A DNA stretch of 64,000 bases, taken from positions 2,046,001 to 2,110,000 of the forward strand of contig NZ_CP053836.1 in assembly GCF_013201825.1 (NCBI RefSeq). Reading direction: 5' to 3'. Position 1 is the first letter of the stretch. Every line of letters begins with the position of its first letter. This document shows positions 1-64,000 of the stretch, in pieces. The notes under the pieces are model-generated. The model saw only the letters and a list, made by a program, of their open reading frames with translations. It was not told the DNA's origin and ran no database searches. The translations under genes and the position numbers were made by a program. Source of the DNA: Halarcobacter ebronensis (lineage in GTDB: Bacteria; Campylobacterota; Campylobacteria; Campylobacterales; Arcobacteraceae).

Positions 1-215
1 TGATTGCTCCTGCAATTGAACAATTAGCACAAGAGTTTGAGGGAAAAGCAAAAATTTGTAAAGTTAATACTGAAATTGAACAAGAGTTAACAGTTAAGTA
101 TGGAATTAGATCAATTCCTACCATTCTGTTTTTTAAAGATGGAGAGATAGTTGATCATGTAATTGGAGCTACAACAAAAGCAGCCCTTGCTGATAAACTT
201 AATGGTTTATTATAA
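1..215 (+). CDS. Thioredoxin, C-terminal part (cut by window start)
   Basis: The open frame enters from the left edge and ends at a TAA at 213-215, giving about 70 visible residues. They read as the second half of a thioredoxin fold. The cis-proline motif SIPTILFFKDGE is followed by a VIGA segment and a final helix ending in NGLL. The CxxC active site would lie upstream of the window and cannot be seen. Thioredoxins are small cytosolic disulfide reductases. A strong hairpin terminator follows directly after the stop. This could instead be a thioredoxin-like domain of a larger protein, but the short C-terminus after the last helix fits a stand-alone TrxA. Confidence 0.88.
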   Translation, partial: IAPAIEQLAQEFEGKAKICKVNTEIEQELTVKYGIRSIPTILFFKDGEIVDHVIGATTKAALADKLNGLL

Positions 216-241
216 AAAAAGAGGTTCTTCCCTCTTTTTTT
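214..241. terminator. Bidirectional rho-independent terminator
   Basis: A perfect 11-bp stem (AAAAAAAGAGG 214-224 with CCTCTTTTTTT 231-241) closes a 6-nt loop. The A and T runs at its two sides supply a U-tract in either direction. It sits between the convergent thioredoxin (+) and LysE-family (-) genes and can end both transcripts. It overlaps the last bases of both stop regions. Confidence 0.85.
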
Positions 242-860
242 AATCAATTGCCAACTTAAGACCTAAAACAGCCAACAAACTTCCGGCAACTCTATCTATA
301 TATTTTTTAAATCGTAAGTAGACTTTCTGAGATTTTTTTGTAGAGAGTAAAAATACTACAATACAGTACCAAAAAGCATCTATAGTAAAAGCTAAAAGGC
401 AAAGTAATATTTCTCCGTATTCAGGCATAGTTTTTGGCAAAAGTGCTGCAAAAATTGAACCTAAAATAATTGCTGTTTTTGGATTACTAATTTGTGTTAA
501 AAAACCAAAAACCAAAGCTTTTAAAAAACCCTTTGAGTTTTTTTCTAATTTCATATTCATCTCTAAAGGTTCATTTGAGTGTTTTAAAATTTGATAAGCT
601 AAATAAAGAAGATATAAGCCCCCTAATATTTTAAAAAGTGCATATAAAAAAGGTACTGCTTCAAATAGTGCATATAGTCCTAAAATTGCTAAAATTGTAA
701 AAAATACAGCACCTAAAGCCAAACCTATAGAGATACCTATACCTTCATTAAGAGGTCTTGATACTGCAGTTTTTGCAACTAAAATAAAACTAGGACCTGG
801 ACTCATACTTCCAAAAATAAATACAACTGCAATTGCCAATAAAAATGAATACTCTGACAT
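240..860 (-). CDS. LysE/RhtB family amino-acid exporter
   Basis: This is a 206-residue inner-membrane protein with about six hydrophobic segments, the normal size of the LysE/RhtB family. The family signature lies near the N-terminus: GSMSPGPSFILVAKTAV at residues 17-33, containing the conserved PGP of the first helix. A further conserved NPK occurs in the middle (ISNPKTAI). Family members export amino acids or their analogues, such as lysine, threonine, homoserine or leucine. The substrate cannot be told from the sequence. The gene stands alone and converges on the thioredoxin gene across a shared terminator. Confidence 0.9.
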   Translation of the reverse strand: MSEYSFLLAIAVVFIFGSMSPGPSFILVAKTAVSRPLNEGIGISIGLALGAVFFTILAILGLYALFEAVPFLYALFKILGGLYLLYLAYQILKHSNEPLEMNMKLEKNSKGFLKALVFGFLTQISNPKTAIILGSIFAALLPKTMPEYGEILLCLLAFTIDAFWYCIVVFLLSTKKSQKVYLRFKKYIDRVAGSLLAVLGLKLAID

Positions 861-954
861 AAATAATCCCTTTAAAAAAAGAGAAAATTATACTTTAAGT
901 TAAATAACAACTTTGTAAAAGCTTAATTTTGCTTTCATAAAAAGTTTACTTTCT

Positions 955-981
955 CTATAAAATATAGTATAATTCTATATT
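955..981 (+). promoter_or_regulatory. Promoter -10 element abutting the protease start codon
   Basis: A perfect TATAAT lies at 968-973, with another TATAAA at 955-960, and the ATG is at 982. Transcription from the 968 element would begin near 979-981. No Shine-Dalgarno-like sequence stands before the ATG. The arrangement suggests a leaderless or nearly leaderless mRNA. Use of the upstream TATAAA would give a leader of about 15 nt, still without a ribosome binding site. Confidence 0.45.
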
Positions 982-1815
982 ATGAAAAAGCGTTATGTAA
1001 TTTTTTTGATTTTACTAATGAGTTCAACTCATATTTATGCTTTTACATGGGACGAGTGTATTGAAAAATATGAAAAGGCAAGAGAGTTTAATGACTATAC
1101 AAGATTGTCATATATCTATTTAAAATCGACAAAAAATTGTTTAGTCAAATTTAGAAATTTTTTAATACAAAATCCAGACCCAGAATTTACTGTAAAAGCA
1201 ATGAGCGACAATATCATTTTGCTTGAAAAGTATATGAATAATTTAATACCTAACTACTCTTTTCCAAAAAATAGTTTAGAACAAATACCGAAATATTTGG
1301 AGATGAACTCTTCAAAACCAATTTTAAATAAAGAGTATAACTATTTTGTAAAGTTTGATAAGAGTTGCAATGGAGTCCATGCAAAAAATAGAATCTATAC
1401 AGCAAAACATTGTAATATAAAAGAGTCAAAAAACCTTCATTTTGATTTAAACTATATAGAGACAAAAGATAGTTCAAAACTAAAAGTTGCAAAACTTAAC
1501 TTAAATAAAAAAGGGGTTTTTAAATACTACTCAATGTCAAAAGAGGGAATGTTTTATGATGTTCTTTTAGAGGAAAAAAATTGTAAATTTTATAAAGTTA
1601 AAAACAACCCAACAGGGATCAATCTAAGCCTTGATTTAGCAGATTTAAATAAAAAAGATGAGATCAGAAGCACTTGTTTGGCAATTCCATCAAATAGTGG
1701 TGGTGGAGTTTTCCAAGATGGTAAACTTGTTGCTATTATCTCTAAAACTGTTTTTAGTAAAGAGAAATTTTTATATAGTATTGTTGAACCAATTTTAGAA
1801 GTTGATGAACAATAA
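982..1815 (+). CDS. Secreted trypsin-like serine protease (putative)
   Basis: The protein has 277 residues with an N-terminal signal peptide (hydrophobic core 6-17, likely cleavage after HIYA at 20). Residues 21-125 form a lysine-rich region I do not recognise. The rest carries a chymotrypsin-fold catalytic triad in the right order and spacing. His143 lies in YTAKHC (canonical TAAHC), Asp193 in MFYDVLL, and Ser239 in PSNSGGGVF (canonical GNSGGP). Cysteines near the His and Ser motifs (C129, C144, C201, C232) could form disulfides. It should act in the periplasm or outside the cell. Substrate and partners are unknown, and the neighbouring genes are unrelated. The triad is read directly from sequence. 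Activity is inferred, and the GGG in place of GGP is slightly unusual. Confidence 0.68.
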   Translation: MKKRYVIFLILLMSSTHIYAFTWDECIEKYEKAREFNDYTRLSYIYLKSTKNCLVKFRNFLIQNPDPEFTVKAMSDNIILLEKYMNNLIPNYSFPKNSLEQIPKYLEMNSSKPILNKEYNYFVKFDKSCNGVHAKNRIYTAKHCNIKESKNLHFDLNYIETKDSSKLKVAKLNLNKKGVFKYYSMSKEGMFYDVLLEEKNCKFYKVKNNPTGINLSLDLADLNKKDEIRSTCLAIPSNSGGGVFQDGKLVAIISKTVFSKEKFLYSIVEPILEVDEQ

Positions 1816-1924
1816 AATATAAATAGAGTTCTCCTCACTTCCTAATCTAACACAAAGCCTATAATATAAGCTCAAATTTGATAAAATTCAAACCAATAAG
1901 AGTTAGAAAAAAGGTTTAATAATA

Positions 1925-4180
1925 ATGAGTGAAAACAAAGATTTTTTACGTGTAATAGTTGAAGAGGATATAAAAAAAGGTACTTATAAAGAGATTGTTA
2001 CAAGATTCCCACCTGAACCAAATGGTTTCCCACACATAGGACACGCAAAATCTATCTGCATAAATTTTGGTATTGCTAAAGATTACAGCGGTCATTGTAA
2101 TCTTAGAATGGATGATACAAATCCAACTACTGAAGATACAAAATATGTAGAGGCTTTAAAAGATGCTGTTAAATGGCTAGGTTTTAAATGGATAGGAGAA
2201 GTACGTTATACCTCTGATTATTTTCCAAAAATTTACGAATATGCTGTAAAGCTAGTAAAAATGGGTAAAGCTTATGTTGACAGTTTAAATGAAGAAGAGA
2301 TAAAAGAGTATAGAGGAACAGTTACAACACCGGGGAAAAGAAGTAAATATGCCCAAAGAACTATTGAAGAGAACTTAGACTTACTTGAAAAAATGAAAAA
2401 CGGCGAGTTTAAAGATGGGGAACATGTTTTAAGAGCTAAGATTGATATGGGCGCAGCTAATATGAAAATGAGAGATCCACTTTTATATAGAATTAGACAT
2501 GCTCACCACTTTAGAACAAAAGATGAGTGGTGCATCTATCCAATGTATGACTTTGCTCACTGTTTATCTGACTATATAGAGGGAGTTTCACACTCAATTT
2601 GTACTTTAGAGTTTGAGAATAATAGAGATATTTATGATTGGTTATTAGATGAATTAGACCTAACTCCACCAAGACCTTATCAACATGAGTTTGCAAGACT
2701 TGGAATTAACTACACAGTTATGAGCAAAAGAAAACTTCTGGAACTTGTAAATGGAAACTATGTAAGTGGTTGGGATGATCCAAGAATGCCAACAATTGCT
2801 GGATATAAAAGAAGAGGTTATACTCCTGAATCTATTTTAAACTTTTGTGACCAAATTGGTATTGCAAAAGCAAACTCAATGGTTGATGTATCACAACTTG
2901 AATTTTGTATAAGAGATGATTTAAATAAAAAAGTACCTAGAGTTATGTGTGTACTAGATCCTATAAAAGTGACGATTGAGAACTATGAAGGAGATGAAGA
3001 GATTGAAGCTTCATACTATCCTCACGATGTACCAAAAGAGGGAAGTAGAAAAATACCTTTTTCAAATGAAATCTATATTGAAAGAGAAGATTTTATGGAG
3101 AATCCTCCAAAAGAGTATAATCGTCTAACTTTAGAGCAACCTGTAAGATTAAGACACGCATATATTATTACTTGTAAAGAGGTAATAAAAGATAGTTTGG
3201 GAAATATTGTAGAGATAAAAGCTTTATATAACAAAGACTCAAAAAGTGGTCAAGATAAAAGTGGAATCAAAGTAAAAAGTGCAATTCAATGGGTTTGTGC
3301 AAAAAAGGCAAAAAGAGTTGAAGTAAGACTTTATGATAGATTATATAAAAATGAAGCACCAGAAAGTTTAGAGGATTTAAATCCAAACTCTTTAAAAATC
3401 ATAAAAGATGCTCTAATTGAACCAGCTGTAATTTTAGAAAAAGCTGATGAAAGATTTCAATTTGAGAGACAAGGTTACTTCTATGCTGATCCAATTGATT
3501 ATAGTGATGAAAACCCAGTATTTAATAAAATTGTTGGTTTAAAAGACTCTTGGGCTAAAAAGAGTAAAACAGAAGAGAAACCAAAAGTTGAGATAAAAGT
3601 TGAACCAAAAAAAGAGGTAATTCATGGTGAAGCTCAAGCTATGAGTGAAGAGCAACAAACACTATTTGATAGATATACTAATAAATTAAATCTAAATGGT
3701 GAAGTTGCAAATATCCTAGCAAGGGATACTAATCTTTCATCTTTTTATGAATCTTGTTTAAATGAGCTAAATAGCCCTATAACTTTGGCAAATATTGTGG
3801 CAAATGATGTGGCAAAAGAGCTAAAAGATAAAGGAAAACTAAACTTCACTTCATCACAAATTGTTGAGCTTGTTAAAATGATTGATGAAGAGACAATCTC
3901 AAGTAAAATTGCAAAACAAGTCTTTGAAGAGATGGCACAAACTGGGCAAAACCCTTCTAAAATTGTTGAGAGTAATGGGCTTGTTCAAATAAGTGACCCA
4001 AAAATAATTGAACCAATTATTGATGAGATTATTGCAAAGAATCCTGACAATGTAGAAAAATATAGAGCAGGAAATGATAAACTATTTGGCTTTTTTATAG
4101 GACAAGTATTAAAAGCAACTCAAGGAAAAGCAAATCCAAAAGTTGTGAATGAACTTGTTACAAAAAAACTAAAAGCATAA
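1925..4180 (+). CDS. glnS: Glutaminyl-tRNA synthetase with C-terminal YqeY/GatB-like domain
   Basis: This 751-residue cytosolic enzyme charges tRNA-Gln with glutamine. The class I signatures are present: HIGH at 37-40 within PPEPNGFPHIGH, and the GlnRS form of the KMSKS loop, VMSKR, at 265-269. The beta-barrel anticodon-binding domains extend to about residue 545. A charged linker (about 545-575, rich in K, E and P) then leads to an extra domain of about 175 residues resembling YqeY and the GatB C-terminal tRNA-binding tail. E. coli GlnRS is about 550 residues, so the tail is an addition. Similar GlnRS-YqeY proteins are known, for example in Deinococcus. The start has AAAGG about 9 nt upstream. 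Confidence 0.95.
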   Translation: MSENKDFLRVIVEEDIKKGTYKEIVTRFPPEPNGFPHIGHAKSICINFGIAKDYSGHCNLRMDDTNPTTEDTKYVEALKDAVKWLGFKWIGEVRYTSDYFPKIYEYAVKLVKMGKAYVDSLNEEEIKEYRGTVTTPGKRSKYAQRTIEENLDLLEKMKNGEFKDGEHVLRAKIDMGAANMKMRDPLLYRIRHAHHFRTKDEWCIYPMYDFAHCLSDYIEGVSHSICTLEFENNRDIYDWLLDELDLTPPRPYQHEFARLGINYTVMSKRKLLELVNGNYVSGWDDPRMPTIAGYKRRGYTPESILNFCDQIGIAKANSMVDVSQLEFCIRDDLNKKVPRVMCVLDPIKVTIENYEGDEEIEASYYPHDVPKEGSRKIPFSNEIYIEREDFMENPPKEYNRLTLEQPVRLRHAYIITCKEVIKDSLGNIVEIKALYNKDSKSGQDKSGIKVKSAIQWVCAKKAKRVEVRLYDRLYKNEAPESLEDLNPNSLKIIKDALIEPAVILEKADERFQFERQGYFYADPIDYSDENPVFNKIVGLKDSWAKKSKTEEKPKVEIKVEPKKEVIHGEAQAMSEEQQTLFDRYTNKLNLNGEVANILARDTNLSSFYESCLNELNSPITLANIVANDVAKELKDKGKLNFTSSQIVELVKMIDEETISSKIAKQVFEEMAQTGQNPSKIVESNGLVQISDPKIIEPIIDEIIAKNPDNVEKYRAGNDKLFGFFIGQVLKATQGKANPKVVNELVTKKLKA

Positions 4181-4186
4181 CCTAAA

Positions 4187-4214
4187 CAAAGGGTTAGTTA
4201 TTACTAACCCTTTG
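4187..4214. terminator. Perfect 12-bp hairpin after glnS
   Basis: CAAAGGGTTAGT (4187-4198) pairs perfectly with ACTAACCCTTTG (4203-4214) around a TATT loop. The + strand continues AAAATAAGG, not a T-run, so this is not a classic rho-independent terminator in the glnS direction. It lies 16 nt before the histidine-kinase start and may limit read-through or protect the 3' end of the glnS message. Confidence 0.6.
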
Positions 4215-4230
4215 AAAATAAGGATAATTT

Positions 4231-5214
4231 ATGGATGAGACTGAAAATTTAATTAAAAACTCTTTTTCAAAAAGAAATAGCATAATTGCCCTTCTAATCT
4301 TTATTTCAATATTTTTAGTTTTAACCTACTTATTAATCCATTTTAATTTTTTTGATAAATTTTATCTTTATACGAGAGCCCATGAAAGTTGGGAGTTAGA
4401 TGAACTAATACTTGGAGTATTTGCCTTTTTTATCTCTCTCTCTTTTGCTTTGTTTTATCTCTCTATTATTTTTGGGGAAAAGGTACTTGAATTTACAAAA
4501 CATGAACTTGAGCAGCAAAAAAAAGCACAAACTAATCAAAAACTTCAATCAATGGGAAGTATGCTTGGTGGACTTGCACATTCCCTTAATAATCATTTAG
4601 TACCAATAATAACTCTAAGTAAAATGATAAAAGATGACCTACCAAAAGATAGTCAAAGTAGTAAAGATATATCAAAAGTAATAGAAGCAAGTTATGGATT
4701 AAGAGATATTTTAAAACAAGTATTAAACTTTACAAGAGAAGATAACACAAAAATAACAAATAGTTGTCATATCTTTGAGACTTTAGAAAAAACATTAGAG
4801 CTTGTAAAAGCTACAATACCTTCATCAATAGAGTTTAAAACAGACTTAGAAAATTCTGATTTGATTATCCCTGTTTCAAGAATAAATATGGAGATTGTTA
4901 TTTTTAATCTTATAACAAATGCCATTCATGCCCTTGAAAATAGAAGAACAGGTTTTATAAAAACTACTTTTGAAACAACTAATGAACAAGTTATTATAAA
5001 AGTAAAAGACAATGGTTGTGGTATTAGTAATAAAAACAAAGAGCTGATATTTGACCCATTTTTTACTACAAAAAAGCAAGGAAAAGGGACAGGACTTGGA
5101 CTTTCTGAAACTTTTGGTATAATAAAAAATGCCAAGGGAACAGTAGAAGTTGACTCAAAAGAGAATGAATATACAGAGTTTATAATAAAAATTCCAATTA
5201 TAAAAGAGTATTAA
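4231..5214 (+). CDS. Membrane sensor histidine kinase
   Basis: The protein has 327 residues, with transmembrane segments at about 17-37 and 60-82 enclosing a short periplasmic loop of about 20 residues. A coiled linker and then a kinase core follow. The phospho-acceptor is His117 in GGLAHSLNNHL, the H-x-x-N-N type of HisKA box found in NtrB-like kinases. The ATPase domain has the N box (NLITNAIHAL), the G1 box (DNGCGIS), the F box (FDPFFTTK) and the G2 box (GKGTGLGLS). The small loop suggests sensing within or near the membrane; the signal is unknown. The start follows AAGGA by 7 nt. The gene abuts the response regulator downstream, so they form a two-component pair. Confidence 0.93.
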   Translation: MDETENLIKNSFSKRNSIIALLIFISIFLVLTYLLIHFNFFDKFYLYTRAHESWELDELILGVFAFFISLSFALFYLSIIFGEKVLEFTKHELEQQKKAQTNQKLQSMGSMLGGLAHSLNNHLVPIITLSKMIKDDLPKDSQSSKDISKVIEASYGLRDILKQVLNFTREDNTKITNSCHIFETLEKTLELVKATIPSSIEFKTDLENSDLIIPVSRINMEIVIFNLITNAIHALENRRTGFIKTTFETTNEQVIIKVKDNGCGISNKNKELIFDPFFTTKKQGKGTGLGLSETFGIIKNAKGTVEVDSKENEYTEFIIKIPIIKEY

Positions 5215-5580
5215 ATGAAAAAAGTATTGTTAATTGATGATGATGAATTAGTATCATATGCACTAAGCAGATATCTTGAAAAAAAAGATTTTGAAGTGGA
5301 AACTCTCTCTTCTGGTTTAAAAGCTATTGAAAAATATAAAAATTTTAATCCTGATATTATTATAACAGATATAATCATGCCTGATGTAGAGGGCTTAGAA
5401 CTTATTACTGCATTAAGAAAAATTGATACAAATATTCCAATAATAGCTATTTCAGGAGGAAGCAGAAGACTTGATACTTCATATCTGATAAGTGCTGAAT
5501 TAATAGGTGCAAATGCTACTTTAGAAAAACCTTTTGAAGAAGAAGAGTTAGTTGAACTAATTAATAGTTTGACCAAATAA
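5215..5580 (+). CDS. Single-domain response regulator (CheY-like)
   Basis: This is a 121-residue receiver domain with no output domain. The acidic pocket is Asp8-Asp10, the phospho-acceptor is Asp52 in PDIIITDIIMP, the switch Ser is at 80 and the conserved Lys at 105 (LEKPF). Its ATG follows the kinase stop codon with no gap, which implies translational coupling and a shared function. Because it lacks a DNA-binding or enzymatic part, it probably acts by protein contact or as a phosphate relay or sink. The target is not encoded next door. Confidence 0.92.
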   Translation: MKKVLLIDDDELVSYALSRYLEKKDFEVETLSSGLKAIEKYKNFNPDIIITDIIMPDVEGLELITALRKIDTNIPIIAISGGSRRLDTSYLISAELIGANATLEKPFEEEELVELINSLTK

Positions 5581-5677
5581 ACTCTATATTTTATAAAAAT
5601 ATTACAGCTTGTAAGACTTTTTAAAATACTCTTTTTTTAGTGCTAAAATTTCAACTACAAAATTTGAAGGAAAAAAA

Positions 5678-6007
5678 ATGGATGGAAAAATGTTAGTAAC
5701 TTATAAACTATTATGCAAAAATGACTTTTGTTTGGAACTAAGTCTAAAAAAATTACTTGAAAATGAAAAAGTATCAAAACTCATAAAAAGTGAATTTGCC
5801 AAAGGCTTAAGAAATATAGAACTTAACACAAAAGAGAGTGATACAAAAATCACTATTGAAACCCAAAAAGAGTTATATCAATTTGAAGTGAACAAAGATG
5901 ATTTTGCAGATATTATAACCTTAGCAGAAGAGGATGTAAAAATAAAAAAACTTATAAAAAAAGATTATTCTGGAATTGAATTAGTTAATATTGAGACTAT
6001 AGACTAG
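5678..6007 (+). CDS. Hypothetical protein, 109 aa
   Basis: I do not recognise this protein. It is soluble, acidic/lysine-rich and has no signal peptide or membrane segment. Predicted strands and helices alternate and it has two cysteines near the N-terminus (KLLCKNDFC). A good ribosome binding site (GAAGGA) stands 8 nt before the ATG, and codon use resembles the neighbours, so it is a real gene. It stands alone between the response regulator and the rhodanese, with about 100 bp before it. Confidence 0.7.
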   Translation: MDGKMLVTYKLLCKNDFCLELSLKKLLENEKVSKLIKSEFAKGLRNIELNTKESDTKITIETQKELYQFEVNKDDFADIITLAEEDVKIKKLIKKDYSGIELVNIETID

Positions 6008-6064
6008 CTTTTAAACCATTTACAGCTATTATTTCAAAAATAATTTATTATATAGGATTAGAAA

Positions 6065-6460
6065 TTGAAACTATTTTTATCACTGTTCTTTTTAATAACT
6101 TTATCTTTTGCAGATTTTATAGGATTAACACCAAATACACTTCAAAATAAAATTGATGAAAGAATAGTAGTTATTGATATAAGAACTCCCGAAGAATGGA
6201 AAGAATCAGGAGTTATTCCAACAAGTAAAAAGATTATGTTTTTTGACCAAAGTGGAAAATATGATGTTGATAAGTGGCTTAATGAATTCTCAAAATATGT
6301 AAAAAGTAGCGAACAACCTTTTGTTCTTGTTTGTAGATCAGGGAATAGAACTGGTGTTGTTGGAGATTTTCTAGCTAATAAACTAGGATATAAACATGTT
6401 TTCCATTTAGAAAACGGTATTAACTCATGGATAAGTCAAAATAGAATTACTGAAAAGTAA
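6065..6460 (+). CDS. Periplasmic rhodanese-like sulfurtransferase
   Basis: The protein has 131 residues starting at a TTG codon. No ATG is available upstream in frame, and the TTG gives a clean signal peptide (hydrophobic 2-14, cleavage near SFA at 16). The remainder is a single rhodanese domain. IDIRTPEEW matches the CH2 N-terminal motif, and the active-site loop carries Cys90 in VCRSGNRTG. Rhodaneses transfer sulfane sulfur to thiol acceptors or bind persulfide. The signal peptide places this one in the periplasm. It is followed 32 bp later by a membrane transporter on the same strand. The physiological sulfur donor is unknown. Confidence 0.88.
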   Translation: MKLFLSLFFLITLSFADFIGLTPNTLQNKIDERIVVIDIRTPEEWKESGVIPTSKKIMFFDQSGKYDVDKWLNEFSKYVKSSEQPFVLVCRSGNRTGVVGDFLANKLGYKHVFHLENGINSWISQNRITEK

Positions 6461-6492
6461 TAAAACTATTAGATTAGTTGGAGATATAACTT

Positions 6493-7362
6493 TTGAAAGA
6501 TATAAAAATTCAGGGGATGATTTTTGCTGCATTGGGTGTTTTTATAATAAGTTTTGATGCTCTTTTAATAAGACTTGCAAATGTAGATGCCTCTATAGTC
6601 TCTTTTTATAGAGGTCTTTTTATGGGAATTAGTATGTTGATTCTTTTTAGAAGAAGTAGCTTAAAATCTTGGACTCCAAAAAATAAAAGAGAGTTTATGA
6701 ATTTTGCACTTGTTGTATCTCTCTCTGCCTTAGGAACTTGTTTTTTTGTATTTTCTGTAAAATATACAGCTGCTGCAAATACTGTTGTACTATTAGCAAC
6801 CTCCTCTTTTTTTGCAGCAATTTTTAGTTTTTTTTTACTAAAAGAGAAAATAAAAAAACAAACTTTTATAGCTATAATAGTCTCGTTTTTGGGAGTTTTT
6901 ATTGTTTTTGGAAACTCTTTTAGTATAACAGGAAATCTCCTTGGAGATATGTTTGGGGTAGCTTTAGCTATAACTATGGGATTAGAGTTGACACTACTTA
7001 GAAAATATTCCCATTTCCCTACAATGCTTATTATCTCATTTAGTGGTTTTATCGTTGCTCTTGTTATGTCTATTTTAGGGGATAAACTTTTTGATATATC
7101 ATTAGAAACCCTACTTTGGTTAAGCCTTATGGGTTTTATTCAAATTCCTATTGCTATGTATTTTATTTTTATATCTACAAAATATATAAGCTCAGCAGAA
7201 GTAAGCCTTTTTTCAACAATTGAGACAACCATGGCACCAATTTGGCTCTGGCTTTTTCTAAGTGAAATACCGCCAAAAATGACACTAATAGGTGGAAGTT
7301 TAGTTATCTGTGCAATTTTTATAAATGCTTTGCCAAGTATCATTAAAAAGAGAACTAAATAG
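6493..7362 (+). CDS. EamA/DMT family transporter
   Basis: This 289-residue polytopic inner-membrane protein has about ten hydrophobic segments arranged as two EamA repeats (about 8-140 and 150-285), the standard drug/metabolite transporter layout. It begins with TTG; TTGGAGA about 9 nt upstream serves as the ribosome binding site. DMT proteins export amino acids, nucleotides or other small metabolites. The substrate cannot be deduced. It may be cotranscribed with the preceding rhodanese, since the gap is only 32 bp. Confidence 0.88.
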   Translation: MKDIKIQGMIFAALGVFIISFDALLIRLANVDASIVSFYRGLFMGISMLILFRRSSLKSWTPKNKREFMNFALVVSLSALGTCFFVFSVKYTAAANTVVLLATSSFFAAIFSFFLLKEKIKKQTFIAIIVSFLGVFIVFGNSFSITGNLLGDMFGVALAITMGLELTLLRKYSHFPTMLIISFSGFIVALVMSILGDKLFDISLETLLWLSLMGFIQIPIAMYFIFISTKYISSAEVSLFSTIETTMAPIWLWLFLSEIPPKMTLIGGSLVICAIFINALPSIIKKRTK

Positions 7363-7538
7363 ACTTATATTAATAAAAAGATAAAATCAGTTAAAAAATA
7401 TACAAAATTTCCACTCTCTCTAACTTAGTTAAAAGAAAAAATAAATTATGATTTTAATTATAATCTAAAAGAAAACAAAAAATTATTTTATGTAGAATAA
7501 CCAAGTATCAATTTATTTAAAGGTTTACCACTTATCCA

Positions 7539-8741
7539 ATGATGAAAAAAGAGACTATAAAAATAGTTGCGGCAATAAGCTTCACTATAACAATTTTGAC
7601 TATCTACTCAATATGGAATTACTTTTACGAAAAAGAGCGTCTAATTTCACAAATAGATAAACAGCTTTATTCGGCGGCAGTTGCAGTTCCTTTTGTCTTA
7701 GAAGATGATTTTCATGATAGAGCACTTAATGCATTATCAATTAGTACCCAAGAGGATAATCAAAATATAAAAAATCTCTCAAAATTAAACAATCAGTTGG
7801 GTACAAAATTTCTTTATACTGTAATACATGGAAAAAACAAATCATACTATCTAACAAGCTCAAGTGCTCTGGATTCAGAGATAAAAGAACATACAGAAGT
7901 TAGATATTTTACCCCCTATCCAGATGCAAGTGAAGTTTTGAAAAATAGCTTTGAACATCTAAACACAGATTATATTACTCCAAACAAAATATATAAACCA
8001 TCTTATGTACCTATTTTTAGCGATAGATGGGGAACATACCGTTCTATTGTACTTCCAATACAAACAGAAAAAGGAAACCTCTATGTAGTTGGCGTTGATA
8101 TGGATATTACTTATGTAAACAAAGTTTTAAAACAAAATACCCTTCAAACGCTATTATCGTTTTTACTCTTTTTGTTATCTATTGTTCCAATTATTATTAC
8201 TTATAAAAATATCTTAAAAGATAAACATCAAGCATATCAAGAGGTCTCAAAAAAATCTATTACAGACTCTCTTACAGGACTTCATAATAGATATAAACTT
8301 GATAAAGAGTTAGCAATACATTTTGAAAACTACCAAAAACATGGACATAATTTTGCTTTATTAATGTTGGATTTAGACCACTTTAAAAAGATTAATGACA
8401 AATATGGGCATAAAGAGGGAGATGAAGTATTAAAACATTTTGCAGAGATTTTAAAAGAATCTACAAGATTAACAGATATTGTAGGACGATGGGGTGGTGA
8501 AGAGTTTCTTATTATCTATCCAAGTAGTGATATAAATAGTAGTTTCCAACTAGCTCATAAACTACATTTAGCTTTAAAAGAGTCAAAAAAACTACAAAAA
8601 TACAAACTAACAATCAGTATTGGAGTTGGAACTCCAAAAGAAAATGACACATTAGAGAGTTTTCAAAAAGATATAGACAAAGCACTTTATAAAGCTAAAG
8701 ACAAAGGAAGAGATCAGACTGTAAAGGTTGATGAACTTTAA
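7539..8741 (+). CDS. Diguanylate cyclase with periplasmic sensor domain
   Basis: The 400-residue protein has a transmembrane helix at about 8-28, a periplasmic sensing region to about 205 (probably Cache-like, with the typical YVVGVDMDITYV ending), a second helix at about 207-228, and a C-terminal GGDEF domain. The catalytic motif reads GGEEF at 319-323, a functional variant. The product-inhibition I-site RLTD stands at 310-313, five residues before it. It should make cyclic di-GMP from two GTP in response to a periplasmic signal. Two consecutive ATG codons occur at the start and I take the first. It overlaps the 3' end of the opposite-strand gene by 4 bp. Confidence 0.92.
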   Translation: MMKKETIKIVAAISFTITILTIYSIWNYFYEKERLISQIDKQLYSAAVAVPFVLEDDFHDRALNALSISTQEDNQNIKNLSKLNNQLGTKFLYTVIHGKNKSYYLTSSSALDSEIKEHTEVRYFTPYPDASEVLKNSFEHLNTDYITPNKIYKPSYVPIFSDRWGTYRSIVLPIQTEKGNLYVVGVDMDITYVNKVLKQNTLQTLLSFLLFLLSIVPIIITYKNILKDKHQAYQEVSKKSITDSLTGLHNRYKLDKELAIHFENYQKHGHNFALLMLDLDHFKKINDKYGHKEGDEVLKHFAEILKESTRLTDIVGRWGGEEFLIIYPSSDINSSFQLAHKLHLALKESKKLQKYKLTISIGVGTPKENDTLESFQKDIDKALYKAKDKGRDQTVKVDEL

Positions 8742-9133
8742 AAGCTCTCTCCAAAATTTGAAAAGGCATTTTCAATACTTGGAATATTTTTATATGTTGT
8801 TTTTGTTAACCTTACATTTTTAGTTTTTAAATCGCAGATAGCAATTCTAAAACTAGAACCTATGTATGGCTCAACTACGCAGATAATCTTGTCATCAATC
8901 TGTCTTGTTGCATAGATAGTCCCTTGTAAAGAGTTAAAAAAATATTTTGGATAACTTAATGGAGTTATTTCAACAACATCAATAGATTCTGGGTCTTCAA
9001 GAGTCTGAACTATATCCATTGCATCTTCATAACTCTCAAACTGAATACACCAGTCATCAAAATATTTATTAAATGAGTGTAAATCTTCATCTAAAAATCC
9101 ACCAGCCAACGCTTGTAAAGCAAAAATTGCCAC
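8738..9133 (-). CDS. Hypothetical protein, 131 aa (GTG start)
   Basis: I do not recognise this family. The reading frame extends to an ATG at 9175 (145 aa). I prefer the GTG at 9131-9133 because it has a well-placed AAGAGGT 6 nt upstream, while the ATG has only a weak AAAAGA. The product would begin with AIFALQALAGGF and be a soluble, mixed alpha/beta, acidic protein with no clear signal peptide or catalytic motif. It converges with the diguanylate cyclase gene, whose stop it overlaps by 4 bp. Base composition is like the surroundings. Confidence 0.6.
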   Translation of the reverse strand: MAIFALQALAGGFLDEDLHSFNKYFDDWCIQFESYEDAMDIVQTLEDPESIDVVEITPLSYPKYFFNSLQGTIYATRQIDDKIICVVEPYIGSSFRIAICDLKTKNVRLTKTTYKNIPSIENAFSNFGESF

Positions 9134-9301
9134 TAAATACCTCTTTTTATATGGAATTAAAATGGATTTTAACATATCTTTTATATGGTTTCACAAAATT
9201 TATTTTTGACTTAATAAAAATTTTTAAATCTAACTTTTTTTATCTACTTCAAACTTTTATGATAAAAATATTATTAGATAATAAAATATGGATAAATAAA
9301 G

Positions 9302-10999
9302 ATGAAAGAGAACTCTAAAAAATATATTGACACCTTTGAAAAATTTAGTAATGAAGTTAACTACTCTTTTGTAGAAAAACTAAATAGTGACCCCAATGGA
9401 GAAAAAAGCGATAACAAAGACCCAAGACAAGTCTTTAGTGGGCACTATGTAAATGTTGAACCAACACCAATCCCTGAACCAATATATATAGCCCATAGCA
9501 AAATTTTTTTTAAAGAGTTAGGTCTTAGTGAAGAGTTGCTAAAAGATGAAAGGTTTATAAAAATGTTCTCTGGAAATATTTCAGAGTTAACAAAACCGCT
9601 TAGAGATAAAGGCTGGGCAACTGGATATGCTCTCTCTATTTATGGAACAGAGTATTATGCACAATGCCCTTTTCAAACAGGAAATGGTTATGGAGATGGT
9701 AGAGCAATCTCCGTTTTAGAAAGTTTTATAGATGACAAAAGATGGGAGTTTCAACTAAAAGGTGGAGGATGTACCCCTTATTGTAGAGGTGCAGATGGAA
9801 GAGCAGTTTTAAGATCAAGCATAAGAGAGTTTTTAGCACAAGAACATATGTACGCTTTGCATATTCCTACTTCAAGGTCTTTAACTCTATTTACTTCAAA
9901 AAAAGAACAAGTATTAAGACCATGGTTTAAAGAGAACTCTTATTCAAGAGACCCAGAGAAAATGATAAAAGAGTATGTGGCAATAACCACTAGAGTAGCT
10001 CCTTCATTTATTCGTGTTGGACAAGTGGAACTTTTCGGAAGAAGAACAAGAAAAAAAGAGTATGAAAACTCTTACAAAGAGTTAGAAATGCTTGTTTTAC
10101 ATCTAATTGATAGAGAGTATAATAAAGAGATAAATCAAGATTTAAGTCTAAAAGAAAAAGTAATTTTATTAGCAAAACTATATCAAAAAAGGCTTTGTTC
10201 TTTGGTTGCAAACTGGATAAGAGTTGGATACTGTCAAGGAAATTTCAACAGTGACAACTGCGCCGCTGGAGGTTTTACCTTAGACTACGGTCCTTTTGGA
10301 TTTATTGAGATGTTTGACCCACAATATCAACCTTGGACAGGTGGAGGAATGCATTTCTCATTTTTCAACCAACCCCAAGCTGCACAAAAAAACTATGGCT
10401 CTTTTTGTAGTGCTTTAAAACAACTTCTTAAAACTACTGAAGATATAAAAGAGCTTGAAGATGTAGAAAAAAATTTTGCCTTAACCATGAAAATAGAAAT
10501 AGAAAAAATGTGGGCTTCAAAAATGGGATTTGATAAATTTGATTATGAACTCTTTGATGAATTAATGGAGCTTTTGATTGAGACAAAAGTTGACTACACA
10601 ATATTTTATAGAGAACTCTCAAATATTCCAAATAGTGTAAAAGAGATTGAGAAGAGTTTTTATAGAAATAGCTTTGAAAATGAAAAATTAAAGCAGAGAT
10701 GGAACAACTGGCTTAAAAAATGGAATAGTAGCCTTGATATTAGCACAAAAGAGGATAAGGAGAAATTATCAACTAAAATGAAACAAACTAATCCAAAATA
10801 TACCTTAAGAGAGTGGCACTTAGTAGAAGCCTACCAAGAAGCTCAAAAAGGCGACTATACAAAAGTACATGAACTACAAGAGGTTATGACAAAACCATAT
10901 GAAGAACAAACTAAAGAGATAGAAGAGAAATACTATAGCAAAAAACCAGACTCTCTATTTGGAATAGCTGGAGTTTCCCATGTGACATGTTCGTCGTAG
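9302..10999 (+). CDS. selO: SelO-family protein adenylyltransferase (YdiU/UPF0061)
   Basis: At 565 residues this is the usual size for bacterial SelO (YdiU), a pseudokinase-fold enzyme that AMPylates proteins. Family landmarks are the early GHYVNVEPTPIPEP segment, YGTEYYAQCPFQ, and QLKGGGCTPYCRGADGRAVLRSSIREFL, with FDPQYQPW later. The C-terminus ends HVTCSS, so a cysteine sits where eukaryotic SelO carries selenocysteine, as in other bacterial members. No operon partner is evident: about 290 bp follow without a gene. SelO is linked to redox stress responses in E. coli. That role here is inferred from family only. Confidence 0.93.
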   Translation: MKENSKKYIDTFEKFSNEVNYSFVEKLNSDPNGEKSDNKDPRQVFSGHYVNVEPTPIPEPIYIAHSKIFFKELGLSEELLKDERFIKMFSGNISELTKPLRDKGWATGYALSIYGTEYYAQCPFQTGNGYGDGRAISVLESFIDDKRWEFQLKGGGCTPYCRGADGRAVLRSSIREFLAQEHMYALHIPTSRSLTLFTSKKEQVLRPWFKENSYSRDPEKMIKEYVAITTRVAPSFIRVGQVELFGRRTRKKEYENSYKELEMLVLHLIDREYNKEINQDLSLKEKVILLAKLYQKRLCSLVANWIRVGYCQGNFNSDNCAAGGFTLDYGPFGFIEMFDPQYQPWTGGGMHFSFFNQPQAAQKNYGSFCSALKQLLKTTEDIKELEDVEKNFALTMKIEIEKMWASKMGFDKFDYELFDELMELLIETKVDYTIFYRELSNIPNSVKEIEKSFYRNSFENEKLKQRWNNWLKKWNSSLDISTKEDKEKLSTKMKQTNPKYTLREWHLVEAYQEAQKGDYTKVHELQEVMTKPYEEQTKEIEEKYYSKKPDSLFGIAGVSHVTCSS

Positions 11000-11285
11000 A
11001 AAACAAAAGTCAATTTTGATTTTAAATATTTAATGCTATATATATTTTAGAAAAATAAGCAGTCAATAAGAGAGACAAGAAGTAGAAAATATCATAATAA
11101 AAATTCCCACAAACTACTTTATAATAGGAAAAGTCCAATATCTATATTACCTTTCACAAATATAATAGTTCGCCCCTTGAACTTTTATAAATAATTTTAT
11201 CTATTAAAACTTTTTTGTTACTTTTTGGCTACTTTCTTATTATATTATTCTATTACTATTTATATTTTAAAAGATAGGAAATAAA

Positions 11286-11492
11286 ATGATAAAAAGCATA
11301 TGTAAAGCTACATCACAAGATAAGAATGTAGTAGTTAGATTCAGTGATAAAGTAATCAGATATGAAGTAGATAGCAGTGAAATGGCACAAGATGTTTCTA
11401 ACCTATTTAATAAAAAAGATGTATTAGAACTATCAGAGATATGGGATACACTTTTTGAATCAATAAATCAATATAAAAAACAAATCGCTTAA
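11286..11492 (+). CDS. Small hypothetical protein, 68 aa
   Basis: I do not recognise this protein. It is a soluble, helix-rich 68-residue protein with a short beta-like N-terminal half (VVVRFSDKVIRYEV) and no membrane segment. A GATAGGAAATAAA stretch before the ATG gives a plausible ribosome binding site, and a 10-bp hairpin terminator lies 24 bp after the stop. Together these support a genuine single-gene transcription unit. The 286 bp upstream hold no other gene and presumably carry its promoter. Confidence 0.6.
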   Translation: MIKSICKATSQDKNVVVRFSDKVIRYEVDSSEMAQDVSNLFNKKDVLELSEIWDTLFESINQYKKQIA

Positions 11493-11516
11493 ATATAAAA
11501 CTCTCTCAAATAATTT

Positions 11517-11545
11517 AAAGTCATAAATCTAAAACTTATGACTTT
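11517..11545 (+). terminator. Hairpin terminator after the 68-aa gene
   Basis: AAAGTCATAA (11517-11526) pairs perfectly with TTATGACTTT (11536-11545) around a 9-nt loop. It is followed by the T-rich GTTATTATAATAT. It lies 24 bp after the stop codon. The following 198 bp up to the ABC-F gene are AT-rich and hold no gene that I can see. Confidence 0.65.
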
Positions 11546-11743
11546 GTTATTATAATATAATCTCCTCTGCCCTAAATTTTCAATATTTATACAAAGTAGT
11601 TTTACTATCAATTTTTAGAAAATGTTAAAAAAGTTATTATCTGCTCTTTTTTTCTATTTTTGATTTTTTTTAGAATTTTATAAGGCTATAACCCATCATA
11701 CCGTATAATCCCAAATTTAAAAAACGCATAAAGAAGAGTATCC

Positions 11744-13465
11744 ATGATTGAATTAGTTAACATATCAAAAAGTTATCCAACAAATGATTTATATAGAGAT
11801 TTAAATCTTAGATTAAATGCCAAAGACAAAGTTGGTCTTGTAGGACGAAACGGTACAGGAAAATCTACATTATTTAAACTTATACTTGGTGAAGAGCATC
11901 AAGATAGTGGGGAGATAAAACTTCCAAAAGCATATAAAATAGGTGCTTTAAAACAGTATTTTGACTTCACTGAAAAAACTTTGATAAATGAAACAGCCCT
12001 TGCACTAAGTGAAGAGGACAAATATGAAATCTACAAAGCTGAAAAGATACTTTTTGGTTTGGGTTTTACTATGGAAGATTTAGAAAAAGATCCTAAATCT
12101 TTTTCTGGTGGTTATCAAATCAGAATAAATCTAGCAAAACTGCTTTTAACAGAGCCAAATATGCTACTTTTAGATGAGCCTACAAACTACTTGGATATTT
12201 TGTCTATTAGATGGCTAAAAGAGTTTTTAAAAAACTTCCAAGGTGAAGTTATCCTAATCACTCACGACAGGGATTTTATGGATAGTGTTTGTACACACAC
12301 TTTAGGAATAGTTAGAAAAAGTGCATTTATGATTCAAGGTGGAACTAGAAAATTCTATGAACAAATCTTAGCAAATGAAGAGCACCATGAAAAACAAAAA
12401 ATAGCACAAGAGAAAAAGATAAAAGACCTGGAAGAGTTTATTGCTAAAAACAAAGCAAGAGCAGCAACTGCTACACTAGCCCAATCAAAAGTAAAAATCT
12501 TGGAGAAAATGGATATTTTAGAAGACTTGGATTATGATGCAAATCTAAAGTTTGATTTTAACTATAAAGATTCTGCTGCTAAGTTTTTAGTTGAAGTAAA
12601 AGATTTATCTTTTGGATATACTCCTGATAAAATCCTATTTAAAGATATCACTTTTGCACTATCTAAAGGTGAAACTATAGGAATTATAGGAAAAAATGGA
12701 AAGGGTAAATCAACTTTATTAAATACAATTGCAGGTGAACTTGAAGCTTTAAGTGGAAGTGTAGATTTTCACTCATCTTGTGTATTTGGTCACTTTGGTC
12801 AAACAAATATCTCACACCTAAATCAAAACAATACAATCATGGATGAGATTTATAGTGTAAATCACAAATTAGAAGAAGCAGTTATAAGAAGTATTTGTGG
12901 GCTGATGATGTTTAGTGGAGATAATGCAAAGAAAAAAATCTCACTACTATCAGGGGGAGAGAAATCAAGGGTAATGCTTGGTAAAATAATAGCTCAAAAT
13001 GTAAACCTACTTTTCCTAGATGAGCCAACAAACCACTTGGATATAGACTCTATAGATGCCCTAACAAATGCCATAAAAGCTTTTAAAGGTTCTTGTATGA
13101 TTGTAACCCACTCGGAAGAGTTATTAAGAGCTGTATGTGATAGATTGATTGTATTTACAAATGATGGTGCAGATTATTTCAATGGAACTTATGATGAGTT
13201 CTTAGAAAAAATTGGTTGGGAAGATGACGCAGTTGAAGAGAAAAAGGTTGAAAAACCTAAAAGAAACAAAAAAGAGATAAAAAAACTAAGAGCAGAAATA
13301 GTAACTCAAAAAAGCCAAGCAACAAAACCTATAAGAACAAGAATAGAAGAGATAGAGGCTTTAAGTGGCCAAGAAAAATTAAAACATGAGCAAGAACTAA
13401 GAGAGTTACAAAAACAACTTGATAAGTTAAATGATGAGTTTCAAAAAAAGCTAGATGAGATTTAG
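11744..13465 (+). CDS. ABC-F family ATPase (Uup/YbiT type)
   Basis: This 573-residue soluble protein has two ABC nucleotide-binding domains and no membrane segments. The first has Walker A GRNGTGKST at 34-42, signature SGGYQ and Walker B LLLDEPTNYLD. The second has Walker A GKNGKGKST near 316-324, LSGGEKSR and LLFLDEPTNHLD. An acidic/basic inter-domain linker (about 205-275) and a C-terminal coiled coil (about 500-573) match the ribosome-associated ABC-F group. These proteins bind the ribosomal E site and relieve stalling or tune translation. Which paralogue this is cannot be fixed without a tree. The next gene begins 9 bp later. Confidence 0.93.
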   Translation: MIELVNISKSYPTNDLYRDLNLRLNAKDKVGLVGRNGTGKSTLFKLILGEEHQDSGEIKLPKAYKIGALKQYFDFTEKTLINETALALSEEDKYEIYKAEKILFGLGFTMEDLEKDPKSFSGGYQIRINLAKLLLTEPNMLLLDEPTNYLDILSIRWLKEFLKNFQGEVILITHDRDFMDSVCTHTLGIVRKSAFMIQGGTRKFYEQILANEEHHEKQKIAQEKKIKDLEEFIAKNKARAATATLAQSKVKILEKMDILEDLDYDANLKFDFNYKDSAAKFLVEVKDLSFGYTPDKILFKDITFALSKGETIGIIGKNGKGKSTLLNTIAGELEALSGSVDFHSSCVFGHFGQTNISHLNQNNTIMDEIYSVNHKLEEAVIRSICGLMMFSGDNAKKKISLLSGGEKSRVMLGKIIAQNVNLLFLDEPTNHLDIDSIDALTNAIKAFKGSCMIVTHSEELLRAVCDRLIVFTNDGADYFNGTYDEFLEKIGWEDDAVEEKKVEKPKRNKKEIKKLRAEIVTQKSQATKPIRTRIEEIEALSGQEKLKHEQELRELQKQLDKLNDEFQKKLDEI

Positions 13466-13473
13466 TATCTAAA

Positions 13474-13977
13474 ATGAGTAAGCTAAAATATCTAGCACAC
13501 TATCCAAAAGAGTATGTGGAGCAAATACAAAAGCTACTAGATGAAAAAAAGCTAGATAAATATCTACTTAGCAAATATAAAACCTGTCACGAATATAAAA
13601 GTGACAAGGCTTTGTATGAATACACAATGGATTTAAAAAACCAATTCCTAAAAAAATCTCTGCCACTTAGCAAAGTAGTATATGATGGAAAAATCAATGT
13701 CATAAACGACGCCTTAGGTTTACATACCATCATCTCAAGAGTTCAAGGTGGAAAACTAAAAAGCAAAAACGAAATAAGAATAGCCTCAATCTTTAAAAAC
13801 GTACCCCAAGAGTTTTTACAAATGATTGTAGTACATGAACTAGCCCATATAAAAGAGAAACAACACGACAAAACCTTTTATAGCCTATGCACCTTTATGG
13901 AACCAAACTATCACCAATATGAGTTTGATTTAAGAGTTTATCTTACATATGTAGATAGATTTGGGAAGTTGTATTAG
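13474..13977 (+). CDS. YgjP/DUF45-type metal-dependent hydrolase
   Basis: The 167-residue protein has a zincin motif HELAH at 121-125 and a third ligand candidate His131 (EKQHDKTFY). This HELAHxKEKxHxxxF pattern is typical of the YgjP/M48-like DUF45 family. Family members are small soluble metalloproteins of uncertain substrate. It starts 9 bp after the ABC-F gene, so the two are probably cotranscribed. It is the last ordinary gene before the defence island, whose genes run in the opposite direction. Confidence 0.86.
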   Translation: MSKLKYLAHYPKEYVEQIQKLLDEKKLDKYLLSKYKTCHEYKSDKALYEYTMDLKNQFLKKSLPLSKVVYDGKINVINDALGLHTIISRVQGGKLKSKNEIRIASIFKNVPQEFLQMIVVHELAHIKEKQHDKTFYSLCTFMEPNYHQYEFDLRVYLTYVDRFGKLY

Positions 13978-14006
13978 GGGGAAATATTATATCTAGCTAG
14001 AAATAT

Positions 14007-16544
14007 TTATAATCCTTGTATTTCAACACCTAAAATATATGCTAACTCAAATATTGTAACTGTATCTTCATTATTATTCATCATTTCTTGTACAATTCTT
14101 TTATCTATTGAATAAGTTTCTTCTAATAAGTTTATTTCTATGAAAGTTGAATATTCATTGACAATTTTATTTCCTAAATACAAACTAATTCCATTTTTAA
14201 TTAATAAAATCAATTCTATATCTTCTGTTCCATATTTTATAAGATTATATAAACTTTCTTCTAATACCTCTAATTCATTAAGTACTTCTATAAACTTAAT
14301 CAAAGTATTGTCTAAAAACTCTTGTTCTTCATGGATTCTAACTATTGCTAAATTTACCCTTTTTCTTTTCGTTTTATATCTTATATTTGTCCAAAGTTCA
14401 GCAAAACCTCCTCTTTTTTCATCCCCCCATTTTCCTACATAAACAAGACACTTTTCATCTTCTAACTCAACTTTATATTTTTTAACATCTAATGTTTCTA
14501 ATTCAAGATTAGAAATATTAGTGTCATCTTCTTTTTTATTAAACCTTTCCCAATACCATAAAAAATGACCTACCATATAATTATAAGGTGTGCCATTCAT
14601 TCTCCATTCTAAAAACATTGTATAAAAATTCTGAGTTTCATTATGATGTAGACGTCTAATATTTTCATATTCTCTTTTTTCTTTTATAAAAGGAAGAAAT
14701 ATTTTTACAATTACATTAAAAACCTCTTTGGGAGAAGAAATTCTTTCATTATCATCTTGATACTCAATTAAGATGTTATTCATTTCTTCTTCATATTGTA
14801 AAATATCAATTTCAACTATATTATTAGAGAAACAAGTACTTCCAATTTTTGTTTTTGACTTTTCTATTTTTTTATTTTCTAAAATATCTGATTCAAAATT
14901 AGCAATAAACTCATCAGCTTCTTTTTTTTCTTTTTTATTTTTCTCTGAAATATTAGTATTTTCTAATAAAACATTTGTAGGCACTTCTCTATGTTTTTTA
15001 TCTACTTGCATACAGTTTTTAATAAAACCTTTAATATCTGCATTTTCCGCAATAAAATCAGAACCTATTAAATATATTTCTGGTTCTAAAAGATTCATAT
15101 TTTTGCTATTATTAGAAAAAACTTCACTAAACCTTGACAACCTACCTATTAAATTTTTGAACTGAGAAGGAGTAAGTAATCCTTTTCCTTTTTTATTATC
15201 CAACATGAATAATTTATTTATTGGAAGATTTACTCCTTCGAGTAAAGTTGAACTAGTAACAATAAATTTTATACACTTTTCTTTTCTAAATAAATCTTCA
15301 ATATATAATCTAACTTGATTAGGCACAGAGCCATGATGATATATTATTCCTTTTTTTAAACATTTAATTAAATTATAATCTTTATGAAGAAACTTAGATA
15401 AATTCTTACATGCATCTTCAATTTTTTTTGATTTAACTATAGGTAATTTTTCTGATAACATGATTGAAAACAACTCAATTTGCTTGGGTTTGTTAAAATA
15501 AATTATATTCTTAGAGCCCTGTTCATTTATAATTAAATCAATCTCATTTATAAAAGACTTATTTTTAATCTCAAAAAACTTATTCAAAAACTGATCATAA
15601 ATTTCAATATTTTTGTTCTCACTTTTTTCTCTAAAATCTCTTATAAAAAATTTTTCAGACTTTATATATTCACTAACTCTAAATTCTTTTAATTCATGTT
15701 TTGCATATGAAATATTTAAATTTTTACTATCTAATAAAAAAGGTGTTAAATATTTAAAAACAGCTTTTTGATTTCTTTTATTTAGAATAGCTATTGTAAT
15801 TGCTAATAAGGTACTTCTTGAATTATTGTCTAATAAGTTATGGGCTTCATCAACAAATACTAAATCAAATTTCAAATGACTATCCTTTTTCAGTAATCTT
15901 AATAATCTTTCCTGAGTTAAGACTGCTAATATATTTTTAGATGTAGGTGTATACATTTCTGGAAAAGTTAATATACTTGGTATGTTTTCAATATTTGACT
16001 CTATTATTCTTTTTTTTGTTTGAGATACAAGTGCTTTAGTTGGAACAATAATACAAATATTATTATATAGCTGCTTTTTTATACCCTCTATAATTAATTC
16101 TGATTTACCATAAGATGTCGGTGCAACAATAGATAAAGATGTATCTATTTCATTCATAAAAAATTCATTTAATTTTTTTTGTTCACTAGTTAAATAAATT
16201 TTTTCAGATTTATAATTTTCCATATATGAAGAATTCAATATATTGAAAAAACTTTCTTTTTTATATAAAAGATTTTTTTCTATAAACTTTGATATAGGGA
16301 TAAATCCTTTATTTATAGATATATCAAATAAAGGTTTATAGTCAGCAGTCTTATTTGAATACATTAATATAATTTTATACCCTAAATTAATAATATTAAT
16401 ATCTTTTTCATTAAGAAAGATTATTGCTATCTGAAGTAATCTAATTAATTTTTTTTTAGGTAAATCTTCTTTTAACAATACTTTTTCATAAAATTTATCA
16501 AATTTAGTATTTCGTAATCTTGATAATGTTAAATCTTTTCTCAT
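14007..16544 (-). CDS. Superfamily 2 DEAD/DEAH helicase, HamB-like (Hachiman defence)
   Basis: This 845-residue soluble helicase has Walker A APTSYGKSE at 141-149, motif Ia VPTKALVSQ at 168-176 and DEAH at 232-235. The C-terminal RecA domain has VTSSTLLEGVNLP and a motif VI region NLIGRLSRFS. The N-terminal 120 residues and the roughly 330 residues after the helicase core are not recognisable by eye. It overlaps the upstream nuclease-like gene by 4 bp (ATGA), so the two are coupled. A DUF1837/HamA-type protein followed by a large SF2 helicase is the make-up of Hachiman (also known as AbpAB) anti-phage systems. Very low GC and position beside tRNA genes suit horizontal transfer. A homologous helicase-nuclease pair of another name is the main alternative. 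Confidence 0.78.
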   Translation of the reverse strand: MRKDLTLSRLRNTKFDKFYEKVLLKEDLPKKKLIRLLQIAIIFLNEKDINIINLGYKIILMYSNKTADYKPLFDISINKGFIPISKFIEKNLLYKKESFFNILNSSYMENYKSEKIYLTSEQKKLNEFFMNEIDTSLSIVAPTSYGKSELIIEGIKKQLYNNICIIVPTKALVSQTKKRIIESNIENIPSILTFPEMYTPTSKNILAVLTQERLLRLLKKDSHLKFDLVFVDEAHNLLDNNSRSTLLAITIAILNKRNQKAVFKYLTPFLLDSKNLNISYAKHELKEFRVSEYIKSEKFFIRDFREKSENKNIEIYDQFLNKFFEIKNKSFINEIDLIINEQGSKNIIYFNKPKQIELFSIMLSEKLPIVKSKKIEDACKNLSKFLHKDYNLIKCLKKGIIYHHGSVPNQVRLYIEDLFRKEKCIKFIVTSSTLLEGVNLPINKLFMLDNKKGKGLLTPSQFKNLIGRLSRFSEVFSNNSKNMNLLEPEIYLIGSDFIAENADIKGFIKNCMQVDKKHREVPTNVLLENTNISEKNKKEKKEADEFIANFESDILENKKIEKSKTKIGSTCFSNNIVEIDILQYEEEMNNILIEYQDDNERISSPKEVFNVIVKIFLPFIKEKREYENIRRLHHNETQNFYTMFLEWRMNGTPYNYMVGHFLWYWERFNKKEDDTNISNLELETLDVKKYKVELEDEKCLVYVGKWGDEKRGGFAELWTNIRYKTKRKRVNLAIVRIHEEQEFLDNTLIKFIEVLNELEVLEESLYNLIKYGTEDIELILLIKNGISLYLGNKIVNEYSTFIEINLLEETYSIDKRIVQEMMNNNEDTVTIFELAYILGVEIQGL

Positions 16545-17356
16545 GATTTAATCTCATTTCTAAGAAAATCTTCAATTTTATAATAAGTTTCTTTTTGTAT
16601 AGAAAAGATAAACTCTTTTTTAAATGAATTCTTTTTATTTAATCGATTTCTAAAATCCTTTATATATCGGCTCTCAACAATATTCTTTGGAGAAGAAAAT
16701 AAAGAAGAAACTAAAATTACATTTTTATCTAAACTTGTAGCATTTTCATCTGATACTTCATCTTCAATATCCAATAAAATATCTTCAACAACTTTTTTTC
16801 TATCGATATTGTTATCTAAAGCTATTTTAGCACCATTAATTGCATTTTCCCATAAAGAACATTCATTCTCATTAAGTCTTTTTAACAAATCTGCCTTTGC
16901 TCTATTTAAAAAAATGCTTGTCATTTGATTAGAATCTTTTTTAATATATAAACAACCTGATTTAACCTCAGTAATCCAAATTTCTTTTTTATTTTCAGAA
17001 TATAAAACTAAATCAAACCCCATCTTGATATTTTTATCTGATGTATTAAAAAAAGGAGACACTGCGCATAATTTTTCAAAATAATACAACAAAAGTACAT
17101 GAGTTAAAAGTTCGCCCATCATACCAATTTTTGTTTTTTTTGTTTTTTCATCATATCTTTTAAAAAACTCTTTTAAAGTATTTTTATAAGAATATGATTT
17201 TCTATCACTTTCTGCTTTTGATATACCATAACAGATTGTAGATAATTGCTTTTTTATTAAATTTTTTAATTCATCTGAAAAAAATTCTATTGTGCAAATA
17301 CTATATAAGCTTTTTCTCCCATCTACAAATCTAATTCCATCAATTTTTTTTGACAT
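16541..17356 (-). CDS. HamA-like (DUF1837) PD-(D/E)XK nuclease, Hachiman defence
   Basis: The 271-residue soluble protein has a restriction-endonuclease-like core. Glu82 sits in GMMGELL on a helix, Asp115 in KMGFDLV, and the pair Glu130-x-Lys132 in ITEVKSG. This spacing (E ... GxD ... ExK) fits PD-(D/E)XK nucleases, including the HamA effector of Hachiman. HamA degrades DNA once released by the HamB helicase. The N-terminal 75 residues are unassigned. It is the first gene of the pair: the downstream helicase starts within its stop codon. Nothing in the 0.9 kb upstream encodes a protein. The nuclease motif is seen directly; the family name is inferred from motif plus partner. Confidence 0.75.
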   Translation of the reverse strand: MSKKIDGIRFVDGRKSLYSICTIEFFSDELKNLIKKQLSTICYGISKAESDRKSYSYKNTLKEFFKRYDEKTKKTKIGMMGELLTHVLLLYYFEKLCAVSPFFNTSDKNIKMGFDLVLYSENKKEIWITEVKSGCLYIKKDSNQMTSIFLNRAKADLLKRLNENECSLWENAINGAKIALDNNIDRKKVVEDILLDIEDEVSDENATSLDKNVILVSSLFSSPKNIVESRYIKDFRNRLNKKNSFKKEFIFSIQKETYYKIEDFLRNEIKS

Positions 17357-17920
17357 AAATCTTCTTTTTATTAAATGTTTTAATCATTTAGTTTTTATAA
17401 AAGGTATTTTAAGTAAAATCAAAATATATTTACTTTCATTTCTAGAAAATTTAATAAACAACAATTATTTTGTAATCTTAAAATTAAATTATATTTTTTT
17501 ATCACTATAATATATCACTTTCATTAAATAATAAAAAATACTTTCTTAGTTTATTAAAATATAATTTTATCAAAAATAATTTTAAACTAAGAAAATTATA
17601 TTGTTTTTATAGAATAATTAAAAATTATGAATTGTATCCAAAGGTTGAATCTTCACTTATAAAAATTAAAAACTCAAATTCTTATACTTAGTAGTTACAG
17701 ATAATATCAAATAACCCCACTTTTAAAACTAAGACAAATATTTAATTATTTATATCTAACCAATATACAGGTTTTATACTATTATAAATAACAGTAATTA
17801 TAAAAATCTATTTATTAGTTCTTTTTCAATAACGAATTCATTAAATTTCTAAGATAATTCAAATCAATTTAATAAATGATATTTTTTAGGAAGTACGAGG
17901 CAAAGGTTTTCTTTTGTGAA

Positions 17921-17943
17921 GGAGTTACCATCACGGTAATGAC
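17921..17943 (+). repeat. REP-like hairpin, copy 1
   Basis: The unit is GGAG, a TTACC stem, the loop ATCAC, a GGTAA stem and TGAC. A tetranucleotide GGAG in front of a short palindrome is the format of REP sequences mobilised by REP-associated tyrosine transposases. A second unit with the same stem and flanks occurs at 18196. No transposase gene is visible here. Confidence 0.5.
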
Positions 17944-17992
17944 TGAATAAAATAAAATTTTTAACGAAGTAATTTCAAAAAAATAGGGGTCA

Positions 17993-18057
17993 AAAATAGG
18001 GGTCAGATGATAACGATAACCTAGGAAAATAGGGGTCAGATGATAACGATAACCTAG
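17993..18057 (+). repeat. Two tandem 32-bp direct repeats
   Basis: Two identical 32-bp copies (17993-18024 and 18026-18057) are separated by one base. Each begins AAAATAGGGGTCAGATGATA and ends CGATAACCTAG. A partial third copy of the first 13 bases lies just before them, around 17979-17991. There are too few copies, with no spacer, for a CRISPR. They look like part of the repeat-element debris. Confidence 0.7.
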
Positions 18058-18074
18058 TATCTGCTAAAAAATCT

Positions 18075-18107
18075 GGGGACAGAAATAAAGGGGACAGGTA
18101 CCTTTTT
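18075..18107 (+). repeat. GGGGACAG direct repeat, possible transposable-element end
   Basis: GGGGACAG occurs at 18075-18082 and 18090-18097 (15-bp period), followed by GTACC and a run of seven T. Sequences of this form often flank REP-associated (IS200-like) transposase genes. No such gene remains here, so the call is tentative. Confidence 0.35.
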
Positions 18108-18195
18108 TTAATTTTTATATTGATATTCAATAGATAAAATCAAATCAATGAATAAAATTTTTGAATAGTTCAATGAAAATTGAAAAAATATTATG

Positions 18196-18217
18196 GGAGT
18201 TACCGTCGGGTAATGAC
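18196..18217 (+). repeat. REP-like hairpin, copy 2
   Basis: The unit is GGAG, a TTACC stem, the loop GTCG, a GGTAA stem and TGAC. It is the same stem, flanks and orientation as the copy at 17921, with a different loop. It lies 80 bp from the 3' end of the first tRNA-Asn. Confidence 0.5.
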
Positions 18218-18296
18218 TATGATGTTTTTTTGATTTGAAGAAGAAATCTTTAAAAAGTATGTTTAGTGATTTGATTTGTTCTCTTCGAGAACAAAG

Positions 18297-18371
18297 TGGC
18301 TCCGGCACCTGGGTTCGAACCAGGGACCAAATGATTAACAGTCATCTACTCTACCGCTGAGCTATGCCGGA
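18297..18371 (-). tRNA. tRNA-Asn (GTT), copy 1
   Basis: On the minus strand a complete cloverleaf can be drawn. The acceptor stem is TCCGGCA/TGCCGGA with discriminator G and an encoded CCA. The D-arm is TAGCTCAGCGGTAGAGTA, the anticodon loop ACTGTTAATC has GTT in the centre, and the T-arm is CCTGGTTCGAACCCAGG. The anticodon GTT reads AAC/AAU for asparagine. Its 3' end faces the repeat-rich island. An identical copy follows 37 bp away. Confidence 0.97.
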
Positions 18372-18408
18372 ATTTGAAATATTTTGTCATTTAAAAGTGA
18401 AGCTAAAG

Positions 18409-18483
18409 TGGCTCCGGCACCTGGGTTCGAACCAGGGACCAAATGATTAACAGTCATCTACTCTACCGCTGAGCTATGCCGGA
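18409..18483 (-). tRNA. tRNA-Asn (GTT), copy 2
   Basis: This is identical over all 75 positions to the copy at 18297, with encoded CCA, anticodon GTT and intact D-, anticodon and T-arms. The two genes lie 37 bp apart on the same strand and are probably cotranscribed from a promoter near 18490-18540. The tandem duplication either raises gene dosage or arose by unequal recombination. Confidence 0.97.
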
Positions 18484-18556
18484 ATCTATACTTCCCTTTA
18501 AATGGGATGGAATTATATTTAAAATTTTTGTATTTGTCAAGAAATTTTAGGAAAAA

Positions 18557-19474
18557 TTAGCAAATTTTATAAAAATTTAAACCTCCGCTATCTACTTGCT
18601 TAACTTCACCTTTTATAACAAGTTTTTTAAGCAACTCTTTTGAATCTTCATCAAACATATTTCCAATGTCTTCTGTTGTTAAAGGTCGTCTAGTAAGTAG
18701 TGCTTTTATCTCCTTTTCATCAAAACTATTTATCTGTTTTGGTCTATTTTTATAAGCTATATTTACATTTATCCCTTCAAAAGTGTTAGCAACTTTTTCT
18801 AAGGTTTCAAAGCTAACAGGCTCTACCTCATAAGCTGGTGGTCTATCAATAGTTCCTATATCTACCCTATGAGGATTTATCTTTTTTACAGCCTTATAAA
18901 GAAGATTTATCTCTTCCTCTTTGTCATTTAAAGTTTTTACAAAAAGTATCTCTAATACAAGCCTGTTTTTAGTCTCTTTTCTAAAACTTATCATACTCTC
19001 AATCATTTTGTCTATATCAATTCCAGAGTGAATTCTATCAAGCTTTTTAAAACACTTTTGACTAACACAATCTAGTGAGAGTTTAACAGTATCTAGTTTA
19101 AGCAAAGCCTCATAGATTTTACTATCATAAATGGTACTTCCATTTGATAGTATCATTGTTTTTATTTCACCTTTGATTTTATTTATCTCATCTATTAGTT
19201 CTGGTAAGTTTGGATAAAGGGTTGGTTCCCCATTTGCAGTAATTGTTATTACATCAATTTTAGAGTGCTTTGCTATAGCCTCTTTTATAGCTGTAACTAC
19301 TTCAAAAACTGTTGGATATGTAGTCATCTTATCAACTGTTTTTGCTTTTTCTAGTTCACAATATAGACAATCAAAATTACACTGTTTTGAAGAAGGAGAT
19401 AGATCCACACCTAAAGAGATACCAAATCTTCTTGAGGGAACTGGACCAAAAATAATTGAGTTTGAATATGACAT
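18557..19474 (-). CDS. Radical SAM protein (COG0731-like)
   Basis: The 305-residue protein has the radical SAM cluster motif Cys32-x3-Cys36-x2-Cys39 (CNFDCLYC), which holds a [4Fe-4S] cluster for S-adenosylmethionine cleavage. It also has the conserved ITANGEPTLYP glycine-rich motif. The N-terminal IIFGPVPSRRFG segment is typical of a family related to the wybutosine/TYW1 group (COG0731), whose bacterial members have no settled function. The C-terminal 70 residues look like a small winged-helix-like tail. The gene lies just downstream of hemE, separated by a hairpin, and could be read from the hemE promoter. Confidence 0.85.
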   Translation of the reverse strand: MSYSNSIIFGPVPSRRFGISLGVDLSPSSKQCNFDCLYCELEKAKTVDKMTTYPTVFEVVTAIKEAIAKHSKIDVITITANGEPTLYPNLPELIDEINKIKGEIKTMILSNGSTIYDSKIYEALLKLDTVKLSLDCVSQKCFKKLDRIHSGIDIDKMIESMISFRKETKNRLVLEILFVKTLNDKEEEINLLYKAVKKINPHRVDIGTIDRPPAYEVEPVSFETLEKVANTFEGINVNIAYKNRPKQINSFDEKEIKALLTRRPLTTEDIGNMFDEDSKELLKKLVIKGEVKQVDSGGLNFYKIC

Positions 19475-19495
19475 GATTTATCTTTCTATAGAGAG

Positions 19496-19524
19496 TTTAG
19501 AGTAGGAAATTTCCTACTTCTAAA
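19496..19524. terminator. Hairpin between hemE and the radical SAM gene
   Basis: TTTAGAGTAGGAAA pairs with TTTCCTACTTCTAAA over 14 bp with a single bulged base and almost no loop. On the minus strand it follows the hemE stop at 19527 by a few bases. It lacks a long U-tract, so it may be a weak terminator or an mRNA-stabilising hairpin. Confidence 0.5.
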
Positions 19525-19526
19525 AT

Positions 19527-20564
19527 TTATTTTTTACTTACTCTTTGGCACTCTTTTACAAAGTGAATAGCATTTTCTACTGGAACATCTGGCAAAATTC
19601 CATGTCCAAGATTAAAAATATGACCTTCACCTTGCATAATATTTTGAAGAGCTTCTACACACTCTGTAGTTCTCTCTTTTGAGTATAATCTGCATGGTTC
19701 CATATTTCCTTGAAGAACATATTTGCTTCCAAGTTTCTCTTTTGCTAATGCCATTGGAGTTCCCCAATCTACACCAAATACATCAAAGTTACCATATACA
19801 AGCCCTCTTTCAATAAATGATGCTACACCTTTAGGAAACATAATAACTGGAATATTAGGATACTTCTCTTTTACAAAATCAGCAATCTCAACCATATATT
19901 TCCAAGAAAACTCATCATATTTTGATGGTTCAATTGCTGCTGCCCATGAATCAAAGATTTGAACCACATCAGCTCCAGCTTCAATCTGTTTTATCATATA
20001 GTATTTAACAACTTGGGTTACTTTTTTAAGTATTTTATGAAGAAGTTCTGGATTTGAGTACATCATCTTTTTACAGATATTGTATGTTTTTGTTCCTTGT
20101 CCCTCTATCATATAAGTTGCTAATGTCCAAGGAGCTCCTGTAAATCCAATAAGAGCTTTGTCTTCAGGAAGTCTTTGTTTTAATAGTTTGATTGTTTCAT
20201 ATACATAAGTAAGTCTATTAGCAGCCTCTTCTCCACCTAAAAGGGCATCAACCTCAGCTTCTGTTTCAACTGGTTTATCAAAAATTGGTCCCTCACCTTT
20301 TACAAATTTAAGAGCCATTCCCATCTCATTTGGGATAACTAAAATATCAGAAAAAAGAATAGCTGCATCAACTCCAACTATATCAAGAGGTTGAATAGTA
20401 ACCTCACAAGCAAGTTCAGGGTTATGGCATAAAGACAAGAAATCTCCCGCTTGTTTTCTTACTTCCATATACTCTGGTAGGTATCTTCCTGCTTGTCTCA
20501 TCATCCATACAGGAGTGTATGGAGTCTCTTTTCTAAGACAGGCATCTACAAAAATTTTTGACAT
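19527..20564 (-). CDS. hemE: Uroporphyrinogen decarboxylase
   Basis: The 345-residue cytosolic enzyme of haem biosynthesis removes four carboxyl groups from uroporphyrinogen III to give coproporphyrinogen III. The N-terminal signature [15 protein letters not shown] covers residues 18-32, with the substrate-binding Arg23 and Arg27. [12 protein letters not shown] and [12 protein letters not shown] are further family motifs, and [12 protein letters not shown] lies near the C-terminus. Length is as expected. AAGGAAC stands before the start codon, directly after a small hairpin in the leader. Confidence 0.97.
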
Positions 20565-20581
20565 GTATGTTCCTTAAAATA

Positions 20582-20669
20582 GTCCCTATTTTAAGGGACC
20601 TTTCTCTTTTTTTATCTAAAGTGCTTTATGAATAAAGCGTTCCAAAATAGTCCCTAAAGTGTAGGGACT
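20582..20669 (-). promoter_or_regulatory. Two related hairpins in the hemE leader
   Basis: Hairpin A pairs GTCCC (20582-20586) with GGGAC (20595-20599). Hairpin B pairs AGTCCCTA (20649-20656) with TAGGGACT (20662-20669). On the minus strand each reads ...GGGACTATTTT, so the two are copies of one motif. B lies after the yqhA stop and could be its terminator. A lies about 17 nt before the hemE start, next to its ribosome binding site, where folding could affect translation. Confidence 0.45.
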
Positions 20670-20691
20670 TTTTATTCTTATTTGATTTATT

Positions 20692-21204
20692 TTAGTGTTT
20701 TCCAACTTTTCCAAGGAAAAATAGCCCTACAGCTAAAAGTCCAATAGACAGAGCAAAATATAGCATCTCTAAAGCACCATTGTAACTTGTATGTAAAACC
20801 TTTTGGAAAAAGCTTACAATCAAAACCATTACAATAACTTTTGCTATTTTATCTTTTAGTTGGTCTAAAGATGAAATATTTAGTATATTTGCACCATTAC
20901 TTGTATCCTCTGCCACATCAATTTTTGAAATAAATAGTTCATAAATACCAAAAGCAAAAATCAACATAACAACAGCGATTAAATATAAATCTACTGCTCC
21001 AATTATCTTACTAACAATAGCTTCATGGAAATCTTCTGGATGAAGTCCATTTAAATATACATCTAATGTATATTTAAGAACTTCATAGATATCAATTGAA
21101 GCTACAATAAAAAGAATTGAAGAACCAATAAGTCCAAATATAACAGCAAGAAGGACAAAAAGTCTTGCCTTCCACATTGCACTTTCAAATAGTTTTTCTA
21201 TCAT
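20692..21204 (-). CDS. YqhA family (UPF0114) inner-membrane protein
   Basis: The 170-residue protein has about four hydrophobic segments (about 14-36, 62-88, 124-140 and 150-165). The N-terminal FESAMWKARLFVLLAVIFGL and the central FGIYELFISKID match the UPF0114/YqhA family, of unknown function. It starts 7 bp after asd, and on the minus strand gyrA-asd-yqhA read as one operon. There is no signal peptide beyond the first helix. Confidence 0.85.
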   Translation of the reverse strand: MIEKLFESAMWKARLFVLLAVIFGLIGSSILFIVASIDIYEVLKYTLDVYLNGLHPEDFHEAIVSKIIGAVDLYLIAVVMLIFAFGIYELFISKIDVAEDTSNGANILNISSLDQLKDKIAKVIVMVLIVSFFQKVLHTSYNGALEMLYFALSIGLLAVGLFFLGKVGKH

Positions 21205-21211
21205 AGGGGAA

Positions 21212-22243
21212 TTATTCTCCTAATTCTATCCATTTGAGAGCTATTCTAACTGCATTTGTAGCAGCTCCAACTCTTACTTGATCTGCAACATTGAAGAAAT
21301 GAACTATATTTGGTTGATATACATCTCTTCTAATTCTTCCAACATAAGTAATATCTGTATCTGTTGAGATAATTGGCATAGGATAAGCATTATTTGCTAA
21401 ATCATCAATAACTTCAACATTTTCAAATCTTTCTAATGACTCTCTAACTGCTTCAACATCCACTTCTACACCATCATTAAATGTAACAGTAATAGACTCA
21501 GAGTGACTTCTAAGAACTGGAACTCTAACACAAGTAGCTGCAACTTGAATATCTTTGTGCATAATTTTTTGAGTCTCTTTTACCATTTTCATCTCTTCTT
21601 TAGTAAAACCATTTGGTTGAGCAACATCAATTTGTGGAATTACATTTAGAGCAATTTGGTGAGCAAATGCTTTTTTCTCTGCATCTTCTAATTGGAAAGC
21701 AAAAAAGTCTTGCATCTGACGTACTAGCTCTTCCATACCTGTTTTACCTGCACCACTTACAGCTTGGTAAGTTGATACATCAACTCTTTTGATACCATAT
21801 AACTCATCTAATGGTTTTAAAGATAAAACCATTTGAATAGTTGAACAGTTTGGATTTGCAATAATACCTGTCTCTTTCCATAAAGCAATATCTTCTGGAT
21901 TTACTTCTGGTACTACTAAAGGAACATTTGGTTCCATTCTAAAGTGGCTTGTATTATCAATTACTACTGCACCTGCTTCAACTGCATATTTAGCAAATTT
22001 TTCAGATACACTTCCCCCTGCACTAAAAAATGCAATCTCAACTTCATTTTCAGCAAAACAAGTCTCAGTAAGCTCTAAAACTGTAATCTCTTTATCATCA
22101 AACTCTATCTTGCTTCCTGCACTTCTTGCGCTTGCTAATGGAACTAATTTATTAATAGGAAAGTTATACTCTTTTAGTACTCTAAAAAGTTCTTCCCCAA
22201 CTGCACCTGTAGCACCAACCACTGCTACATTAAATTTTCTCAT
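21212..22243 (-). CDS. asd: Aspartate-semialdehyde dehydrogenase
   Basis: The 343-residue enzyme reduces aspartyl-phosphate to aspartate semialdehyde with NADPH, feeding lysine/diaminopimelate, threonine and methionine synthesis. The nucleotide-binding loop is GATGAVG at 10-16. The catalytic Cys133 lies in ANPNCSTIQ. The later QIALNVIPQID segment and the VRVPVLRSHSE motif are typical of the bacterial enzyme. The start codon overlaps the gyrA stop by one base (TAATG), indicating translational coupling. Confidence 0.96.
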   Translation of the reverse strand: MRKFNVAVVGATGAVGEELFRVLKEYNFPINKLVPLASARSAGSKIEFDDKEITVLELTETCFAENEVEIAFFSAGGSVSEKFAKYAVEAGAVVIDNTSHFRMEPNVPLVVPEVNPEDIALWKETGIIANPNCSTIQMVLSLKPLDELYGIKRVDVSTYQAVSGAGKTGMEELVRQMQDFFAFQLEDAEKKAFAHQIALNVIPQIDVAQPNGFTKEEMKMVKETQKIMHKDIQVAATCVRVPVLRSHSESITVTFNDGVEVDVEAVRESLERFENVEVIDDLANNAYPMPIISTDTDITYVGRIRRDVYQPNIVHFFNVADQVRVGAATNAVRIALKWIELGE

Positions 22244-24786
22244 TACTCTATTCCTTCATCATTATTATCATTTGAGTTATCTGTTAAATTATACTCATTT
22301 AAATCGATACCATCCATAGTATCAGCACTCTCTATATCTAGTTCATCATCATCCTCTTTAGGACATTTTGCAATAGATACAACCTTATCTTTAGCATCAA
22401 CATTTACAATAATTACACCAGAAGTATTTCTTCCAGCTTTTCTAATTGATTCCATGTCAACTCTAATCATCTTACCAACAGAAGTAAGAGCCATTAAATC
22501 TTGTGTTTCATCAACTAAAACAGCACCAACAACATTTCCTGTTTTGCTAGATAGTTTCATAGAGATAACACCACTTCCAGCTCTGTTAGTTAATCTATAC
22601 TCATCTACTGTTGTTCTTTTTCCTATACCTTTTTCAGATACAGTTAACAACTCTTGTTGTTCATTGTCAACTACATTTGCATCAACTACAAAGTCTGTAT
22701 CTTTTTTGAACTTAATACCTCTAACACCTCTTGTAGATCTACCTTGTTCTCTTGTTTTTTCCATATCAAATCTAATACATTGACCAAGACTTGTAAATAT
22801 CATCAAATATTGAGTCTCTGGAGTTGTAATCTTAGCTGTTACAATCTCATCTGCATCATCAAGTACAATAGCTCTAACACCATTGCTTCTTATGTTACTA
22901 AACTCTGATAAAGAAGTTCTTTTTACTATACCATTTCTAGTAAAGAATGCTAAAGATTTTGACTCATCAAAATCTGTTGTAGGAATAATCTCCATAATCT
23001 TCTCATCAGGTCTTAAACTGATAAGATTTACAACTGCTTTACCTTTTGCTGTTCTAGATCCTTCTGGGATTCTATAAACTTTCAACCAGTATAGTTGTCC
23101 CATATTTGTAACAAACATCAAGGTATCGTGAGTGTTCGTTACAAAGAATCTCTCAATAAAATCATCATCATGGGTAGTAACAGCTACTTTACCTTTACCA
23201 CCTCTTCTTTGTTTTTCATAAGCTTTAATTGGAACTCTTTTTACATATCCATTATGAGTAATTGTAACTACCATTGGCTCATTTGGAATTAAGTCCTCAA
23301 TATCAATCTCATCATAAGAGTCTTCAATCTCAGTTCTTCTTGCATCTGAGTATTTTTCTCTTACTTCCTTTAATTCATCTTTGATAATCTCATTTAATTT
23401 ATCTTCAGATTTTAAAATAGCTTCAAGTTCAGCAATAAGTGCTAATAACTCTTGATACTCTGCTTCTAGTTTATCTCTTTGAAGACCAGTTAATCTTCCA
23501 AGTCTCATATCTAAAATTGCTTGAGATTGAATCTCAGATAAAGAGAATCTTGCTTGAAGTTTCTCTTTTGCATCCGCATCATTTTCACTAGCTCTAATAA
23601 TTTTTACAACTTCATCAATATTATCAACAGCAATTTTTAGACCTTCTAAGATATGTGCTCTTGCTTTTGCCTTCTCTAAATCAAAAATTGTTCTTCTAAT
23701 AATTACAGTTTTTCTATGTGATAAGAAAACTGTTAATAGCTCAGGAAGAGCAAATACTTTTGGCTCTTTATTATAAACTGCTAAAAGAATAATTCCAAAA
23801 GTAGTCTCCATAGGAGTTGATTTGTACAAGTTATTTAATACAATCTCTCCCATAGCATCTTTTTTAAGTTCAATTACAACTCTAATACCATCTCTGTCTG
23901 ATTCATCTCTAACTTCTGAGATCCCTTCAATTTGCTTATCTTTTGCTAGGTTTGCTATTTGTTCAATAAGTCTAGCTTTGTTTACTTGGTATGGTAATTC
24001 ATCTAAAACAATTACCTCTTTTTTACCTTTAGTTTCAATATGGTGTTTAGCTCTAATTCTAACTCTACCCCTACCTGTATTATAAGCATCTATAATACCT
24101 CTTCTTCCAAAGATTGTACCACCTGTTGGAAAGTCTGGTCCTTGGATAAACTCCATTAAATCATCTGCTGTAGCAGTTGGATTATCAACCATATGAAGTA
24201 CTGCATCTAATAGTTCTCCAAGATTGTGTGGAGGAATCTTTGTAGCCATACCAACAGCAATACCTTCACTACCATTTAAAAGAAGTGTTGGAACTCTTGT
24301 AGGAAGAACATCAGGCTCTTTTAAAGTATCATCATAATTTGGTACAAAGTTAACTGTATCTTTATCTAAATCTTTTAATACATCTTCAGAGATTCTAGTC
24401 ATTCTAGCCTCTGTATACCTCATAGCTGCAGCGCTATCTCCGTCAATAGAACCAAAGTTTCCTTGTCCATCAACAAGAGGTGCTCTCATTGAGAAGTTTT
24501 GAGCCATTCTTACAAGTGCATCATAAACAGAAGTATCTCCATGTGGGTGATACTTACCGATTACATCCCCTACAATCCTTGCAGATTTTTTATATGGTGC
24601 TCTTGCACTCATATTTAAATCATGCATTGCATAAAGGATTCTTCTATGAACAGGTTTTAGACCATCTTTAGCATCAGGCAACGCTCTACCAATGATAACA
24701 CTCATTGAGTAGTCCAGATAAGAAGCTTTTATACTATCTTCAATATTTATATCTATAATATCTTGATTTTCGAAAAGGTTTTCCAT
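22243..24786 (-). CDS. gyrA: DNA gyrase subunit A
   Basis: The 847-residue type II topoisomerase subunit cuts and rejoins DNA. The catalytic Tyr124 lies in [10 protein letters not shown]. The quinolone-resistance region reads [10 protein letters not shown] with Thr85 and Asp89, which is the ordinary sensitive form in Campylobacterota. The GyrA box (QRRGGKG) and the six beta-pinwheel repeats of the C-terminal domain are present, followed by an acidic tail from about residue 815. The gene leads an operon with asd and yqhA. Confidence 0.98.
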
Positions 24787-24870
24787 TAAAAAATGCCTTT
24801 ATAGTAAAATTTAGATATTCTATCCAAAAGTGGCTTAGTATAAGGCTTAGTATGGAAATTTTAAGGAAAA

Positions 24871-24907
24871 AAAAAGGGATAGAAGTAAAAAACTCCTATC
24901 CCTTTTT
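24871..24907 (-). terminator. Rho-independent terminator of the ydcH-like gene
   Basis: AAAAAGGGATAG (24871-24882) pairs with CTATCCCTTTTT (24896-24907). On the minus strand the stem is followed by a run of T. It lies 17 bp after the stop of the YdcH-family gene and before the gyrA promoter region. Confidence 0.85.
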
Positions 24908-24924
24908 ATTTAAAACTGTTTTTA

Positions 24925-25146
24925 TTAAACAGCAACTTCACTTTTATGTTTTATTATTATATTGTAAACTTCATCTTTTAGTCTTAGTTTCTCTTTTTTC
25001 TTTTTTTCAATCTCAAATTGATTTGCGAGGTTTTTTTCCATTTGAGCAATCTCTTCATCCAAACTATTATGTTTTTCAAAAACTGTAACAAAATACCCGT
25101 TTGACTCTTTTAATTGAGCTATCACTTCTCTATGTTCGTGAAACAT
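24925..25146 (-). CDS. YdcH family (DUF465) small protein
   Basis: The 73-residue cytosolic protein has the DUF465 pattern. An N-terminal MFHEHREVIAQLK is followed by FEKHNSLDEEIAQME, and then a charged helix of alternating K and E. It is predicted to be almost entirely helical, probably a helical hairpin or coiled coil. Function is unknown in the family. It forms a single-gene unit with its own terminator. The ribosome binding site is AGAGGAAAG about 6-8 nt before the ATG. Confidence 0.85.
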   Translation of the reverse strand: MFHEHREVIAQLKESNGYFVTVFEKHNSLDEEIAQMEKNLANQFEIEKKKKEKLRLKDEVYNIIIKHKSEVAV

Positions 25147-25267
25147 TGTACTTTCCTCTCTTAATAAAATAGATAAGTAAATTATAACAATATGAGACTT
25201 AATAAAAAATGGTAGAGAAGATTAAAAAAAGAGTTTTAGGATTAATTTAAAAAGATAATATTTTTAG

Positions 25268-25295
25268 AAAAGAAGGTGAGTTTTCACCCTCTTTA
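25268..25295 (-). terminator. Terminator of argJ
   Basis: On the minus strand AAAGAGGGTGA and TCACCTTCTTT pair over 11 bp with one mismatch and a short loop. They are followed by a T-rich stretch (CTTCTTTTCT). The hairpin begins immediately after the argJ stop codon at 25297. Confidence 0.7.
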
Positions 25296-25296
25296 T

Positions 25297-26478
25297 TTAG
25301 CTTCTATAATCTGCATTTATTTCAACATATTTATATCCAAGATCACACCCATAAGCTGTAAATTTACCCTCAGCAATTCCTAAATCACAAATAACTTTAT
25401 ATTTATCATTTTTTAAAACTTGTGAAGCTTTTGCCTCTTGAGCTTTATCAAAGCATATTTCACCTTTGTTAAATACAATAACATCATTATATGAAATAAC
25501 AAGAGTATTCTCATCACAAGTAACTCTGCTTGCACCAATTGTTGAAGCAATTCTTCCAAAATTTGGATCCTCTCCAAAAAGTGCAGTTTTAACTAATAGT
25601 GAGTTAGAGAGTGCTTTAGCAGCAATCTCTGCTTCTTGGTCATTTAATGCTCCGTTTACTTCAAAAGCAACAGCTTTTTTAGCGCCCTCTCCATCAGCAA
25701 CCATTAACATAGCCATATCATGCATTACAAGTCTAAGAGCCTCTTTAAAAGCCTCTTTATTATATGTATTTGATTTTTTATTTGCTAATAATAAAACTGT
25801 ATCATTTGTAGAAGTATCTCCATCAACTGAAATTGCATTAAATGTTGTATGTGAGTTAGCTTCTAAAAGCTCTTTCATATCCTCTTGTGGAATTGCTGCA
25901 TCAGTACAGATAAAACAAAGCATTGTTGCAAGATTTGGATTTATCATCCCTGCACCTTTTGCCACACTTCCAATTTTAAATGAGCTTCCATCTTCAAGTT
26001 TAACTTCATAAAGTGAAGTTTTAGGGTAAGCATCAGTTGTCATAATAGCTTTGCTTAAGTTATCCCCATTTTTTGAAGATAGGTTAAAACTATTTGCTCC
26101 AGATACTATTTTTTCAACGGGAAGTGGATTTCCAATAACTCCTGTACTGCTCATAATTGGATTTGTTAAATCAAATTTCAAAGAAGAGAATACTTTGTCA
26201 ATATTATCAATTCCACTTTGTCCTGTTAGTGCATTTGCATTTTTTGAATTGATTAAAACAAAGTTTGTTTTAAACCCTTTTTCATATCTTTGAAAATGTT
26301 TTACTGGTGCTGCTTGGAACTTGTTTAGTGTAAATACTGCATCCACATCACACAAAGTATCACTATAAATAAAACCCAAATCTAGTTTTCCATTTGGTTT
26401 CAATCCTGCATGAATACCATCACAAAAAAAACCATCAATTTGGTCTATAAAACCTTTAGTAGGTAAAATTGTAAACAT
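25297..26478 (-). CDS. argJ: Bifunctional ornithine acetyltransferase / N-acetylglutamate synthase
   Basis: The 393-residue enzyme of the cyclic arginine pathway transfers acetyl from N-acetylornithine to glutamate. The self-cleavage site that yields the alpha and beta chains is Ala184-Thr185 in MINPNLATMLC, and Thr185 becomes the nucleophile. The N-terminal substrate loop (NSKNANALTG), STGVIG and the beta-chain DGDTSTNDT motif are all present. Length is normal. The gene is 14 bp downstream of the potassium channel gene, so the two may share a transcript. Confidence 0.96.
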   Translation of the reverse strand: MFTILPTKGFIDQIDGFFCDGIHAGLKPNGKLDLGFIYSDTLCDVDAVFTLNKFQAAPVKHFQRYEKGFKTNFVLINSKNANALTGQSGIDNIDKVFSSLKFDLTNPIMSSTGVIGNPLPVEKIVSGANSFNLSSKNGDNLSKAIMTTDAYPKTSLYEVKLEDGSSFKIGSVAKGAGMINPNLATMLCFICTDAAIPQEDMKELLEANSHTTFNAISVDGDTSTNDTVLLLANKKSNTYNKEAFKEALRLVMHDMAMLMVADGEGAKKAVAFEVNGALNDQEAEIAAKALSNSLLVKTALFGEDPNFGRIASTIGASRVTCDENTLVISYNDVIVFNKGEICFDKAQEAKASQVLKNDKYKVICDLGIAEGKFTAYGCDLGYKYVEINADYRS

Positions 26479-26491
26479 TTTTTAAAAATCC

Positions 26492-27613
26492 TTATAAATC
26501 TTTTGGTTTGTTTCTTAAAGAGACAATTCTTTTAGCTCTTGTGATTCCTCTTTGGTTTCCAACTAAAAGAAGCTTACATCCTGGAGTAATTAATACATTA
26601 CCCTTTGGCATTTGAATAAACCTGCCTTTTTTCTCAGTAATTCCAATAATAGAGACTTTAAATTTATCTCTTAATTGTAAATCTTTTATCTCTTTATTAA
26701 CTGCCCATGACTCTTCATGTACAAAAGCCTCTTCCATATCAATAGGAGTATCTGGTTTATATAAAAACTCTTCTAAAACATTCTCCATATCTGGTCTAAT
26801 TGCCATAGCTGAAACTCTTTTTGCCATTAGTGAAGGAGTTGCAACAACTTTATCGGCTCCAAGTTTCATAAGTCTTAGTTTTTCATTTTGAGTCTCTGCA
26901 TTTGAGATAATCAGAAATGGAGACCTTCCTAACTCTTTTTCATATAGTCTAACTGAAGCAATAAGAGTAATATTGTTAGAGATATTTTTAGATAGTGAAA
27001 TTGCACCCTTAGCTGAACTTAGGTGAGATTTTAAAAATGCTTTCTCTTTATATGGTTCCTCTTTTACATAATATGGATAGTTACACTCTTTTGCAATCTC
27101 TTCTATATCATCACTTGGATCTACAACCACAAATGGAACATGGTTTTGATTAAACTGTCTAGCTAATTGTGCAGTATACTCATTGTGATAAAAAAGGACA
27201 AAATGTTTTCTAAGTCTAGCAATTTTATAAAGCATGTTTCTTTCCTTATAAAGTTCAAATAAATTCCCTTTAATTACTGCTTCAATCAAAATTGCAGTTG
27301 AAAGGGTAAACAGAGCAAATCCAAAAATAATTAGCGTAATGGTAAAAAATCTTCCAGCTGGAGAGATTGGAGCAACTTCTCCAAAACCAACAGTTGTAAA
27401 AGTAATACCTGTTTGATAAATCGCATCTAATATTGGAAAGTCATCGATTAAAATATAACCCATTGTTCCAATAATCATTACGACTTGAACTAGAACTAAT
27501 GGTAATCTAAATGGTTTTAACTGTGAATAGATAAGAGGATTTAGATCATACTCTGGTTTGGCAGTACGAAATTCCCATCCTAGGGATTTTTTTATTTTTT
27601 TAAAAATGCTCAT
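26492..27613 (-). CDS. Potassium channel with RCK (TrkA-N) domain
   Basis: The 373-residue protein has two transmembrane helices (about 36-56 and 88-110). They flank a pore helix and selectivity filter TTVGFGEV at 73-80, the K+ channel signature with the second Gly-Phe-Gly variant. A cytosolic RCK/TrkA-N domain spans about 130-270, and a TrkA-C-like domain about 290-370 (VSIIGITEKKGRF ... GCKLLLVG). It should form a tetrameric ligand-gated K+ channel in the inner membrane. The RCK glycine motif is not canonical, so the ligand may not be NAD(H). It lies between rpmB and argJ. Confidence 0.92.
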   Translation of the reverse strand: MSIFKKIKKSLGWEFRTAKPEYDLNPLIYSQLKPFRLPLVLVQVVMIIGTMGYILIDDFPILDAIYQTGITFTTVGFGEVAPISPAGRFFTITLIIFGFALFTLSTAILIEAVIKGNLFELYKERNMLYKIARLRKHFVLFYHNEYTAQLARQFNQNHVPFVVVDPSDDIEEIAKECNYPYYVKEEPYKEKAFLKSHLSSAKGAISLSKNISNNITLIASVRLYEKELGRSPFLIISNAETQNEKLRLMKLGADKVVATPSLMAKRVSAMAIRPDMENVLEEFLYKPDTPIDMEEAFVHEESWAVNKEIKDLQLRDKFKVSIIGITEKKGRFIQMPKGNVLITPGCKLLLVGNQRGITRAKRIVSLRNKPKDL

Positions 27614-27640
27614 GAAAGCACTTTAATTCTTAAGTGCTCT

Positions 27641-27829
27641 CTATGATTGTTTTTTAAGAGTTCTTAACTCTTTAGCAGAGATTCTGATTTTTCTACTTGT
27701 ACCATCTTCTAGTGTAACTTTAACTGTTCTTAAGTTTGGTAAAAATCTTCTCTTAGTTCTGTTTTTTGCGTGACTTACGTTGTTACCAACCATAGGTCCT
27801 TTTCCTGATACTGCGCATCTTCTTGACAT
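27641..27829 (-). CDS. rpmB: 50S ribosomal protein L28
   Basis: The 62-residue basic ribosomal protein begins [20 protein letters not shown], the L28 signature. [11 protein letters not shown] and a C-terminal [12 protein letters not shown] follow. The length fits bacterial L28. AAGGAAC is the ribosome binding site. It is the first gene on this strand before the K+ channel gene, which starts 28 bp downstream of its stop, so a shared transcript is likely. Confidence 0.98.
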
Positions 27830-27967
27830 TTTAGTTCCTTCAAAATTTTATAGTGAAAAATATTCGCGTATTATACCTTTTGAATCTTAAGTTAAATTTA
27901 AATTTAAGAATAATTTTAAAATAATTTCCCTATGATAATGTTTAGTATTATTTTCAAAAGGTTAACA

Positions 27968-28768
27968 ATGAAATATATTATACTATCTCTTTTATCTATT
28001 TTCTCTTTTGCCATAGAGCTACAACATCCACAAATATATAAAAACAATGAAAATATCAACACTTGGGTAATGAGTGAAAAACTTGATGGGATAAGAGCAT
28101 ACTGGGATGGAAAGCAATTTCTTACACGAAAAGGAAAAGTAATCTATGTTCCAAAATGGTTTATTAAAAACTTTCCAAATTTTGAACTTGATGGAGAGTT
28201 ATATACAAAAAGAGATGATTTTGAAAATATTCAAAGTATTGTTTTAGATAAAAATCCTTCCAAAAAATGGGAAGAGATAACTTACAATATCTTTGAAATA
28301 CCAAATGCAAAAGGGGACTTCTATAAAAGATTAGAAAAGGCAAAAAATTGGTTTGAAAAAAATCCAAATGAAAAAGTAAAAATAATAGAACAAAAAAAAG
28401 TTAAAAATGAGGAAAATCTTAATAGTTTTTTTAATGAGATTGTTCTAAATAAAGGTGAAGGTGTAATTGTAAAAGATCCAAGTAAAGAGTATCAAGCAGG
28501 AAGAACACCCTTTGTTTTAAAAATGAAAAATGCCCAAGATATGGAAGGAGAAGTTATAGATATTAATATCTCAGAAAAAACAAAAGTTTTAAAAAGTCTA
28601 GTTATAAAACTTGAAAATGGAATCACTTTTAATCTAGGAGGTGGTTTTACAAAAGAGCAAAGAGAGAATCCACCAAAAATTGGAGAGATTGTAACTTTCA
28701 AATATTTTGGTTTTACAAAAAATGGCAAACCTAAATTTGCCTCTTTTTTACATATAAGAAAAGATTAA
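27968..28768 (+). CDS. Periplasmic ATP-dependent DNA ligase (LigE type)
   Basis: The 266-residue protein starts at the ATG that has AAAAGG 6 nt upstream. A 12-codon longer frame begins at 27932 but lacks a ribosome binding site and hides the signal peptide. A signal peptide (cleavage near FSFA at 15) precedes an adenylation domain with motif I Lys38 in SEKLDGIRAYWDG. Motif III-like ELDGELY, motif IV EGVIVKD and motif V VLKMKN follow, then a short OB domain (GEIVTFKYFGF). This minimal ligase with a secretion signal is known from several Gram-negatives and seals nicked DNA in the periplasm, possibly during DNA uptake. It overlaps the convergent glycosyltransferase by 4 bp. Confidence 0.9.
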   Translation: MKYIILSLLSIFSFAIELQHPQIYKNNENINTWVMSEKLDGIRAYWDGKQFLTRKGKVIYVPKWFIKNFPNFELDGELYTKRDDFENIQSIVLDKNPSKKWEEITYNIFEIPNAKGDFYKRLEKAKNWFEKNPNEKVKIIEQKKVKNEENLNSFFNEIVLNKGEGVIVKDPSKEYQAGRTPFVLKMKNAQDMEGEVIDINISEKTKVLKSLVIKLENGITFNLGGGFTKEQRENPPKIGEIVTFKYFGFTKNGKPKFASFLHIRKD

Positions 28769-29631
28769 AGAGTCTCTAAAAGGGCATTGAACTTTTGAAG
28801 TTGATTTTCCAAACTATACTCTTTGGCAACTTTTCTATTCTGTTTTTTTATTAGTTTCATATCTTCTTTGTTTTGAAGTATTGCTTCAAGTTTAAACTGA
28901 ATACTTCTATCACTTGGATTTTCCATCGTAGAGAAAACATCAATTAACTCTTTTGCTGCATTATTTGCAGTTGTAAAAACAACACATTTACAAAACATCG
29001 CTTTTAGAACATTTGTAGCAAAACTTTTATTATGAGTAGGCAAAAGAAAAATATCTGAAGCTAAAAATAGCTCATTTGTGTCACTATAATCTTCCAAAAG
29101 AAGAAGTTTTTCCTCAAGATTAAATTTTGAAAGTTGAAATTTCAAGTTGTAGATTTGTTTACTATCTCCTGCAATTATCATAAAAATATCAGGCATAGTT
29201 AGTTGCATAGTTATATTTATAAACTCAATAACTCCAGAAGATTTTAGATTTTTCCCTGTAAAAAATATAATCTTCTTTTTTGAATCAATTTGATGTTTAT
29301 TGCAAAATTGTTCTTTGACCTCTTTTGGTTTTTTATATTCCATATTAATAGCTGGATAGATTACCTGAACTTTTTCTTTTTCAATATTTAATTTAGATAA
29401 AACCTCTTTTTGAGCTAATAAAGAGTTTACAATAACTAATTTTGCATTTTTTATCTTTTCCGTTGCTTCATTATCTAAAGTTCCAGTATGAAAATAGATA
29501 TATGCATACTCTTTTTTCTTTACAAAAAGTTTATCTACAAATGAGCTTTTTTTAGGCTTTGAAATACTCTCTTGCTTTAAAAGCTCATCTATTAAAAGAT
29601 TATTTGATCTAAAATCAATTGTAAAACTCAT
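28765..29631 (-). CDS. Family 4-type glycosyltransferase (short)
   Basis: The 288-residue protein resembles a GT-B glycosyltransferase. A C-terminal domain carries the nucleotide-sugar site (ASDIFLLPTHNKSFATNVLKAM, the E/EX7E-like region with weak acidic residues). The linker KVQVIYPAIN is typical of WaaG/GT4 enzymes. The N-terminal acceptor domain is short (about 105 residues instead of 170-190). The gene may be a compact member or have lost its beginning, since the upstream gene gmhA ends only 4 bp before. Its place after hldD-hldE-gmhA suggests a role in lipopolysaccharide core assembly. Donor and acceptor are unknown. Confidence 0.75.
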   Translation of the reverse strand: MSFTIDFRSNNLLIDELLKQESISKPKKSSFVDKLFVKKKEYAYIYFHTGTLDNEATEKIKNAKLVIVNSLLAQKEVLSKLNIEKEKVQVIYPAINMEYKKPKEVKEQFCNKHQIDSKKKIIFFTGKNLKSSGVIEFINITMQLTMPDIFMIIAGDSKQIYNLKFQLSKFNLEEKLLLLEDYSDTNELFLASDIFLLPTHNKSFATNVLKAMFCKCVVFTTANNAAKELIDVFSTMENPSDRSIQFKLEAILQNKEDMKLIKKQNRKVAKEYSLENQLQKFNALLETL

Positions 29632-29634
29632 CTA

Positions 29635-30201
29635 TTAGCTTAACTCATTATCTATAATTTGACAAATAGTGTGTCCGAAAAGTATATGCATCTCTTGAAT
29701 TCTTGGAGTATCATTTGAAGGAACAATTAAATTTACATCACAATACTCATTCATAGCTCCTCCATCTCTTCCAGTTAGACCAACAATTTTGCACCCTATT
29801 TCCTGACCAACTTTAAAAGCATTAATTACATTTTTTGAGTTTCCAGAAGTAGAAATCCCAATAAGTAAATCCCCTTTTTGTGCCAAAGATTCAACTTGTC
29901 TATCAAAAACTCTATCATATCCATAATCATTTCCAATAGCTGTTAGTGCTGATGTATCTGTTGTAAGGGCAATTCCAGGTAGTCCACGTCTTTCTGTTTT
30001 ATATCTTCCTGTTAATTCTGCTGCTATATGTTGAGCGTCTGCTGCACTTCCACCATTTCCAAATAATAGAATTTTATTACCATTTTTTAGTGTCTCAACA
30101 GCAAGCTTTGAAGCTTTTTGCAATGGTTCATTCATTGTTTCAATAACTTTTTGAATAGTCTCTAAATGTCCTAAAAACTCTTTTTCAATAACGTTTTTCA
30201 A
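29635..30201 (-). CDS. gmhA: Sedoheptulose-7-phosphate isomerase
   Basis: The 188-residue SIS-domain enzyme converts sedoheptulose 7-phosphate to D-glycero-D-manno-heptose 7-phosphate, the first step of LPS heptose synthesis. The phosphate-binding motif is [11 protein letters not shown] at 48-58, followed by catalytic Glu62 (AAELTGRY), and the second motif is [11 protein letters not shown]. The C-terminal [13 protein letters not shown] holds the other active-site histidine. It is one base downstream of hldE and in one operon with hldD. Confidence 0.97.
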
Positions 30202-30202
30202 T

Positions 30203-31642
30203 TTATTTTGCCTTTTTTATTTTTTCTATTGTTTTTGTTGTACTTTTTCCATCTACAAAAGTTACAAGTTTAGTCTGCTTTGCTATATCTGAACCAACAA
30301 CCTCTTTGCCTTCATAATCTGCACCTTTAACCAAAACATCAGGTTGTACAAGTTTTATAAGTTCATAAGGAGTATCTTCATCAAAAATAACAACATAATC
30401 AACACACTCTAAAGCTGATAAAATATATGCCCTATCATCTTGAGTATTTATTGGTCTATTTTTCCCTTTTAACCTTTTTACACTTTTATCAGAGTTAAGA
30501 CCTAAAATTAATATATCACCAAAAGATTTTGCTGTGTTTAAGTAACTTACATGACCTTTATGCAAAATATCAAAACAACCATTTGTAAAAACTACACTTT
30601 TGCCTTGATTTCTTAATCTCTTTACTGTTTTTTCAATCTGCACAAAAGATTTTATATGAAGTTCAATTGAACTTTTATGAAGAGTTGCTTGGTAATCTTC
30701 TATTTCATCTAAACTTGCTGTCGCACTTCCTATTTTTCCAACAACAACTCCAGCAGCTAAATTTGCAAACTCTGTTGCTTTAAAAATATCACATCCTAAA
30801 GATAAAGCAAAACCAAGTGAAGCTAAAACCGTATCTCCAGCTCCTGTTACATCATAAACTTCCCTTGCAACAGTTGGTTTGATTGTAACTTCATCTTTAT
30901 CTAAAATTGCAATTCCATTCTCACTCAAAGTTATAACAGAGACTCCAAGATTTGCAGTTTTTTGTAGTTTAGCCAAAGCCTCTTTTAGATCTAAATCACT
31001 TTGAATTTTAAATCCAGTTGCAAGTTCTGCCTCTTTTTTATTTGGAGTTAAAAGATAAGCTCCACTATATTTACTAAAATCATTTCCTTTAGGGTCCACA
31101 AGAACTTTTTTTCCAATTTGATTAGAGTAAGAGATAACTTTATTTAAAAGTTCTTTTGTTAAAACACCTTTGTTATAATCTGAAATAAGAACCACATCAT
31201 AATGATTTATTTTCTCTTGAAATCTCTCAAATAAAGCTTTTACACTAATTGGAGAGATATCATTTTTACTCTCTTTGTCATATCTTACAACTTGAGAATT
31301 TGAAGCCATAAGTCTAGTTTTTCTTGAAGTTTTTCTTCCCTTTTGTTCAACTAAAAAAGCTTTTGCTCCTTGTTTTGAAATCATATTTTTTACTAAAAGA
31401 CCAACTTCATCATCTCCAACTACAGATAAAACTCCAACATCTACTCCAAAAGCAACTAGATTGCTAATAACATTTCCAGCTCCACCTAATAGTGTACTCT
31501 CTTTTTTAATATCAACTATTTGAACGGGAGCTTCAGGAGAGATTCTTTCACAATCTCCCCATAGATATTCATCTATCATCAAATCACCTATTACTAGGAT
31601 TTTTGACTCTTTTTGTTGTGCTAACTCTTGAATATTTCTCAA
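30203..31642 (-). CDS. hldE: Bifunctional heptose-7-phosphate kinase / heptose-1-phosphate adenylyltransferase
   Basis: The 479-residue fusion has an N-terminal PfkB/ribokinase-like kinase (about 1-320) with [10 protein letters not shown] and the catalytic GAGDTVLA motif. The C-terminal nucleotidyltransferase (about 345-479) has [12 protein letters not shown] (the HxGH motif) and the later [11 protein letters not shown] segment. It phosphorylates heptose 7-phosphate at C1 and, after dephosphorylation at C7 by GmhB, adenylylates it. Both domains look complete. The gmhB gene needed between the two steps is not in this window. Confidence 0.97.
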
Positions 31643-31645
31643 CGC

Positions 31646-32659
31646 TTACCCTTTTTTAACTTCTGTATCAAACAATCTTTTAATCTCAGGAATATAAGCT
31701 TTTATTCCCTCTTCCATTGAGAATCTTGGTTCATAATCTAAATTTTCTTTAGTTGAATCAATATTTGCTTGGGTAAAGAATTGATAAGCTCCCACATAAG
31801 GGTTTGGAATATACTCTTTTCCATTGTCAATATTAAGTTCTTTTTGCAGAATATTTACAATGTCTTCAAAGCTTCTAGCATTTCCAGTTCCTACATTATA
31901 AACACCACTCTTTTTAGGAGAACAAGCTTTAATATTTGCTTGAATTACATCTTCAATATAGATAAAATCTCTTAAAATTTTATCACTTCCCTCAAATAGC
32001 TTTGGAGTATCACCTCTTAAGATTTGATGTCCAAACTGCACTACCATAGAAGCAGTTTTATTTTTGAAAAACTCCCTTGGACCATAAACATTAAAATATT
32101 TTAATCCAACAATAGAGATATTTACCCCTTGTTCTATGTATTTATAGGTAATATTATCCATCATAACTTTTGAAAAACCATAAGCATTATTTGGTTGTTC
32201 AAAACCAATTTCAAATCTGTCACTATCCCCATAGGTTGCTGCTGAACTTGCATAAATCATATTTGCATTGTGTTTGATTGCAAGTTTTAATAAATCCTCA
32301 TAGGCATTTACATTTGTTTGAATCATCACATTTTGCTCTTGAACTGTTGTGTCAGAGATAGCTGCTTGATGGAAAATATAATCAAATTTAAAAGAGTTTT
32401 CCAAATCTTTTAAAAGCTCTTTATCATTTATATCTCCACTTATTACTTGTCCTTTAAACCCTAAAAGGTTTTTAAAGTGTCCAAAACTTTTTAAATTCCC
32501 ATTTGAAAAGGTCTCTCCACTTCTAAATATATCAAGAGCTACAACATTTGCTTTTGGATAGTTCTCTTGAAAGTAAAAACAGAGACTTGAGCCAATAAAA
32601 CCTGCGGCTCCAGTTATTAAAATATTTTTTTCATTAAAATCTATATTGTTATATTTCAT
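31646..32659 (-). CDS. hldD: ADP-L-glycero-D-manno-heptose 6-epimerase
   Basis: The 337-residue short-chain dehydrogenase-like epimerase has the NAD(P)-binding loop GAAGFIG at 17-23. The active-site Tyr-x3-Lys lies in NAYGFSKVMMD, and the substrate loop is KYFNVYGPREFFK. It converts ADP-D,D-heptose to ADP-L,D-heptose, the donor for the heptosyltransferases WaaC and WaaF in this locus. It leads the hldD-hldE-gmhA operon, with 67 bp separating it from waaF. Confidence 0.96.
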   Translation of the reverse strand: MKYNNIDFNEKNILITGAAGFIGSSLCFYFQENYPKANVVALDIFRSGETFSNGNLKSFGHFKNLLGFKGQVISGDINDKELLKDLENSFKFDYIFHQAAISDTTVQEQNVMIQTNVNAYEDLLKLAIKHNANMIYASSAATYGDSDRFEIGFEQPNNAYGFSKVMMDNITYKYIEQGVNISIVGLKYFNVYGPREFFKNKTASMVVQFGHQILRGDTPKLFEGSDKILRDFIYIEDVIQANIKACSPKKSGVYNVGTGNARSFEDIVNILQKELNIDNGKEYIPNPYVGAYQFFTQANIDSTKENLDYEPRFSMEEGIKAYIPEIKRLFDTEVKKG

Positions 32660-32726
32660 AAATACTCTTTTGAATTAGTTTACATAAATGGGTGATATTA
32701 TATTGAAATTTTGATAAAACTCTAAA

Positions 32727-33671
32727 TTATGAGAAGTTTTCCTCTATTGCTTCTAATACATCAGAAGCAGTAATTAACTTCATGCAGTTATGATGTCCTA
32801 AAGGACACTTTCTTTTCATACATGGTGCACAATCCAAATTTTTAGTTACTATAATACCGTTTTTGTTGTTCCATTGATTTGTTTCAGTAAATTTTGTTGG
32901 TCCAAAAATAGCCACCGTCTTAACTTGATATGCAGCAGCCACATGCATAGGTCCACTATCATTTGTGATAAAAAGAGAAAGTCCAGCAATCTTCTCTATT
33001 AACTCTTTTATTGAAGTTTTTCCTGCTAGATTTTGATAGTTTTTAACACCATTTTCAATTAAGATATTTTCAATATCTTTTGCAATCTCAACTTCTCCTG
33101 GTCCACCAAAAATAACAATATCATAATCTTTTGATAGTTTTGTTGCAACTTTTGCAAACTCCCCAGGATACCATCTTTTTGCACTTCCATATGTTGCTCC
33201 TGGATTTATTCCTAGCGTTGGTTTAGTATATGAGAAAGGTTCAAAGTAAAGTTTTAAGCCCCCTGCACTATTGTTTAGATTTAAAACTTTATTTACAAAA
33301 TCATTGTATCTTAAAACTAGATGTATCTCTTTTTTTGTTAATCTTCTATAATTAAACTTCTTTTTTGCCTTTACAAAAAGCATCATAAACTTTGAAGAGA
33401 AGCTTCTTCTAAAAGAGATTGCCAAATCCACTTTTCCAATGCTTCTTGCTTGTTTTATTAGATTTAGATATCTATTTCCACTCTTTTTTGTCTCATCAAT
33501 AATTACTCTTTGAATATTTGGAAAGCCTTCAAAAGCTTTTGTTGAGACGTAAGAGCCAAGAAGAGTAATCTTTGCCTTAGGATATGTTTTTATAATATTT
33601 TCAATTGCAGGAGTTGCCATAATAGCATCGCCTAACCAAGTAGGTATCTCTATAAATATCGTTTTAACCAT
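32727..33671 (-). CDS. waaF: Lipopolysaccharide heptosyltransferase II
   Basis: The 314-residue GT9 family protein starts with IEIPTWLGDAIMATPAIENI, the WaaF signature. GINPGATYGSAKRWYPGEFA follows for donor binding, then FITNDSGPMHVAAAY near the C-terminus. It adds the second L,D-heptose to the inner core. It overlaps the upstream gene by 8 bp. Its position at the far end of the LPS locus from waaC mirrors the Campylobacter core locus. Confidence 0.93.
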   Translation of the reverse strand: MVKTIFIEIPTWLGDAIMATPAIENIIKTYPKAKITLLGSYVSTKAFEGFPNIQRVIIDETKKSGNRYLNLIKQARSIGKVDLAISFRRSFSSKFMMLFVKAKKKFNYRRLTKKEIHLVLRYNDFVNKVLNLNNSAGGLKLYFEPFSYTKPTLGINPGATYGSAKRWYPGEFAKVATKLSKDYDIVIFGGPGEVEIAKDIENILIENGVKNYQNLAGKTSIKELIEKIAGLSLFITNDSGPMHVAAAYQVKTVAIFGPTKFTETNQWNNKNGIIVTKNLDCAPCMKRKCPLGHHNCMKLITASDVLEAIEENFS

Positions 33672-34719
33672 TTTTTACCATCTCTTTAAAAGCATAAAAT
33701 TGCGGGTATTTTACTATTTTTGAATCCCTATTATCAACTAATCCATACCCAGGAGCAATCAGTTGATGCCAATAGACTTTTTTTATCTTTTTACTTTTTT
33801 TTGCTATTTCAAAATAGTCTCTAATATATTTTGTGTAATCTTCACAAGAAATACACTCTTTTTCACTGGTTGGAGCATAGGGAGCTGTGTTTGACAAAGG
33901 CCAGTTTACCTCTGTAATATATATATCATCACCACATTTATTTGAGAGTTTACAAAGAGTGTAAAGCAAATCTATTTTATTTTTTGTATCAAAAAATCCA
34001 TATTGTGTATTTGTTGGTTTTCCCCTTCTATCCACATACAAAAGGGAACTTACTTTGTCAAACTTTATATCTTCAAAATTAAATAGAGCTCTTATTGTAT
34101 GATAATACTCAAAATCTATAACACTAGGACCTAAAAGTTTATACTCTTTAAACTCTTCATCTCTTAAATCTTGAGCTACTTTGTAAAAGTTCAAATACTC
34201 TTGTACACTAAAAAAACCCCATTTTGCTCTATTTATTGTAGTTCCTATTTGATACTCTTGGGAAATATTTTCAAACTTTTTAAAGATTATTTGAAGATTT
34301 TGTTTAAAAAGTCTTAAATCCTCAATATTTTCTCTATCTTGCATAATATTAAGTAAAATCTCTTTTTTAGAAAACTCATTAAAACTCTTTGCAAACTTCA
34401 CATAAGAATCAATATTTTTCACATCCCATAAAGGGATTCGTATGAGAAGATTTTTAACACCAAGCTCTTCAATTAAGCTTTGTTGCAAATCACCTTTATC
34501 CAAATTTACACCAAGACCATAAATATCTTTGATTTCATTCTTTTTTGCTTGAAAAAACTTCATTAAAACAATTGATAAAGGAAGAATAAAAAGTGAAGTA
34601 AAAAACATCTTTAGATAATCAAAGAAATACCTTTTTCTCATTGCTTTTTTATAGGTTTTATCTTTTATAACTTCAGGTTGATCAGAAAAAGAGTCCCAAA
34701 AAAATGGAGCTTTATTCAT
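33664..34719 (-). CDS. Membrane-anchored TIM-barrel glycosidase-like protein
   Basis: The 351-residue protein has a cytoplasmic basic N-terminus and one transmembrane helix at about 34-54. A domain follows with strand/helix alternation typical of (beta/alpha)8 glycoside hydrolases (GLGVNLDKGD, KNLLIRIPLWDV, GTTINRAKWGF). The late motif YITEVNWPLSNTAPYAPT could carry a catalytic glutamate. I cannot name the GH family. It should face the periplasm, tethered to the inner membrane. It overlaps waaF and the GT9 gene on either side by 8 bp, so it belongs to the LPS operon. Trimming or remodelling a surface glycan is a reasonable inference. Confidence 0.6.
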   Translation of the reverse strand: MNKAPFFWDSFSDQPEVIKDKTYKKAMRKRYFFDYLKMFFTSLFILPLSIVLMKFFQAKKNEIKDIYGLGVNLDKGDLQQSLIEELGVKNLLIRIPLWDVKNIDSYVKFAKSFNEFSKKEILLNIMQDRENIEDLRLFKQNLQIIFKKFENISQEYQIGTTINRAKWGFFSVQEYLNFYKVAQDLRDEEFKEYKLLGPSVIDFEYYHTIRALFNFEDIKFDKVSSLLYVDRRGKPTNTQYGFFDTKNKIDLLYTLCKLSNKCGDDIYITEVNWPLSNTAPYAPTSEKECISCEDYTKYIRDYFEIAKKSKKIKKVYWHQLIAPGYGLVDNRDSKIVKYPQFYAFKEMVKNG

Positions 34720-35632
34720 TAACTATCTCTTTTAATCTTTTTTCAATCTTCTCATAAATCTCTCTATTGTAATTTTTTGGTATCATAAAATTGTTTTGAT
34801 TTGATTCCTCACTTATAGTTCCCCATCTTTTTGAACTTGCAAATAAAGTATCACCAAAAAACGAGAGAGTTTTTGTATTAGTTAATCCTGCAAGGTGCAT
34901 AGGACCCGTTGAAGTACTAACAAAAAGTGAAGCTTCACTAATATATTTTGTAAAATCTATTAAAGACATTTTTGAATCTATTAGTTCTGCTTTAAAATCT
35001 ATGTTTTTTTCTATAAACTCTTTTGAAAAAGTATCATCTGGTCCAAAAGTAAAAACAACTTTATATGAGCTTTGACTTACTACTCTTGCAAGATTTATAT
35101 AATCATCTAAAGTTAGATTTCCATCACTACTTCCACCAAAACCAGGATGGAAAACTACTCTTTTCTCTTTTTTCACACCAAAATCAATCAAAGGTCTTGT
35201 AAATTCAAGTTTTAGTTCAGAAAAAAGAGCAAGACCCAAATCCAAATTGTATTCCCACTCTTTTTTTTCAACTCTGCTTCTTCTTTGCTTTACTCTTTTG
35301 TTAAAAAAAAGTTGAGCAACCTTAGTTGCAGGAGCAACTCTTTTTTTTATACCACTTAAAAAGAGGAGTTTTCCCAAAGCTGTGTCAATAAAACAAGAGA
35401 TACTTGCATCAAATTTTTTAGTTTTTATCTCTTGTTTAGTTTTTAAAAGATCCTCTTTATCAAATAAAATCACATCATCAATAAACTCTAAAGATTTTGC
35501 AAACTGGAAATTTATTTTTGATACAAGTGCTGTTATTTTAACCTCAGGATATTGCTCTTTTATAGCCTTAAAAAGGGGAAGTGTCACCACAAAATCCCCT
35601 ATTTTATCATGTCTAGTTATTAATAGATTCAT
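34712..35632 (-). CDS. GT9 heptosyltransferase-family protein
   Basis: The 306-residue GT-B protein begins MNLLITRHDKIGDFVVTLPL, the GT9 N-terminal pattern. VVFHPGFGGSSDGNL lies mid-protein and FVSTSTGPMHLAGLTNT is the donor-site motif. It is a third heptosyltransferase-like enzyme besides WaaC and WaaF, so it may add a further heptose or other sugar to the core. It overlaps the GT2 gene upstream by 20 bp and the barrel protein downstream by 8 bp. Confidence 0.87.
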   Translation of the reverse strand: MNLLITRHDKIGDFVVTLPLFKAIKEQYPEVKITALVSKINFQFAKSLEFIDDVILFDKEDLLKTKQEIKTKKFDASISCFIDTALGKLLFLSGIKKRVAPATKVAQLFFNKRVKQRRSRVEKKEWEYNLDLGLALFSELKLEFTRPLIDFGVKKEKRVVFHPGFGGSSDGNLTLDDYINLARVVSQSSYKVVFTFGPDDTFSKEFIEKNIDFKAELIDSKMSLIDFTKYISEASLFVSTSTGPMHLAGLTNTKTLSFFGDTLFASSKRWGTISEESNQNNFMIPKNYNREIYEKIEKRLKEIVNE

Positions 35633-36377
35633 TCTCTAACTCTTTGTTTGCTTCGTATAGTTTTATATATTTGTAAAAGTTTGTTACCATGTGTGAATAG
35701 GCAATAATAAGTCCAACATAACCATCTAAAAAACCTTTTTTTAAAAAGTATGTTCTAAAAAATGAGTACATTGCATTAAAAAATGCTTTTGTGGGTGAAG
35801 ATTTTTTCTTTCCTACATTATTTTTTGCATATAAAGATGAATAGTAATCAGCTTTTATAACAAATTGTGAAATTGATTGATAACTGTAGTGTTCCACATT
35901 TCCTTCTAATTCCTCTATTTTAAAGCCATCAGTTATTATATCTTCGTGCACATCATTACTATTGTATTTTGTAAATTTTTTATTATATAGTCTTTTTATT
36001 TTTTGATTATTCCAACCACAATATTTAACTTGAATATCTTTATAAAACGCCTTAAAGTTTAGTTTATAGACTGTATTATCATCAAGTTTTTTGTTTTTTA
36101 GAGTTTCAAAAAGTTTTGAATCAACAACTTCATCACTATCAATTATCAAAATCCAATCATTTTTTGCAAAACTTGAAGCCCTATTTTTTGTCCAGCCAAA
36201 ACCTCTAAACTCACCCTCAATCAAATTTACATTTGAATATTTTCGAGCAATTTGAACTGTATTATCTATTGAACCATTATCATAAACAACAACATCATCA
36301 AAACCCTTTAAGGCTTCAAGTGTTTTTTCTAAGGTATTTTCACTGTTTTTTGCTAAAACTACTGCACTAATATTCAT
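35613..36377 (-). CDS. Family 2 glycosyltransferase (WaaE/KdtX-like)
   Basis: The 254-residue GT-A enzyme starts ISAVVLAKNSENTLEKTLEA, with VYDNGSIDNT for nucleotide binding and the metal-binding ILIIDSDEVV. A C-terminal RTYFLKKGFLDGYVG segment is characteristic of the WaaE/KdtX group, which adds beta-glucose to core heptose. The exact sugar is uncertain. The gene lies in the tightly packed kinase-deacetylase-GT2-GT9-barrel-waaF operon. Confidence 0.9.
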   Translation of the reverse strand: MNISAVVLAKNSENTLEKTLEALKGFDDVVVYDNGSIDNTVQIARKYSNVNLIEGEFRGFGWTKNRASSFAKNDWILIIDSDEVVDSKLFETLKNKKLDDNTVYKLNFKAFYKDIQVKYCGWNNQKIKRLYNKKFTKYNSNDVHEDIITDGFKIEELEGNVEHYSYQSISQFVIKADYYSSLYAKNNVGKKKSSPTKAFFNAMYSFFRTYFLKKGFLDGYVGLIIAYSHMVTNFYKYIKLYEANKELENESINN

Positions 36378-36384
36378 AATTTTC

Positions 36385-37104
36385 CTAAAATGATTTTAAA
36401 AAAGCTTTAAATCTGTATTTTAAAAGCTTTGTAAATTTAAATATTTCATCTGGTTTACTTAAACCATCTGCATCAACTCTGTAGTTTATCCCCTTTATCC
36501 CAGAAAAATCTTTGTGAATTGCATTTCCTATTCTAAAAGAGTATTTATATATTTCATGGGTTCTTTTTGCAATCTCTTCATTATATTTTCCAAAAGGGTA
36601 AACAAAGGTTTCAACACAAATGTTTAACTTCTCTTCTAATATTTTCTTTGACAAAACTAACTCTTCATCTAAATTTATGCTCTCTTCTAATAAATTTGTA
36701 TGAGAATGGGAATGGGAAACAATTTGAACCAAACCACTGTTAATCATCTCTTTCATCTCACTAAAAGTGCAAAAAGTTCCTTTTTCATAGTTTTTAAACT
36801 CATCATTATGCTCAAAGCTCATTCTAAGATTTTTATCATTTTGAGATGAATCCAAAATATACTTTGTAGGAACTGCCAAAAGTGCTTTTATCTTAAACTC
36901 TTTTAAAATAGGAAAAATCAGATAATAAAAGTCGACATATGCATCATCAAAAACCAAACAAGCATTTTTGCCACTAAGTTTTTCCTCTGTTGGGAAAACT
37001 GTTTTAAAATTTTCACTTATATATTTGATATGCTCTTTTAAAATCTCTAATTCATTGCTACATCTATCACTATTTGCGTGATGATACATCAAATTAATCA
37101 ACAA
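36385..37104 (-). CDS. Polysaccharide deacetylase family protein
   Basis: The 239-residue NodB-like protein has motif 1 CLVFDDAYVDFYY (Asp53-Asp54), motif 2 IVSHSHSHTNL (metal-binding His pair) and motif 3 FVYPFGKYNEE. It has no signal peptide, so it would act in the cytoplasm on an LPS sugar or precursor, unlike secreted chitin or peptidoglycan deacetylases. It overlaps the kinase gene by 11 bp. An N-acetylated core sugar is the probable substrate, by context. Confidence 0.85.
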   Translation of the reverse strand: MLINLMYHHANSDRCSNELEILKEHIKYISENFKTVFPTEEKLSGKNACLVFDDAYVDFYYLIFPILKEFKIKALLAVPTKYILDSSQNDKNLRMSFEHNDEFKNYEKGTFCTFSEMKEMINSGLVQIVSHSHSHTNLLEESINLDEELVLSKKILEEKLNICVETFVYPFGKYNEEIAKRTHEIYKYSFRIGNAIHKDFSGIKGINYRVDADGLSKPDEIFKFTKLLKYRFKAFLKSF

Positions 37105-37840
37105 CTTCTATTCCTCTTAATCTCTTTTTCATATTGATTCTATCTTTATGTTTTTGGGAAAATCTAATTGCCAAATCAATACACTTCTCTTCATCTTCAT
37201 TCATAAGTTTTGCATACTCTTGTGCGATTATCTTCATATCTTCATTTTTTGCCCATAGTTTTGAAAAGTTTTTTAATCTTTTTTCTAGAGATAATGGCAT
37301 AAACTTCATTCTGTTTATATCAACTATTTTAAACTCATAACCATTTTCTAAAACTTTTACAAGAATATTTCCAGGAGAAAAATCTTTATGGAAAATACCT
37401 CTATCATGAAGTTTGAAACTAAAATTTGCAAAAGCTTTAAAAATCTCCTCTTTATTTTCAAAATCTGGTTTTATAAGAGGTTCTCTAATTGTAAAGTCAT
37501 AATCAAATCTTTGACTTATAAAATAGCTTTGTTCAATCAAACCATAAGAGAAATACTCAATATATGAGACTGGTTTTGGTGTAAAATCACCAATTATTAT
37601 AGAGTTATCATAAGACTTTTTTGCCTTTGAACTTCTAAAGTATGAATAGATAAGTCTATTTAAAAGATTTGGTTTTTTAAAAGATTTTACAACTAACTCT
37701 TCTTGCTCAAAATTAAATATTTTAAGCTCATTTCTAGCTTTGTGAATGGTTTGTTGGTTCTCACTAAAAATATTTTTAATATTTAAAGTAAACTCTTTAA
37801 ACTTCTCACAACCAATATTTATAATATATCTATAACTCAT
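37094..37840 (-). CDS. LPS core kinase, WaaP/Kdo-kinase family
   Basis: The 248-residue protein-kinase-fold enzyme has the nucleotide-binding Lys52 (ELVVKSFK). The catalytic loop is HKDFSPGNILV, with His151, Asp153 and Asn158. The metal-binding DINR is at 174-177, equivalent to DFG. These are the landmarks of WaaP/KdkA enzymes that phosphorylate heptose or Kdo in the inner core. It heads the operon leading to waaF and is divergent from a plus-strand GT4 gene 80 bp away. Confidence 0.87.
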   Translation of the reverse strand: MSYRYIINIGCEKFKEFTLNIKNIFSENQQTIHKARNELKIFNFEQEELVVKSFKKPNLLNRLIYSYFRSSKAKKSYDNSIIIGDFTPKPVSYIEYFSYGLIEQSYFISQRFDYDFTIREPLIKPDFENKEEIFKAFANFSFKLHDRGIFHKDFSPGNILVKVLENGYEFKIVDINRMKFMPLSLEKRLKNFSKLWAKNEDMKIIAQEYAKLMNEDEEKCIDLAIRFSQKHKDRINMKKRLRGIEVVD

Positions 37841-37920
37841 CTAACTCACTTCTTACAATAAAATAATAAACTTTTTGATAAAATATTAAACATATATTAT
37901 AACAAAAGGTGTCTTATTCC

Positions 37921-38985
37921 TTGGATAAAAAAATATTAGAAATATGTTTGTCTCCAGATTTAGGTGGACTTGAACTTTATATGAAAGATTTGACCATTGA
38001 ATTAAAGGCAATGGCCGTTATAGGAAAAAATTCTAGACTTGATTCTTATTTTGATAAAAATAAAATCTCATACTTAAAACTAAAAAAAAGAGCCTTTTTA
38101 AACTTGGCAAAAATAATAGATAAAAATGAGATAGATATTATTCATCTTCATTGGACTAAAGATTTGCCTATTGCCGTTTTGGCAAAACTTTTTTCTAAAA
38201 GGAAACCAAAAATAATTCAAACTAGACATATGCATATGACAAGGTTTAAAGATGATTTTTATCATAAATTTTTATATAAAAACCTTGATGCCATAATTGC
38301 TGTAACAAAACTTGTAAAAAAACAGCTTGAAGAGTTTATTCCCCTTGAAGTTAGACCGAAAATATTTGAAAGTTATATTGGTGCAAAAGATTTTCAAGAG
38401 ATAAGCCAAGAGAAAAAAAATGAGCTAAAAGAAAAATATAATATAAAAGATGAATTTCTAGTCTCAATTGTAGGAAGAATAGAGATACCAAAGGGGCAAC
38501 ATTTAGTTTTAGAAGCAGTAAAAAACCTAAGAGAAAAAGGTATAAATGCAAAAACTCTTGTTATAGGTCATACTATGGATGAAAACTATTTAGAAAAGCT
38601 TAAAAATATATACAAAGAGGATATTTTTACTGGTTTTGTAAATAATGCCTCTGAATTAATGCAGATTTCTAATTGTTTAGTTTTAGCTACAAAAAAAGAG
38701 ACTTTTGGTTTAGTTTTAATTGAAGCTATGAAATGTGGAATCTGTGTTTTAGGAAATAATAAAGGAGGACCACTTGAGATAATTGAAGATAATAGAAGTG
38801 GTCTTTTATTTGATGATGAAAAAGAGAATGACCTTTTTGAAAAACTATTATTAATCCAAAAAGATGAAGAACTTAGAAAAACCCTTGCTCAAAATGGAAA
38901 GAATAGAGCAAAAGAGATATTTGATAGTAAAAAACAGTTTGATGAGATAAAAAATATATTAGAAAAATTTCAAAATTTAATCTAA
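37921..38985 (+). CDS. Family 4 glycosyltransferase
   Basis: The GT-B enzyme has about 354 residues, with an N-terminal acceptor domain (ICLSPDLGGLELYMKDL) and a C-terminal donor domain. VSIVGRIEIPKGQHLVLEAV is present, along with the E-x7-E region ETFGLVLIEAMKCG. I place the start at the TTG at 37921, with AAAAGG 11 nt upstream. A GTG at 37909 is possible but overlaps that site. It is the only plus-strand gene of the surface locus, between two minus-strand blocks, and converges on the SGNH gene (9-bp overlap). It probably builds the LPS core or O-chain; the sugar is unknown. Confidence 0.87.
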   Translation: MDKKILEICLSPDLGGLELYMKDLTIELKAMAVIGKNSRLDSYFDKNKISYLKLKKRAFLNLAKIIDKNEIDIIHLHWTKDLPIAVLAKLFSKRKPKIIQTRHMHMTRFKDDFYHKFLYKNLDAIIAVTKLVKKQLEEFIPLEVRPKIFESYIGAKDFQEISQEKKNELKEKYNIKDEFLVSIVGRIEIPKGQHLVLEAVKNLREKGINAKTLVIGHTMDENYLEKLKNIYKEDIFTGFVNNASELMQISNCLVLATKKETFGLVLIEAMKCGICVLGNNKGGPLEIIEDNRSGLLFDDEKENDLFEKLLLIQKDEELRKTLAQNGKNRAKEIFDSKKQFDEIKNILEKFQNLI

Positions 38986-39996
38986 TAAAACTCCAAAATC
39001 TTCCGGTAAATCACTACTCTCTGGTCTAAAAATTCTTTTTAGTATTAAATCACCTACATGTGATTGATAGTGGGAAGGATCTACATAATTTCTATAATTG
39101 AGAGTAATACTATTTTTATAGCTAAAATCATAAATATTTTTATATTTTCTTAAACTCTTTTTCCAATAATCATAACTATCTTTACACCCATTTTCTTCTA
39201 TTACATCATATACATTTTTATATAAAGGAGAGGTAAACATATAAAGCTTAATATTATTTTCTTTACATAATTTAACGATTTTATCTAAAATTTCAAGGCC
39301 TTCTTTTAAAAATTTTGGATTTCTAAATCTTTCACTATTATAATTTGCAACACTTAATTTGATAGGATTATTAACTCTTTTTTCTAACCAAGGTTCCCCT
39401 TTTTCTGTATATTTTTTCATATTATAATACTCTGTATCCCAGCCTCTTGAATTTACTTGTTGAATCATTCCTTCTGAACTTTCTAATATAGTTTTAAATG
39501 ATCTTCTTAATGTTTGAATACTAAAAAGTGAATCCATATAATCTTTTAAATAATAATCTGTATATCTAGTTTTTTCTAATTTTTTATAATTATCTATATT
39601 CTCTGGACTAAATGAAAAAAAATCTAAACCTAATACTATAAAATGTATATTTTTATTTTTTATAAAATATTTTATATTTGTATATTGTGTTGATATTCCA
39701 GATCCCTGCAGTCCAAGATTATATGCTTTACCATTAATATATTTTTCAATATATTTGGGATTAATATGTTCCATTCTAGAAGTACCAATTAATAAAATAT
39801 CAAAATCACTATTTTTAGCTTGATAAAACTTTGTCATCTTTTCACTTATCGTGTGATTTTTAACATCATTAAAACCTTTAATAGGTTTATTATTAAAAAC
39901 TCCATAAGGGTCAACAACAAAATTAAATCCCAATACAAATGCAACAATAAAAGATGAAATAATTAAACTATTATAAATATATTTTTTATTACTCAT
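38977..39996 (-). CDS. SGNH/AlgJ-like acetyltransferase partner protein (pair 1)
   Basis: The 339-residue protein has an N-terminal membrane anchor (about 9-29) followed by VDPYGVF and a periplasmic SGNH-like domain. The nucleophile is Ser73 in LIGTSRMEH, and the Asp/His pair is in DPSHYQSHVG near residue 313. Proteins of this kind (AlgJ/AlgX/DltD-like) accept acyl groups from an MBOAT protein and place them on polysaccharide. Its start is preceded by a GGGGGG ribosome binding site just after the MBOAT stop, so the MBOAT-SGNH pair is one unit. It is related to the SGNH protein at 41453 but is clearly diverged. Confidence 0.8.
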   Translation of the reverse strand: MSNKKYIYNSLIISSFIVAFVLGFNFVVDPYGVFNNKPIKGFNDVKNHTISEKMTKFYQAKNSDFDILLIGTSRMEHINPKYIEKYINGKAYNLGLQGSGISTQYTNIKYFIKNKNIHFIVLGLDFFSFSPENIDNYKKLEKTRYTDYYLKDYMDSLFSIQTLRRSFKTILESSEGMIQQVNSRGWDTEYYNMKKYTEKGEPWLEKRVNNPIKLSVANYNSERFRNPKFLKEGLEILDKIVKLCKENNIKLYMFTSPLYKNVYDVIEENGCKDSYDYWKKSLRKYKNIYDFSYKNSITLNYRNYVDPSHYQSHVGDLILKRIFRPESSDLPEDFGVLLD

Positions 39997-40005
39997 AATA
40001 CCCCC

Positions 40006-41439
40006 CTAAAAATTGAAATACAGAAATACAGATACTCTATGCACTTCAATTACAGCATAAGATAATAAAAAAGATGTCAAAAGACTACTTTTTCTATTTT
40101 TATCAAAATTATTATTATAATAGTACATACTATTATTAAAATATAAGACTAAAATAAATGCAAAAACACTTAACCCTAATGTCTTGTCATTACCATTTAT
40201 TGAGACAAGTAATGAACTAATTTTATATGTATAAAAATTTACATTATCAAGAGAGAACATAGAAGATAATACTTTAACCGCATCATCCCACTCTTTTGCT
40301 CTAAAAAATATCCAGGCTATATTTACAAAGTTGAAGGTTATGAACCATGCTATTACTTTTGGAAGTCTAAACCCTATACTTTGCCAAACTCTATGTATAC
40401 ACAATGCAACTCCATGCAAAAATCCCCAGAATACAAATGTCCACCCTGCTCCATGCCACAATCCACCTATTACAAATGTTGCCATAAGATTTACATAGGT
40501 TCTAAAGTTTCCTTTTCTATTCCCTCCTAATGGAATATAGATATAATCTCTTAGGAATCTTGAAAGTGTTATATGCCATCTTCTCCAGAAGTCTTGTATA
40601 TCTAATGCTTTATATGGGCTATTAAAGTTTATAGGAAGTTTTATATTAAACAACAGTGCTATTCCTATTGCCATATCTGTATATCCACTAAAGTCAAAGT
40701 ACAATTGAAAGGTATAAGACAAAGATGTTGCCCAGGCTTCTACTAGGTTTAATGTTACTGCCCTATCAAATCCATTAGTTGCCCATTCTGCAAAGGTATC
40801 TGCTATTACTACTTTTTTAAAAAGTCCCAATGAAAATATAAAAAGTCCAAGAGCTATATTTCTATAATTTTTAACTAAATTCCATTTAGATGCAAACTGT
40901 GGCATCATCTCTTTATGATGAACTATTGGACCTGCAATTAATTGAGGGAAAAAAGTTACAAACAGTGCATAATTCAAAAAATCATACTCCTTTGTCTCAT
41001 CTCTATAGCTATCAACTAAATATGCTATTTGTTGGAAGGTAAAAAATGAAATAGCCAAAGGAAGAAGTAGATTTAGTGGTTCTACTTGTATATCTGTTAC
41101 AAGGTTTAAATTTAATATAAAAAAATCTGCATATTTAAAGTATCCAAGAAGTGCCAGGTTACAAACTATTCCAAAGGTTAGGATTGTATTTTTAGAAAAA
41201 CCTTTATTAATACCTCTTTTATTATCAAATGCTAAACTATTACCTATTACATAGTTAAAGAGCATACTACTTAAGATTAATGGCAGGTATACTACATTCC
41301 ACCAAGAATAAAAAAACAAGCTTGCAAATACTAAAAACCCTTTTGCTCCTACAGTTAATCTTTTACTATTTAGGTAGAAATATACAAAAAATACTATTGG
41401 CAAAAATACAAATATAAATTCATAGCTATTAAACAACAT
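40006..41439 (-). CDS. MBOAT O-acyltransferase, copy 1 (AlgI/DltB-like)
   Basis: The 477-residue polytopic inner-membrane acyltransferase has conserved MBOAT motifs QDFWRRWHITLSRFLRDYI (His289) and GGLWHGAGWTFVFWGFLHG (His329). It moves acetyl or acyl groups across the membrane to modify a glycan. Residues 1-400 are identical to the second MBOAT at 42613, and the DNA shows no differences by eye. Residues 401-477 are different, although both end FLYFNF. The gene sits between two SGNH genes and pairs with the one downstream (38977). Confidence 0.93.
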   Translation of the reverse strand: MLFNSYEFIFVFLPIVFFVYFYLNSKRLTVGAKGFLVFASLFFYSWWNVVYLPLILSSMLFNYVIGNSLAFDNKRGINKGFSKNTILTFGIVCNLALLGYFKYADFFILNLNLVTDIQVEPLNLLLPLAISFFTFQQIAYLVDSYRDETKEYDFLNYALFVTFFPQLIAGPIVHHKEMMPQFASKWNLVKNYRNIALGLFIFSLGLFKKVVIADTFAEWATNGFDRAVTLNLVEAWATSLSYTFQLYFDFSGYTDMAIGIALLFNIKLPINFNSPYKALDIQDFWRRWHITLSRFLRDYIYIPLGGNRKGNFRTYVNLMATFVIGGLWHGAGWTFVFWGFLHGVALCIHRVWQSIGFRLPKVIAWFITFNFVNIAWIFFRAKEWDDAVKVLSSMFSLDNVNFYTYKISSLLVSINGNDKTLGLSVFAFILVLYFNNSMYYYNNNFDKNRKSSLLTSFLLSYAVIEVHRVSVFLYFNF

Positions 41440-41481
41440 CTACTTCTTCTCTCTACTTTAATAATTTTAAATAACCATTAA
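40240..41481 (-). repeat. 1242-bp direct repeat, copy 1 (MBOAT gene)
   Basis: This segment equals 42883-44124 at an offset of 2643 bp, and I found no mismatch in the lines compared. It covers codons 1-400 of the MBOAT gene, the intergenic gap, and the last codons of the upstream ORF (encoding NGYLKLLK). Bases just outside differ at both ends (40239 T versus 42882 C; 41482 T versus 44125 C). Confidence 0.95.
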
Positions 41482-42604
41482 TTTTAAACTTATACTCTTT
41501 ACTATCTATATACTTTTTCCTATCTAAAAGCAACTTTTTTAAATGTTCATCTATATTTTTTTTTGTTAACACTACTCCCAACTCCTTATCATAAATATCT
41601 CCATAAAGAAAATCTAGAACCAACTGGCCTAAACTATTTCTATAATGACTTCCTTCCCAATAATATTTCATTAATTCCTCTTTTTTAGAAGGTATTTTTT
41701 CAGATGTATATTTGTTATAAATACTAAAATCAACAATATTAAAAGATTTTTTATTATATTTATGAGAAAGCCTATCTACAGTTAATACAACCTTCTTTTT
41801 CCAATTTAAAAGTAAATTGTAATCATGATAATAAGAAAATGCTTCCCATTGTCTAATATGAGAAGGACCAAATATTATTTCCAATTGAATATCCTTTGAA
41901 AATGCAAAATTAAGTAAATCTTCAAAATCAAGGAAAGCATCTCTTTTAGTATCCCCATAATTATTCTGAACAGTGTACTTTTTATAGTAAAAAGCTTCTT
42001 CCTTGATCATTACATTCTTTTGTCCACCATGTTTTAATATATCATTTGCTTTTGAATCATGTTTTAGCTGTCCATTATCTAAATAACTACTTTTTTTATT
42101 TTTAAAATTATCTAAAATAGTAACAAAGCTCTCTCCTGTCATATCAGAAGATATTAAATATTTATATTTATTAAAATCTTTATTAAAATATTCATTAAAA
42201 TCTTTTACTCTAACTTGATTATATGAATTAAACATAATCCAATCAAGAACAAGCAAAACTTTTTTGGGTTGAATTTGATTTACAATGAATTCAAAACTTT
42301 TAGATATTTCATACATTGAAGCACCTGATAATCCAAAATTATAGCCACTGTCTTCAAAATATTTATGTTTTGGATCAAATCCATTTTCGACTCTAGAAGT
42401 TCCCATTACTAAAACTTTTGGTTTAATAATTTTTATATGTTCAATTTTTGATAATCTAATTTTTTTAGCTTGTTTTGTTTTTTCTAAATTAAAAAAATCA
42501 TTCATATATATTTCATAAGGATCTACTAAATAGTTTACAATTACTAAAAAAGGTATAAAAAAAATAAAGAGAAACCATCTTTTTATCCAATCTTTATAAA
42601 GCAC
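41453..42604 (-). CDS. SGNH/AlgJ-like acetyltransferase partner protein (pair 2)
   Basis: The 383-residue protein has an N-terminal membrane anchor (about 10-27) and VDPYEIY. The nucleophile candidate is Ser70 in VMGTSRVENGF, with WEGSHYRNSLG near the end carrying the Asp/His-equivalent region (Glu instead of Asp). It follows MBOAT copy 2 by 8 bp, forming the second acyltransferase pair. Its last residues NGYLKLLK are encoded inside the 1242-bp repeat and match the end of the GT4 protein at 44096. Its true C-terminus may therefore have been replaced when the repeat was inserted. Confidence 0.78.
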   Translation of the reverse strand: MLYKDWIKRWFLFIFFIPFLVIVNYLVDPYEIYMNDFFNLEKTKQAKKIRLSKIEHIKIIKPKVLVMGTSRVENGFDPKHKYFEDSGYNFGLSGASMYEISKSFEFIVNQIQPKKVLLVLDWIMFNSYNQVRVKDFNEYFNKDFNKYKYLISSDMTGESFVTILDNFKNKKSSYLDNGQLKHDSKANDILKHGGQKNVMIKEEAFYYKKYTVQNNYGDTKRDAFLDFEDLLNFAFSKDIQLEIIFGPSHIRQWEAFSYYHDYNLLLNWKKKVVLTVDRLSHKYNKKSFNIVDFSIYNKYTSEKIPSKKEELMKYYWEGSHYRNSLGQLVLDFLYGDIYDKELGVVLTKKNIDEHLKKLLLDRKKYIDSKEYKFKINGYLKLLK

Positions 42605-42612
42605 AAAAATTC

Positions 42613-44082
42613 CTAAAAATTAAAATATAAAAACTCACTCACTTTTGTGAGTTGAAAAACACTATAAATAAATAAAAAGCTACTAAAAATAACTGATTTA
42701 AAACTTATTTTGAATAATAGAAGTTTTACTATTGAATTTTTTGAAAAAAGTATAATTGTAAAGAAGAAAACTAAAAAAATTATTACTCTATTCCCCTCCT
42801 CTGATATACAAAAAACTCTATCATATATAATATTATCTATTTCTAAAACTTTTGTTAAAAACATTAATTTTGGACTTAACACTACATTATCAAGAGAGAA
42901 CATAGAAGATAATACTTTAACCGCATCATCCCACTCTTTTGCTCTAAAAAATATCCAGGCTATATTTACAAAGTTGAAGGTTATGAACCATGCTATTACT
43001 TTTGGAAGTCTAAACCCTATACTTTGCCAAACTCTATGTATACACAATGCAACTCCATGCAAAAATCCCCAGAATACAAATGTCCACCCTGCTCCATGCC
43101 ACAATCCACCTATTACAAATGTTGCCATAAGATTTACATAGGTTCTAAAGTTTCCTTTTCTATTCCCTCCTAATGGAATATAGATATAATCTCTTAGGAA
43201 TCTTGAAAGTGTTATATGCCATCTTCTCCAGAAGTCTTGTATATCTAATGCTTTATATGGGCTATTAAAGTTTATAGGAAGTTTTATATTAAACAACAGT
43301 GCTATTCCTATTGCCATATCTGTATATCCACTAAAGTCAAAGTACAATTGAAAGGTATAAGACAAAGATGTTGCCCAGGCTTCTACTAGGTTTAATGTTA
43401 CTGCCCTATCAAATCCATTAGTTGCCCATTCTGCAAAGGTATCTGCTATTACTACTTTTTTAAAAAGTCCCAATGAAAATATAAAAAGTCCAAGAGCTAT
43501 ATTTCTATAATTTTTAACTAAATTCCATTTAGATGCAAACTGTGGCATCATCTCTTTATGATGAACTATTGGACCTGCAATTAATTGAGGGAAAAAAGTT
43601 ACAAACAGTGCATAATTCAAAAAATCATACTCCTTTGTCTCATCTCTATAGCTATCAACTAAATATGCTATTTGTTGGAAGGTAAAAAATGAAATAGCCA
43701 AAGGAAGAAGTAGATTTAGTGGTTCTACTTGTATATCTGTTACAAGGTTTAAATTTAATATAAAAAAATCTGCATATTTAAAGTATCCAAGAAGTGCCAG
43801 GTTACAAACTATTCCAAAGGTTAGGATTGTATTTTTAGAAAAACCTTTATTAATACCTCTTTTATTATCAAATGCTAAACTATTACCTATTACATAGTTA
43901 AAGAGCATACTACTTAAGATTAATGGCAGGTATACTACATTCCACCAAGAATAAAAAAACAAGCTTGCAAATACTAAAAACCCTTTTGCTCCTACAGTTA
44001 ATCTTTTACTATTTAGGTAGAAATATACAAAAAATACTATTGGCAAAAATACAAATATAAATTCATAGCTATTAAACAACAT
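42613..44082 (-). CDS. MBOAT O-acyltransferase, copy 2 (AlgI/DltB-like)
   Basis: The 489-residue membrane acyltransferase is identical to the copy at 40006 for residues 1-400, including His289 and His329. The 89-residue C-terminal part is unlike the other copy except for membrane character and the ending FLYFNF. It is followed by its own SGNH partner (41453). Two pairs with one shared catalytic body and two different tails suggest two O-acylation specificities on the same surface glycan. Part of this segment could also be read in the opposite strand as a long ORF, which is an artefact of AT-rich coding. Confidence 0.93.
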   Translation of the reverse strand: MLFNSYEFIFVFLPIVFFVYFYLNSKRLTVGAKGFLVFASLFFYSWWNVVYLPLILSSMLFNYVIGNSLAFDNKRGINKGFSKNTILTFGIVCNLALLGYFKYADFFILNLNLVTDIQVEPLNLLLPLAISFFTFQQIAYLVDSYRDETKEYDFLNYALFVTFFPQLIAGPIVHHKEMMPQFASKWNLVKNYRNIALGLFIFSLGLFKKVVIADTFAEWATNGFDRAVTLNLVEAWATSLSYTFQLYFDFSGYTDMAIGIALLFNIKLPINFNSPYKALDIQDFWRRWHITLSRFLRDYIYIPLGGNRKGNFRTYVNLMATFVIGGLWHGAGWTFVFWGFLHGVALCIHRVWQSIGFRLPKVIAWFITFNFVNIAWIFFRAKEWDDAVKVLSSMFSLDNVVLSPKLMFLTKVLEIDNIIYDRVFCISEEGNRVIIFLVFFFTIILFSKNSIVKLLLFKISFKSVIFSSFLFIYSVFQLTKVSEFLYFNF

Positions 44083-44124
44083 CTACTTCTTCTCTCTACT
44101 TTAATAATTTTAAATAACCATTAA
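42883..44124 (-). repeat. 1242-bp direct repeat, copy 2 (MBOAT gene)
   Basis: This is the second copy of the repeat at 40240-41481, in the same orientation. Homologous recombination between them would delete 2643 bp, removing one SGNH gene and leaving a single MBOAT gene. The absence of visible differences implies recent duplication or ongoing gene conversion. Confidence 0.95.
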
Positions 44125-45193
44125 CTTCAGAATCAACTGAAAAAAGATGTTTTGCTAAATCTAAATTTTTTTGTCTATATGTATCATTAGATGAGATAAA
44201 AAATACAGCTTTGTATAATTCATCTTTTAGTAACTCAATATCTTTATTTTTAGATAATGCATTTATAAAGCCTAATTTCTTAAATTCTATAAATGTTGTA
44301 TTTTCATAACTTATACAATATAATCCACATGAAAGAGCTTCCGCATAAGAATTACAGAAACCTTCTCCATAACTAGGAAATAAAAAAATATCTGAATTCA
44401 TCAAATATTTAAATATATCTTTTTCAAAACCAATTAAATGTATTGAATCTTTATATTTAAGTTTTTCATATACTTTCTTAAATTCTATTTCGAAACCATT
44501 TTCAAAGGAACCAAGAATAAAAAAATCAAACTCTATATTGTTTTTATATAATATTTCACAAGCTAAAATTGCATCTAATTGCCCTTTACCTTTTATAATT
44601 CTTCCTGTATGAATTATTCTGATTTTCTCATTTCTTTTTCTACTAGATAAAATATTATTAAAATCATAATTTTCAATTTTTATAGAAGGATAAATAACTT
44701 TTACTTCACAATGATTGTTTAAAGGAACAATTTTTTTTACATTTTCTTTTAAGTGTTCACTAATTGCAACATGATAATTAACATTTGAATATAAAAGCTT
44801 ATGAATAAAATCCCTTTTAGATGTAAGTTTTGTTGTAGCATGCCTAACTATAAAATTAATATTTAATCCCAAAAAAGCAAAATACAAAGATTTTATTTCA
44901 CTTGCGCCAAAAAATATTACATTTTTAATATTCTTACTTTTAACTATTTTTCTAATTAAAAATATTAATTTTATACTTAAGTTTGAACTAAAAGAAATAC
45001 TAAATTTATTATTTAATGAGTTATTTAGATATTTATCTAAATTTGAATCTATAAAACTACTCTTTCGTGTTAAAAAAAATATATTAACATAACTTTCAAG
45101 CTTAGAAGCGAGTTTAAGGGATGAAATTTCCATGCCTCCTCTATTTGGAGATAAACATATTATTAATGTATTATTTTTCATATTAATATTCAT
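44096..45193 (-). CDS. Family 4 glycosyltransferase
   Basis: The 365-residue GT-B protein has the N-terminal CLSPNRGGMEISSLKL acceptor-domain motif and IHTGRIIKGKGQLDAI at the domain junction. The donor region is FLFPSYGEGFCNSYAEALSCG (E-x7-E type). A second ATG at codon 5 is an alternative start; neither has a strong ribosome binding site. Its last eight residues (NGYLKLLK) lie within the MBOAT repeat. It sits between the O-antigen ligase and the acyltransferase pairs and so probably builds the outer core or O-chain. Confidence 0.87.
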   Translation of the reverse strand: MNINMKNNTLIICLSPNRGGMEISSLKLASKLESYVNIFFLTRKSSFIDSNLDKYLNNSLNNKFSISFSSNLSIKLIFLIRKIVKSKNIKNVIFFGASEIKSLYFAFLGLNINFIVRHATTKLTSKRDFIHKLLYSNVNYHVAISEHLKENVKKIVPLNNHCEVKVIYPSIKIENYDFNNILSSRKRNEKIRIIHTGRIIKGKGQLDAILACEILYKNNIEFDFFILGSFENGFEIEFKKVYEKLKYKDSIHLIGFEKDIFKYLMNSDIFLFPSYGEGFCNSYAEALSCGLYCISYENTTFIEFKKLGFINALSKNKDIELLKDELYKAVFFISSNDTYRQKNLDLAKHLFSVDSEVNGYLKLLK

Positions 45194-45201
45194 TTTTTAT
45201 T

Positions 45202-46419
45202 TTAATTTGAATTAGATATAAACAAAGAAACAATAAATAAGAAAAGAACTAGAGGAAACTGCAAAAATAACATTGGATCACCTACAAAACTAACTAAAAG
45301 AGTTGTTAATCCAATTATACTAATGTCTTTTAATTCTATTTCCTCAATTCTTAATTTATATAATTTATATAGAATAAGAGAAAAAAGGAAAAGAGCAATA
45401 ATCCCTCCTTCAACTGCAATCATTAAATATTGATTATGATAGTGATAAGAAGTGACAAAATTTTTTACATTTTCATTCATAAATTTATAATCATGTTCAG
45501 CTATAACTTTTTTAGCTGCAATTTCATAATCTCCTAAACCATATCCAAAGAATGGTCTATCTTTTAATGCATCATATGTAATTATCCAAAAAGCTGCACG
45601 AATTCCCCAAGAACTATCAAAATTACTATTTAAAATGGCTTTATTTATACTAGCTACAGTAGTATTTACACGGGTTTGAAATGTATTTAAATTTGAATAT
45701 GCAAAATACATAATACTTATTAAGAAAAATAAACTAATAATAATTTTTTTAATATTAGCCCTAAATTTAACTATAACAAATATAATTAAAGTAGTTAAAA
45801 AAGCAACTTGTCCTGTTCTTCCATTGGAAATCATTAGATTTATAAAAGTCATAATAAAAAAAGAAATTATTAAAATTCTAATCTTTAATGATTTATCTTC
45901 AAATGTAATTTTATATAACAGAACTAAAGAAGTAAAGGCTAAAAAAACACTATAATGAATTGATGTCATAAAAGGTGCTATATTTCCCCCAGTATTCTCA
46001 ATTATTCCAAAATTAAAATAAATACTATAAGATAATAGTTCACTAATAAAAACACCCACAAAAAATGCATTTAAAATTACATTAGTCCACTCTTTTTTTA
46101 TTAAAATAACTATTGCTGGTAAAATTATCCAATAAGAGTAGAGCCTTAGATGTCTTATTGTATTAGTTGTATCATCTCCCCAAAAGGAACTTATAATAAT
46201 ATATATGAAATATAAAATTATAAATTTAAAAATATCTTTTTCTTTTAATTTTTCAAAACTATTTTTATAATTTCTTTTTAATATCACTAAAAGGACAAAC
46301 CATATTAAAAAAAAACTAATTGCAGCCCTTGAAAGAGGGAGGGTAAAGGCAAAAACTATCAATGAATAGTAAGAAATCCTTTCTAAAGGTATTGAACTTA
46401 AACTTTTTATATTTAACAT
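45202..46419 (-). CDS. O-antigen ligase family protein (WaaL-like)
   Basis: The 405-residue inner-membrane protein has about ten to twelve hydrophobic segments. A large periplasmic loop (about 245-320) contains PFFGYGLGDYE and SYHYHNQYLMIAVEGG, the Wzy_C/WaaL motifs with conserved His. WaaL joins O-chains or glycans to the lipid A core at the periplasmic face. A polymerase (Wzy) role is possible because the two families share this domain, but no wzx, wzy or wzz genes are visible in the window. The gene is 9 bp upstream of the GT4 gene. Confidence 0.83.
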   Translation of the reverse strand: MLNIKSLSSIPLERISYYSLIVFAFTLPLSRAAISFFLIWFVLLVILKRNYKNSFEKLKEKDIFKFIILYFIYIIISSFWGDDTTNTIRHLRLYSYWIILPAIVILIKKEWTNVILNAFFVGVFISELLSYSIYFNFGIIENTGGNIAPFMTSIHYSVFLAFTSLVLLYKITFEDKSLKIRILIISFFIMTFINLMISNGRTGQVAFLTTLIIFVIVKFRANIKKIIISLFFLISIMYFAYSNLNTFQTRVNTTVASINKAILNSNFDSSWGIRAAFWIITYDALKDRPFFGYGLGDYEIAAKKVIAEHDYKFMNENVKNFVTSYHYHNQYLMIAVEGGIIALFLFSLILYKLYKLRIEEIELKDISIIGLTTLLVSFVGDPMLFLQFPLVLFLFIVSLFISNSN

Positions 46420-46436
46420 TTGATTCTCTAATAATT

Positions 46437-47237
46437 TTATTTAATAATAAAAGAACTATTATCTTCTTTTAATAATTCCTCTTTTTTTGCATGGGTCCAT
46501 TTTCCTCTTGGTTTATCAATATACTGAAAATACTCATTAGTAAAACTTCCTTGCACACAAGTTATTTTATTGTGTCTACTATTTACTTTATCTTCACCTA
46601 TTGCAAGATTTAGTACTGTTGGTCCTGTTAAATCATAAACACCATTACCTATCTTTTTTTGTTCAATATTTTCAACTATCAAATCAAGAGTTTTTTTTAG
46701 ATACTTATTACCAGGAGCACTTGCTATAAAGTAGTTGCTATAATTATGTTTAGTCATTAAAAAAACCTCTTCATCATTAGGCTTTATAATTTTTGATAAA
46801 GGCCAGACAAGATGGGCATCAATATCTAAATAAACTCCTCCCTCTTTTAAAAGGGTAAAAACTCTCCAAAAATCAGCTTGTGCTGCCCCATCAGTTAGTT
46901 TTTTAAAAGCTTCAAACTGCTCTTTAGTTCCATTCTTTTCTATATATTCAAGTCTAGCTTCTGTACTTACATATCTATATTCAAAATCTAAAGATAGTAA
47001 CCTATTAAAAAGATAGTTTAAATAAACTGGAAGACTTGAGCGATTCGAGTAGTTTGTTTGCCAAATAATTTTTGTAATCTTATATTTTTTATCAGATTTA
47101 ATTTTTGCTTTACTAATTTCAGGAATTGTAAATCTTTTTTTTGGAAAAAAGAAATGAAAAGGATAGCAAATTAGAACTTTACTTACATTACCAATAATTT
47201 TTGATAACCTATTTGCCAAAATAATTGAAAAAGACAT
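46437..47237 (-). CDS. Family 32-type glycosyltransferase (capsular/OCH1-like)
   Basis: The 266-residue GT-A protein has [18 protein letters not shown] near the N-terminus. The core motif is [31 protein letters not shown], in which DID is the metal-binding DxD. This pattern is shared by OCH1-like mannosyltransferases and bacterial capsule/LPS enzymes of the Gly_transf_sug family. The donor sugar is unknown. The gene starts 60 bp after the kinase gene and belongs to the waaC-side operon. Confidence 0.85.
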
Positions 47238-47297
47238 TTACTCTCCTAATTTAAAAAAGTTATTATATAAAAAAGAAACTGATTATTGACTGTAAAA

Positions 47298-48080
47298 TCA
47301 CACATTTTTAAGTTCATCTAAAAGCTTGAAAAAACCCTTGGCATCACGAGAAGAATCTCTAATTAAAGAGAGCTTGCCAAAAGAGTTTATTAGAGTTAAT
47401 CTTTTTCTTAAAAATCTTAATCTATCTAAAAAATCTCTATTATTTGTATTATTTACATACAAATTTATAATATAGCTATAAGAAAACTCAATATTCTCTA
47501 ACTTTGTCATTGAAGATAAAAGTAAAAGTAAATCTCTGAACTGTAAAGTCTTTAAATCAATTTTTTCATCAAAACTATCTTCTAAATCAATTACATATAC
47601 TTTTTTATCAAAAAAAGTAAAATTTCTACTTTGTGCACCACCATGATACTCAGATGCATTATGAATTTTACAAAGTTCCAAAATATACAAATCCAAATAG
47701 TTGTAAAACTCTTTTTCATCTTTAGTAAAACGAATTAAATCATATATGTGAGTTCCACAATCACTTAATACAAAAAAATCTTTTGTTGAGCCTAAAACAT
47801 CAGGTACATTTATTCCTAAGCTTTTAAATCTTACTAATTTTTCTGTTTCAAAAATTATAGATTCAACAGCACTTTTAGTTTGTACAGGTATTAAAACTTC
47901 AAAAGGCAAAAGTTTATAAAAGATCTTGTGAAATATATTTGAAGAGGTTTTTCTTCCTCTTTTTATCCAATATTTTTCACCTTCATATTCAATGCTGAAA
48001 ATCTCTTTATTCTCTTTTAGAAACTCTTTAGTAACGAATTTCTCAAAGTTTTTATTCTCAAAGGGTATAAAATTCTGCAT
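47298..48080 (-). CDS. LPS kinase-like protein (WaaP/InaA fold)
   Basis: The 260-residue protein starts at the ATG at 48080, which overlaps lpxL by 23 bp. A longer frame to 48146 would overlap it by 89 bp. The kinase-like landmarks are a lysine in EKYWIKRGRK, a catalytic loop EYHGGAQSRNFTFFD (His146 and Asn153, with HGG replacing HxD), and a metal site VIDLEDS. The catalytic Asp of HxDxxxxN is replaced by Gly, so it is an atypical or inactive member, or a divergent lineage. It lies beside lpxL, suggesting lipid A/core modification. Confidence 0.65.
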   Translation of the reverse strand: MQNFIPFENKNFEKFVTKEFLKENKEIFSIEYEGEKYWIKRGRKTSSNIFHKIFYKLLPFEVLIPVQTKSAVESIIFETEKLVRFKSLGINVPDVLGSTKDFFVLSDCGTHIYDLIRFTKDEKEFYNYLDLYILELCKIHNASEYHGGAQSRNFTFFDKKVYVIDLEDSFDEKIDLKTLQFRDLLLLLSSMTKLENIEFSYSYIINLYVNNTNNRDFLDRLRFLRKRLTLINSFGKLSLIRDSSRDAKGFFKLLDELKNV

Positions 48081-48960
48081 GTTTATGTTTAAACCTTTTA
48101 TGTTGCCAAAACCATTGTTCTGGTTTATCTCTAATTTGCTCTTCAATTAAAGTTGCTTGTAGTTGCGTTAACTCTTTTATTTTATCATCAGTTTTAAACT
48201 CATAACTATTTGCATCAATTAGTTGTCCAACTTTTATTGTATAGTCTCTAAAATCATTCATCTCACAAAAAATAGGCACTAATACTGAATCAAATTTTAA
48301 AGCAAGTCTAGAAACAGAATCTGTTGCCATAACTTTTTCACCAAAGAACTCAACTTCTACTCCAATACCAATATGTTGATCAACCACAACTGCCACATGT
48401 TGATTCTGTTTTAAAGCCTTTAACATCCCTTTAGCAGCAATTTTTTTATCTACCATAATAATATTGTTATTGTCCCTTGCTTGAATATATAACTCATTCA
48501 TCAAAGGATTGTTCATTTTTCTATTTACTACTGCAATTGTTCCAAATTTTAGTGCGCAATATGGTAATGCAATCTCCCATCCACCATAATGAGCTGTAAA
48601 GAAGATAATTTTTTTACCATTTTTTATAGCATCCCAAACCAAATCTTCATTTGTCATTTTAGCTTTTGCAAAAATTTCCTCTTTTGTAGCATTTTGATTC
48701 TCTATAAACTCATACATATTAAAAATCAGAGATTTATATGATTCATAGATTATGCTATATTTTTTTTCATCACTCATCTCATCTTTAAAAGCTATATCAA
48801 GATTTGTTTTTACAATTTTTCTATATTTTTTACTACTAACTGAAGCAATCCAAGCCAAAGATTTTAAAATAGGTTTTAAGATAAAATTGGGAGTATAATT
48901 GAATAGAAATCTAAAAAATAGATACAGATAATAAACAAACTTATGAGAAGTTTTAATTTC
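48058..48960 (-). CDS. Lipid A late acyltransferase (LpxL/HtrB family)
   Basis: The 300-residue protein starts at the ATG at 48960 preceded by AAGGA at 8 nt. The frame extends 15 codons further without a ribosome binding site. One N-terminal membrane helix is followed by the catalytic HX4E motif in TAHYGGWE (His124, Glu129) and VVDQHIGIGVEVEFFG. It adds a secondary acyl chain to lipid A at the inner membrane. It overlaps waaC by 8 bp, as in the Campylobacter waaC-htrB arrangement. Confidence 0.92.
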   Translation of the reverse strand, partial: EIKTSHKFVYYLYLFFRFLFNYTPNFILKPILKSLAWIASVSSKKYRKIVKTNLDIAFKDEMSDEKKYSIIYESYKSLIFNMYEFIENQNATKEEIFAKAKMTNEDLVWDAIKNGKKIIFFTAHYGGWEIALPYCALKFGTIAVVNRKMNNPLMNELYIQARDNNNIIMVDKKIAAKGMLKALKQNQHVAVVVDQHIGIGVEVEFFGEKVMATDSVSRLALKFDSVLVPIFCEMNDFRDYTIKVGQLIDANSYEFKTDDKIKELTQLQATLIEEQIRDKPEQWFWQHKRFKHKHAEFYTL

Positions 48961-49951
48961 CATATAAGAGATCCTTCGCCATTTCAACAATTCTTTTTTC
49001 GTCAATACTATTTATAGAAAAATCCTCTCTGTTTAATTTCAAAGGATTTACAAAAGAGTCTGATTCAATAACTTTGTTTATTTTAGTCTCATAGGTGTTT
49101 CTTTTTCCTGGTGTACAACCAAAAATAGTTATTGAGGGTATGTTAAGTGCCCAAGCCATATGTGTTGGACCTGTATCATTTCCAATAACCAAATCAACTT
49201 TTGATACTAGATATTTTAAATTATTTAAATCAAGTTTTGGTAAAACCTTAGCATTTGAGTTTGAAGCAATGAAAGTTGCACTAGCTTTTTCATCTTCATT
49301 TCCCCATGCAATTAAGATATTTTCCTCTAAATAGTTTGATATTTTAGCAAACTTCTCTTTAGAATATATTTTTGAAGGCCAACTTGCCCCAACAATCAAA
49401 AGAATACTCTTTTTTGTTTGTGATAAAAAACTATCAATTTCAATACTTTTTTTAAAAAACAAAAAAGACTTTTTATTAAGAATATCATCCTTTGAAAAAT
49501 TAATCTCAAAGGGTTTTAATATCACATCTAAATTTCTTTCAATAACATTTTTTGAATAGTCTGATTCAACCTTTGTTGAATAAAAGATTGAAGCTAAACC
49601 TTCTCTTGTTGAATCTTTACTAAAGCCAGCAATTTTTTTGCCAAGTAATCTTGAGACAATTGCAGATTTTATTAAACCTTGGGCATCAATTACTAAATCA
49701 TAACTGTTTTTTGAGTACTCTCTTAACTCTTTTATTTGAGAAAAAATTTTACTTTTATCTTTTTTAATAGCTTTTAAATCAATTTTATAGATATTATCAA
49801 TATCTGGATTCTCTTCAAGCACTTGTGAAAATGCTCTCTCGACAAACCAATCAATTTTAATATTTGAATTATATTTTTTAAGAAATTGTAAGGCAATCAT
49901 TGCATGGATTATATCACCCATTGCAGAGAGTTTTACTATGGCAATTTTCAT
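48953..49951 (-). CDS. waaC: Lipopolysaccharide heptosyltransferase I
   Basis: The 332-residue GT9 enzyme starts MKIAIVKLSAMGDIIHAM, with DLVIDAQGLIKSAIVSRL, LLIVGASWPSKIYSKEKFA and LVIGNDTGPTHMAWALN, the WaaC motifs. It adds the first heptose to Kdo. I chose the ATG at 49951 because it overlaps the ppx stop as ATGA and aligns with the family start; a frame four codons longer is less likely. It begins the LPS locus. Confidence 0.95.
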   Translation of the reverse strand: MKIAIVKLSAMGDIIHAMIALQFLKKYNSNIKIDWFVERAFSQVLEENPDIDNIYKIDLKAIKKDKSKIFSQIKELREYSKNSYDLVIDAQGLIKSAIVSRLLGKKIAGFSKDSTREGLASIFYSTKVESDYSKNVIERNLDVILKPFEINFSKDDILNKKSFLFFKKSIEIDSFLSQTKKSILLIVGASWPSKIYSKEKFAKISNYLEENILIAWGNEDEKASATFIASNSNAKVLPKLDLNNLKYLVSKVDLVIGNDTGPTHMAWALNIPSITIFGCTPGKRNTYETKINKVIESDSFVNPLKLNREDFSINSIDEKRIVEMAKDLLYGN

Positions 49952-51420
49952 GAATAGATACAAACTTTCAAATCTTTTGGAGTCTCCAACTTATCTACCT
50001 CATTTTTTACCATAAATATCTCTTTTTCAAAGAAGAGATTAAGCTCATTTCCAACTAACTTATACTCAACTTTAGGATTTGATAAATCTTGGTTTATAGT
50101 TAAATTTAAAGAGATCATAAATGAAAGCCACTGCATAACATCAAGCTCTGGAAGCAACTGTTCATAATCTTTTAAATCTTTTCTTTTTGGAAGTGCTTTT
50201 TTTGAAAATTTAATTGTATGAGCTACAACTACCCTTGAAGAGTGAAGGAAATCATAATTTAAACCATGCAAAATAAAATCAAAAGTATTGTCATTTGATT
50301 TATAGAAGTTTAAAGCATTACCTATAGAGTGAAGCTTTGAAGCTATTATTAAAAGAACTCTATATTTAGGAGGAAGATTATGCAACTCTTGTAAAGCATC
50401 AAAAATTGCTCCTGCATTTCTACCAAAATAAGCACTTTGTCTCTCATCAATTTGAAACCTATCAAGAAGATTTCTAACACTTACATTAAAATTAACTGGA
50501 AAGATATAATTAGAGTTTCTTAAAAGGTCGTTTAAGTAAACCCCTTCTCTAACACCAGCACCAGAGGTAATAACCCTTTTTATTTGTAACTCTTCTAGAA
50601 TTGTTTTAAAGATAAAAGTACCCTCTTTAATGGTATCAAATCTATCTTTTTTAACTCCAAGAGTTTTTAATATTTCACAATCTTTTGCATTTATTATTTC
50701 ATCACAAATATATTTATTTAAATCAACACTATAACTATATCCATGCAAGATATCTAAAGGGTAATTGTTTTTAATCATAATTACCTTACTCAAAGCTCTT
50801 ATTGTACCACCAATCCCAACAACAGTTTGAGGTATCTCATGTCCACAATCTAAAACCTCTTGAAGTTTCTCTAAAATATGATTTTTTGCACCAACATAAT
50901 CATTTTTATTAAAAAATAGCTCAGATAGTCTTACAGTTCCTATATCTAGTGAAATACACTTTTCTATCTTTTTATCTTTTATAAAAGCAAATTCAGTAGA
51001 ACCACCACCAATATCCACAGTAACAAATCTATCACTATATACTAAATTAAGTGCAGCTATTCCGCCATAATAAGCCTCTTTTTTTCCATCAATAACTTTT
51101 ATATTAAGACCTAATTCATTTCGAACCCTATTTAAAAAGAGATTTGAATTTGGAGCATCTCTTAATGCAGAAGTTGCAACACAGATAATTTTTCTTGATT
51201 TTAATGCTTTGGATATATTTAAAAAAGATTCTAATGAGTTAAAAGCTCTTTGCATGGGAGCTTCCTGGAGATTGCCACCATTTTCGTAGCAACCTTCAGA
51301 TATCTTTACACGACTTCTCGTCTCATTTATTAAGTTAAATGCGAACCTACTTGTCTTCTCCAAAACAACCATTCGCATTGAGTTGGACCCAATGTCAATA
51401 ATAGTTGTTATTTTGGCCAT
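49948..51420 (-). CDS. Ppx/GppA exopolyphosphatase family protein
   Basis: The 490-residue cytosolic protein of the ASKHA phosphatase fold has TIIDIGSNSMRMVVLE at the start and VTVDIGGGSTEFAF in the middle. VVGIGGTIRALSKV and an HD-like C-terminal region (about 320-490, with RVLLIIASKLHSIG) are also present. It hydrolyses polyphosphate or pppGpp; the two activities cannot be separated by sequence alone. It is 1 bp downstream of the ferredoxin gene and coupled to waaC, so one transcript may link them. Confidence 0.92.
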   Translation of the reverse strand: MAKITTIIDIGSNSMRMVVLEKTSRFAFNLINETRSRVKISEGCYENGGNLQEAPMQRAFNSLESFLNISKALKSRKIICVATSALRDAPNSNLFLNRVRNELGLNIKVIDGKKEAYYGGIAALNLVYSDRFVTVDIGGGSTEFAFIKDKKIEKCISLDIGTVRLSELFFNKNDYVGAKNHILEKLQEVLDCGHEIPQTVVGIGGTIRALSKVIMIKNNYPLDILHGYSYSVDLNKYICDEIINAKDCEILKTLGVKKDRFDTIKEGTFIFKTILEELQIKRVITSGAGVREGVYLNDLLRNSNYIFPVNFNVSVRNLLDRFQIDERQSAYFGRNAGAIFDALQELHNLPPKYRVLLIIASKLHSIGNALNFYKSNDNTFDFILHGLNYDFLHSSRVVVAHTIKFSKKALPKRKDLKDYEQLLPELDVMQWLSFMISLNLTINQDLSNPKVEYKLVGNELNLFFEKEIFMVKNEVDKLETPKDLKVCIYS

Positions 51421-51421
51421 A

Positions 51422-51691
<270 letters not shown>

Positions 51692-51846
51692 CTAAATTTA
51701 TATTCTGTTGGAGTTATAACCTAAATATCTTTAATAATTTCTTTAAGTAATATAAAAAAGCTAACTTTTTTAGTCATAATTAAGAATTAGAGATTTTAAT
51801 AGTAAAAAAAGTATCAAAAAGTAATATTTTTTTAAAAGAAAAATTA

Positions 51847-51876
51847 TTGTTAAATAGGGAAAAACCTATTTAACAA
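51847..51876 (-). terminator. Terminator of gltBD
   Basis: TTGTTAAATAGG (51847-51858) pairs with CCTATTTAACAA (51865-51876), a perfect 12-bp stem with a 6-nt loop. On the minus strand it is followed by TAATTTTTCTTTT. It lies 8 bp after the gltD stop. The remaining 170 bp to the ferredoxin gene show no coding sequence and should hold that operon's promoter. Confidence 0.88.
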
Positions 51877-51883
51877 TTTAGCA

Positions 51884-53257
51884 TTAAGCTAGAGCTTTTG
51901 CTATCTCTTTTGCAGCTTCTCTTCCATCTGCTGCTGCAGTTACAGCTAAGTGAGCACCTCTTTGGCAATCTCCACCCGCATAAACTTTTTTATTTGAAGT
52001 TTGATAGTTATTTGTGATTATTCCGCCCCAAGAGTTAAGTTCAACATTTAACTCTTTTAAAAATGCTGGAGCCTCAGGAGCAAAACCAAGAGCAAAAATG
52101 ATTACATCTGCTTCTTCAATATATTCACTTCCTTCAACCTCTTTAACACTTCTTCTTCCACTTGCATCTGGTTCACTTAAAGCTGTCTCTAATAACTCAA
52201 TTCCAACAGCTATATCACCCTCTTTTATAACTCTTTTAGGACTTACATTGAAGATAAATTCAACTCCTTCCTCTTTTGAGTTAACAACCTCTTTTTTAGA
52301 TCCTGGCATATTTGCTTCATCTCTTCTATATAGACATTTAACGCTCATAGCACCTTCTCTAACAGATGATCTAACACAGTCCATTGCTGTATCTCCACCA
52401 CCAATTACTACGACTCTTTTATCTTTTACATCTATAAAGTTATCATCTTTAGTTCCAAAGTTTCTTTTTTGAATTCCAGTTAAAAATTGCATTGCTAAAT
52501 ATGCATTAGGAGAATCTTCACCTTCAATTTTAGGAAATCTTCCACTTTTTGCACCAATTCCAAGATAAATTGCATCAAACTCTTTTTCAAGTTCAGCAAT
52601 ACTTATATCTTTTCCAACTTCACAATTTGTATGTAGTTTCATTCCAGCTTCAAGTAACCAATTTACTCTTCTAATAACTGTTGATTTATCAAGTTTAAAT
52701 CCAGGGATTCCATACATTAAAAGTCCCCCTGCTCTATCTTCTCTTTCAAACATTTCAACTTCAAAACCTCTTCTTAAAAGGAAAGTTGCTGCTGAAATTC
52801 CTGAAGGTCCAGAACCAATAACTGCTACTTTTTTACCTGCTGTTAAAGGAGAAAATCTTGGTTTTAAACCATTTTCAAATGCTCTTTCATTTAAATGTGT
52901 CTCAATTGCACCAATTGATACTGCACCATGTCCTGTATTTAGGGAACATGCACCTTCACATAATACATCTTGAGGACAAATTCTTCCTAGAATTTCAGGG
53001 AAAGGAGAAGTCTCATTTGATAAAGCAAATGCTAACTCCATATCTTTTTCTGCTGTTTGTTTAAGCCAAGCAGGAATAAAGTTATGTAAAGGGCATCCAG
53101 TATGACAGTATGGATCTCCACACTGCATACATCTATCAGCTTGTTCCCTAGCTCTTTGTTTTTCAAACACTTGATAAACTTCACCATAATCTTTTAATCT
53201 TTGTAAAACATCTCTTTTTTCAGGGCTTATTCTTTCAAATTTAGTAAAATTTAACAT
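51884..53257 (-). CDS. gltD: Glutamate synthase, small subunit
   Basis: The 457-residue flavoprotein subunit of NADPH-GOGAT has an N-terminal region with two cysteine clusters (CMQCGDPYCHTGCP and CPQDVLCEGAC) for [4Fe-4S] centres. An FAD-binding GSGPSG motif follows, then the NADPH-binding GGGDTAMDC motif. It passes electrons from NADPH to GltB to make glutamate from 2-oxoglutarate and glutamine. The stop precedes a strong terminator. It begins 3 bp after gltB. Confidence 0.96.
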   Translation of the reverse strand: MLNFTKFERISPEKRDVLQRLKDYGEVYQVFEKQRAREQADRCMQCGDPYCHTGCPLHNFIPAWLKQTAEKDMELAFALSNETSPFPEILGRICPQDVLCEGACSLNTGHGAVSIGAIETHLNERAFENGLKPRFSPLTAGKKVAVIGSGPSGISAATFLLRRGFEVEMFEREDRAGGLLMYGIPGFKLDKSTVIRRVNWLLEAGMKLHTNCEVGKDISIAELEKEFDAIYLGIGAKSGRFPKIEGEDSPNAYLAMQFLTGIQKRNFGTKDDNFIDVKDKRVVVIGGGDTAMDCVRSSVREGAMSVKCLYRRDEANMPGSKKEVVNSKEEGVEFIFNVSPKRVIKEGDIAVGIELLETALSEPDASGRRSVKEVEGSEYIEEADVIIFALGFAPEAPAFLKELNVELNSWGGIITNNYQTSNKKVYAGGDCQRGAHLAVTAAADGREAAKEIAKALA

Positions 53258-53260
53258 CTC

Positions 53261-56200
53261 TTAAACTCCCTCATCTGGATTCAATGGTAATACAGTCATA
53301 TTTTTGGGTTTTACCATCCAGAAGTTTCTAATCTCTGCTCTGAAATTTTCTAAAATAGATTCAGCTCTTTCAGACTCAGTTTCATTTAAATAATCCATTA
53401 ATAATCTTTTTAAATAGAGTCTCTCTCTTTCAGTATCATCAGTATCAATTCTAACTGCTTCGATTAACTCTTGATTCATTTTATCAACAAAATGTTTTTC
53501 AGGGTCATAAACAAATGATAATCCACCTGTCATACCTGCACCAAAGTTGATACCTGTATTACCTAAAATTACAACAATACCACCTGTCATATATTCACAG
53601 GCATTATCTCCAGTTCCCTCAACAACAGCTGTTGCTCCTGAGTTTCTAACTGCAAATCTTTCACCAACTGCCGCTCTAACATAAAGTTTACCACCAGTTG
53701 CCCCATATAAACAAGTATTACCTGCACCTGCAAATTCTGAACCTTGGTGAGGAGTATTAACGATTATTTTTCCACCGTTCATACCTTTACCAACATAATC
53801 ATTTGCTGCACCATCTAAGTATAGGTTCATTCCTTTACTTAATAGTGCTCCAAAAGATTGTCCCGCAATTCCTGTAAGGAAAATATTTATAGAACCGTCA
53901 GGAAGACCTGCATCCCCATAATATTTTGCAATCTCACCAGAGATTAAAGTACCAAATGATCTATTTAGATTTGAAATATTCTCTTTAATCTTAATTGGTG
54001 TTGCTGGTTTTTCAATTGTTCTATGAACTTTTTTAAGAAGTTCTCTCTCAAATTTGTTTTTATCAAATGGTTCATTAAACTCTTTTTGACAAGTATCAAC
54101 ACCATCAATTCTTCTTAAAATATTTTGGAAATCAAATTTTTGTGCAAATTTATCATCAATTACTTTAAGTAAATCACTTCTACCTATAATCTCTTCAATT
54201 GTTGAATATCCAAGGCTCGCTAAGATATTTCTTACATCTTCAGCAATAAAAGTAAAGTATGAGATAAGTCTTTCTACTGATCCTTTAAATTGTTCTCTTA
54301 AATCTTCATCTTGAGTAGCAACCCCTACAGAACATTTATTTGTATGACAAATTCTTAAAATTTTACATCCAAGAAGAGTTAATGAAGCTGTACCAAAAGC
54401 ATATGATTCTGCTCCAAGCATTGCTGCTTTTACAACATCAAGTCCAGTTTTAAGTCCACCATCTGTTTGTACATGCACAGATTCTCTTAAATGGTTGGCT
54501 TTTAAAGCATTATGAGCTTCTGATAATCCCATTTCCCAAGGGTTTCCAGTATGTTTGATAGATGTTAAAGGAGCTGCTCCTGTACCACCATCAGAACCAG
54601 AAATAACAATTCTATCAGCATAAGCTTTTGCAACACCAGCTGCAATTGTTCCAACACCAATTGTTGATACAAGTTTTACTGTGATTTTTGCCTCTGGATT
54701 TATCTGTTTAAGGTCAAAAATTAGTTGCGCTAAATCCTCAATAGAGTAGATATCATGGTGTGGTGGAGGTGAAATAAGGGTAACCCCTTCAACAGTATGT
54801 CTTAAACTTGCAATAAGTGCAGTTACTTTATGCCCTGGTAACTGTCCACCTTCACCTGGTTTTGCACCTTGTGCAACTTTGATTTGAATCTCTTCTGCAC
54901 TTCTTAAATATCCAGGAGTAACCCCAAATCTTCCAGAAGCTACTTGTTTGATTTTTGAGTTTTTAATTGTCCCAAATCTTTTTGGATCCTCTCCACCTTC
55001 ACCTGAGTTACTCATACCACCAATAGTGTTCATTGCCATTGCCATTGCTTCGTGAGCTTCAGGAGAGATAGAACCACAAGACATAGCTGCTGTTGCAAAT
55101 CTTTTAAAGATATCCTCTTTTGATTCTACATCACTTACATCAATAGGTTTTCTATCTGAATTAAACTCAAAAAAGTCTCTGATAAATTTTTTATCTCTAT
55201 TAGCTACAAGCTCTCTTAATTTGTCAAAATCAGAGATATCTTCTTTGTTTTGTGCTTGTTTATTATGCATTGCTCTTGTTGTTGCTGGACCATAATCATG
55301 GTATTCACCACCATCAATATATTTATAAAATCCACCAAGATTTAAAGGAAACATATGTTTGTCATCAAAAAATGCATCAAAATGTTGTTTTTCAATTCTC
55401 TCTTCAATATCAGAATAATCAAGTCCACACAAATCTGAATGACTTCCATTAAAACACTCTTTAATTATCTCATCACTAAGACCAATAATATCAAATAATC
55501 TTGAGTTTCTATACGAAGCAATTGTAGAGATACCCATTTTTGACATAATTTTAAGAAGTCCAGCATTTATCGATTTTTGAGTATTTTTTAGAACCCTTTG
55601 CATCTCATATTTAGAAGCATCTTTTCTTTCATAAAGTGCAACAGCTGATGCATACATCATATATGGATAGATTGCAGTTGCCCCATATGCAATAAGTACA
55701 GCTGCCATATGAGGATCATAAATCTCTCCAGATACAGCTACAATTGATACTTGATGTCTAATTCCCTCGTTTAAAAGTTTTTCATTTATAAAACCAACTG
55801 CCATAGCCATTGGAATAACTTTTGTGTTTTGAGAAACATCTCTATCATCAAGAACAACAATTGATACTTTATCAACTTTTATAGCTTTAATTACATAACT
55901 TGCCAACTGTTCTAAAGAGGCTTTTAAATCCTTTTTGAAAGTTGTTGTAAAAGTTCTGTTTTTATAGTATTCATCATATCTTGGAGATTTCTCTTGTCCA
56001 AAAGATATAAGAACATCAAATTTCTCTTTCATCAAAATAGGACTTGCTACTTTTAATCTTTTTGCATACTCTGGTTTTTCATCTAAAATATTATGAGTAT
56101 GTCCAAATCCTGTCTCCAAAGACATTACTATTTTTTCTCTATATGGGTCAATTGGTGGGTTTGTAACCTGTGCAAATTTTTGTCTAAAGAAGTCTGTAAA

Positions 56201-57697
56201 GTTTCTACTTACTTTTGAAAAACATGCTAAAGGAGTATCGTCTCCCATAGAACCAACAGGTTCTTTTCCATCTTTAGCCATTGGCTCAATCATTTGATCA
56301 AGTACTTCATAAGTGATATTAAAATATTTTTGTTTTTTCTCTAAATTATCAAATTTATAATCTTCAACTTCTACGAAAGACTCATCAATATACTCTTGTA
56401 GATACTCCATATCTCCATTTAGCCATCTACTATATTTTTGAGAAGATTTTAGGTAATCGTTGATATCTTCCTCTTTTAAAACTTTTCCATGTTTTAAATC
56501 AATTCCAATCATTTGTCCTGATTGTAATCTTCCTCTCTCTAGAATGTTATTTTCATCTAATGCAACAGTTCCATACTCAGAAGTAATATAGATTTTATGA
56601 TCTTTTGTAATAATATATTTAGAAGGTCTTAATCCATTTCTATCTATCAAACACCCTATATGTCTTCCATCTGTTAAAGATACAGCAGCTGGGCCATCCC
56701 ATGCTTCCATTGCTGTTGATGTATACTCATAAAAAGCTCTTAAATCAGAGTCCATATGTGGTGCATTTTGCCAAGGTGCAGGGATCATGCTTCTTGCTGC
56801 TTTAAAGAAATCAACACCATTTACAATTAAAAATTCAAACATATTATCCAATGATGTTGAGTCTGAACCTACATTTTGCAGAATTGGAAGAATTCTTTTT
56901 ATTTCAGCATCGGTAAATATTTCTGATTCTATTTGTTCTGATTTTATCTGTACATTTACTCTATTTGCTTCAACAGAGTTAATCTCTCCATTGTGTGCAA
57001 TTGCTCTAAATGGTTGAGCAAGTCTCCATTGTGGAAGGGTATTTGTTGAAAATCTTTGATGAAATAGTGCAAACGAAATTTGAAAATCTTCATCTCTTAA
57101 ATCAATATAAAAATGCTTAATATGAGTAGGCATAATAAGCCCTTTGTAAGCAATTACTTTTGATGAAAAAGTCGGAATATAAAAATCTTTTTTATCAACT
57201 AATTTATGTTCACACTCTTTTCTTGTTAAATACAACATTGCATCAAATCTTTTTAAACTCATCAAAGCACTTGCTGTTACAAATACTTGAATAATATGAG
57301 GCAAACTCTCTAAGGCTTGTTGACCTAAGGCATCCGTATCTACTGGAACTTCCCTTGTTAATAATACTTTTAAATCATTCTCTTCACATTTTAATTTGAA
57401 TGTTTCTATATCATCTAATTCTTTTGTAAAAATCATAGCTACAGCATATTTTTCTGGTAAATCTATTCCGCTTTCTAAAGCTATTTTTCTCATAAACTTA
57501 TCTGGCATAGATAGTAATAACCCAGAACCATCTCCGGTTTTACCATCAGCTGCAATCGCACCTCTATGCATCATTCTTTCAAGCGAGGTTATTGCATCTT
57601 CTAAATTTTTATGGCTAGGTCTATTTTTTAAATCTGCAAGTAGTCCAAAACCACAGTTATCTTTAAAAGAAGTAAGTAAATCTAAATTACAACCCAT
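53261..57697 (-). CDS. gltB: Glutamate synthase, large subunit
   Basis: The protein has 1478 residues, starting at the second in-frame ATG, which has AAAGGA 5 nt upstream. The first ATG at 57703 overlaps that site. Processing would expose the catalytic Cys15 (DNCGFG) as the new N-terminus of the type II glutaminase domain. The central and FMN-binding synthase domains follow (EGGEDPKRFG, GVTPGYLRSAEEIQIK), with a 3Fe-4S cysteine cluster (CKILRICHTNKCSVG). The C-terminal GXGXG beta-helix domain spans about 1250-1420. With gltD it assimilates ammonium through glutamine. Divergent from the TRAP operon. Confidence 0.96.
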   Translation of the reverse strand: MGCNLDLLTSFKDNCGFGLLADLKNRPSHKNLEDAITSLERMMHRGAIAADGKTGDGSGLLLSMPDKFMRKIALESGIDLPEKYAVAMIFTKELDDIETFKLKCEENDLKVLLTREVPVDTDALGQQALESLPHIIQVFVTASALMSLKRFDAMLYLTRKECEHKLVDKKDFYIPTFSSKVIAYKGLIMPTHIKHFYIDLRDEDFQISFALFHQRFSTNTLPQWRLAQPFRAIAHNGEINSVEANRVNVQIKSEQIESEIFTDAEIKRILPILQNVGSDSTSLDNMFEFLIVNGVDFFKAARSMIPAPWQNAPHMDSDLRAFYEYTSTAMEAWDGPAAVSLTDGRHIGCLIDRNGLRPSKYIITKDHKIYITSEYGTVALDENNILERGRLQSGQMIGIDLKHGKVLKEEDINDYLKSSQKYSRWLNGDMEYLQEYIDESFVEVEDYKFDNLEKKQKYFNITYEVLDQMIEPMAKDGKEPVGSMGDDTPLACFSKVSRNFTDFFRQKFAQVTNPPIDPYREKIVMSLETGFGHTHNILDEKPEYAKRLKVASPILMKEKFDVLISFGQEKSPRYDEYYKNRTFTTTFKKDLKASLEQLASYVIKAIKVDKVSIVVLDDRDVSQNTKVIPMAMAVGFINEKLLNEGIRHQVSIVAVSGEIYDPHMAAVLIAYGATAIYPYMMYASAVALYERKDASKYEMQRVLKNTQKSINAGLLKIMSKMGISTIASYRNSRLFDIIGLSDEIIKECFNGSHSDLCGLDYSDIEERIEKQHFDAFFDDKHMFPLNLGGFYKYIDGGEYHDYGPATTRAMHNKQAQNKEDISDFDKLRELVANRDKKFIRDFFEFNSDRKPIDVSDVESKEDIFKRFATAAMSCGSISPEAHEAMAMAMNTIGGMSNSGEGGEDPKRFGTIKNSKIKQVASGRFGVTPGYLRSAEEIQIKVAQGAKPGEGGQLPGHKVTALIASLRHTVEGVTLISPPPHHDIYSIEDLAQLIFDLKQINPEAKITVKLVSTIGVGTIAAGVAKAYADRIVISGSDGGTGAAPLTSIKHTGNPWEMGLSEAHNALKANHLRESVHVQTDGGLKTGLDVVKAAMLGAESYAFGTASLTLLGCKILRICHTNKCSVGVATQDEDLREQFKGSVERLISYFTFIAEDVRNILASLGYSTIEEIIGRSDLLKVIDDKFAQKFDFQNILRRIDGVDTCQKEFNEPFDKNKFERELLKKVHRTIEKPATPIKIKENISNLNRSFGTLISGEIAKYYGDAGLPDGSINIFLTGIAGQSFGALLSKGMNLYLDGAANDYVGKGMNGGKIIVNTPHQGSEFAGAGNTCLYGATGGKLYVRAAVGERFAVRNSGATAVVEGTGDNACEYMTGGIVVILGNTGINFGAGMTGGLSFVYDPEKHFVDKMNQELIEAVRIDTDDTERERLYLKRLLMDYLNETESERAESILENFRAEIRNFWMVKPKNMTVLPLNPDEGV

Positions 57698-57846
57698 CTT
57701 CATCCTTTATAATCTTTATATTCCAAAAAGTTGAAGATTGTATCTTTCTTTTGTTTAAAACATGGTTAAGATAAATTGGGTAAAATGGCACTAAAATGCT
57801 ACTTTCTTGCCTATAATATACACTTTTTTATAATTTGCAATATTTA

Positions 57847-57878
57847 TACATAACTTTTACATAACTTTACATTATACT
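57847..57878 (+). promoter_or_regulatory. dctP1 promoter with tandem 11-bp repeats
   Basis: TACATAACTTT occurs twice in tandem (57847-57857 and 57858-57868), one helical turn apart. The -10 element TATACT (57873-57878) follows 15 nt after the start of the second copy. The same element at the same distance lies before dctP2. The repeats sit where a regulator could overlap the -35 region. Confidence 0.6.
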
Positions 57879-57907
57879 CTTTTTGAAACAGAAAACAAGG
57901 AGTGAAA

Positions 57908-58903
57908 ATGAAAAAACTAGTAATAGGAACAGTTGCAGCAGCAATGCTTGCTACAGCTACTTTAGCAGCAGAGTACACTTTAAAGTTCTCACATGTTGTT
58001 AGCGCGAATACGCCAAAAGGGAAAGCAGCTGAGTTCTTTGAAAAAAGATTAGAAGAGTTATCTGGAGGAAGAATTGACGTACAAGTATATCCATCTTCTC
58101 AATTATATAACGATAATGCAGTTGTAAAAGCATTAAGATTAGACTCAGTTCAAATGGCAGCGCCATCATTTTCTAAATTTGGTAAAATCGTGCCACAATT
58201 AGCACTATTTGACTTACCATTTCTATTTAAAGATGTAGATCATTTACATAGAGTACAAGATGGTGAAGTTGGTGAAAAATTAAAAGAGATGGTTTCAGCT
58301 AAAGGTATAGTTGCATTAGATTTTTGGGATGCAGGATTTAAACAATTCTCTTCATCAAAAAAAGCTATTGTTATGCCAGAAGATGCAGAGGGACAAAAAT
58401 TTAGAATTATGTCTTCTAAAGTATTAGAAGCTCAAATCAAAGCAGTTGGTGGAAACCCACAAATGATGCCATTTTCTGAAGTATATTCAGGATTACAACA
58501 AGGTGTTATTGATGCAGCAGAAAACCCAATCTCTAATATCTATACTAAAAAATTCCACGAAGTACAAAAATATTTAACAATGTCAGACCACGGATATTTA
58601 GGATACTTAGTAGTTATGTCTAAAAAATTCTGGAACTCTTTACCAGCTGATTTACAAGCAAATGTAAAACAAGCTATGAAAGAGGCAACTGCTGAAGAGA
58701 GAAAATTAGCACAAGCTTTAGACAAAGAACAATTTGAAGAGATTCAAAAATATGCAAAAGAGACTGGAAACTTAGAAATTATCACTTTAACACCTGAGCA
58801 GAGAGAGGCTTGGAGAAAAGTTGAAAGTACAATTTACCCTGAGTTTTATGACAAAGATAAAATTGGTAAAGACTTAATTGAAGGTGCTCTTAACACTAAA
58901 TAA
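57908..58903 (+). CDS. TRAP transporter solute-binding protein 1 (DctP family)
   Basis: The 331-residue periplasmic protein starts at the ATG at 57908, with AAGGAG 5-6 nt upstream; a GTG at 57902 overlaps that site. A signal peptide ends near LAA (about 20). The mature domain has the DctP fold with KFSHVVSANTPKGKAAEFF, VQVYPSSQLY and GQKFRIMSSKVLEAQ, in which the Arg contacts a carboxylate ligand. It binds an organic acid and delivers it to DctQM. A second, very similar binding protein follows. The C4-dicarboxylate or other acid specificity is not resolved. Confidence 0.93.
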   Translation: MKKLVIGTVAAAMLATATLAAEYTLKFSHVVSANTPKGKAAEFFEKRLEELSGGRIDVQVYPSSQLYNDNAVVKALRLDSVQMAAPSFSKFGKIVPQLALFDLPFLFKDVDHLHRVQDGEVGEKLKEMVSAKGIVALDFWDAGFKQFSSSKKAIVMPEDAEGQKFRIMSSKVLEAQIKAVGGNPQMMPFSEVYSGLQQGVIDAAENPISNIYTKKFHEVQKYLTMSDHGYLGYLVVMSKKFWNSLPADLQANVKQAMKEATAEERKLAQALDKEQFEEIQKYAKETGNLEIITLTPEQREAWRKVESTIYPEFYDKDKIGKDLIEGALNTK

Positions 58904-58911
58904 TTATTATA

Positions 58912-58942
58912 GATAGACTATCAAATAACATGATAGTCTATC
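58912..58942. terminator. 12-bp hairpin after dctP1
   Basis: GATAGACTATCA (58912-58923) pairs perfectly with TGATAGTCTATC (58931-58942) around a 7-nt loop. It is followed by CCCCATAAT, without a U-run. It may stabilise the dctP1 message and reduce read-through into the rest of the operon, as is common for abundant binding proteins. Confidence 0.65.
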
Positions 58943-59028
58943 CCCCATAATTTCAAGCTTTTTATACTATTTTTATGATTCTTATATTTAATTTAAATTT
59001 CCAAATTTCAACTAAATTACACAATAGG

Positions 59029-59049
59029 TACATAACTTTTAATTATAAT
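59029..59049 (+). promoter_or_regulatory. dctP2 promoter with the same operator-like element
   Basis: TACATAACTTTT (59029-59040) stands 15 nt (start to start) before a perfect TATAAT (59044-59049), the same spacing as at the dctP1 promoter. A degenerate copy, TACACAATAGG, lies immediately upstream (59018-59028). The element suggests dctP2-Q-M has its own start site under the same regulator. Confidence 0.6.
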
Positions 59050-59079
59050 CTATGTATAAGACAAGAAGGAGAATAATGT

Positions 59080-60135
59080 ATGACAATAAGTACTAAAGTA
59101 ATAATATCTACTATTATAGCTACTCCTATTCTGTTCTTTATTGGTTGTGGAAGTGAAAAAAAAGAGGAAAAAATCATAAAAGAAAATCCTATTCAATTAG
59201 GTGAGTATATTTTGAAATTTTCTCATGTGGTAAGCCCAGACACACCAAAAGGCAAAGCAGCTGAATTCTTTGAAAAGAGAGTTGAAGAGTTAACAAAAGG
59301 TAGAATTGATGTTCAAGTATACCCCTCTTCACAACTTTACAAAGATAATGCAGTTTTAAAAGCTTTAAAACTTGATTCTGTTCAAATGGCGGCACCTAGT
59401 TTTTCAAAATTTGGAAAAATAGTACCACAATTGGCACTTTTTGATTTACCTTTTCTTTTTAAAGATATTAACCATCTGCATAGGGTACAAGATGGTGAAG
59501 TTGGACAAAAACTAAAAGATATGGTTAATGAAAAAGGTTATATTGCTCTTGATTTTTGGGATAATAATTTTAAACAACTATCCTCATCAAAAAGAGCATT
59601 AATCGTGCCTGAAGATGTAGCGGGACAAAAATTTAGAATTATGTCCTCAAAAGTTCTTGAAGAACAATTCAAAGTTTTAGACGCAAATCCACAAGTTATG
59701 CCATTTTCTGAAGTCTATTCCGCTTTACAGCAAGGGGTAATAGATGGACAAGAGAATACAATCTCTAATATTTATACGAAAAAATTTCATGAAGTTCAAA
59801 GGTATCTAACCATAACAAATCACGGTTACTTAGGATATTTAGTTGTAATCTCAGAAAAATTTTGGAATACTTTACCAAAAGAGTTACAAAATGCTATTTT
59901 ACAAGCAATGAAAGAATCGACAATAAAGGAGAGGGAGTATGCTGAAGAATTAAATATAAAACAGTATAATCTTATTAAAGAGTATGCAAAAACGAGTGGT
60001 AAGTTAGAGATTATAAATCTAACAAAAGAACAAAAAGATTTTTGGAGAAAAACCGTTAGTAAAATCTATCCTGACTTTTATGATAAAAGTTTAATTGGAG
60101 AAGATTTGATTAAAGGTGTATTAGCAACGGAGTAA
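59080..60135 (+). CDS. TRAP transporter solute-binding protein 2 (putative lipoprotein)
   Basis: The 351-residue protein is closely similar without gaps to dctP1 across the mature domain (EYILKFSHVV onward) but has a different N-terminus. A hydrophobic segment (9-21) ends in FIGCGSEKKEEK, a plausible lipobox with Cys23 and a charged spacer, so it may be membrane-anchored. Binding-site differences include DGQENT versus DAAENP. AAGGAG lies 8 nt before the ATG. It starts a unit with dctQ (3-bp gap). Confidence 0.88.
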   Translation: MTISTKVIISTIIATPILFFIGCGSEKKEEKIIKENPIQLGEYILKFSHVVSPDTPKGKAAEFFEKRVEELTKGRIDVQVYPSSQLYKDNAVLKALKLDSVQMAAPSFSKFGKIVPQLALFDLPFLFKDINHLHRVQDGEVGQKLKDMVNEKGYIALDFWDNNFKQLSSSKRALIVPEDVAGQKFRIMSSKVLEEQFKVLDANPQVMPFSEVYSALQQGVIDGQENTISNIYTKKFHEVQRYLTITNHGYLGYLVVISEKFWNTLPKELQNAILQAMKESTIKEREYAEELNIKQYNLIKEYAKTSGKLEIINLTKEQKDFWRKTVSKIYPDFYDKSLIGEDLIKGVLATE

Positions 60136-60138
60136 AAG

Positions 60139-60765
60139 ATGATTATTTTTAAAATTATTAGTAAGATAATTGGTTTTATTAACCAATCTATCGCTGTAAT
60201 AGGCATAACTGGAGGGGTAACAGTAGCATTTGTTAATGTTGTTGCAAGATATGTTTTTGATGCCTCATTTGTTTGGGCAACTGAACTTACAGTATTCCTA
60301 TTTTTATGGAGTGTCTTTTTTGGTACAGCATATTGTTTCAAAAGGGATAAGCATATCTCTGTAACAATTATACTTGACATTATGCCAAGTAGAATTGCTA
60401 AAATAATGTTACTACTTGCACACTTAGTAACAATAGTATTTTTAGTTGCTGTTGCATATTATGGTTATGAGTATCTACTGCTTGTTATTGATTTAGATGA
60501 AAGATCAATTGACTTATGGGGAATGCCAATGTGGGTTCCTTATTTAGTAATTCCAATTGCTTTCTCTTTTGCAGCATATAGAGTTGCAGAGAGAATCCAT
60601 GGAATTTTATCAACTTCACATACAAAAATTTTAAGGGAGAGTGAAGCTGAACATGTTATTGCAGAGATGGGTATTGGTGCAAGAACAAATCAAGATAATG
60701 AGCATGTAAAGGAACTTAATAAAATGATTAAAGAAGTTGAAAAGAAAACAGGAGGAATGGTATGA
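60139..60765 (+). CDS. TRAP transporter small permease (DctQ)
   Basis: The 208-residue inner-membrane protein has four hydrophobic segments (about 14-36, 50-66, 88-112 and 128-150), the DctQ layout. The conserved FVWATELTVFLFLWSVFFGTAY lies between. The roughly 55-residue charged C-terminal tail is longer than usual. It helps form the QM membrane complex with the large permease. Its stop overlaps the dctM start (ATGA, 4 bp). Confidence 0.93.
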   Translation: MIIFKIISKIIGFINQSIAVIGITGGVTVAFVNVVARYVFDASFVWATELTVFLFLWSVFFGTAYCFKRDKHISVTIILDIMPSRIAKIMLLLAHLVTIVFLVAVAYYGYEYLLLVIDLDERSIDLWGMPMWVPYLVIPIAFSFAAYRVAERIHGILSTSHTKILRESEAEHVIAEMGIGARTNQDNEHVKELNKMIKEVEKKTGGMV

Positions 60766-62045
60766 GTATAGCTTTACTATTTGCAATATTTTTTACTCTT
60801 GTAATTCTAGGAACTCCAATTGCAATTTGTCTTGGGGCTTCAACATTTATTACTCTTTTAGTATTTACTGATATTTCTCCAATTGAAATTTCAGCAATGA
60901 TGTTTGAAAAAGTTGAGAGTTACTCTTTAATGGCTATTCCAATGTTTATTTTTGCAGGGAACCTTCTAAGTAAAGGTAGTGCAGCACAAAGAATTATTGA
61001 GTTTGCTAAATCTTGTGTTGGACATTTCCCAGGTGGACTTCCAATCTCTGCAATTTTTGCGTCAATCATCTTCGCGGCAGTTTCAGGTTCATCTCCAGCA
61101 ACTGTTGTTGCTATTGGTTCTATTATGTTTGGTGCTATTATGCAAGCTGGTTATCCTAAAAAATATGCAGTTGGGACAATTGCAACAGCTGGTTCTTTAG
61201 GTATTCTAATTCCTCCTTCAATTGTATTAATTGTATATGGAGTTACAGCAGAAGTTTCTATTGGTAAACTATTTATGGCAGGGGTTATCCCAGGTCTTAT
61301 GCTTGGTTTTATGCTTATGCTTGTTACTTATATTGGTGCAAGAAAATTAGGTTTTGAAAGAGAAGAACCACAACCATACAAAATTAGACTTAAAAAGATG
61401 AAAGATGCAGCTTGGGGTCTATTTACAATTGTACTTGTAATTGGTGGTATTTATGGAGGAGTATTTACTCCAACTGAAGCTGCTGCTGTTGCTGCTGTTT
61501 GGGCATTTATTGTTTCTGTATTTATCTATAAAGATATTAAGTTAACAGAACTATATACAACAGCTTTGGAGTCAGCAAAAACAACTTCAATGATTATGTT
61601 TATTATTGCAAATGCAATGCTTTTTGCTCACTTCTTAACTATTGAAAATATTCCTCAACACATTACCGAAGCTTTAGTAGAAGCAAATGTAAATAAATAT
61701 ATGTTCTTACTTATGGTTAACTTACTTCTAATTCTTGCTGGTTCATTTATGGAACCAAGTGCGATTATTATGATTATGGTTCCATTACTTCTTCCTGTTG
61801 CAGTTGCACTTGGAATTGATCCAATTCACTTTGGTATTGTAATTACAGTGAATATGGAGCTTGGAATGGTGTCCCCACCTGTTGGGCTTAATCTCTTTGT
61901 TACCTCTGGGCTTACAGGTATGAGTATCAAAGATGTTATTATTGCAGCTTGGCCATGGACCCTTACAATTTTAGCTGGACTTGTACTAATCACATATATT
62001 CCTGAAATAGTGATGTTCTTACCAAACATTATGTATGGAAGCTAA
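60762..62045 (+). CDS. TRAP transporter large permease (DctM)
   Basis: The 427-residue, about twelve-helix permease carries out the Na+-driven uptake step. Landmarks are GTPIAICLGAS near the N-terminus, MAIPMFIFAGNLL, AAVSGSSPATVVAIG (the first GSSxA hairpin motif) and GILIPPSIVLIVYGV. The late ELGMVSPPVGLNLFV is the second hairpin motif. Operon order is dctP1-dctP2-dctQ-dctM. A bidirectional terminator follows. Confidence 0.96.
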   Translation: MSIALLFAIFFTLVILGTPIAICLGASTFITLLVFTDISPIEISAMMFEKVESYSLMAIPMFIFAGNLLSKGSAAQRIIEFAKSCVGHFPGGLPISAIFASIIFAAVSGSSPATVVAIGSIMFGAIMQAGYPKKYAVGTIATAGSLGILIPPSIVLIVYGVTAEVSIGKLFMAGVIPGLMLGFMLMLVTYIGARKLGFEREEPQPYKIRLKKMKDAAWGLFTIVLVIGGIYGGVFTPTEAAAVAAVWAFIVSVFIYKDIKLTELYTTALESAKTTSMIMFIIANAMLFAHFLTIENIPQHITEALVEANVNKYMFLLMVNLLLILAGSFMEPSAIIMIMVPLLLPVAVALGIDPIHFGIVITVNMELGMVSPPVGLNLFVTSGLTGMSIKDVIIAAWPWTLTILAGLVLITYIPEIVMFLPNIMYGS

Positions 62046-62046
62046 T

Positions 62047-62086
62047 AAAAAAGAGTAAGGTGGATTTTCCATCTTACTCTTTTTTT
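62047..62086. terminator. Bidirectional terminator between dctM and the NosL-like gene
   Basis: A long stem (A-run then GAGTAAGGTGGA at 62053-62064, paired with TCCATCTTACTC at 62068-62079 including one G-T pair) has A and T runs on the outside. It serves both convergent operons. The minus-strand stop codon at 62074 lies within its right arm. Confidence 0.9.
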
Positions 62087-62658
62087 AATAACTCTCTTTT
62101 AATCATAGGATTAAGCAAAGTCTCTCCTCTATTTGCATAGAGTTTAATTTCATCAAAACTATAAATCTGTTTATTCTCTCTTTTTATCTCAAAAGTACCT
62201 ACTTGTGATTCAATAGAAGATCTTGTTTTACCACTGGTAATTGCTCCTATTGAAGTTTCGTAAGCTCCAAAACCATAACCAATTGGTGTATTTGCATCCC
62301 TTACATACCAAGCCAAGTTTGCATCTATATAGGCTCCTGTATCTGTAGTAAATACATAAATTCTAACTTCATTTTTGAAATCTTGTCTATTAAGCCATCT
62401 AAGCATACATCCAACATCATCAAAAACATATACATCTCCAGTTGAAGAGATAACTTGCGCTGAATTTTGATAGCTTTTAATCATCATCCCACAGTCATTA
62501 CAAATATATCTATTTTTGTAAGTTTCTAAAACAATTCTATAAGGACCCTCACCATAATATCCATGTACAACTTTTATATCTTCTCTTGTTTCCTTTGAGT
62601 AATTATATAAAGTCAAACTAAGAGCTACTAAAAAAAGATAAGGCCAAACTCTTCTCAT
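62074..62658 (-). CDS. NosL-like CxxC protein
   Basis: The 194-residue protein has an N-terminal membrane or signal segment (about 4-18). Its domain matches the NosL family pattern: Cys53-x2-Cys56-Gly-Met (ICNDCGMMI), then GDVYVFDDVGCMLRWL with Cys84. NosL is a copper-binding accessory of nitrous oxide reductase, but related proteins occur outside nos clusters. No nosZ, nosD or nosY is visible here. It should face the periplasm. It overlaps the upstream membrane-protein gene by 4 bp. Confidence 0.78.
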   Translation of the reverse strand: MRRVWPYLFLVALSLTLYNYSKETREDIKVVHGYYGEGPYRIVLETYKNRYICNDCGMMIKSYQNSAQVISSTGDVYVFDDVGCMLRWLNRQDFKNEVRIYVFTTDTGAYIDANLAWYVRDANTPIGYGFGAYETSIGAITSGKTRSSIESQVGTFEIKRENKQIYSFDEIKLYANRGETLLNPMIKRELLKKE

Positions 62659-63608
62659 AGAAATACTCCATTTTTTATATAATATATAAGAACAAAGTAA
62701 CTACAAATTGCAGTAAAAATGGTATTAAAAAGAATTGAATATTTAAAAAAAGTAGTCTCTTTTATTTTTATAATAGACTCAACTACATAAGCAGCTATTC
62801 CAAAAAAAACTCCAAGGAAAAGAGAAATCCAAATAAAATATCCTATATAAAAATACTCTTTCTGCAAGATACAAAAAGGGCACTGATGATTTGGTAAAAC
62901 ATAAATATAAATACTAAAAAAATAGGTAACTGCGAAATAAGAAGAAAAAAGAAAAATAGCATTTAATAAAAAGCTCAATATAATCTTTTTTAAATAACTT
63001 ACAACTATTGTTACTGCAAAAATGGCATAAAAAGCCAATGCTAAAGTTGTTCTATCTAATCCAAAAGGCAAGGCATCTGCTTTAAAAATTGTTGAACAAC
63101 AAAATACTGGAACTTTCAAAGGAATATTACTAAAATATAAAACCTCTGCAAGCAGTTCAATAAGAACAAGAAGAAGCAAAAAATTAAAAAAAAGATACTT
63201 CTTTTTTATATAAACAAATCTTTTTGATTTCAAATCAAGCCTATTTATTATTAACCACACAGCAAGCATAAAAACAATAAAGATTTTAAGAAGGAGGAGA
63301 ACCTCTCCATAATCGTTTGCACCAACGACCCCAGCTATGCACATAGCCCCAGGAACAACATGGGAGAGTTCAGCCAAGGTTTTTATAAAAAAGATAAAAA
63401 GAACAATTTTGCCTATTATTGTAAAATCTATTATTGTATTAACCAAGTAGTTTCTTTTTTCCAAAGAGTATTGCAAAGAAGTAGTTACTCCAAAATCCCA
63501 TTTTCTTAGGATTTTTATAACAGAAAACTCACTAATAAGCATTAAAACTACAAGGATTATTTCAATAAAAAGGAAAACAATAATATCATTTAACAAAAAT
63601 ATATTCAC
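62655..63608 (-). CDS. Polytopic membrane protein with DsbB-like CPFC motif
   Basis: The 317-residue protein has about eight hydrophobic segments. Cysteines stand at membrane borders: Cys90 (PGAMCIAG), Cys170-Cys171 (VFCCSTIF) and Cys243-x2-Cys246 (HQCPFCILQKEY). The last resembles the CPxC redox motif of DsbB/VKOR-type quinone-linked thiol oxidases. I do not recognise a named family. It overlaps the ABC ATPase upstream and the NosL-like gene downstream as ATGA, so the three form one unit. A thiol or metal redox role is inferred; an ABC permease role is an alternative but it lacks a recognisable FtsX-type fold. Confidence 0.7.
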   Translation of the reverse strand: MNIFLLNDIIVFLFIEIILVVLMLISEFSVIKILRKWDFGVTTSLQYSLEKRNYLVNTIIDFTIIGKIVLFIFFIKTLAELSHVVPGAMCIAGVVGANDYGEVLLLLKIFIVFMLAVWLIINRLDLKSKRFVYIKKKYLFFNFLLLLVLIELLAEVLYFSNIPLKVPVFCCSTIFKADALPFGLDRTTLALAFYAIFAVTIVVSYLKKIILSFLLNAIFLFSSYFAVTYFFSIYIYVLPNHQCPFCILQKEYFYIGYFIWISLFLGVFFGIAAYVVESIIKIKETTFFKYSILFNTIFTAICSYFVLIYYIKNGVFL

Positions 63609-64000
63609 TCTATTATCTCTCCATCTTTTATATCAATATATCTATCAACAAAATCCAAGTTTTCAAAAAGCGAATCGTGGGTTGCAACAACTACTGTTTT
63701 ATTCAACTCTTTAAATTTTTTTAACATCTCCACAAAAACCAAAGAGTTACTTTTATCCAAATTTGCCGTTGGTTCATCTGCTAAGATTATTGAAGGATTC
63801 ATTACAAGAGCTCTTGCTATTGCACATCTTTGTTTCTCTCCCCCACTTAGACTTTCAACTTTTTGTTCCCTTTTATGTTCAATATTTGCTAAATGTAGAG
63901 CCTGTGATATTTTTGATTCTAAAAGCTCTTTTTTTAAAGGTTTTAAAACCAAAGGTGCCATTACATTTTCATAGGTGCTTAATCCGTTTATTAGATTAAA
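63605..64000 (-). CDS. ABC transporter ATP-binding protein, LolD/MacB-like (cut by window end)
   Basis: The frame is open to the right edge, giving about 131 residues of the C-terminal two-thirds. The visible part starts with a FNLI-x-x-LSTYENVMAPL segment. It contains the signature LSGGEKQRCAIARAL, Walker B IILADEPTANLD and the H-loop VVVATHD. Walker A lies outside the window. These motifs and the short C-terminus resemble LolD, MacB and other FtsX-coupled ATPases more than NosF. It is the first visible gene of the operon with the CPFC membrane protein and the NosL-like protein. Confidence 0.88.
   Translation of the reverse strand, partial: FNLINGLSTYENVMAPLVLKPLKKELLESKISQALHLANIEHKREQKVESLSGGEKQRCAIARALVMNPSIILADEPTANLDKSNSLVFVEMLKKFKELNKTVVVATHDSLFENLDFVDRYIDIKDGEIIE

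Follow-up and report, generated by a model that had tools for sequence, protein, structure and literature searches.

The window, a stretch of 64,000 nucleotides, contains what we interpret, with a probability of about 0.7, as a two-slot O-acylation locus, in which a common MBOAT engine would serve exchangeable delivery cassettes, each with a tail fitting its own SGNH protein. This reading is drawn from sequence comparisons and predicted folds. Both MBOAT/SGNH pairs sit in a heptose/LOS locus, a setting that only suggests that they act on one surface glycan. The features are given below; G000 is the genome of the window, and other G and L numbers denote comparison genomes and loci (one genome per species).

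37909-38985, + strand: convergent GT4 glycosyltransferase, the syntenic anchor common to G017, G023, G027, G029 and G102
38977-39996, - strand: SGNH1, 339 aa, type C partner of MBOAT1, with GTSR and DPSH motifs and a 43% relative in G102
40006-41439, - strand: MBOAT1 gene, 477 aa (PF03062, E 1.8e-39)
40006-40239, - strand: tail 1, 77 residues plus stop, a membrane arm ending in FLYFNF, here named type C
40009-40026, - strand: FLYFNF acyl-shuttle motif of MBOAT1 (position from translation)
40240-41481, - strand: first copy of the repeat (MBOAT1 codons 1-400 and the 42 bp preceding them), an exact match to 42883-44124
41453-42604, - strand: SGNH2, 383 aa, type A partner of MBOAT2, with relatives in six other family genomes (predicted fold, best PDB match DltD)
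41453-41481, - strand: SGNH2 end within the repeat, coding for NGYLKLLK and stop
42613-44082, - strand: MBOAT2 gene, 489 aa (PF03062, E 2.2e-39; predicted fold nearest DltB)
42613-42882, - strand: tail 2, 89 residues plus stop, predicted helices 430-446, 450-456 and 461-476 followed by FLYFNF, named type A
42616-42633, - strand: FLYFNF acyl-shuttle motif of MBOAT2 (F484, Y486, F487 and F489 invariant in 32 sequences)
42883-44124, - strand: second copy of the repeat (MBOAT2 codons 1-400 and the 42 bp preceding them), an exact match to the first
44096-44124, - strand: glycosyltransferase end within the repeat, coding for NGYLKLLK and stop
44096-45193, - strand: GT4 glycosyltransferase upstream of MBOAT2 (PF00534; context)
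45202-46419, - strand: O-antigen ligase-like protein (PF04932; context)

We compared the two repeat copies base by base and found no mismatch over 1242 bp at an offset of 2643 bp, as the first-pass annotation had stated; this maximal exact repeat occurs in two copies only in the 3,170,683-bp single-contig genome. The description of the genes in that annotation was also confirmed: exactly 400 residues are common to the two MBOATs, followed by 77 or 89 unlike codons and a common FLYFNF end, and each MBOAT is followed by its own SGNH protein, these two proteins being diverged (about 21% identity in a multiple alignment). The repeat starts 42 bp upstream of each MBOAT ATG, so that the upstream glycosyltransferase and SGNH2 have identical last codons; the SGNH2 end inside the repeat was probably overwritten from the glycosyltransferase end. 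Purifying selection alone was ruled out as the cause of the body identity, since the two G000 copies agree at 140 of 140 four-fold sites, compared with 46 to 64 of 102 (45-63%) between the G000 body and four other genomes. Taken alone, the G000 repeat may be a young duplication; it is identical throughout, so no tract edge is visible there.

The two genes are the only Pfam MBOAT matches in the whole genome, each scoring 136 bits against the PF03062 cut-off of 27. H329 in GLWHG was invariant among 32 MBOAT sequences, and a catalytic role of the conserved MBOAT His is described in PMC12148441. The DltB equivalog profile (NCBIfam TIGR04091) gave 162 bits, below its cut-off of 375, and the alignment of the DltB model was limited to residues 35-379. 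Within 10 bp after each MBOAT there is an open frame with a GTSR stretch and a DPSH or EGSH stretch; G68, S70 and H320 were invariant in 24 SGNH sequences. The predicted SGNH2 fold had its best PDB matches in DltD, at a TM of about 0.37, and in GDSL lipases, at about 0.6 when scored by target length. No curated profile exceeded its cut-off for SGNH2, DUF1574 remained below cut-off for SGNH1, and a PDB sequence search with the SGNH set gave no convincing match. The MBOAT profile matches, invariant residues and predicted folds support the earlier designation of these genes as MBOAT/SGNH pairs, in the sense of MBOAT/SGNH-like proteins.

Beyond M394, the four residues of the FLYFNF motif were the only invariant ones among the 32 sequences, and FXYXXF was C-terminal in 90 of 91 MBOATs, the odd one ending in a stretch with unknown residues. 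The helix block of the predicted MBOAT2 tail had pLDDT values of 77-94, with values under 50 at residues 485-489; helices 430-446 and 461-476 are predicted to be membrane helices, with 450-456 between them, which gives this tail the two extra C-terminal membrane helices of the PatA type. It had been proposed that the tail is the partner- or substrate-recognition part. A part in partner choice is plausible, but recognition alone does not describe the tail, which, judged from its sequence and predicted structure, is more than that, since it bears the FXYXXF acyl-shuttle tyrosine motif on two extra helices. At a cut-off of E <= 1e-20, SGNH2 relatives were found in 7 of 104 genomes and in 0 of 15 congeners, and SGNH1 likewise had no match in the 15 congeners. 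Because neither SGNH matched in these congeners, we read the tail together with the SGNH gene as behaving like an exchanged cassette.

We then compared MBOAT bodies across genomes. From the family search we took matches with an identity of about 57% and above, together with contig-end fragments, leaving out weaker matches and another, unlinked MBOAT family at 51-54%; the order search contributed mainly genomes with at least two matches among the matches listed (G159 and G295, for example, were left out), and no matches from the phylum search were entered. In the fetched sample to which these counts apply, 12 of 13 same-strand MBOAT pairs less than 6 kb apart had bodies 93.8-100% identical in DNA, and the bodies of 3 of 26 other within-genome pairs were at least 90% identical (the counts exclude pairs in which an ORF is shorter than 200 aa, namely fragments in G035, G049, G052, G069 and part of G029). 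The exception among the 13 was G308 (75.4%). A survey of 80 loci of mixed phyla, with flanks of up to 10 kb, found a second MBOAT stretch in four: L025 (the G323 locus), L040 (the G107 locus), L068 (fragments on the other strand) and L023, a diverged tandem pair outside the 13 (76.1%).

In G017, G023, G027 and G029, one set of two SGNH types recurs in a constant order beside the same GT4 gene; body identity is about 100% within each of these genomes and 74-88% from one genome to another. In the tree of body DNA, sequences grouped by genome (100/100 in G017, G023, G029 and G037; identical rows in G000 and G027), whereas SGNH types A and B each formed one clade across genomes (100/100). Since the body DNA groups by genome while the SGNH types run across four genomes, these comparisons support concerted evolution of the MBOAT bodies through gene conversion within this bacterial group. 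In G323, 61 mismatches fall within 741 nt and are followed by 409 identical positions, a run equalled in length by 0 of 20000 random placements; on this pattern, the boundary is a conversion tract edge. The earlier suggestion that gene conversion keeps the body uniform is thus upheld by pair identities, trees, four-fold sites and G323, with G308 and L023 as exceptions. Conversion would stop at the tails without any selection, because DNA homology ends there too. Gene conversion is known in general to cause concerted evolution of parts of genes, and the present case resembles such examples in that bodies are alike within genomes, partners are alike across genomes and a mosaic tract is present. 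What sets it apart is the position of the boundary, close to where the enzyme core gives way to the shuttle arm, and its setting in an O-acylation locus. Our searches of open-licence PMC papers showed no description of MBOAT gene conversion or of tandem MBOAT-SGNH loci.

A different history, in which recent tandem duplications occurred independently in each genome and one tail and SGNH gene was then replaced, would make continuing gene conversion unnecessary. G045 resembles such a young joint copy, with MBOAT and SGNH both duplicated (99.9% and 98.5%), the SGNHs of the G107 and G391 pairs are related (bit ratio 0.28 and 0.38), and all three pairs may be younger copies; in addition, the G000 repeat includes codons of the neighbouring gene, as would be expected at a duplication junction, and the G308 and L023 bodies remain diverged. 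We nevertheless consider this history unlikely, given the shared types and order in G017, G023, G027 and G029, the sharp tract edge in G323, and a frame-broken copy in G029 whose identity to the neighbouring copy remains at 98.7%. It had further been suggested that recombination between the repeats deletes 2643 bp and leaves a hybrid pair. Such a deletion would remove the upstream tail and SGNH2; since both bodies are identical, the product would be the ordinary downstream MBOAT1-SGNH1 pair and not a hybrid of function. As a switch that turns one specificity off in part of the population, the crossover could use a 1242-bp perfect direct repeat, which is a good recombination substrate, and G102 has a type C pair only, near a relative of the anchor GT4 gene and adjoining a WaaL-like gene, as a deletion would leave. 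However, the deletion would always retain the downstream cassette and be irreversible from within, and both pairs are intact in G017, G023 and G027, as are both SGNH genes in G029, which makes a switch quite improbable. Finally, identical bodies might arise from collapsed or copied contigs: fragmented genomes break here, and in G035 two contigs begin with the same 127 bp, their other contig ends being unmatched. The window genome is one contig, however, and the two-pair layout is also present in other one-contig genomes (G017, G023, G029, G045 and G391), so that the probability of this explanation is close to nil; chance and assembly artefact are ruled out for the repeat by its exactness, the single contig and its recurrence.

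We further analyzed the association of tail and partner in 91 of 115 MBOAT entries, namely those of 440-530 aa followed by an ORF of at least 220 aa (not each verified as SGNH); the count of C-terminal FXYXXF motifs was made on the same set. Many unlike downstream proteins follow this one MBOAT family. For genome pairs with bodies at least 90% alike, which are non-independent, last-helix identity was 76% with related SGNHs (n = 6) and 39% with unrelated ones (n = 40); in every body-identity bin, it was raised about 1.4- to 2-fold when the partners were related. The signal with the SGNH membrane anchor was highest at the last helix (0.204, 0/200 permutations), compared with 0.041 for the preceding residues 401-440, and in the published PatAB model (PMC12148441) the PatB anchor touches the last PatA helix. 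These results make it plausible, with modest support, that the last helix picks the SGNH partner. Linkage of adjacent tail and SGNH can explain much of the association, and the tail might be a fast-evolving, loosely constrained segment that tracks the SGNH through adjacency only. About 10 bp separate the tail end from the SGNH start in most loci, the tails are AT-rich like the neighbouring LOS genes, and the partial correlations are small, fading in the half of genome pairs with the least-alike SGNH domains (0.084 for the last helix vs 0.089 for window 1-40 and 0.124 for window 241-280). Against the peak at the last helix, the higher identity in each bin and the PatAB model, we regard a tail with no part in partner choice as a possibility of lesser weight.

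In 9 of the 12 alike pairs (G000, G017, G023, G027, G029, G037, G126, G323 and G410; G029 was placed here by its SGNH types), one body carries two arms followed by unlike downstream proteins, and these nine provide matched natural comparisons for MBOAT-SGNH matching. The proteins of the G023 and G027 pairs, and those of the dispersed G014 pair, diverge only from about codon 434-444 onward. The segment that might set specificity is thereby confined to the last helix with the shuttle motif, and short swaps could test the partner rule. PMC12148441 models one PatAB pair; identical bodies with unrelated ends that recur in relatives offer a natural way into MBOAT partner choice.

A close likeness in layout is with the PatA/PatB peptidoglycan O-acetyltransferase, which also combines a conserved-His MBOAT, two extra C-terminal helices and a membrane-anchored SGNH partner; the Tyr of the terminal FXYXXF of PatA carries the acetyl group, and PatA helices a15-a17 match the layout of the three predicted MBOAT2 tail helices (PMC12148441). 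In contrast, its substrate is peptidoglycan, whereas the genes here lie in an LOS locus, and the portion of PMC12148441 used here describes no repeated body or alternative tails. Among solved structures, both predicted models come closest to proteins of the DltB/DltX/DltD system of lipoteichoic acid D-alanylation. In that system the shuttle motif is a separable unit, DltX being a microprotein by itself (PMC12148441); the shuttle arm here is fused to the MBOAT, yet acts genetically as a separate module, and the MBOATs score below the DltB equivalog cut-off. In alginate O-acetylation, AlgI likewise works with SGNH-like partners (AlgJ/AlgX), although one MBOAT family here precedes many unlike downstream proteins. 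Type B partners in relatives contain GDSF...DDTHW, which we take to resemble AlgJ/X.

Across the bacteria compared, the body (codons 1-400), a DltB-like core with the conserved His, is kept alike between slots through gene conversion, and the 3' cassette, consisting of the last helices with the FXYXXF tyrosine and the SGNH gene, differs between slots and has its nearest relatives in other genera. By analogy with PatA/PatB, the two-slot reading supposes that each body would take an acyl group off acyl-CoA and load it onto its own tail, at the tyrosine; the tail would pass it to the adjacently encoded SGNH, which would acylate a sugar, probably of LOS. The last helix would dock on the SGNH membrane anchor, so that a variable tail could let the same engine serve two SGNH enzymes. 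More tentatively, the homogenised body might be a landing pad, kept identical because arm and SGNH cassettes are captured and exchanged through it between genera, with an open set of acyltransferases and the last helix alone setting the partner. We think this stronger version doubtful; if true, it would describe a diversity-generating O-acylation locus in which one membrane engine serves many glycan acyltransferases. The body/cassette layout is a possible route to altered surface O-acylation in bacteria that lack polyG switches, as Arcobacter butzleri is reported to do (PMC2147049); the same source reports that its LOS region is conserved among 12 strains, which argues against fast change within that species.

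A GC break at codon 400 was considered as proof of foreign cassettes and dropped, since the body is richer in GC than the tail in 82 of 91 MBOATs; the mean body-tail difference is present too in the 71 MBOATs outside the tandem list.

The genome of Halarcobacter ebronensis (G000; G numbers denote genomes and L numbers regions taken from them) is a single contig of 3,170,683 bp, and the window corresponds to G000:C1:2046001-2110000. On the minus strand, a GT4 glycosyltransferase gene is followed by MBOAT2, SGNH2, MBOAT1 and SGNH1, after which a convergent GT4 gene is located:

37909-38985, convergent GT4 gene beyond SGNH1
38977-39996, minus strand, SGNH1
40006-41439, minus strand, MBOAT1 (477 aa)
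41453-42604, minus strand, SGNH2
42613-44082, minus strand, MBOAT2 (489 aa)
44096-45193, minus strand, GT4 glycosyltransferase

SGNH1 shares its last 9 bp (38977-38985) with the end of the convergent GT4 gene. Because the neighbouring genes comprise gmhA, hldE, hldD and waaF- and waaC-type heptosyltransferases, together with O-antigen ligase-like, lipid A acyltransferase-like and Kdo/WaaP-kinase-like proteins, the surroundings are an LOS/LPS core locus. Polysaccharide deacetylase-like and Kdo-kinase-like genes are also found there (36385-37104 and 37094-37840), and the Kdo-kinase-like type recurs near the MBOAT cassettes (variable tail plus SGNH gene) of relatives, e.g. G001 and G017.

The repeat reported in the first-pass annotation for the two MBOAT bodies (codons 1-400) was confirmed: 40240-41481 and 42883-44124 are identical across all 1242 bp, and the genome holds just these two copies. 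Each extends from 42 bp ahead of the ATG to the end of codon 400. The upstream edge reaches into two unrelated genes, the glycosyltransferase and SGNH2, which therefore share the C-terminal end NGYLKLLK. Since six SGNH2 relatives end differently (YRKEVF-like) while a glycosyltransferase relative in G001 (42%) ends in EYLELLR, copying probably ran from the upstream to the downstream MBOAT, overwriting the SGNH2 end; this direction is tentative because it involves one glycosyltransferase comparator only.

A match to MBOAT2 was found in 57 of the 104 family genomes searched; seven tandem pairs were selected from these, including that of G000, all with near-identical bodies and an abrupt break near the 3' end. 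In G035, the MBOAT gene is split over contigs; two contigs start with the same 127 bp, and the ends of two others are unmatched. An order-wide search of 398 drawn genomes gave 134 with a match, and a selection of regions from it was added. Within genomes, 39 pairs were compared among 115 MBOAT entries, a sample given by the regions taken rather than an exhaustive one. Thirteen pairs were tandem (same strand, starts at most 6 kb apart), and body DNA identity was 93.8-100% in 12 of them (G107, G000, G126, G023, G027, G017, G029, G391, G045, G323, G410 and G037), the exception being G308 (75.4%). Tail identity in these 12, where measured (G029 not included), was 26-76%; the second tail of G045 is shortened, not diverged. 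Among the 26 inverted, distant or different-contig pairs compared, body DNA identity reached at least 90% in three: G014 (99.7%), G024 (96.3%) and G224 (94.0%, with the tail and downstream protein alike too). The G014 copies (G014:C1:2889888 and 2948594) are 58.7 kb apart and have unrelated downstream proteins; homogenisation would thus also act at a distance. An additional same-strand tandem pair, in L023 from the mixed-phyla contig set genome_contigs (5673-7076 and 10001-11455), has bodies just 76.1% alike and breaks the rule. In G552, two 507-aa MBOATs 1.57 Mb apart (G552:C1:8935-10422 and 1581639-1583126) are perhaps identical copies, going by their equal match score.

The first-pass annotation attributed the uniform bodies to gene conversion. 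For G000 by itself, gene conversion and a young duplication would fit alike, but relatives point further. In G017, G023, G027 and G029, SGNH types A (that of SGNH2; EGSHYKK-like signature) and B (GDSFSNGG...DDTHW-like) occur in the same order adjoining the same GT4 gene. Each type forms a single clade across genomes (100/100), whereas in the body DNA tree (first 1010 nt) the copies pair within each genome at 100/100 or are identical; between genomes, body identity is 74-83% for most of these genomes and 88% for G027 versus G023. Two of three flanking genes join G017 and G023 (88 and 90%) and the third disagrees (72%), the SGNH types join G027 and G029 (75 and 77%), and the bodies group G027 with G023 and G029 with G030. 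Because each groups the genomes differently, body, cassette and flanks have different histories. In the G323 pair, all 61 mismatches in the first 1150 aligned bases fall within the first 741, followed by 409 bases without a difference, a run matched in length by 0 of 20000 random placements; this part is only slightly more conserved in three other comparisons (divergence 0.235, 0.170 and 0.320 vs 0.251, 0.219 and 0.393 elsewhere). These patterns argue for gene conversion, more than young copies alone, as the source of alike bodies in this group.

Other arrangements were also observed. In G143 (L179), two MBOAT genes in inverted orientation, separated by 5.3 kb, alternate near-identical with diverged stretches, and conversion may occur between inverted copies too. 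The upstream MBOAT of G029 (L123:8272-9731, minus strand) is frame-broken and ~98.7% identical to the intact downstream copy in the compared body part, and its own SGNH gene is open. In G045 (L120:4918-7398, minus strand), one 826-aa open frame contains an MBOAT shortened before its FXYXXF end that continues into a downstream SGNH-like part; this frame adjoins an intact MBOAT-SGNH pair, 98-100% alike, and is either a copy in decay or a gene fusion of natural origin.

Crossover between the repeats had been expected to leave one hybrid pair. Instead, nothing hybrid would result: tail 2, SGNH2 and one body would be deleted, leaving GT4-body-tail1-SGNH1. The downstream cassette would always be kept, and such a loss would be irreversible from within. 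The layout of G102, where the SGNH1 type occurs as a lone pair close to a relative of the same GT4 gene, is what such a deletion would leave, though a single comparison across species cannot demonstrate one.

SGNH2 matches (E <= 1e-20) were found in seven of the 104 family genomes, namely G000 and six of another genus, and in 0 of 15 congeners. SGNH1 matches were found in 18 of the 104, its own genome counted, and in no congener at the same cut-off; the best relative is in G102 (43%), the remainder being 33% or less. Because relatives thus lie outside the congeners, the cassette looks horizontally exchanged. Alternatively, this distribution may reflect loss in congeners. Remoter ORFs (26-28%) are present in the congeners G006, G014 and G015. 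A Pfam search with SGNH2 gave no passing match; G68, S70 and H320 are invariant in an alignment of 24, and the best PDB matches of its predicted fold were DltD, at a TM-score of about 0.37, and GDSL-type hydrolases, at about 0.6 when scaled to target length. All 91 putative SGNH proteins encoded downstream of MBOATs have an N-terminal hydrophobic stretch; by sequence similarity they formed 29 groups, 11 of them singletons (single linkage, BLAST bit ratio 0.25).

The DltB profile covers residues 35-379 of MBOAT2, and DltB is the solved fold nearest to its predicted structure (mean pLDDT 80), in which four further helices (404-411, 430-446, 450-456, 461-476) follow the last core helix (384-394) and the C-terminus is modelled with low confidence. 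After M394, the sole invariant residues among 32 aligned MBOATs are F484, Y486, F487 and F489, all in the FLYFNF end. Mean column conservation across 54 family MBOATs is 0.69 at 381-400, then 0.42 and 0.34, later 0.57 and 0.41, and back up to 0.85 over the last nine residues. In PatA, FXYXXF lies on two extra helices and its Tyr is auto-acetylated as the donor for PatB, whose anchor helix touches a1 and a17 in the published PatAB model (PMC12148441). The MBOAT2 tail has the same arrangement, with two extra predicted helices and FXYXXF. By this analogy, the tail would include a catalytic part, and the G000 repeat boundary would fall between a DltB-like engine and a shuttle arm. The components of the locus are already known; searches limited to open-licence PMC papers gave no account of exchangeable shuttle arms on MBOAT bodies that are kept homogenised, and the locus appears to be an undescribed variant of MBOAT-SGNH acylation.

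The tail had been proposed as the partner- or substrate-recognition part; it also holds the acyl-shuttle motif, and its association with the partner is suggestive. Where bodies are at least 90% alike between genomes (47 non-independent pairs), last-helix identity is 76% with related downstream proteins (6 pairs) versus 39% with unrelated ones (40 pairs), and three lower body-identity bins show the same direction (38 versus 27, 54 versus 29 and 63 versus 35%). We also scanned segment similarity against SGNH-anchor similarity, with body and SGNH domain held constant. The scan peaked at 441-482 (0.204, 0 of 200 permutations), with 0.041 at 401-440. However, values of 0.085-0.101 were also obtained for windows 1-40, 41-80 and 241-280, and when the scan covered just the half of pairs whose SGNH domains are least alike, the last helix gave 0.084, no higher than other windows; partner choice by the tail is thus suggested, not proven, and the DNA adjacency of tail and SGNH is a real confounder. 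Divergence between the two MBOAT proteins starts at 401 in G000 (exact) and, by windows, at about 373-404 in G107, G126, G323, G410, G037 and G024. In G023, G027 and G014, the proteins diverge only from about codon 434-444 (window-based), so that the last helix plus motif is the smallest naturally varying unit seen.
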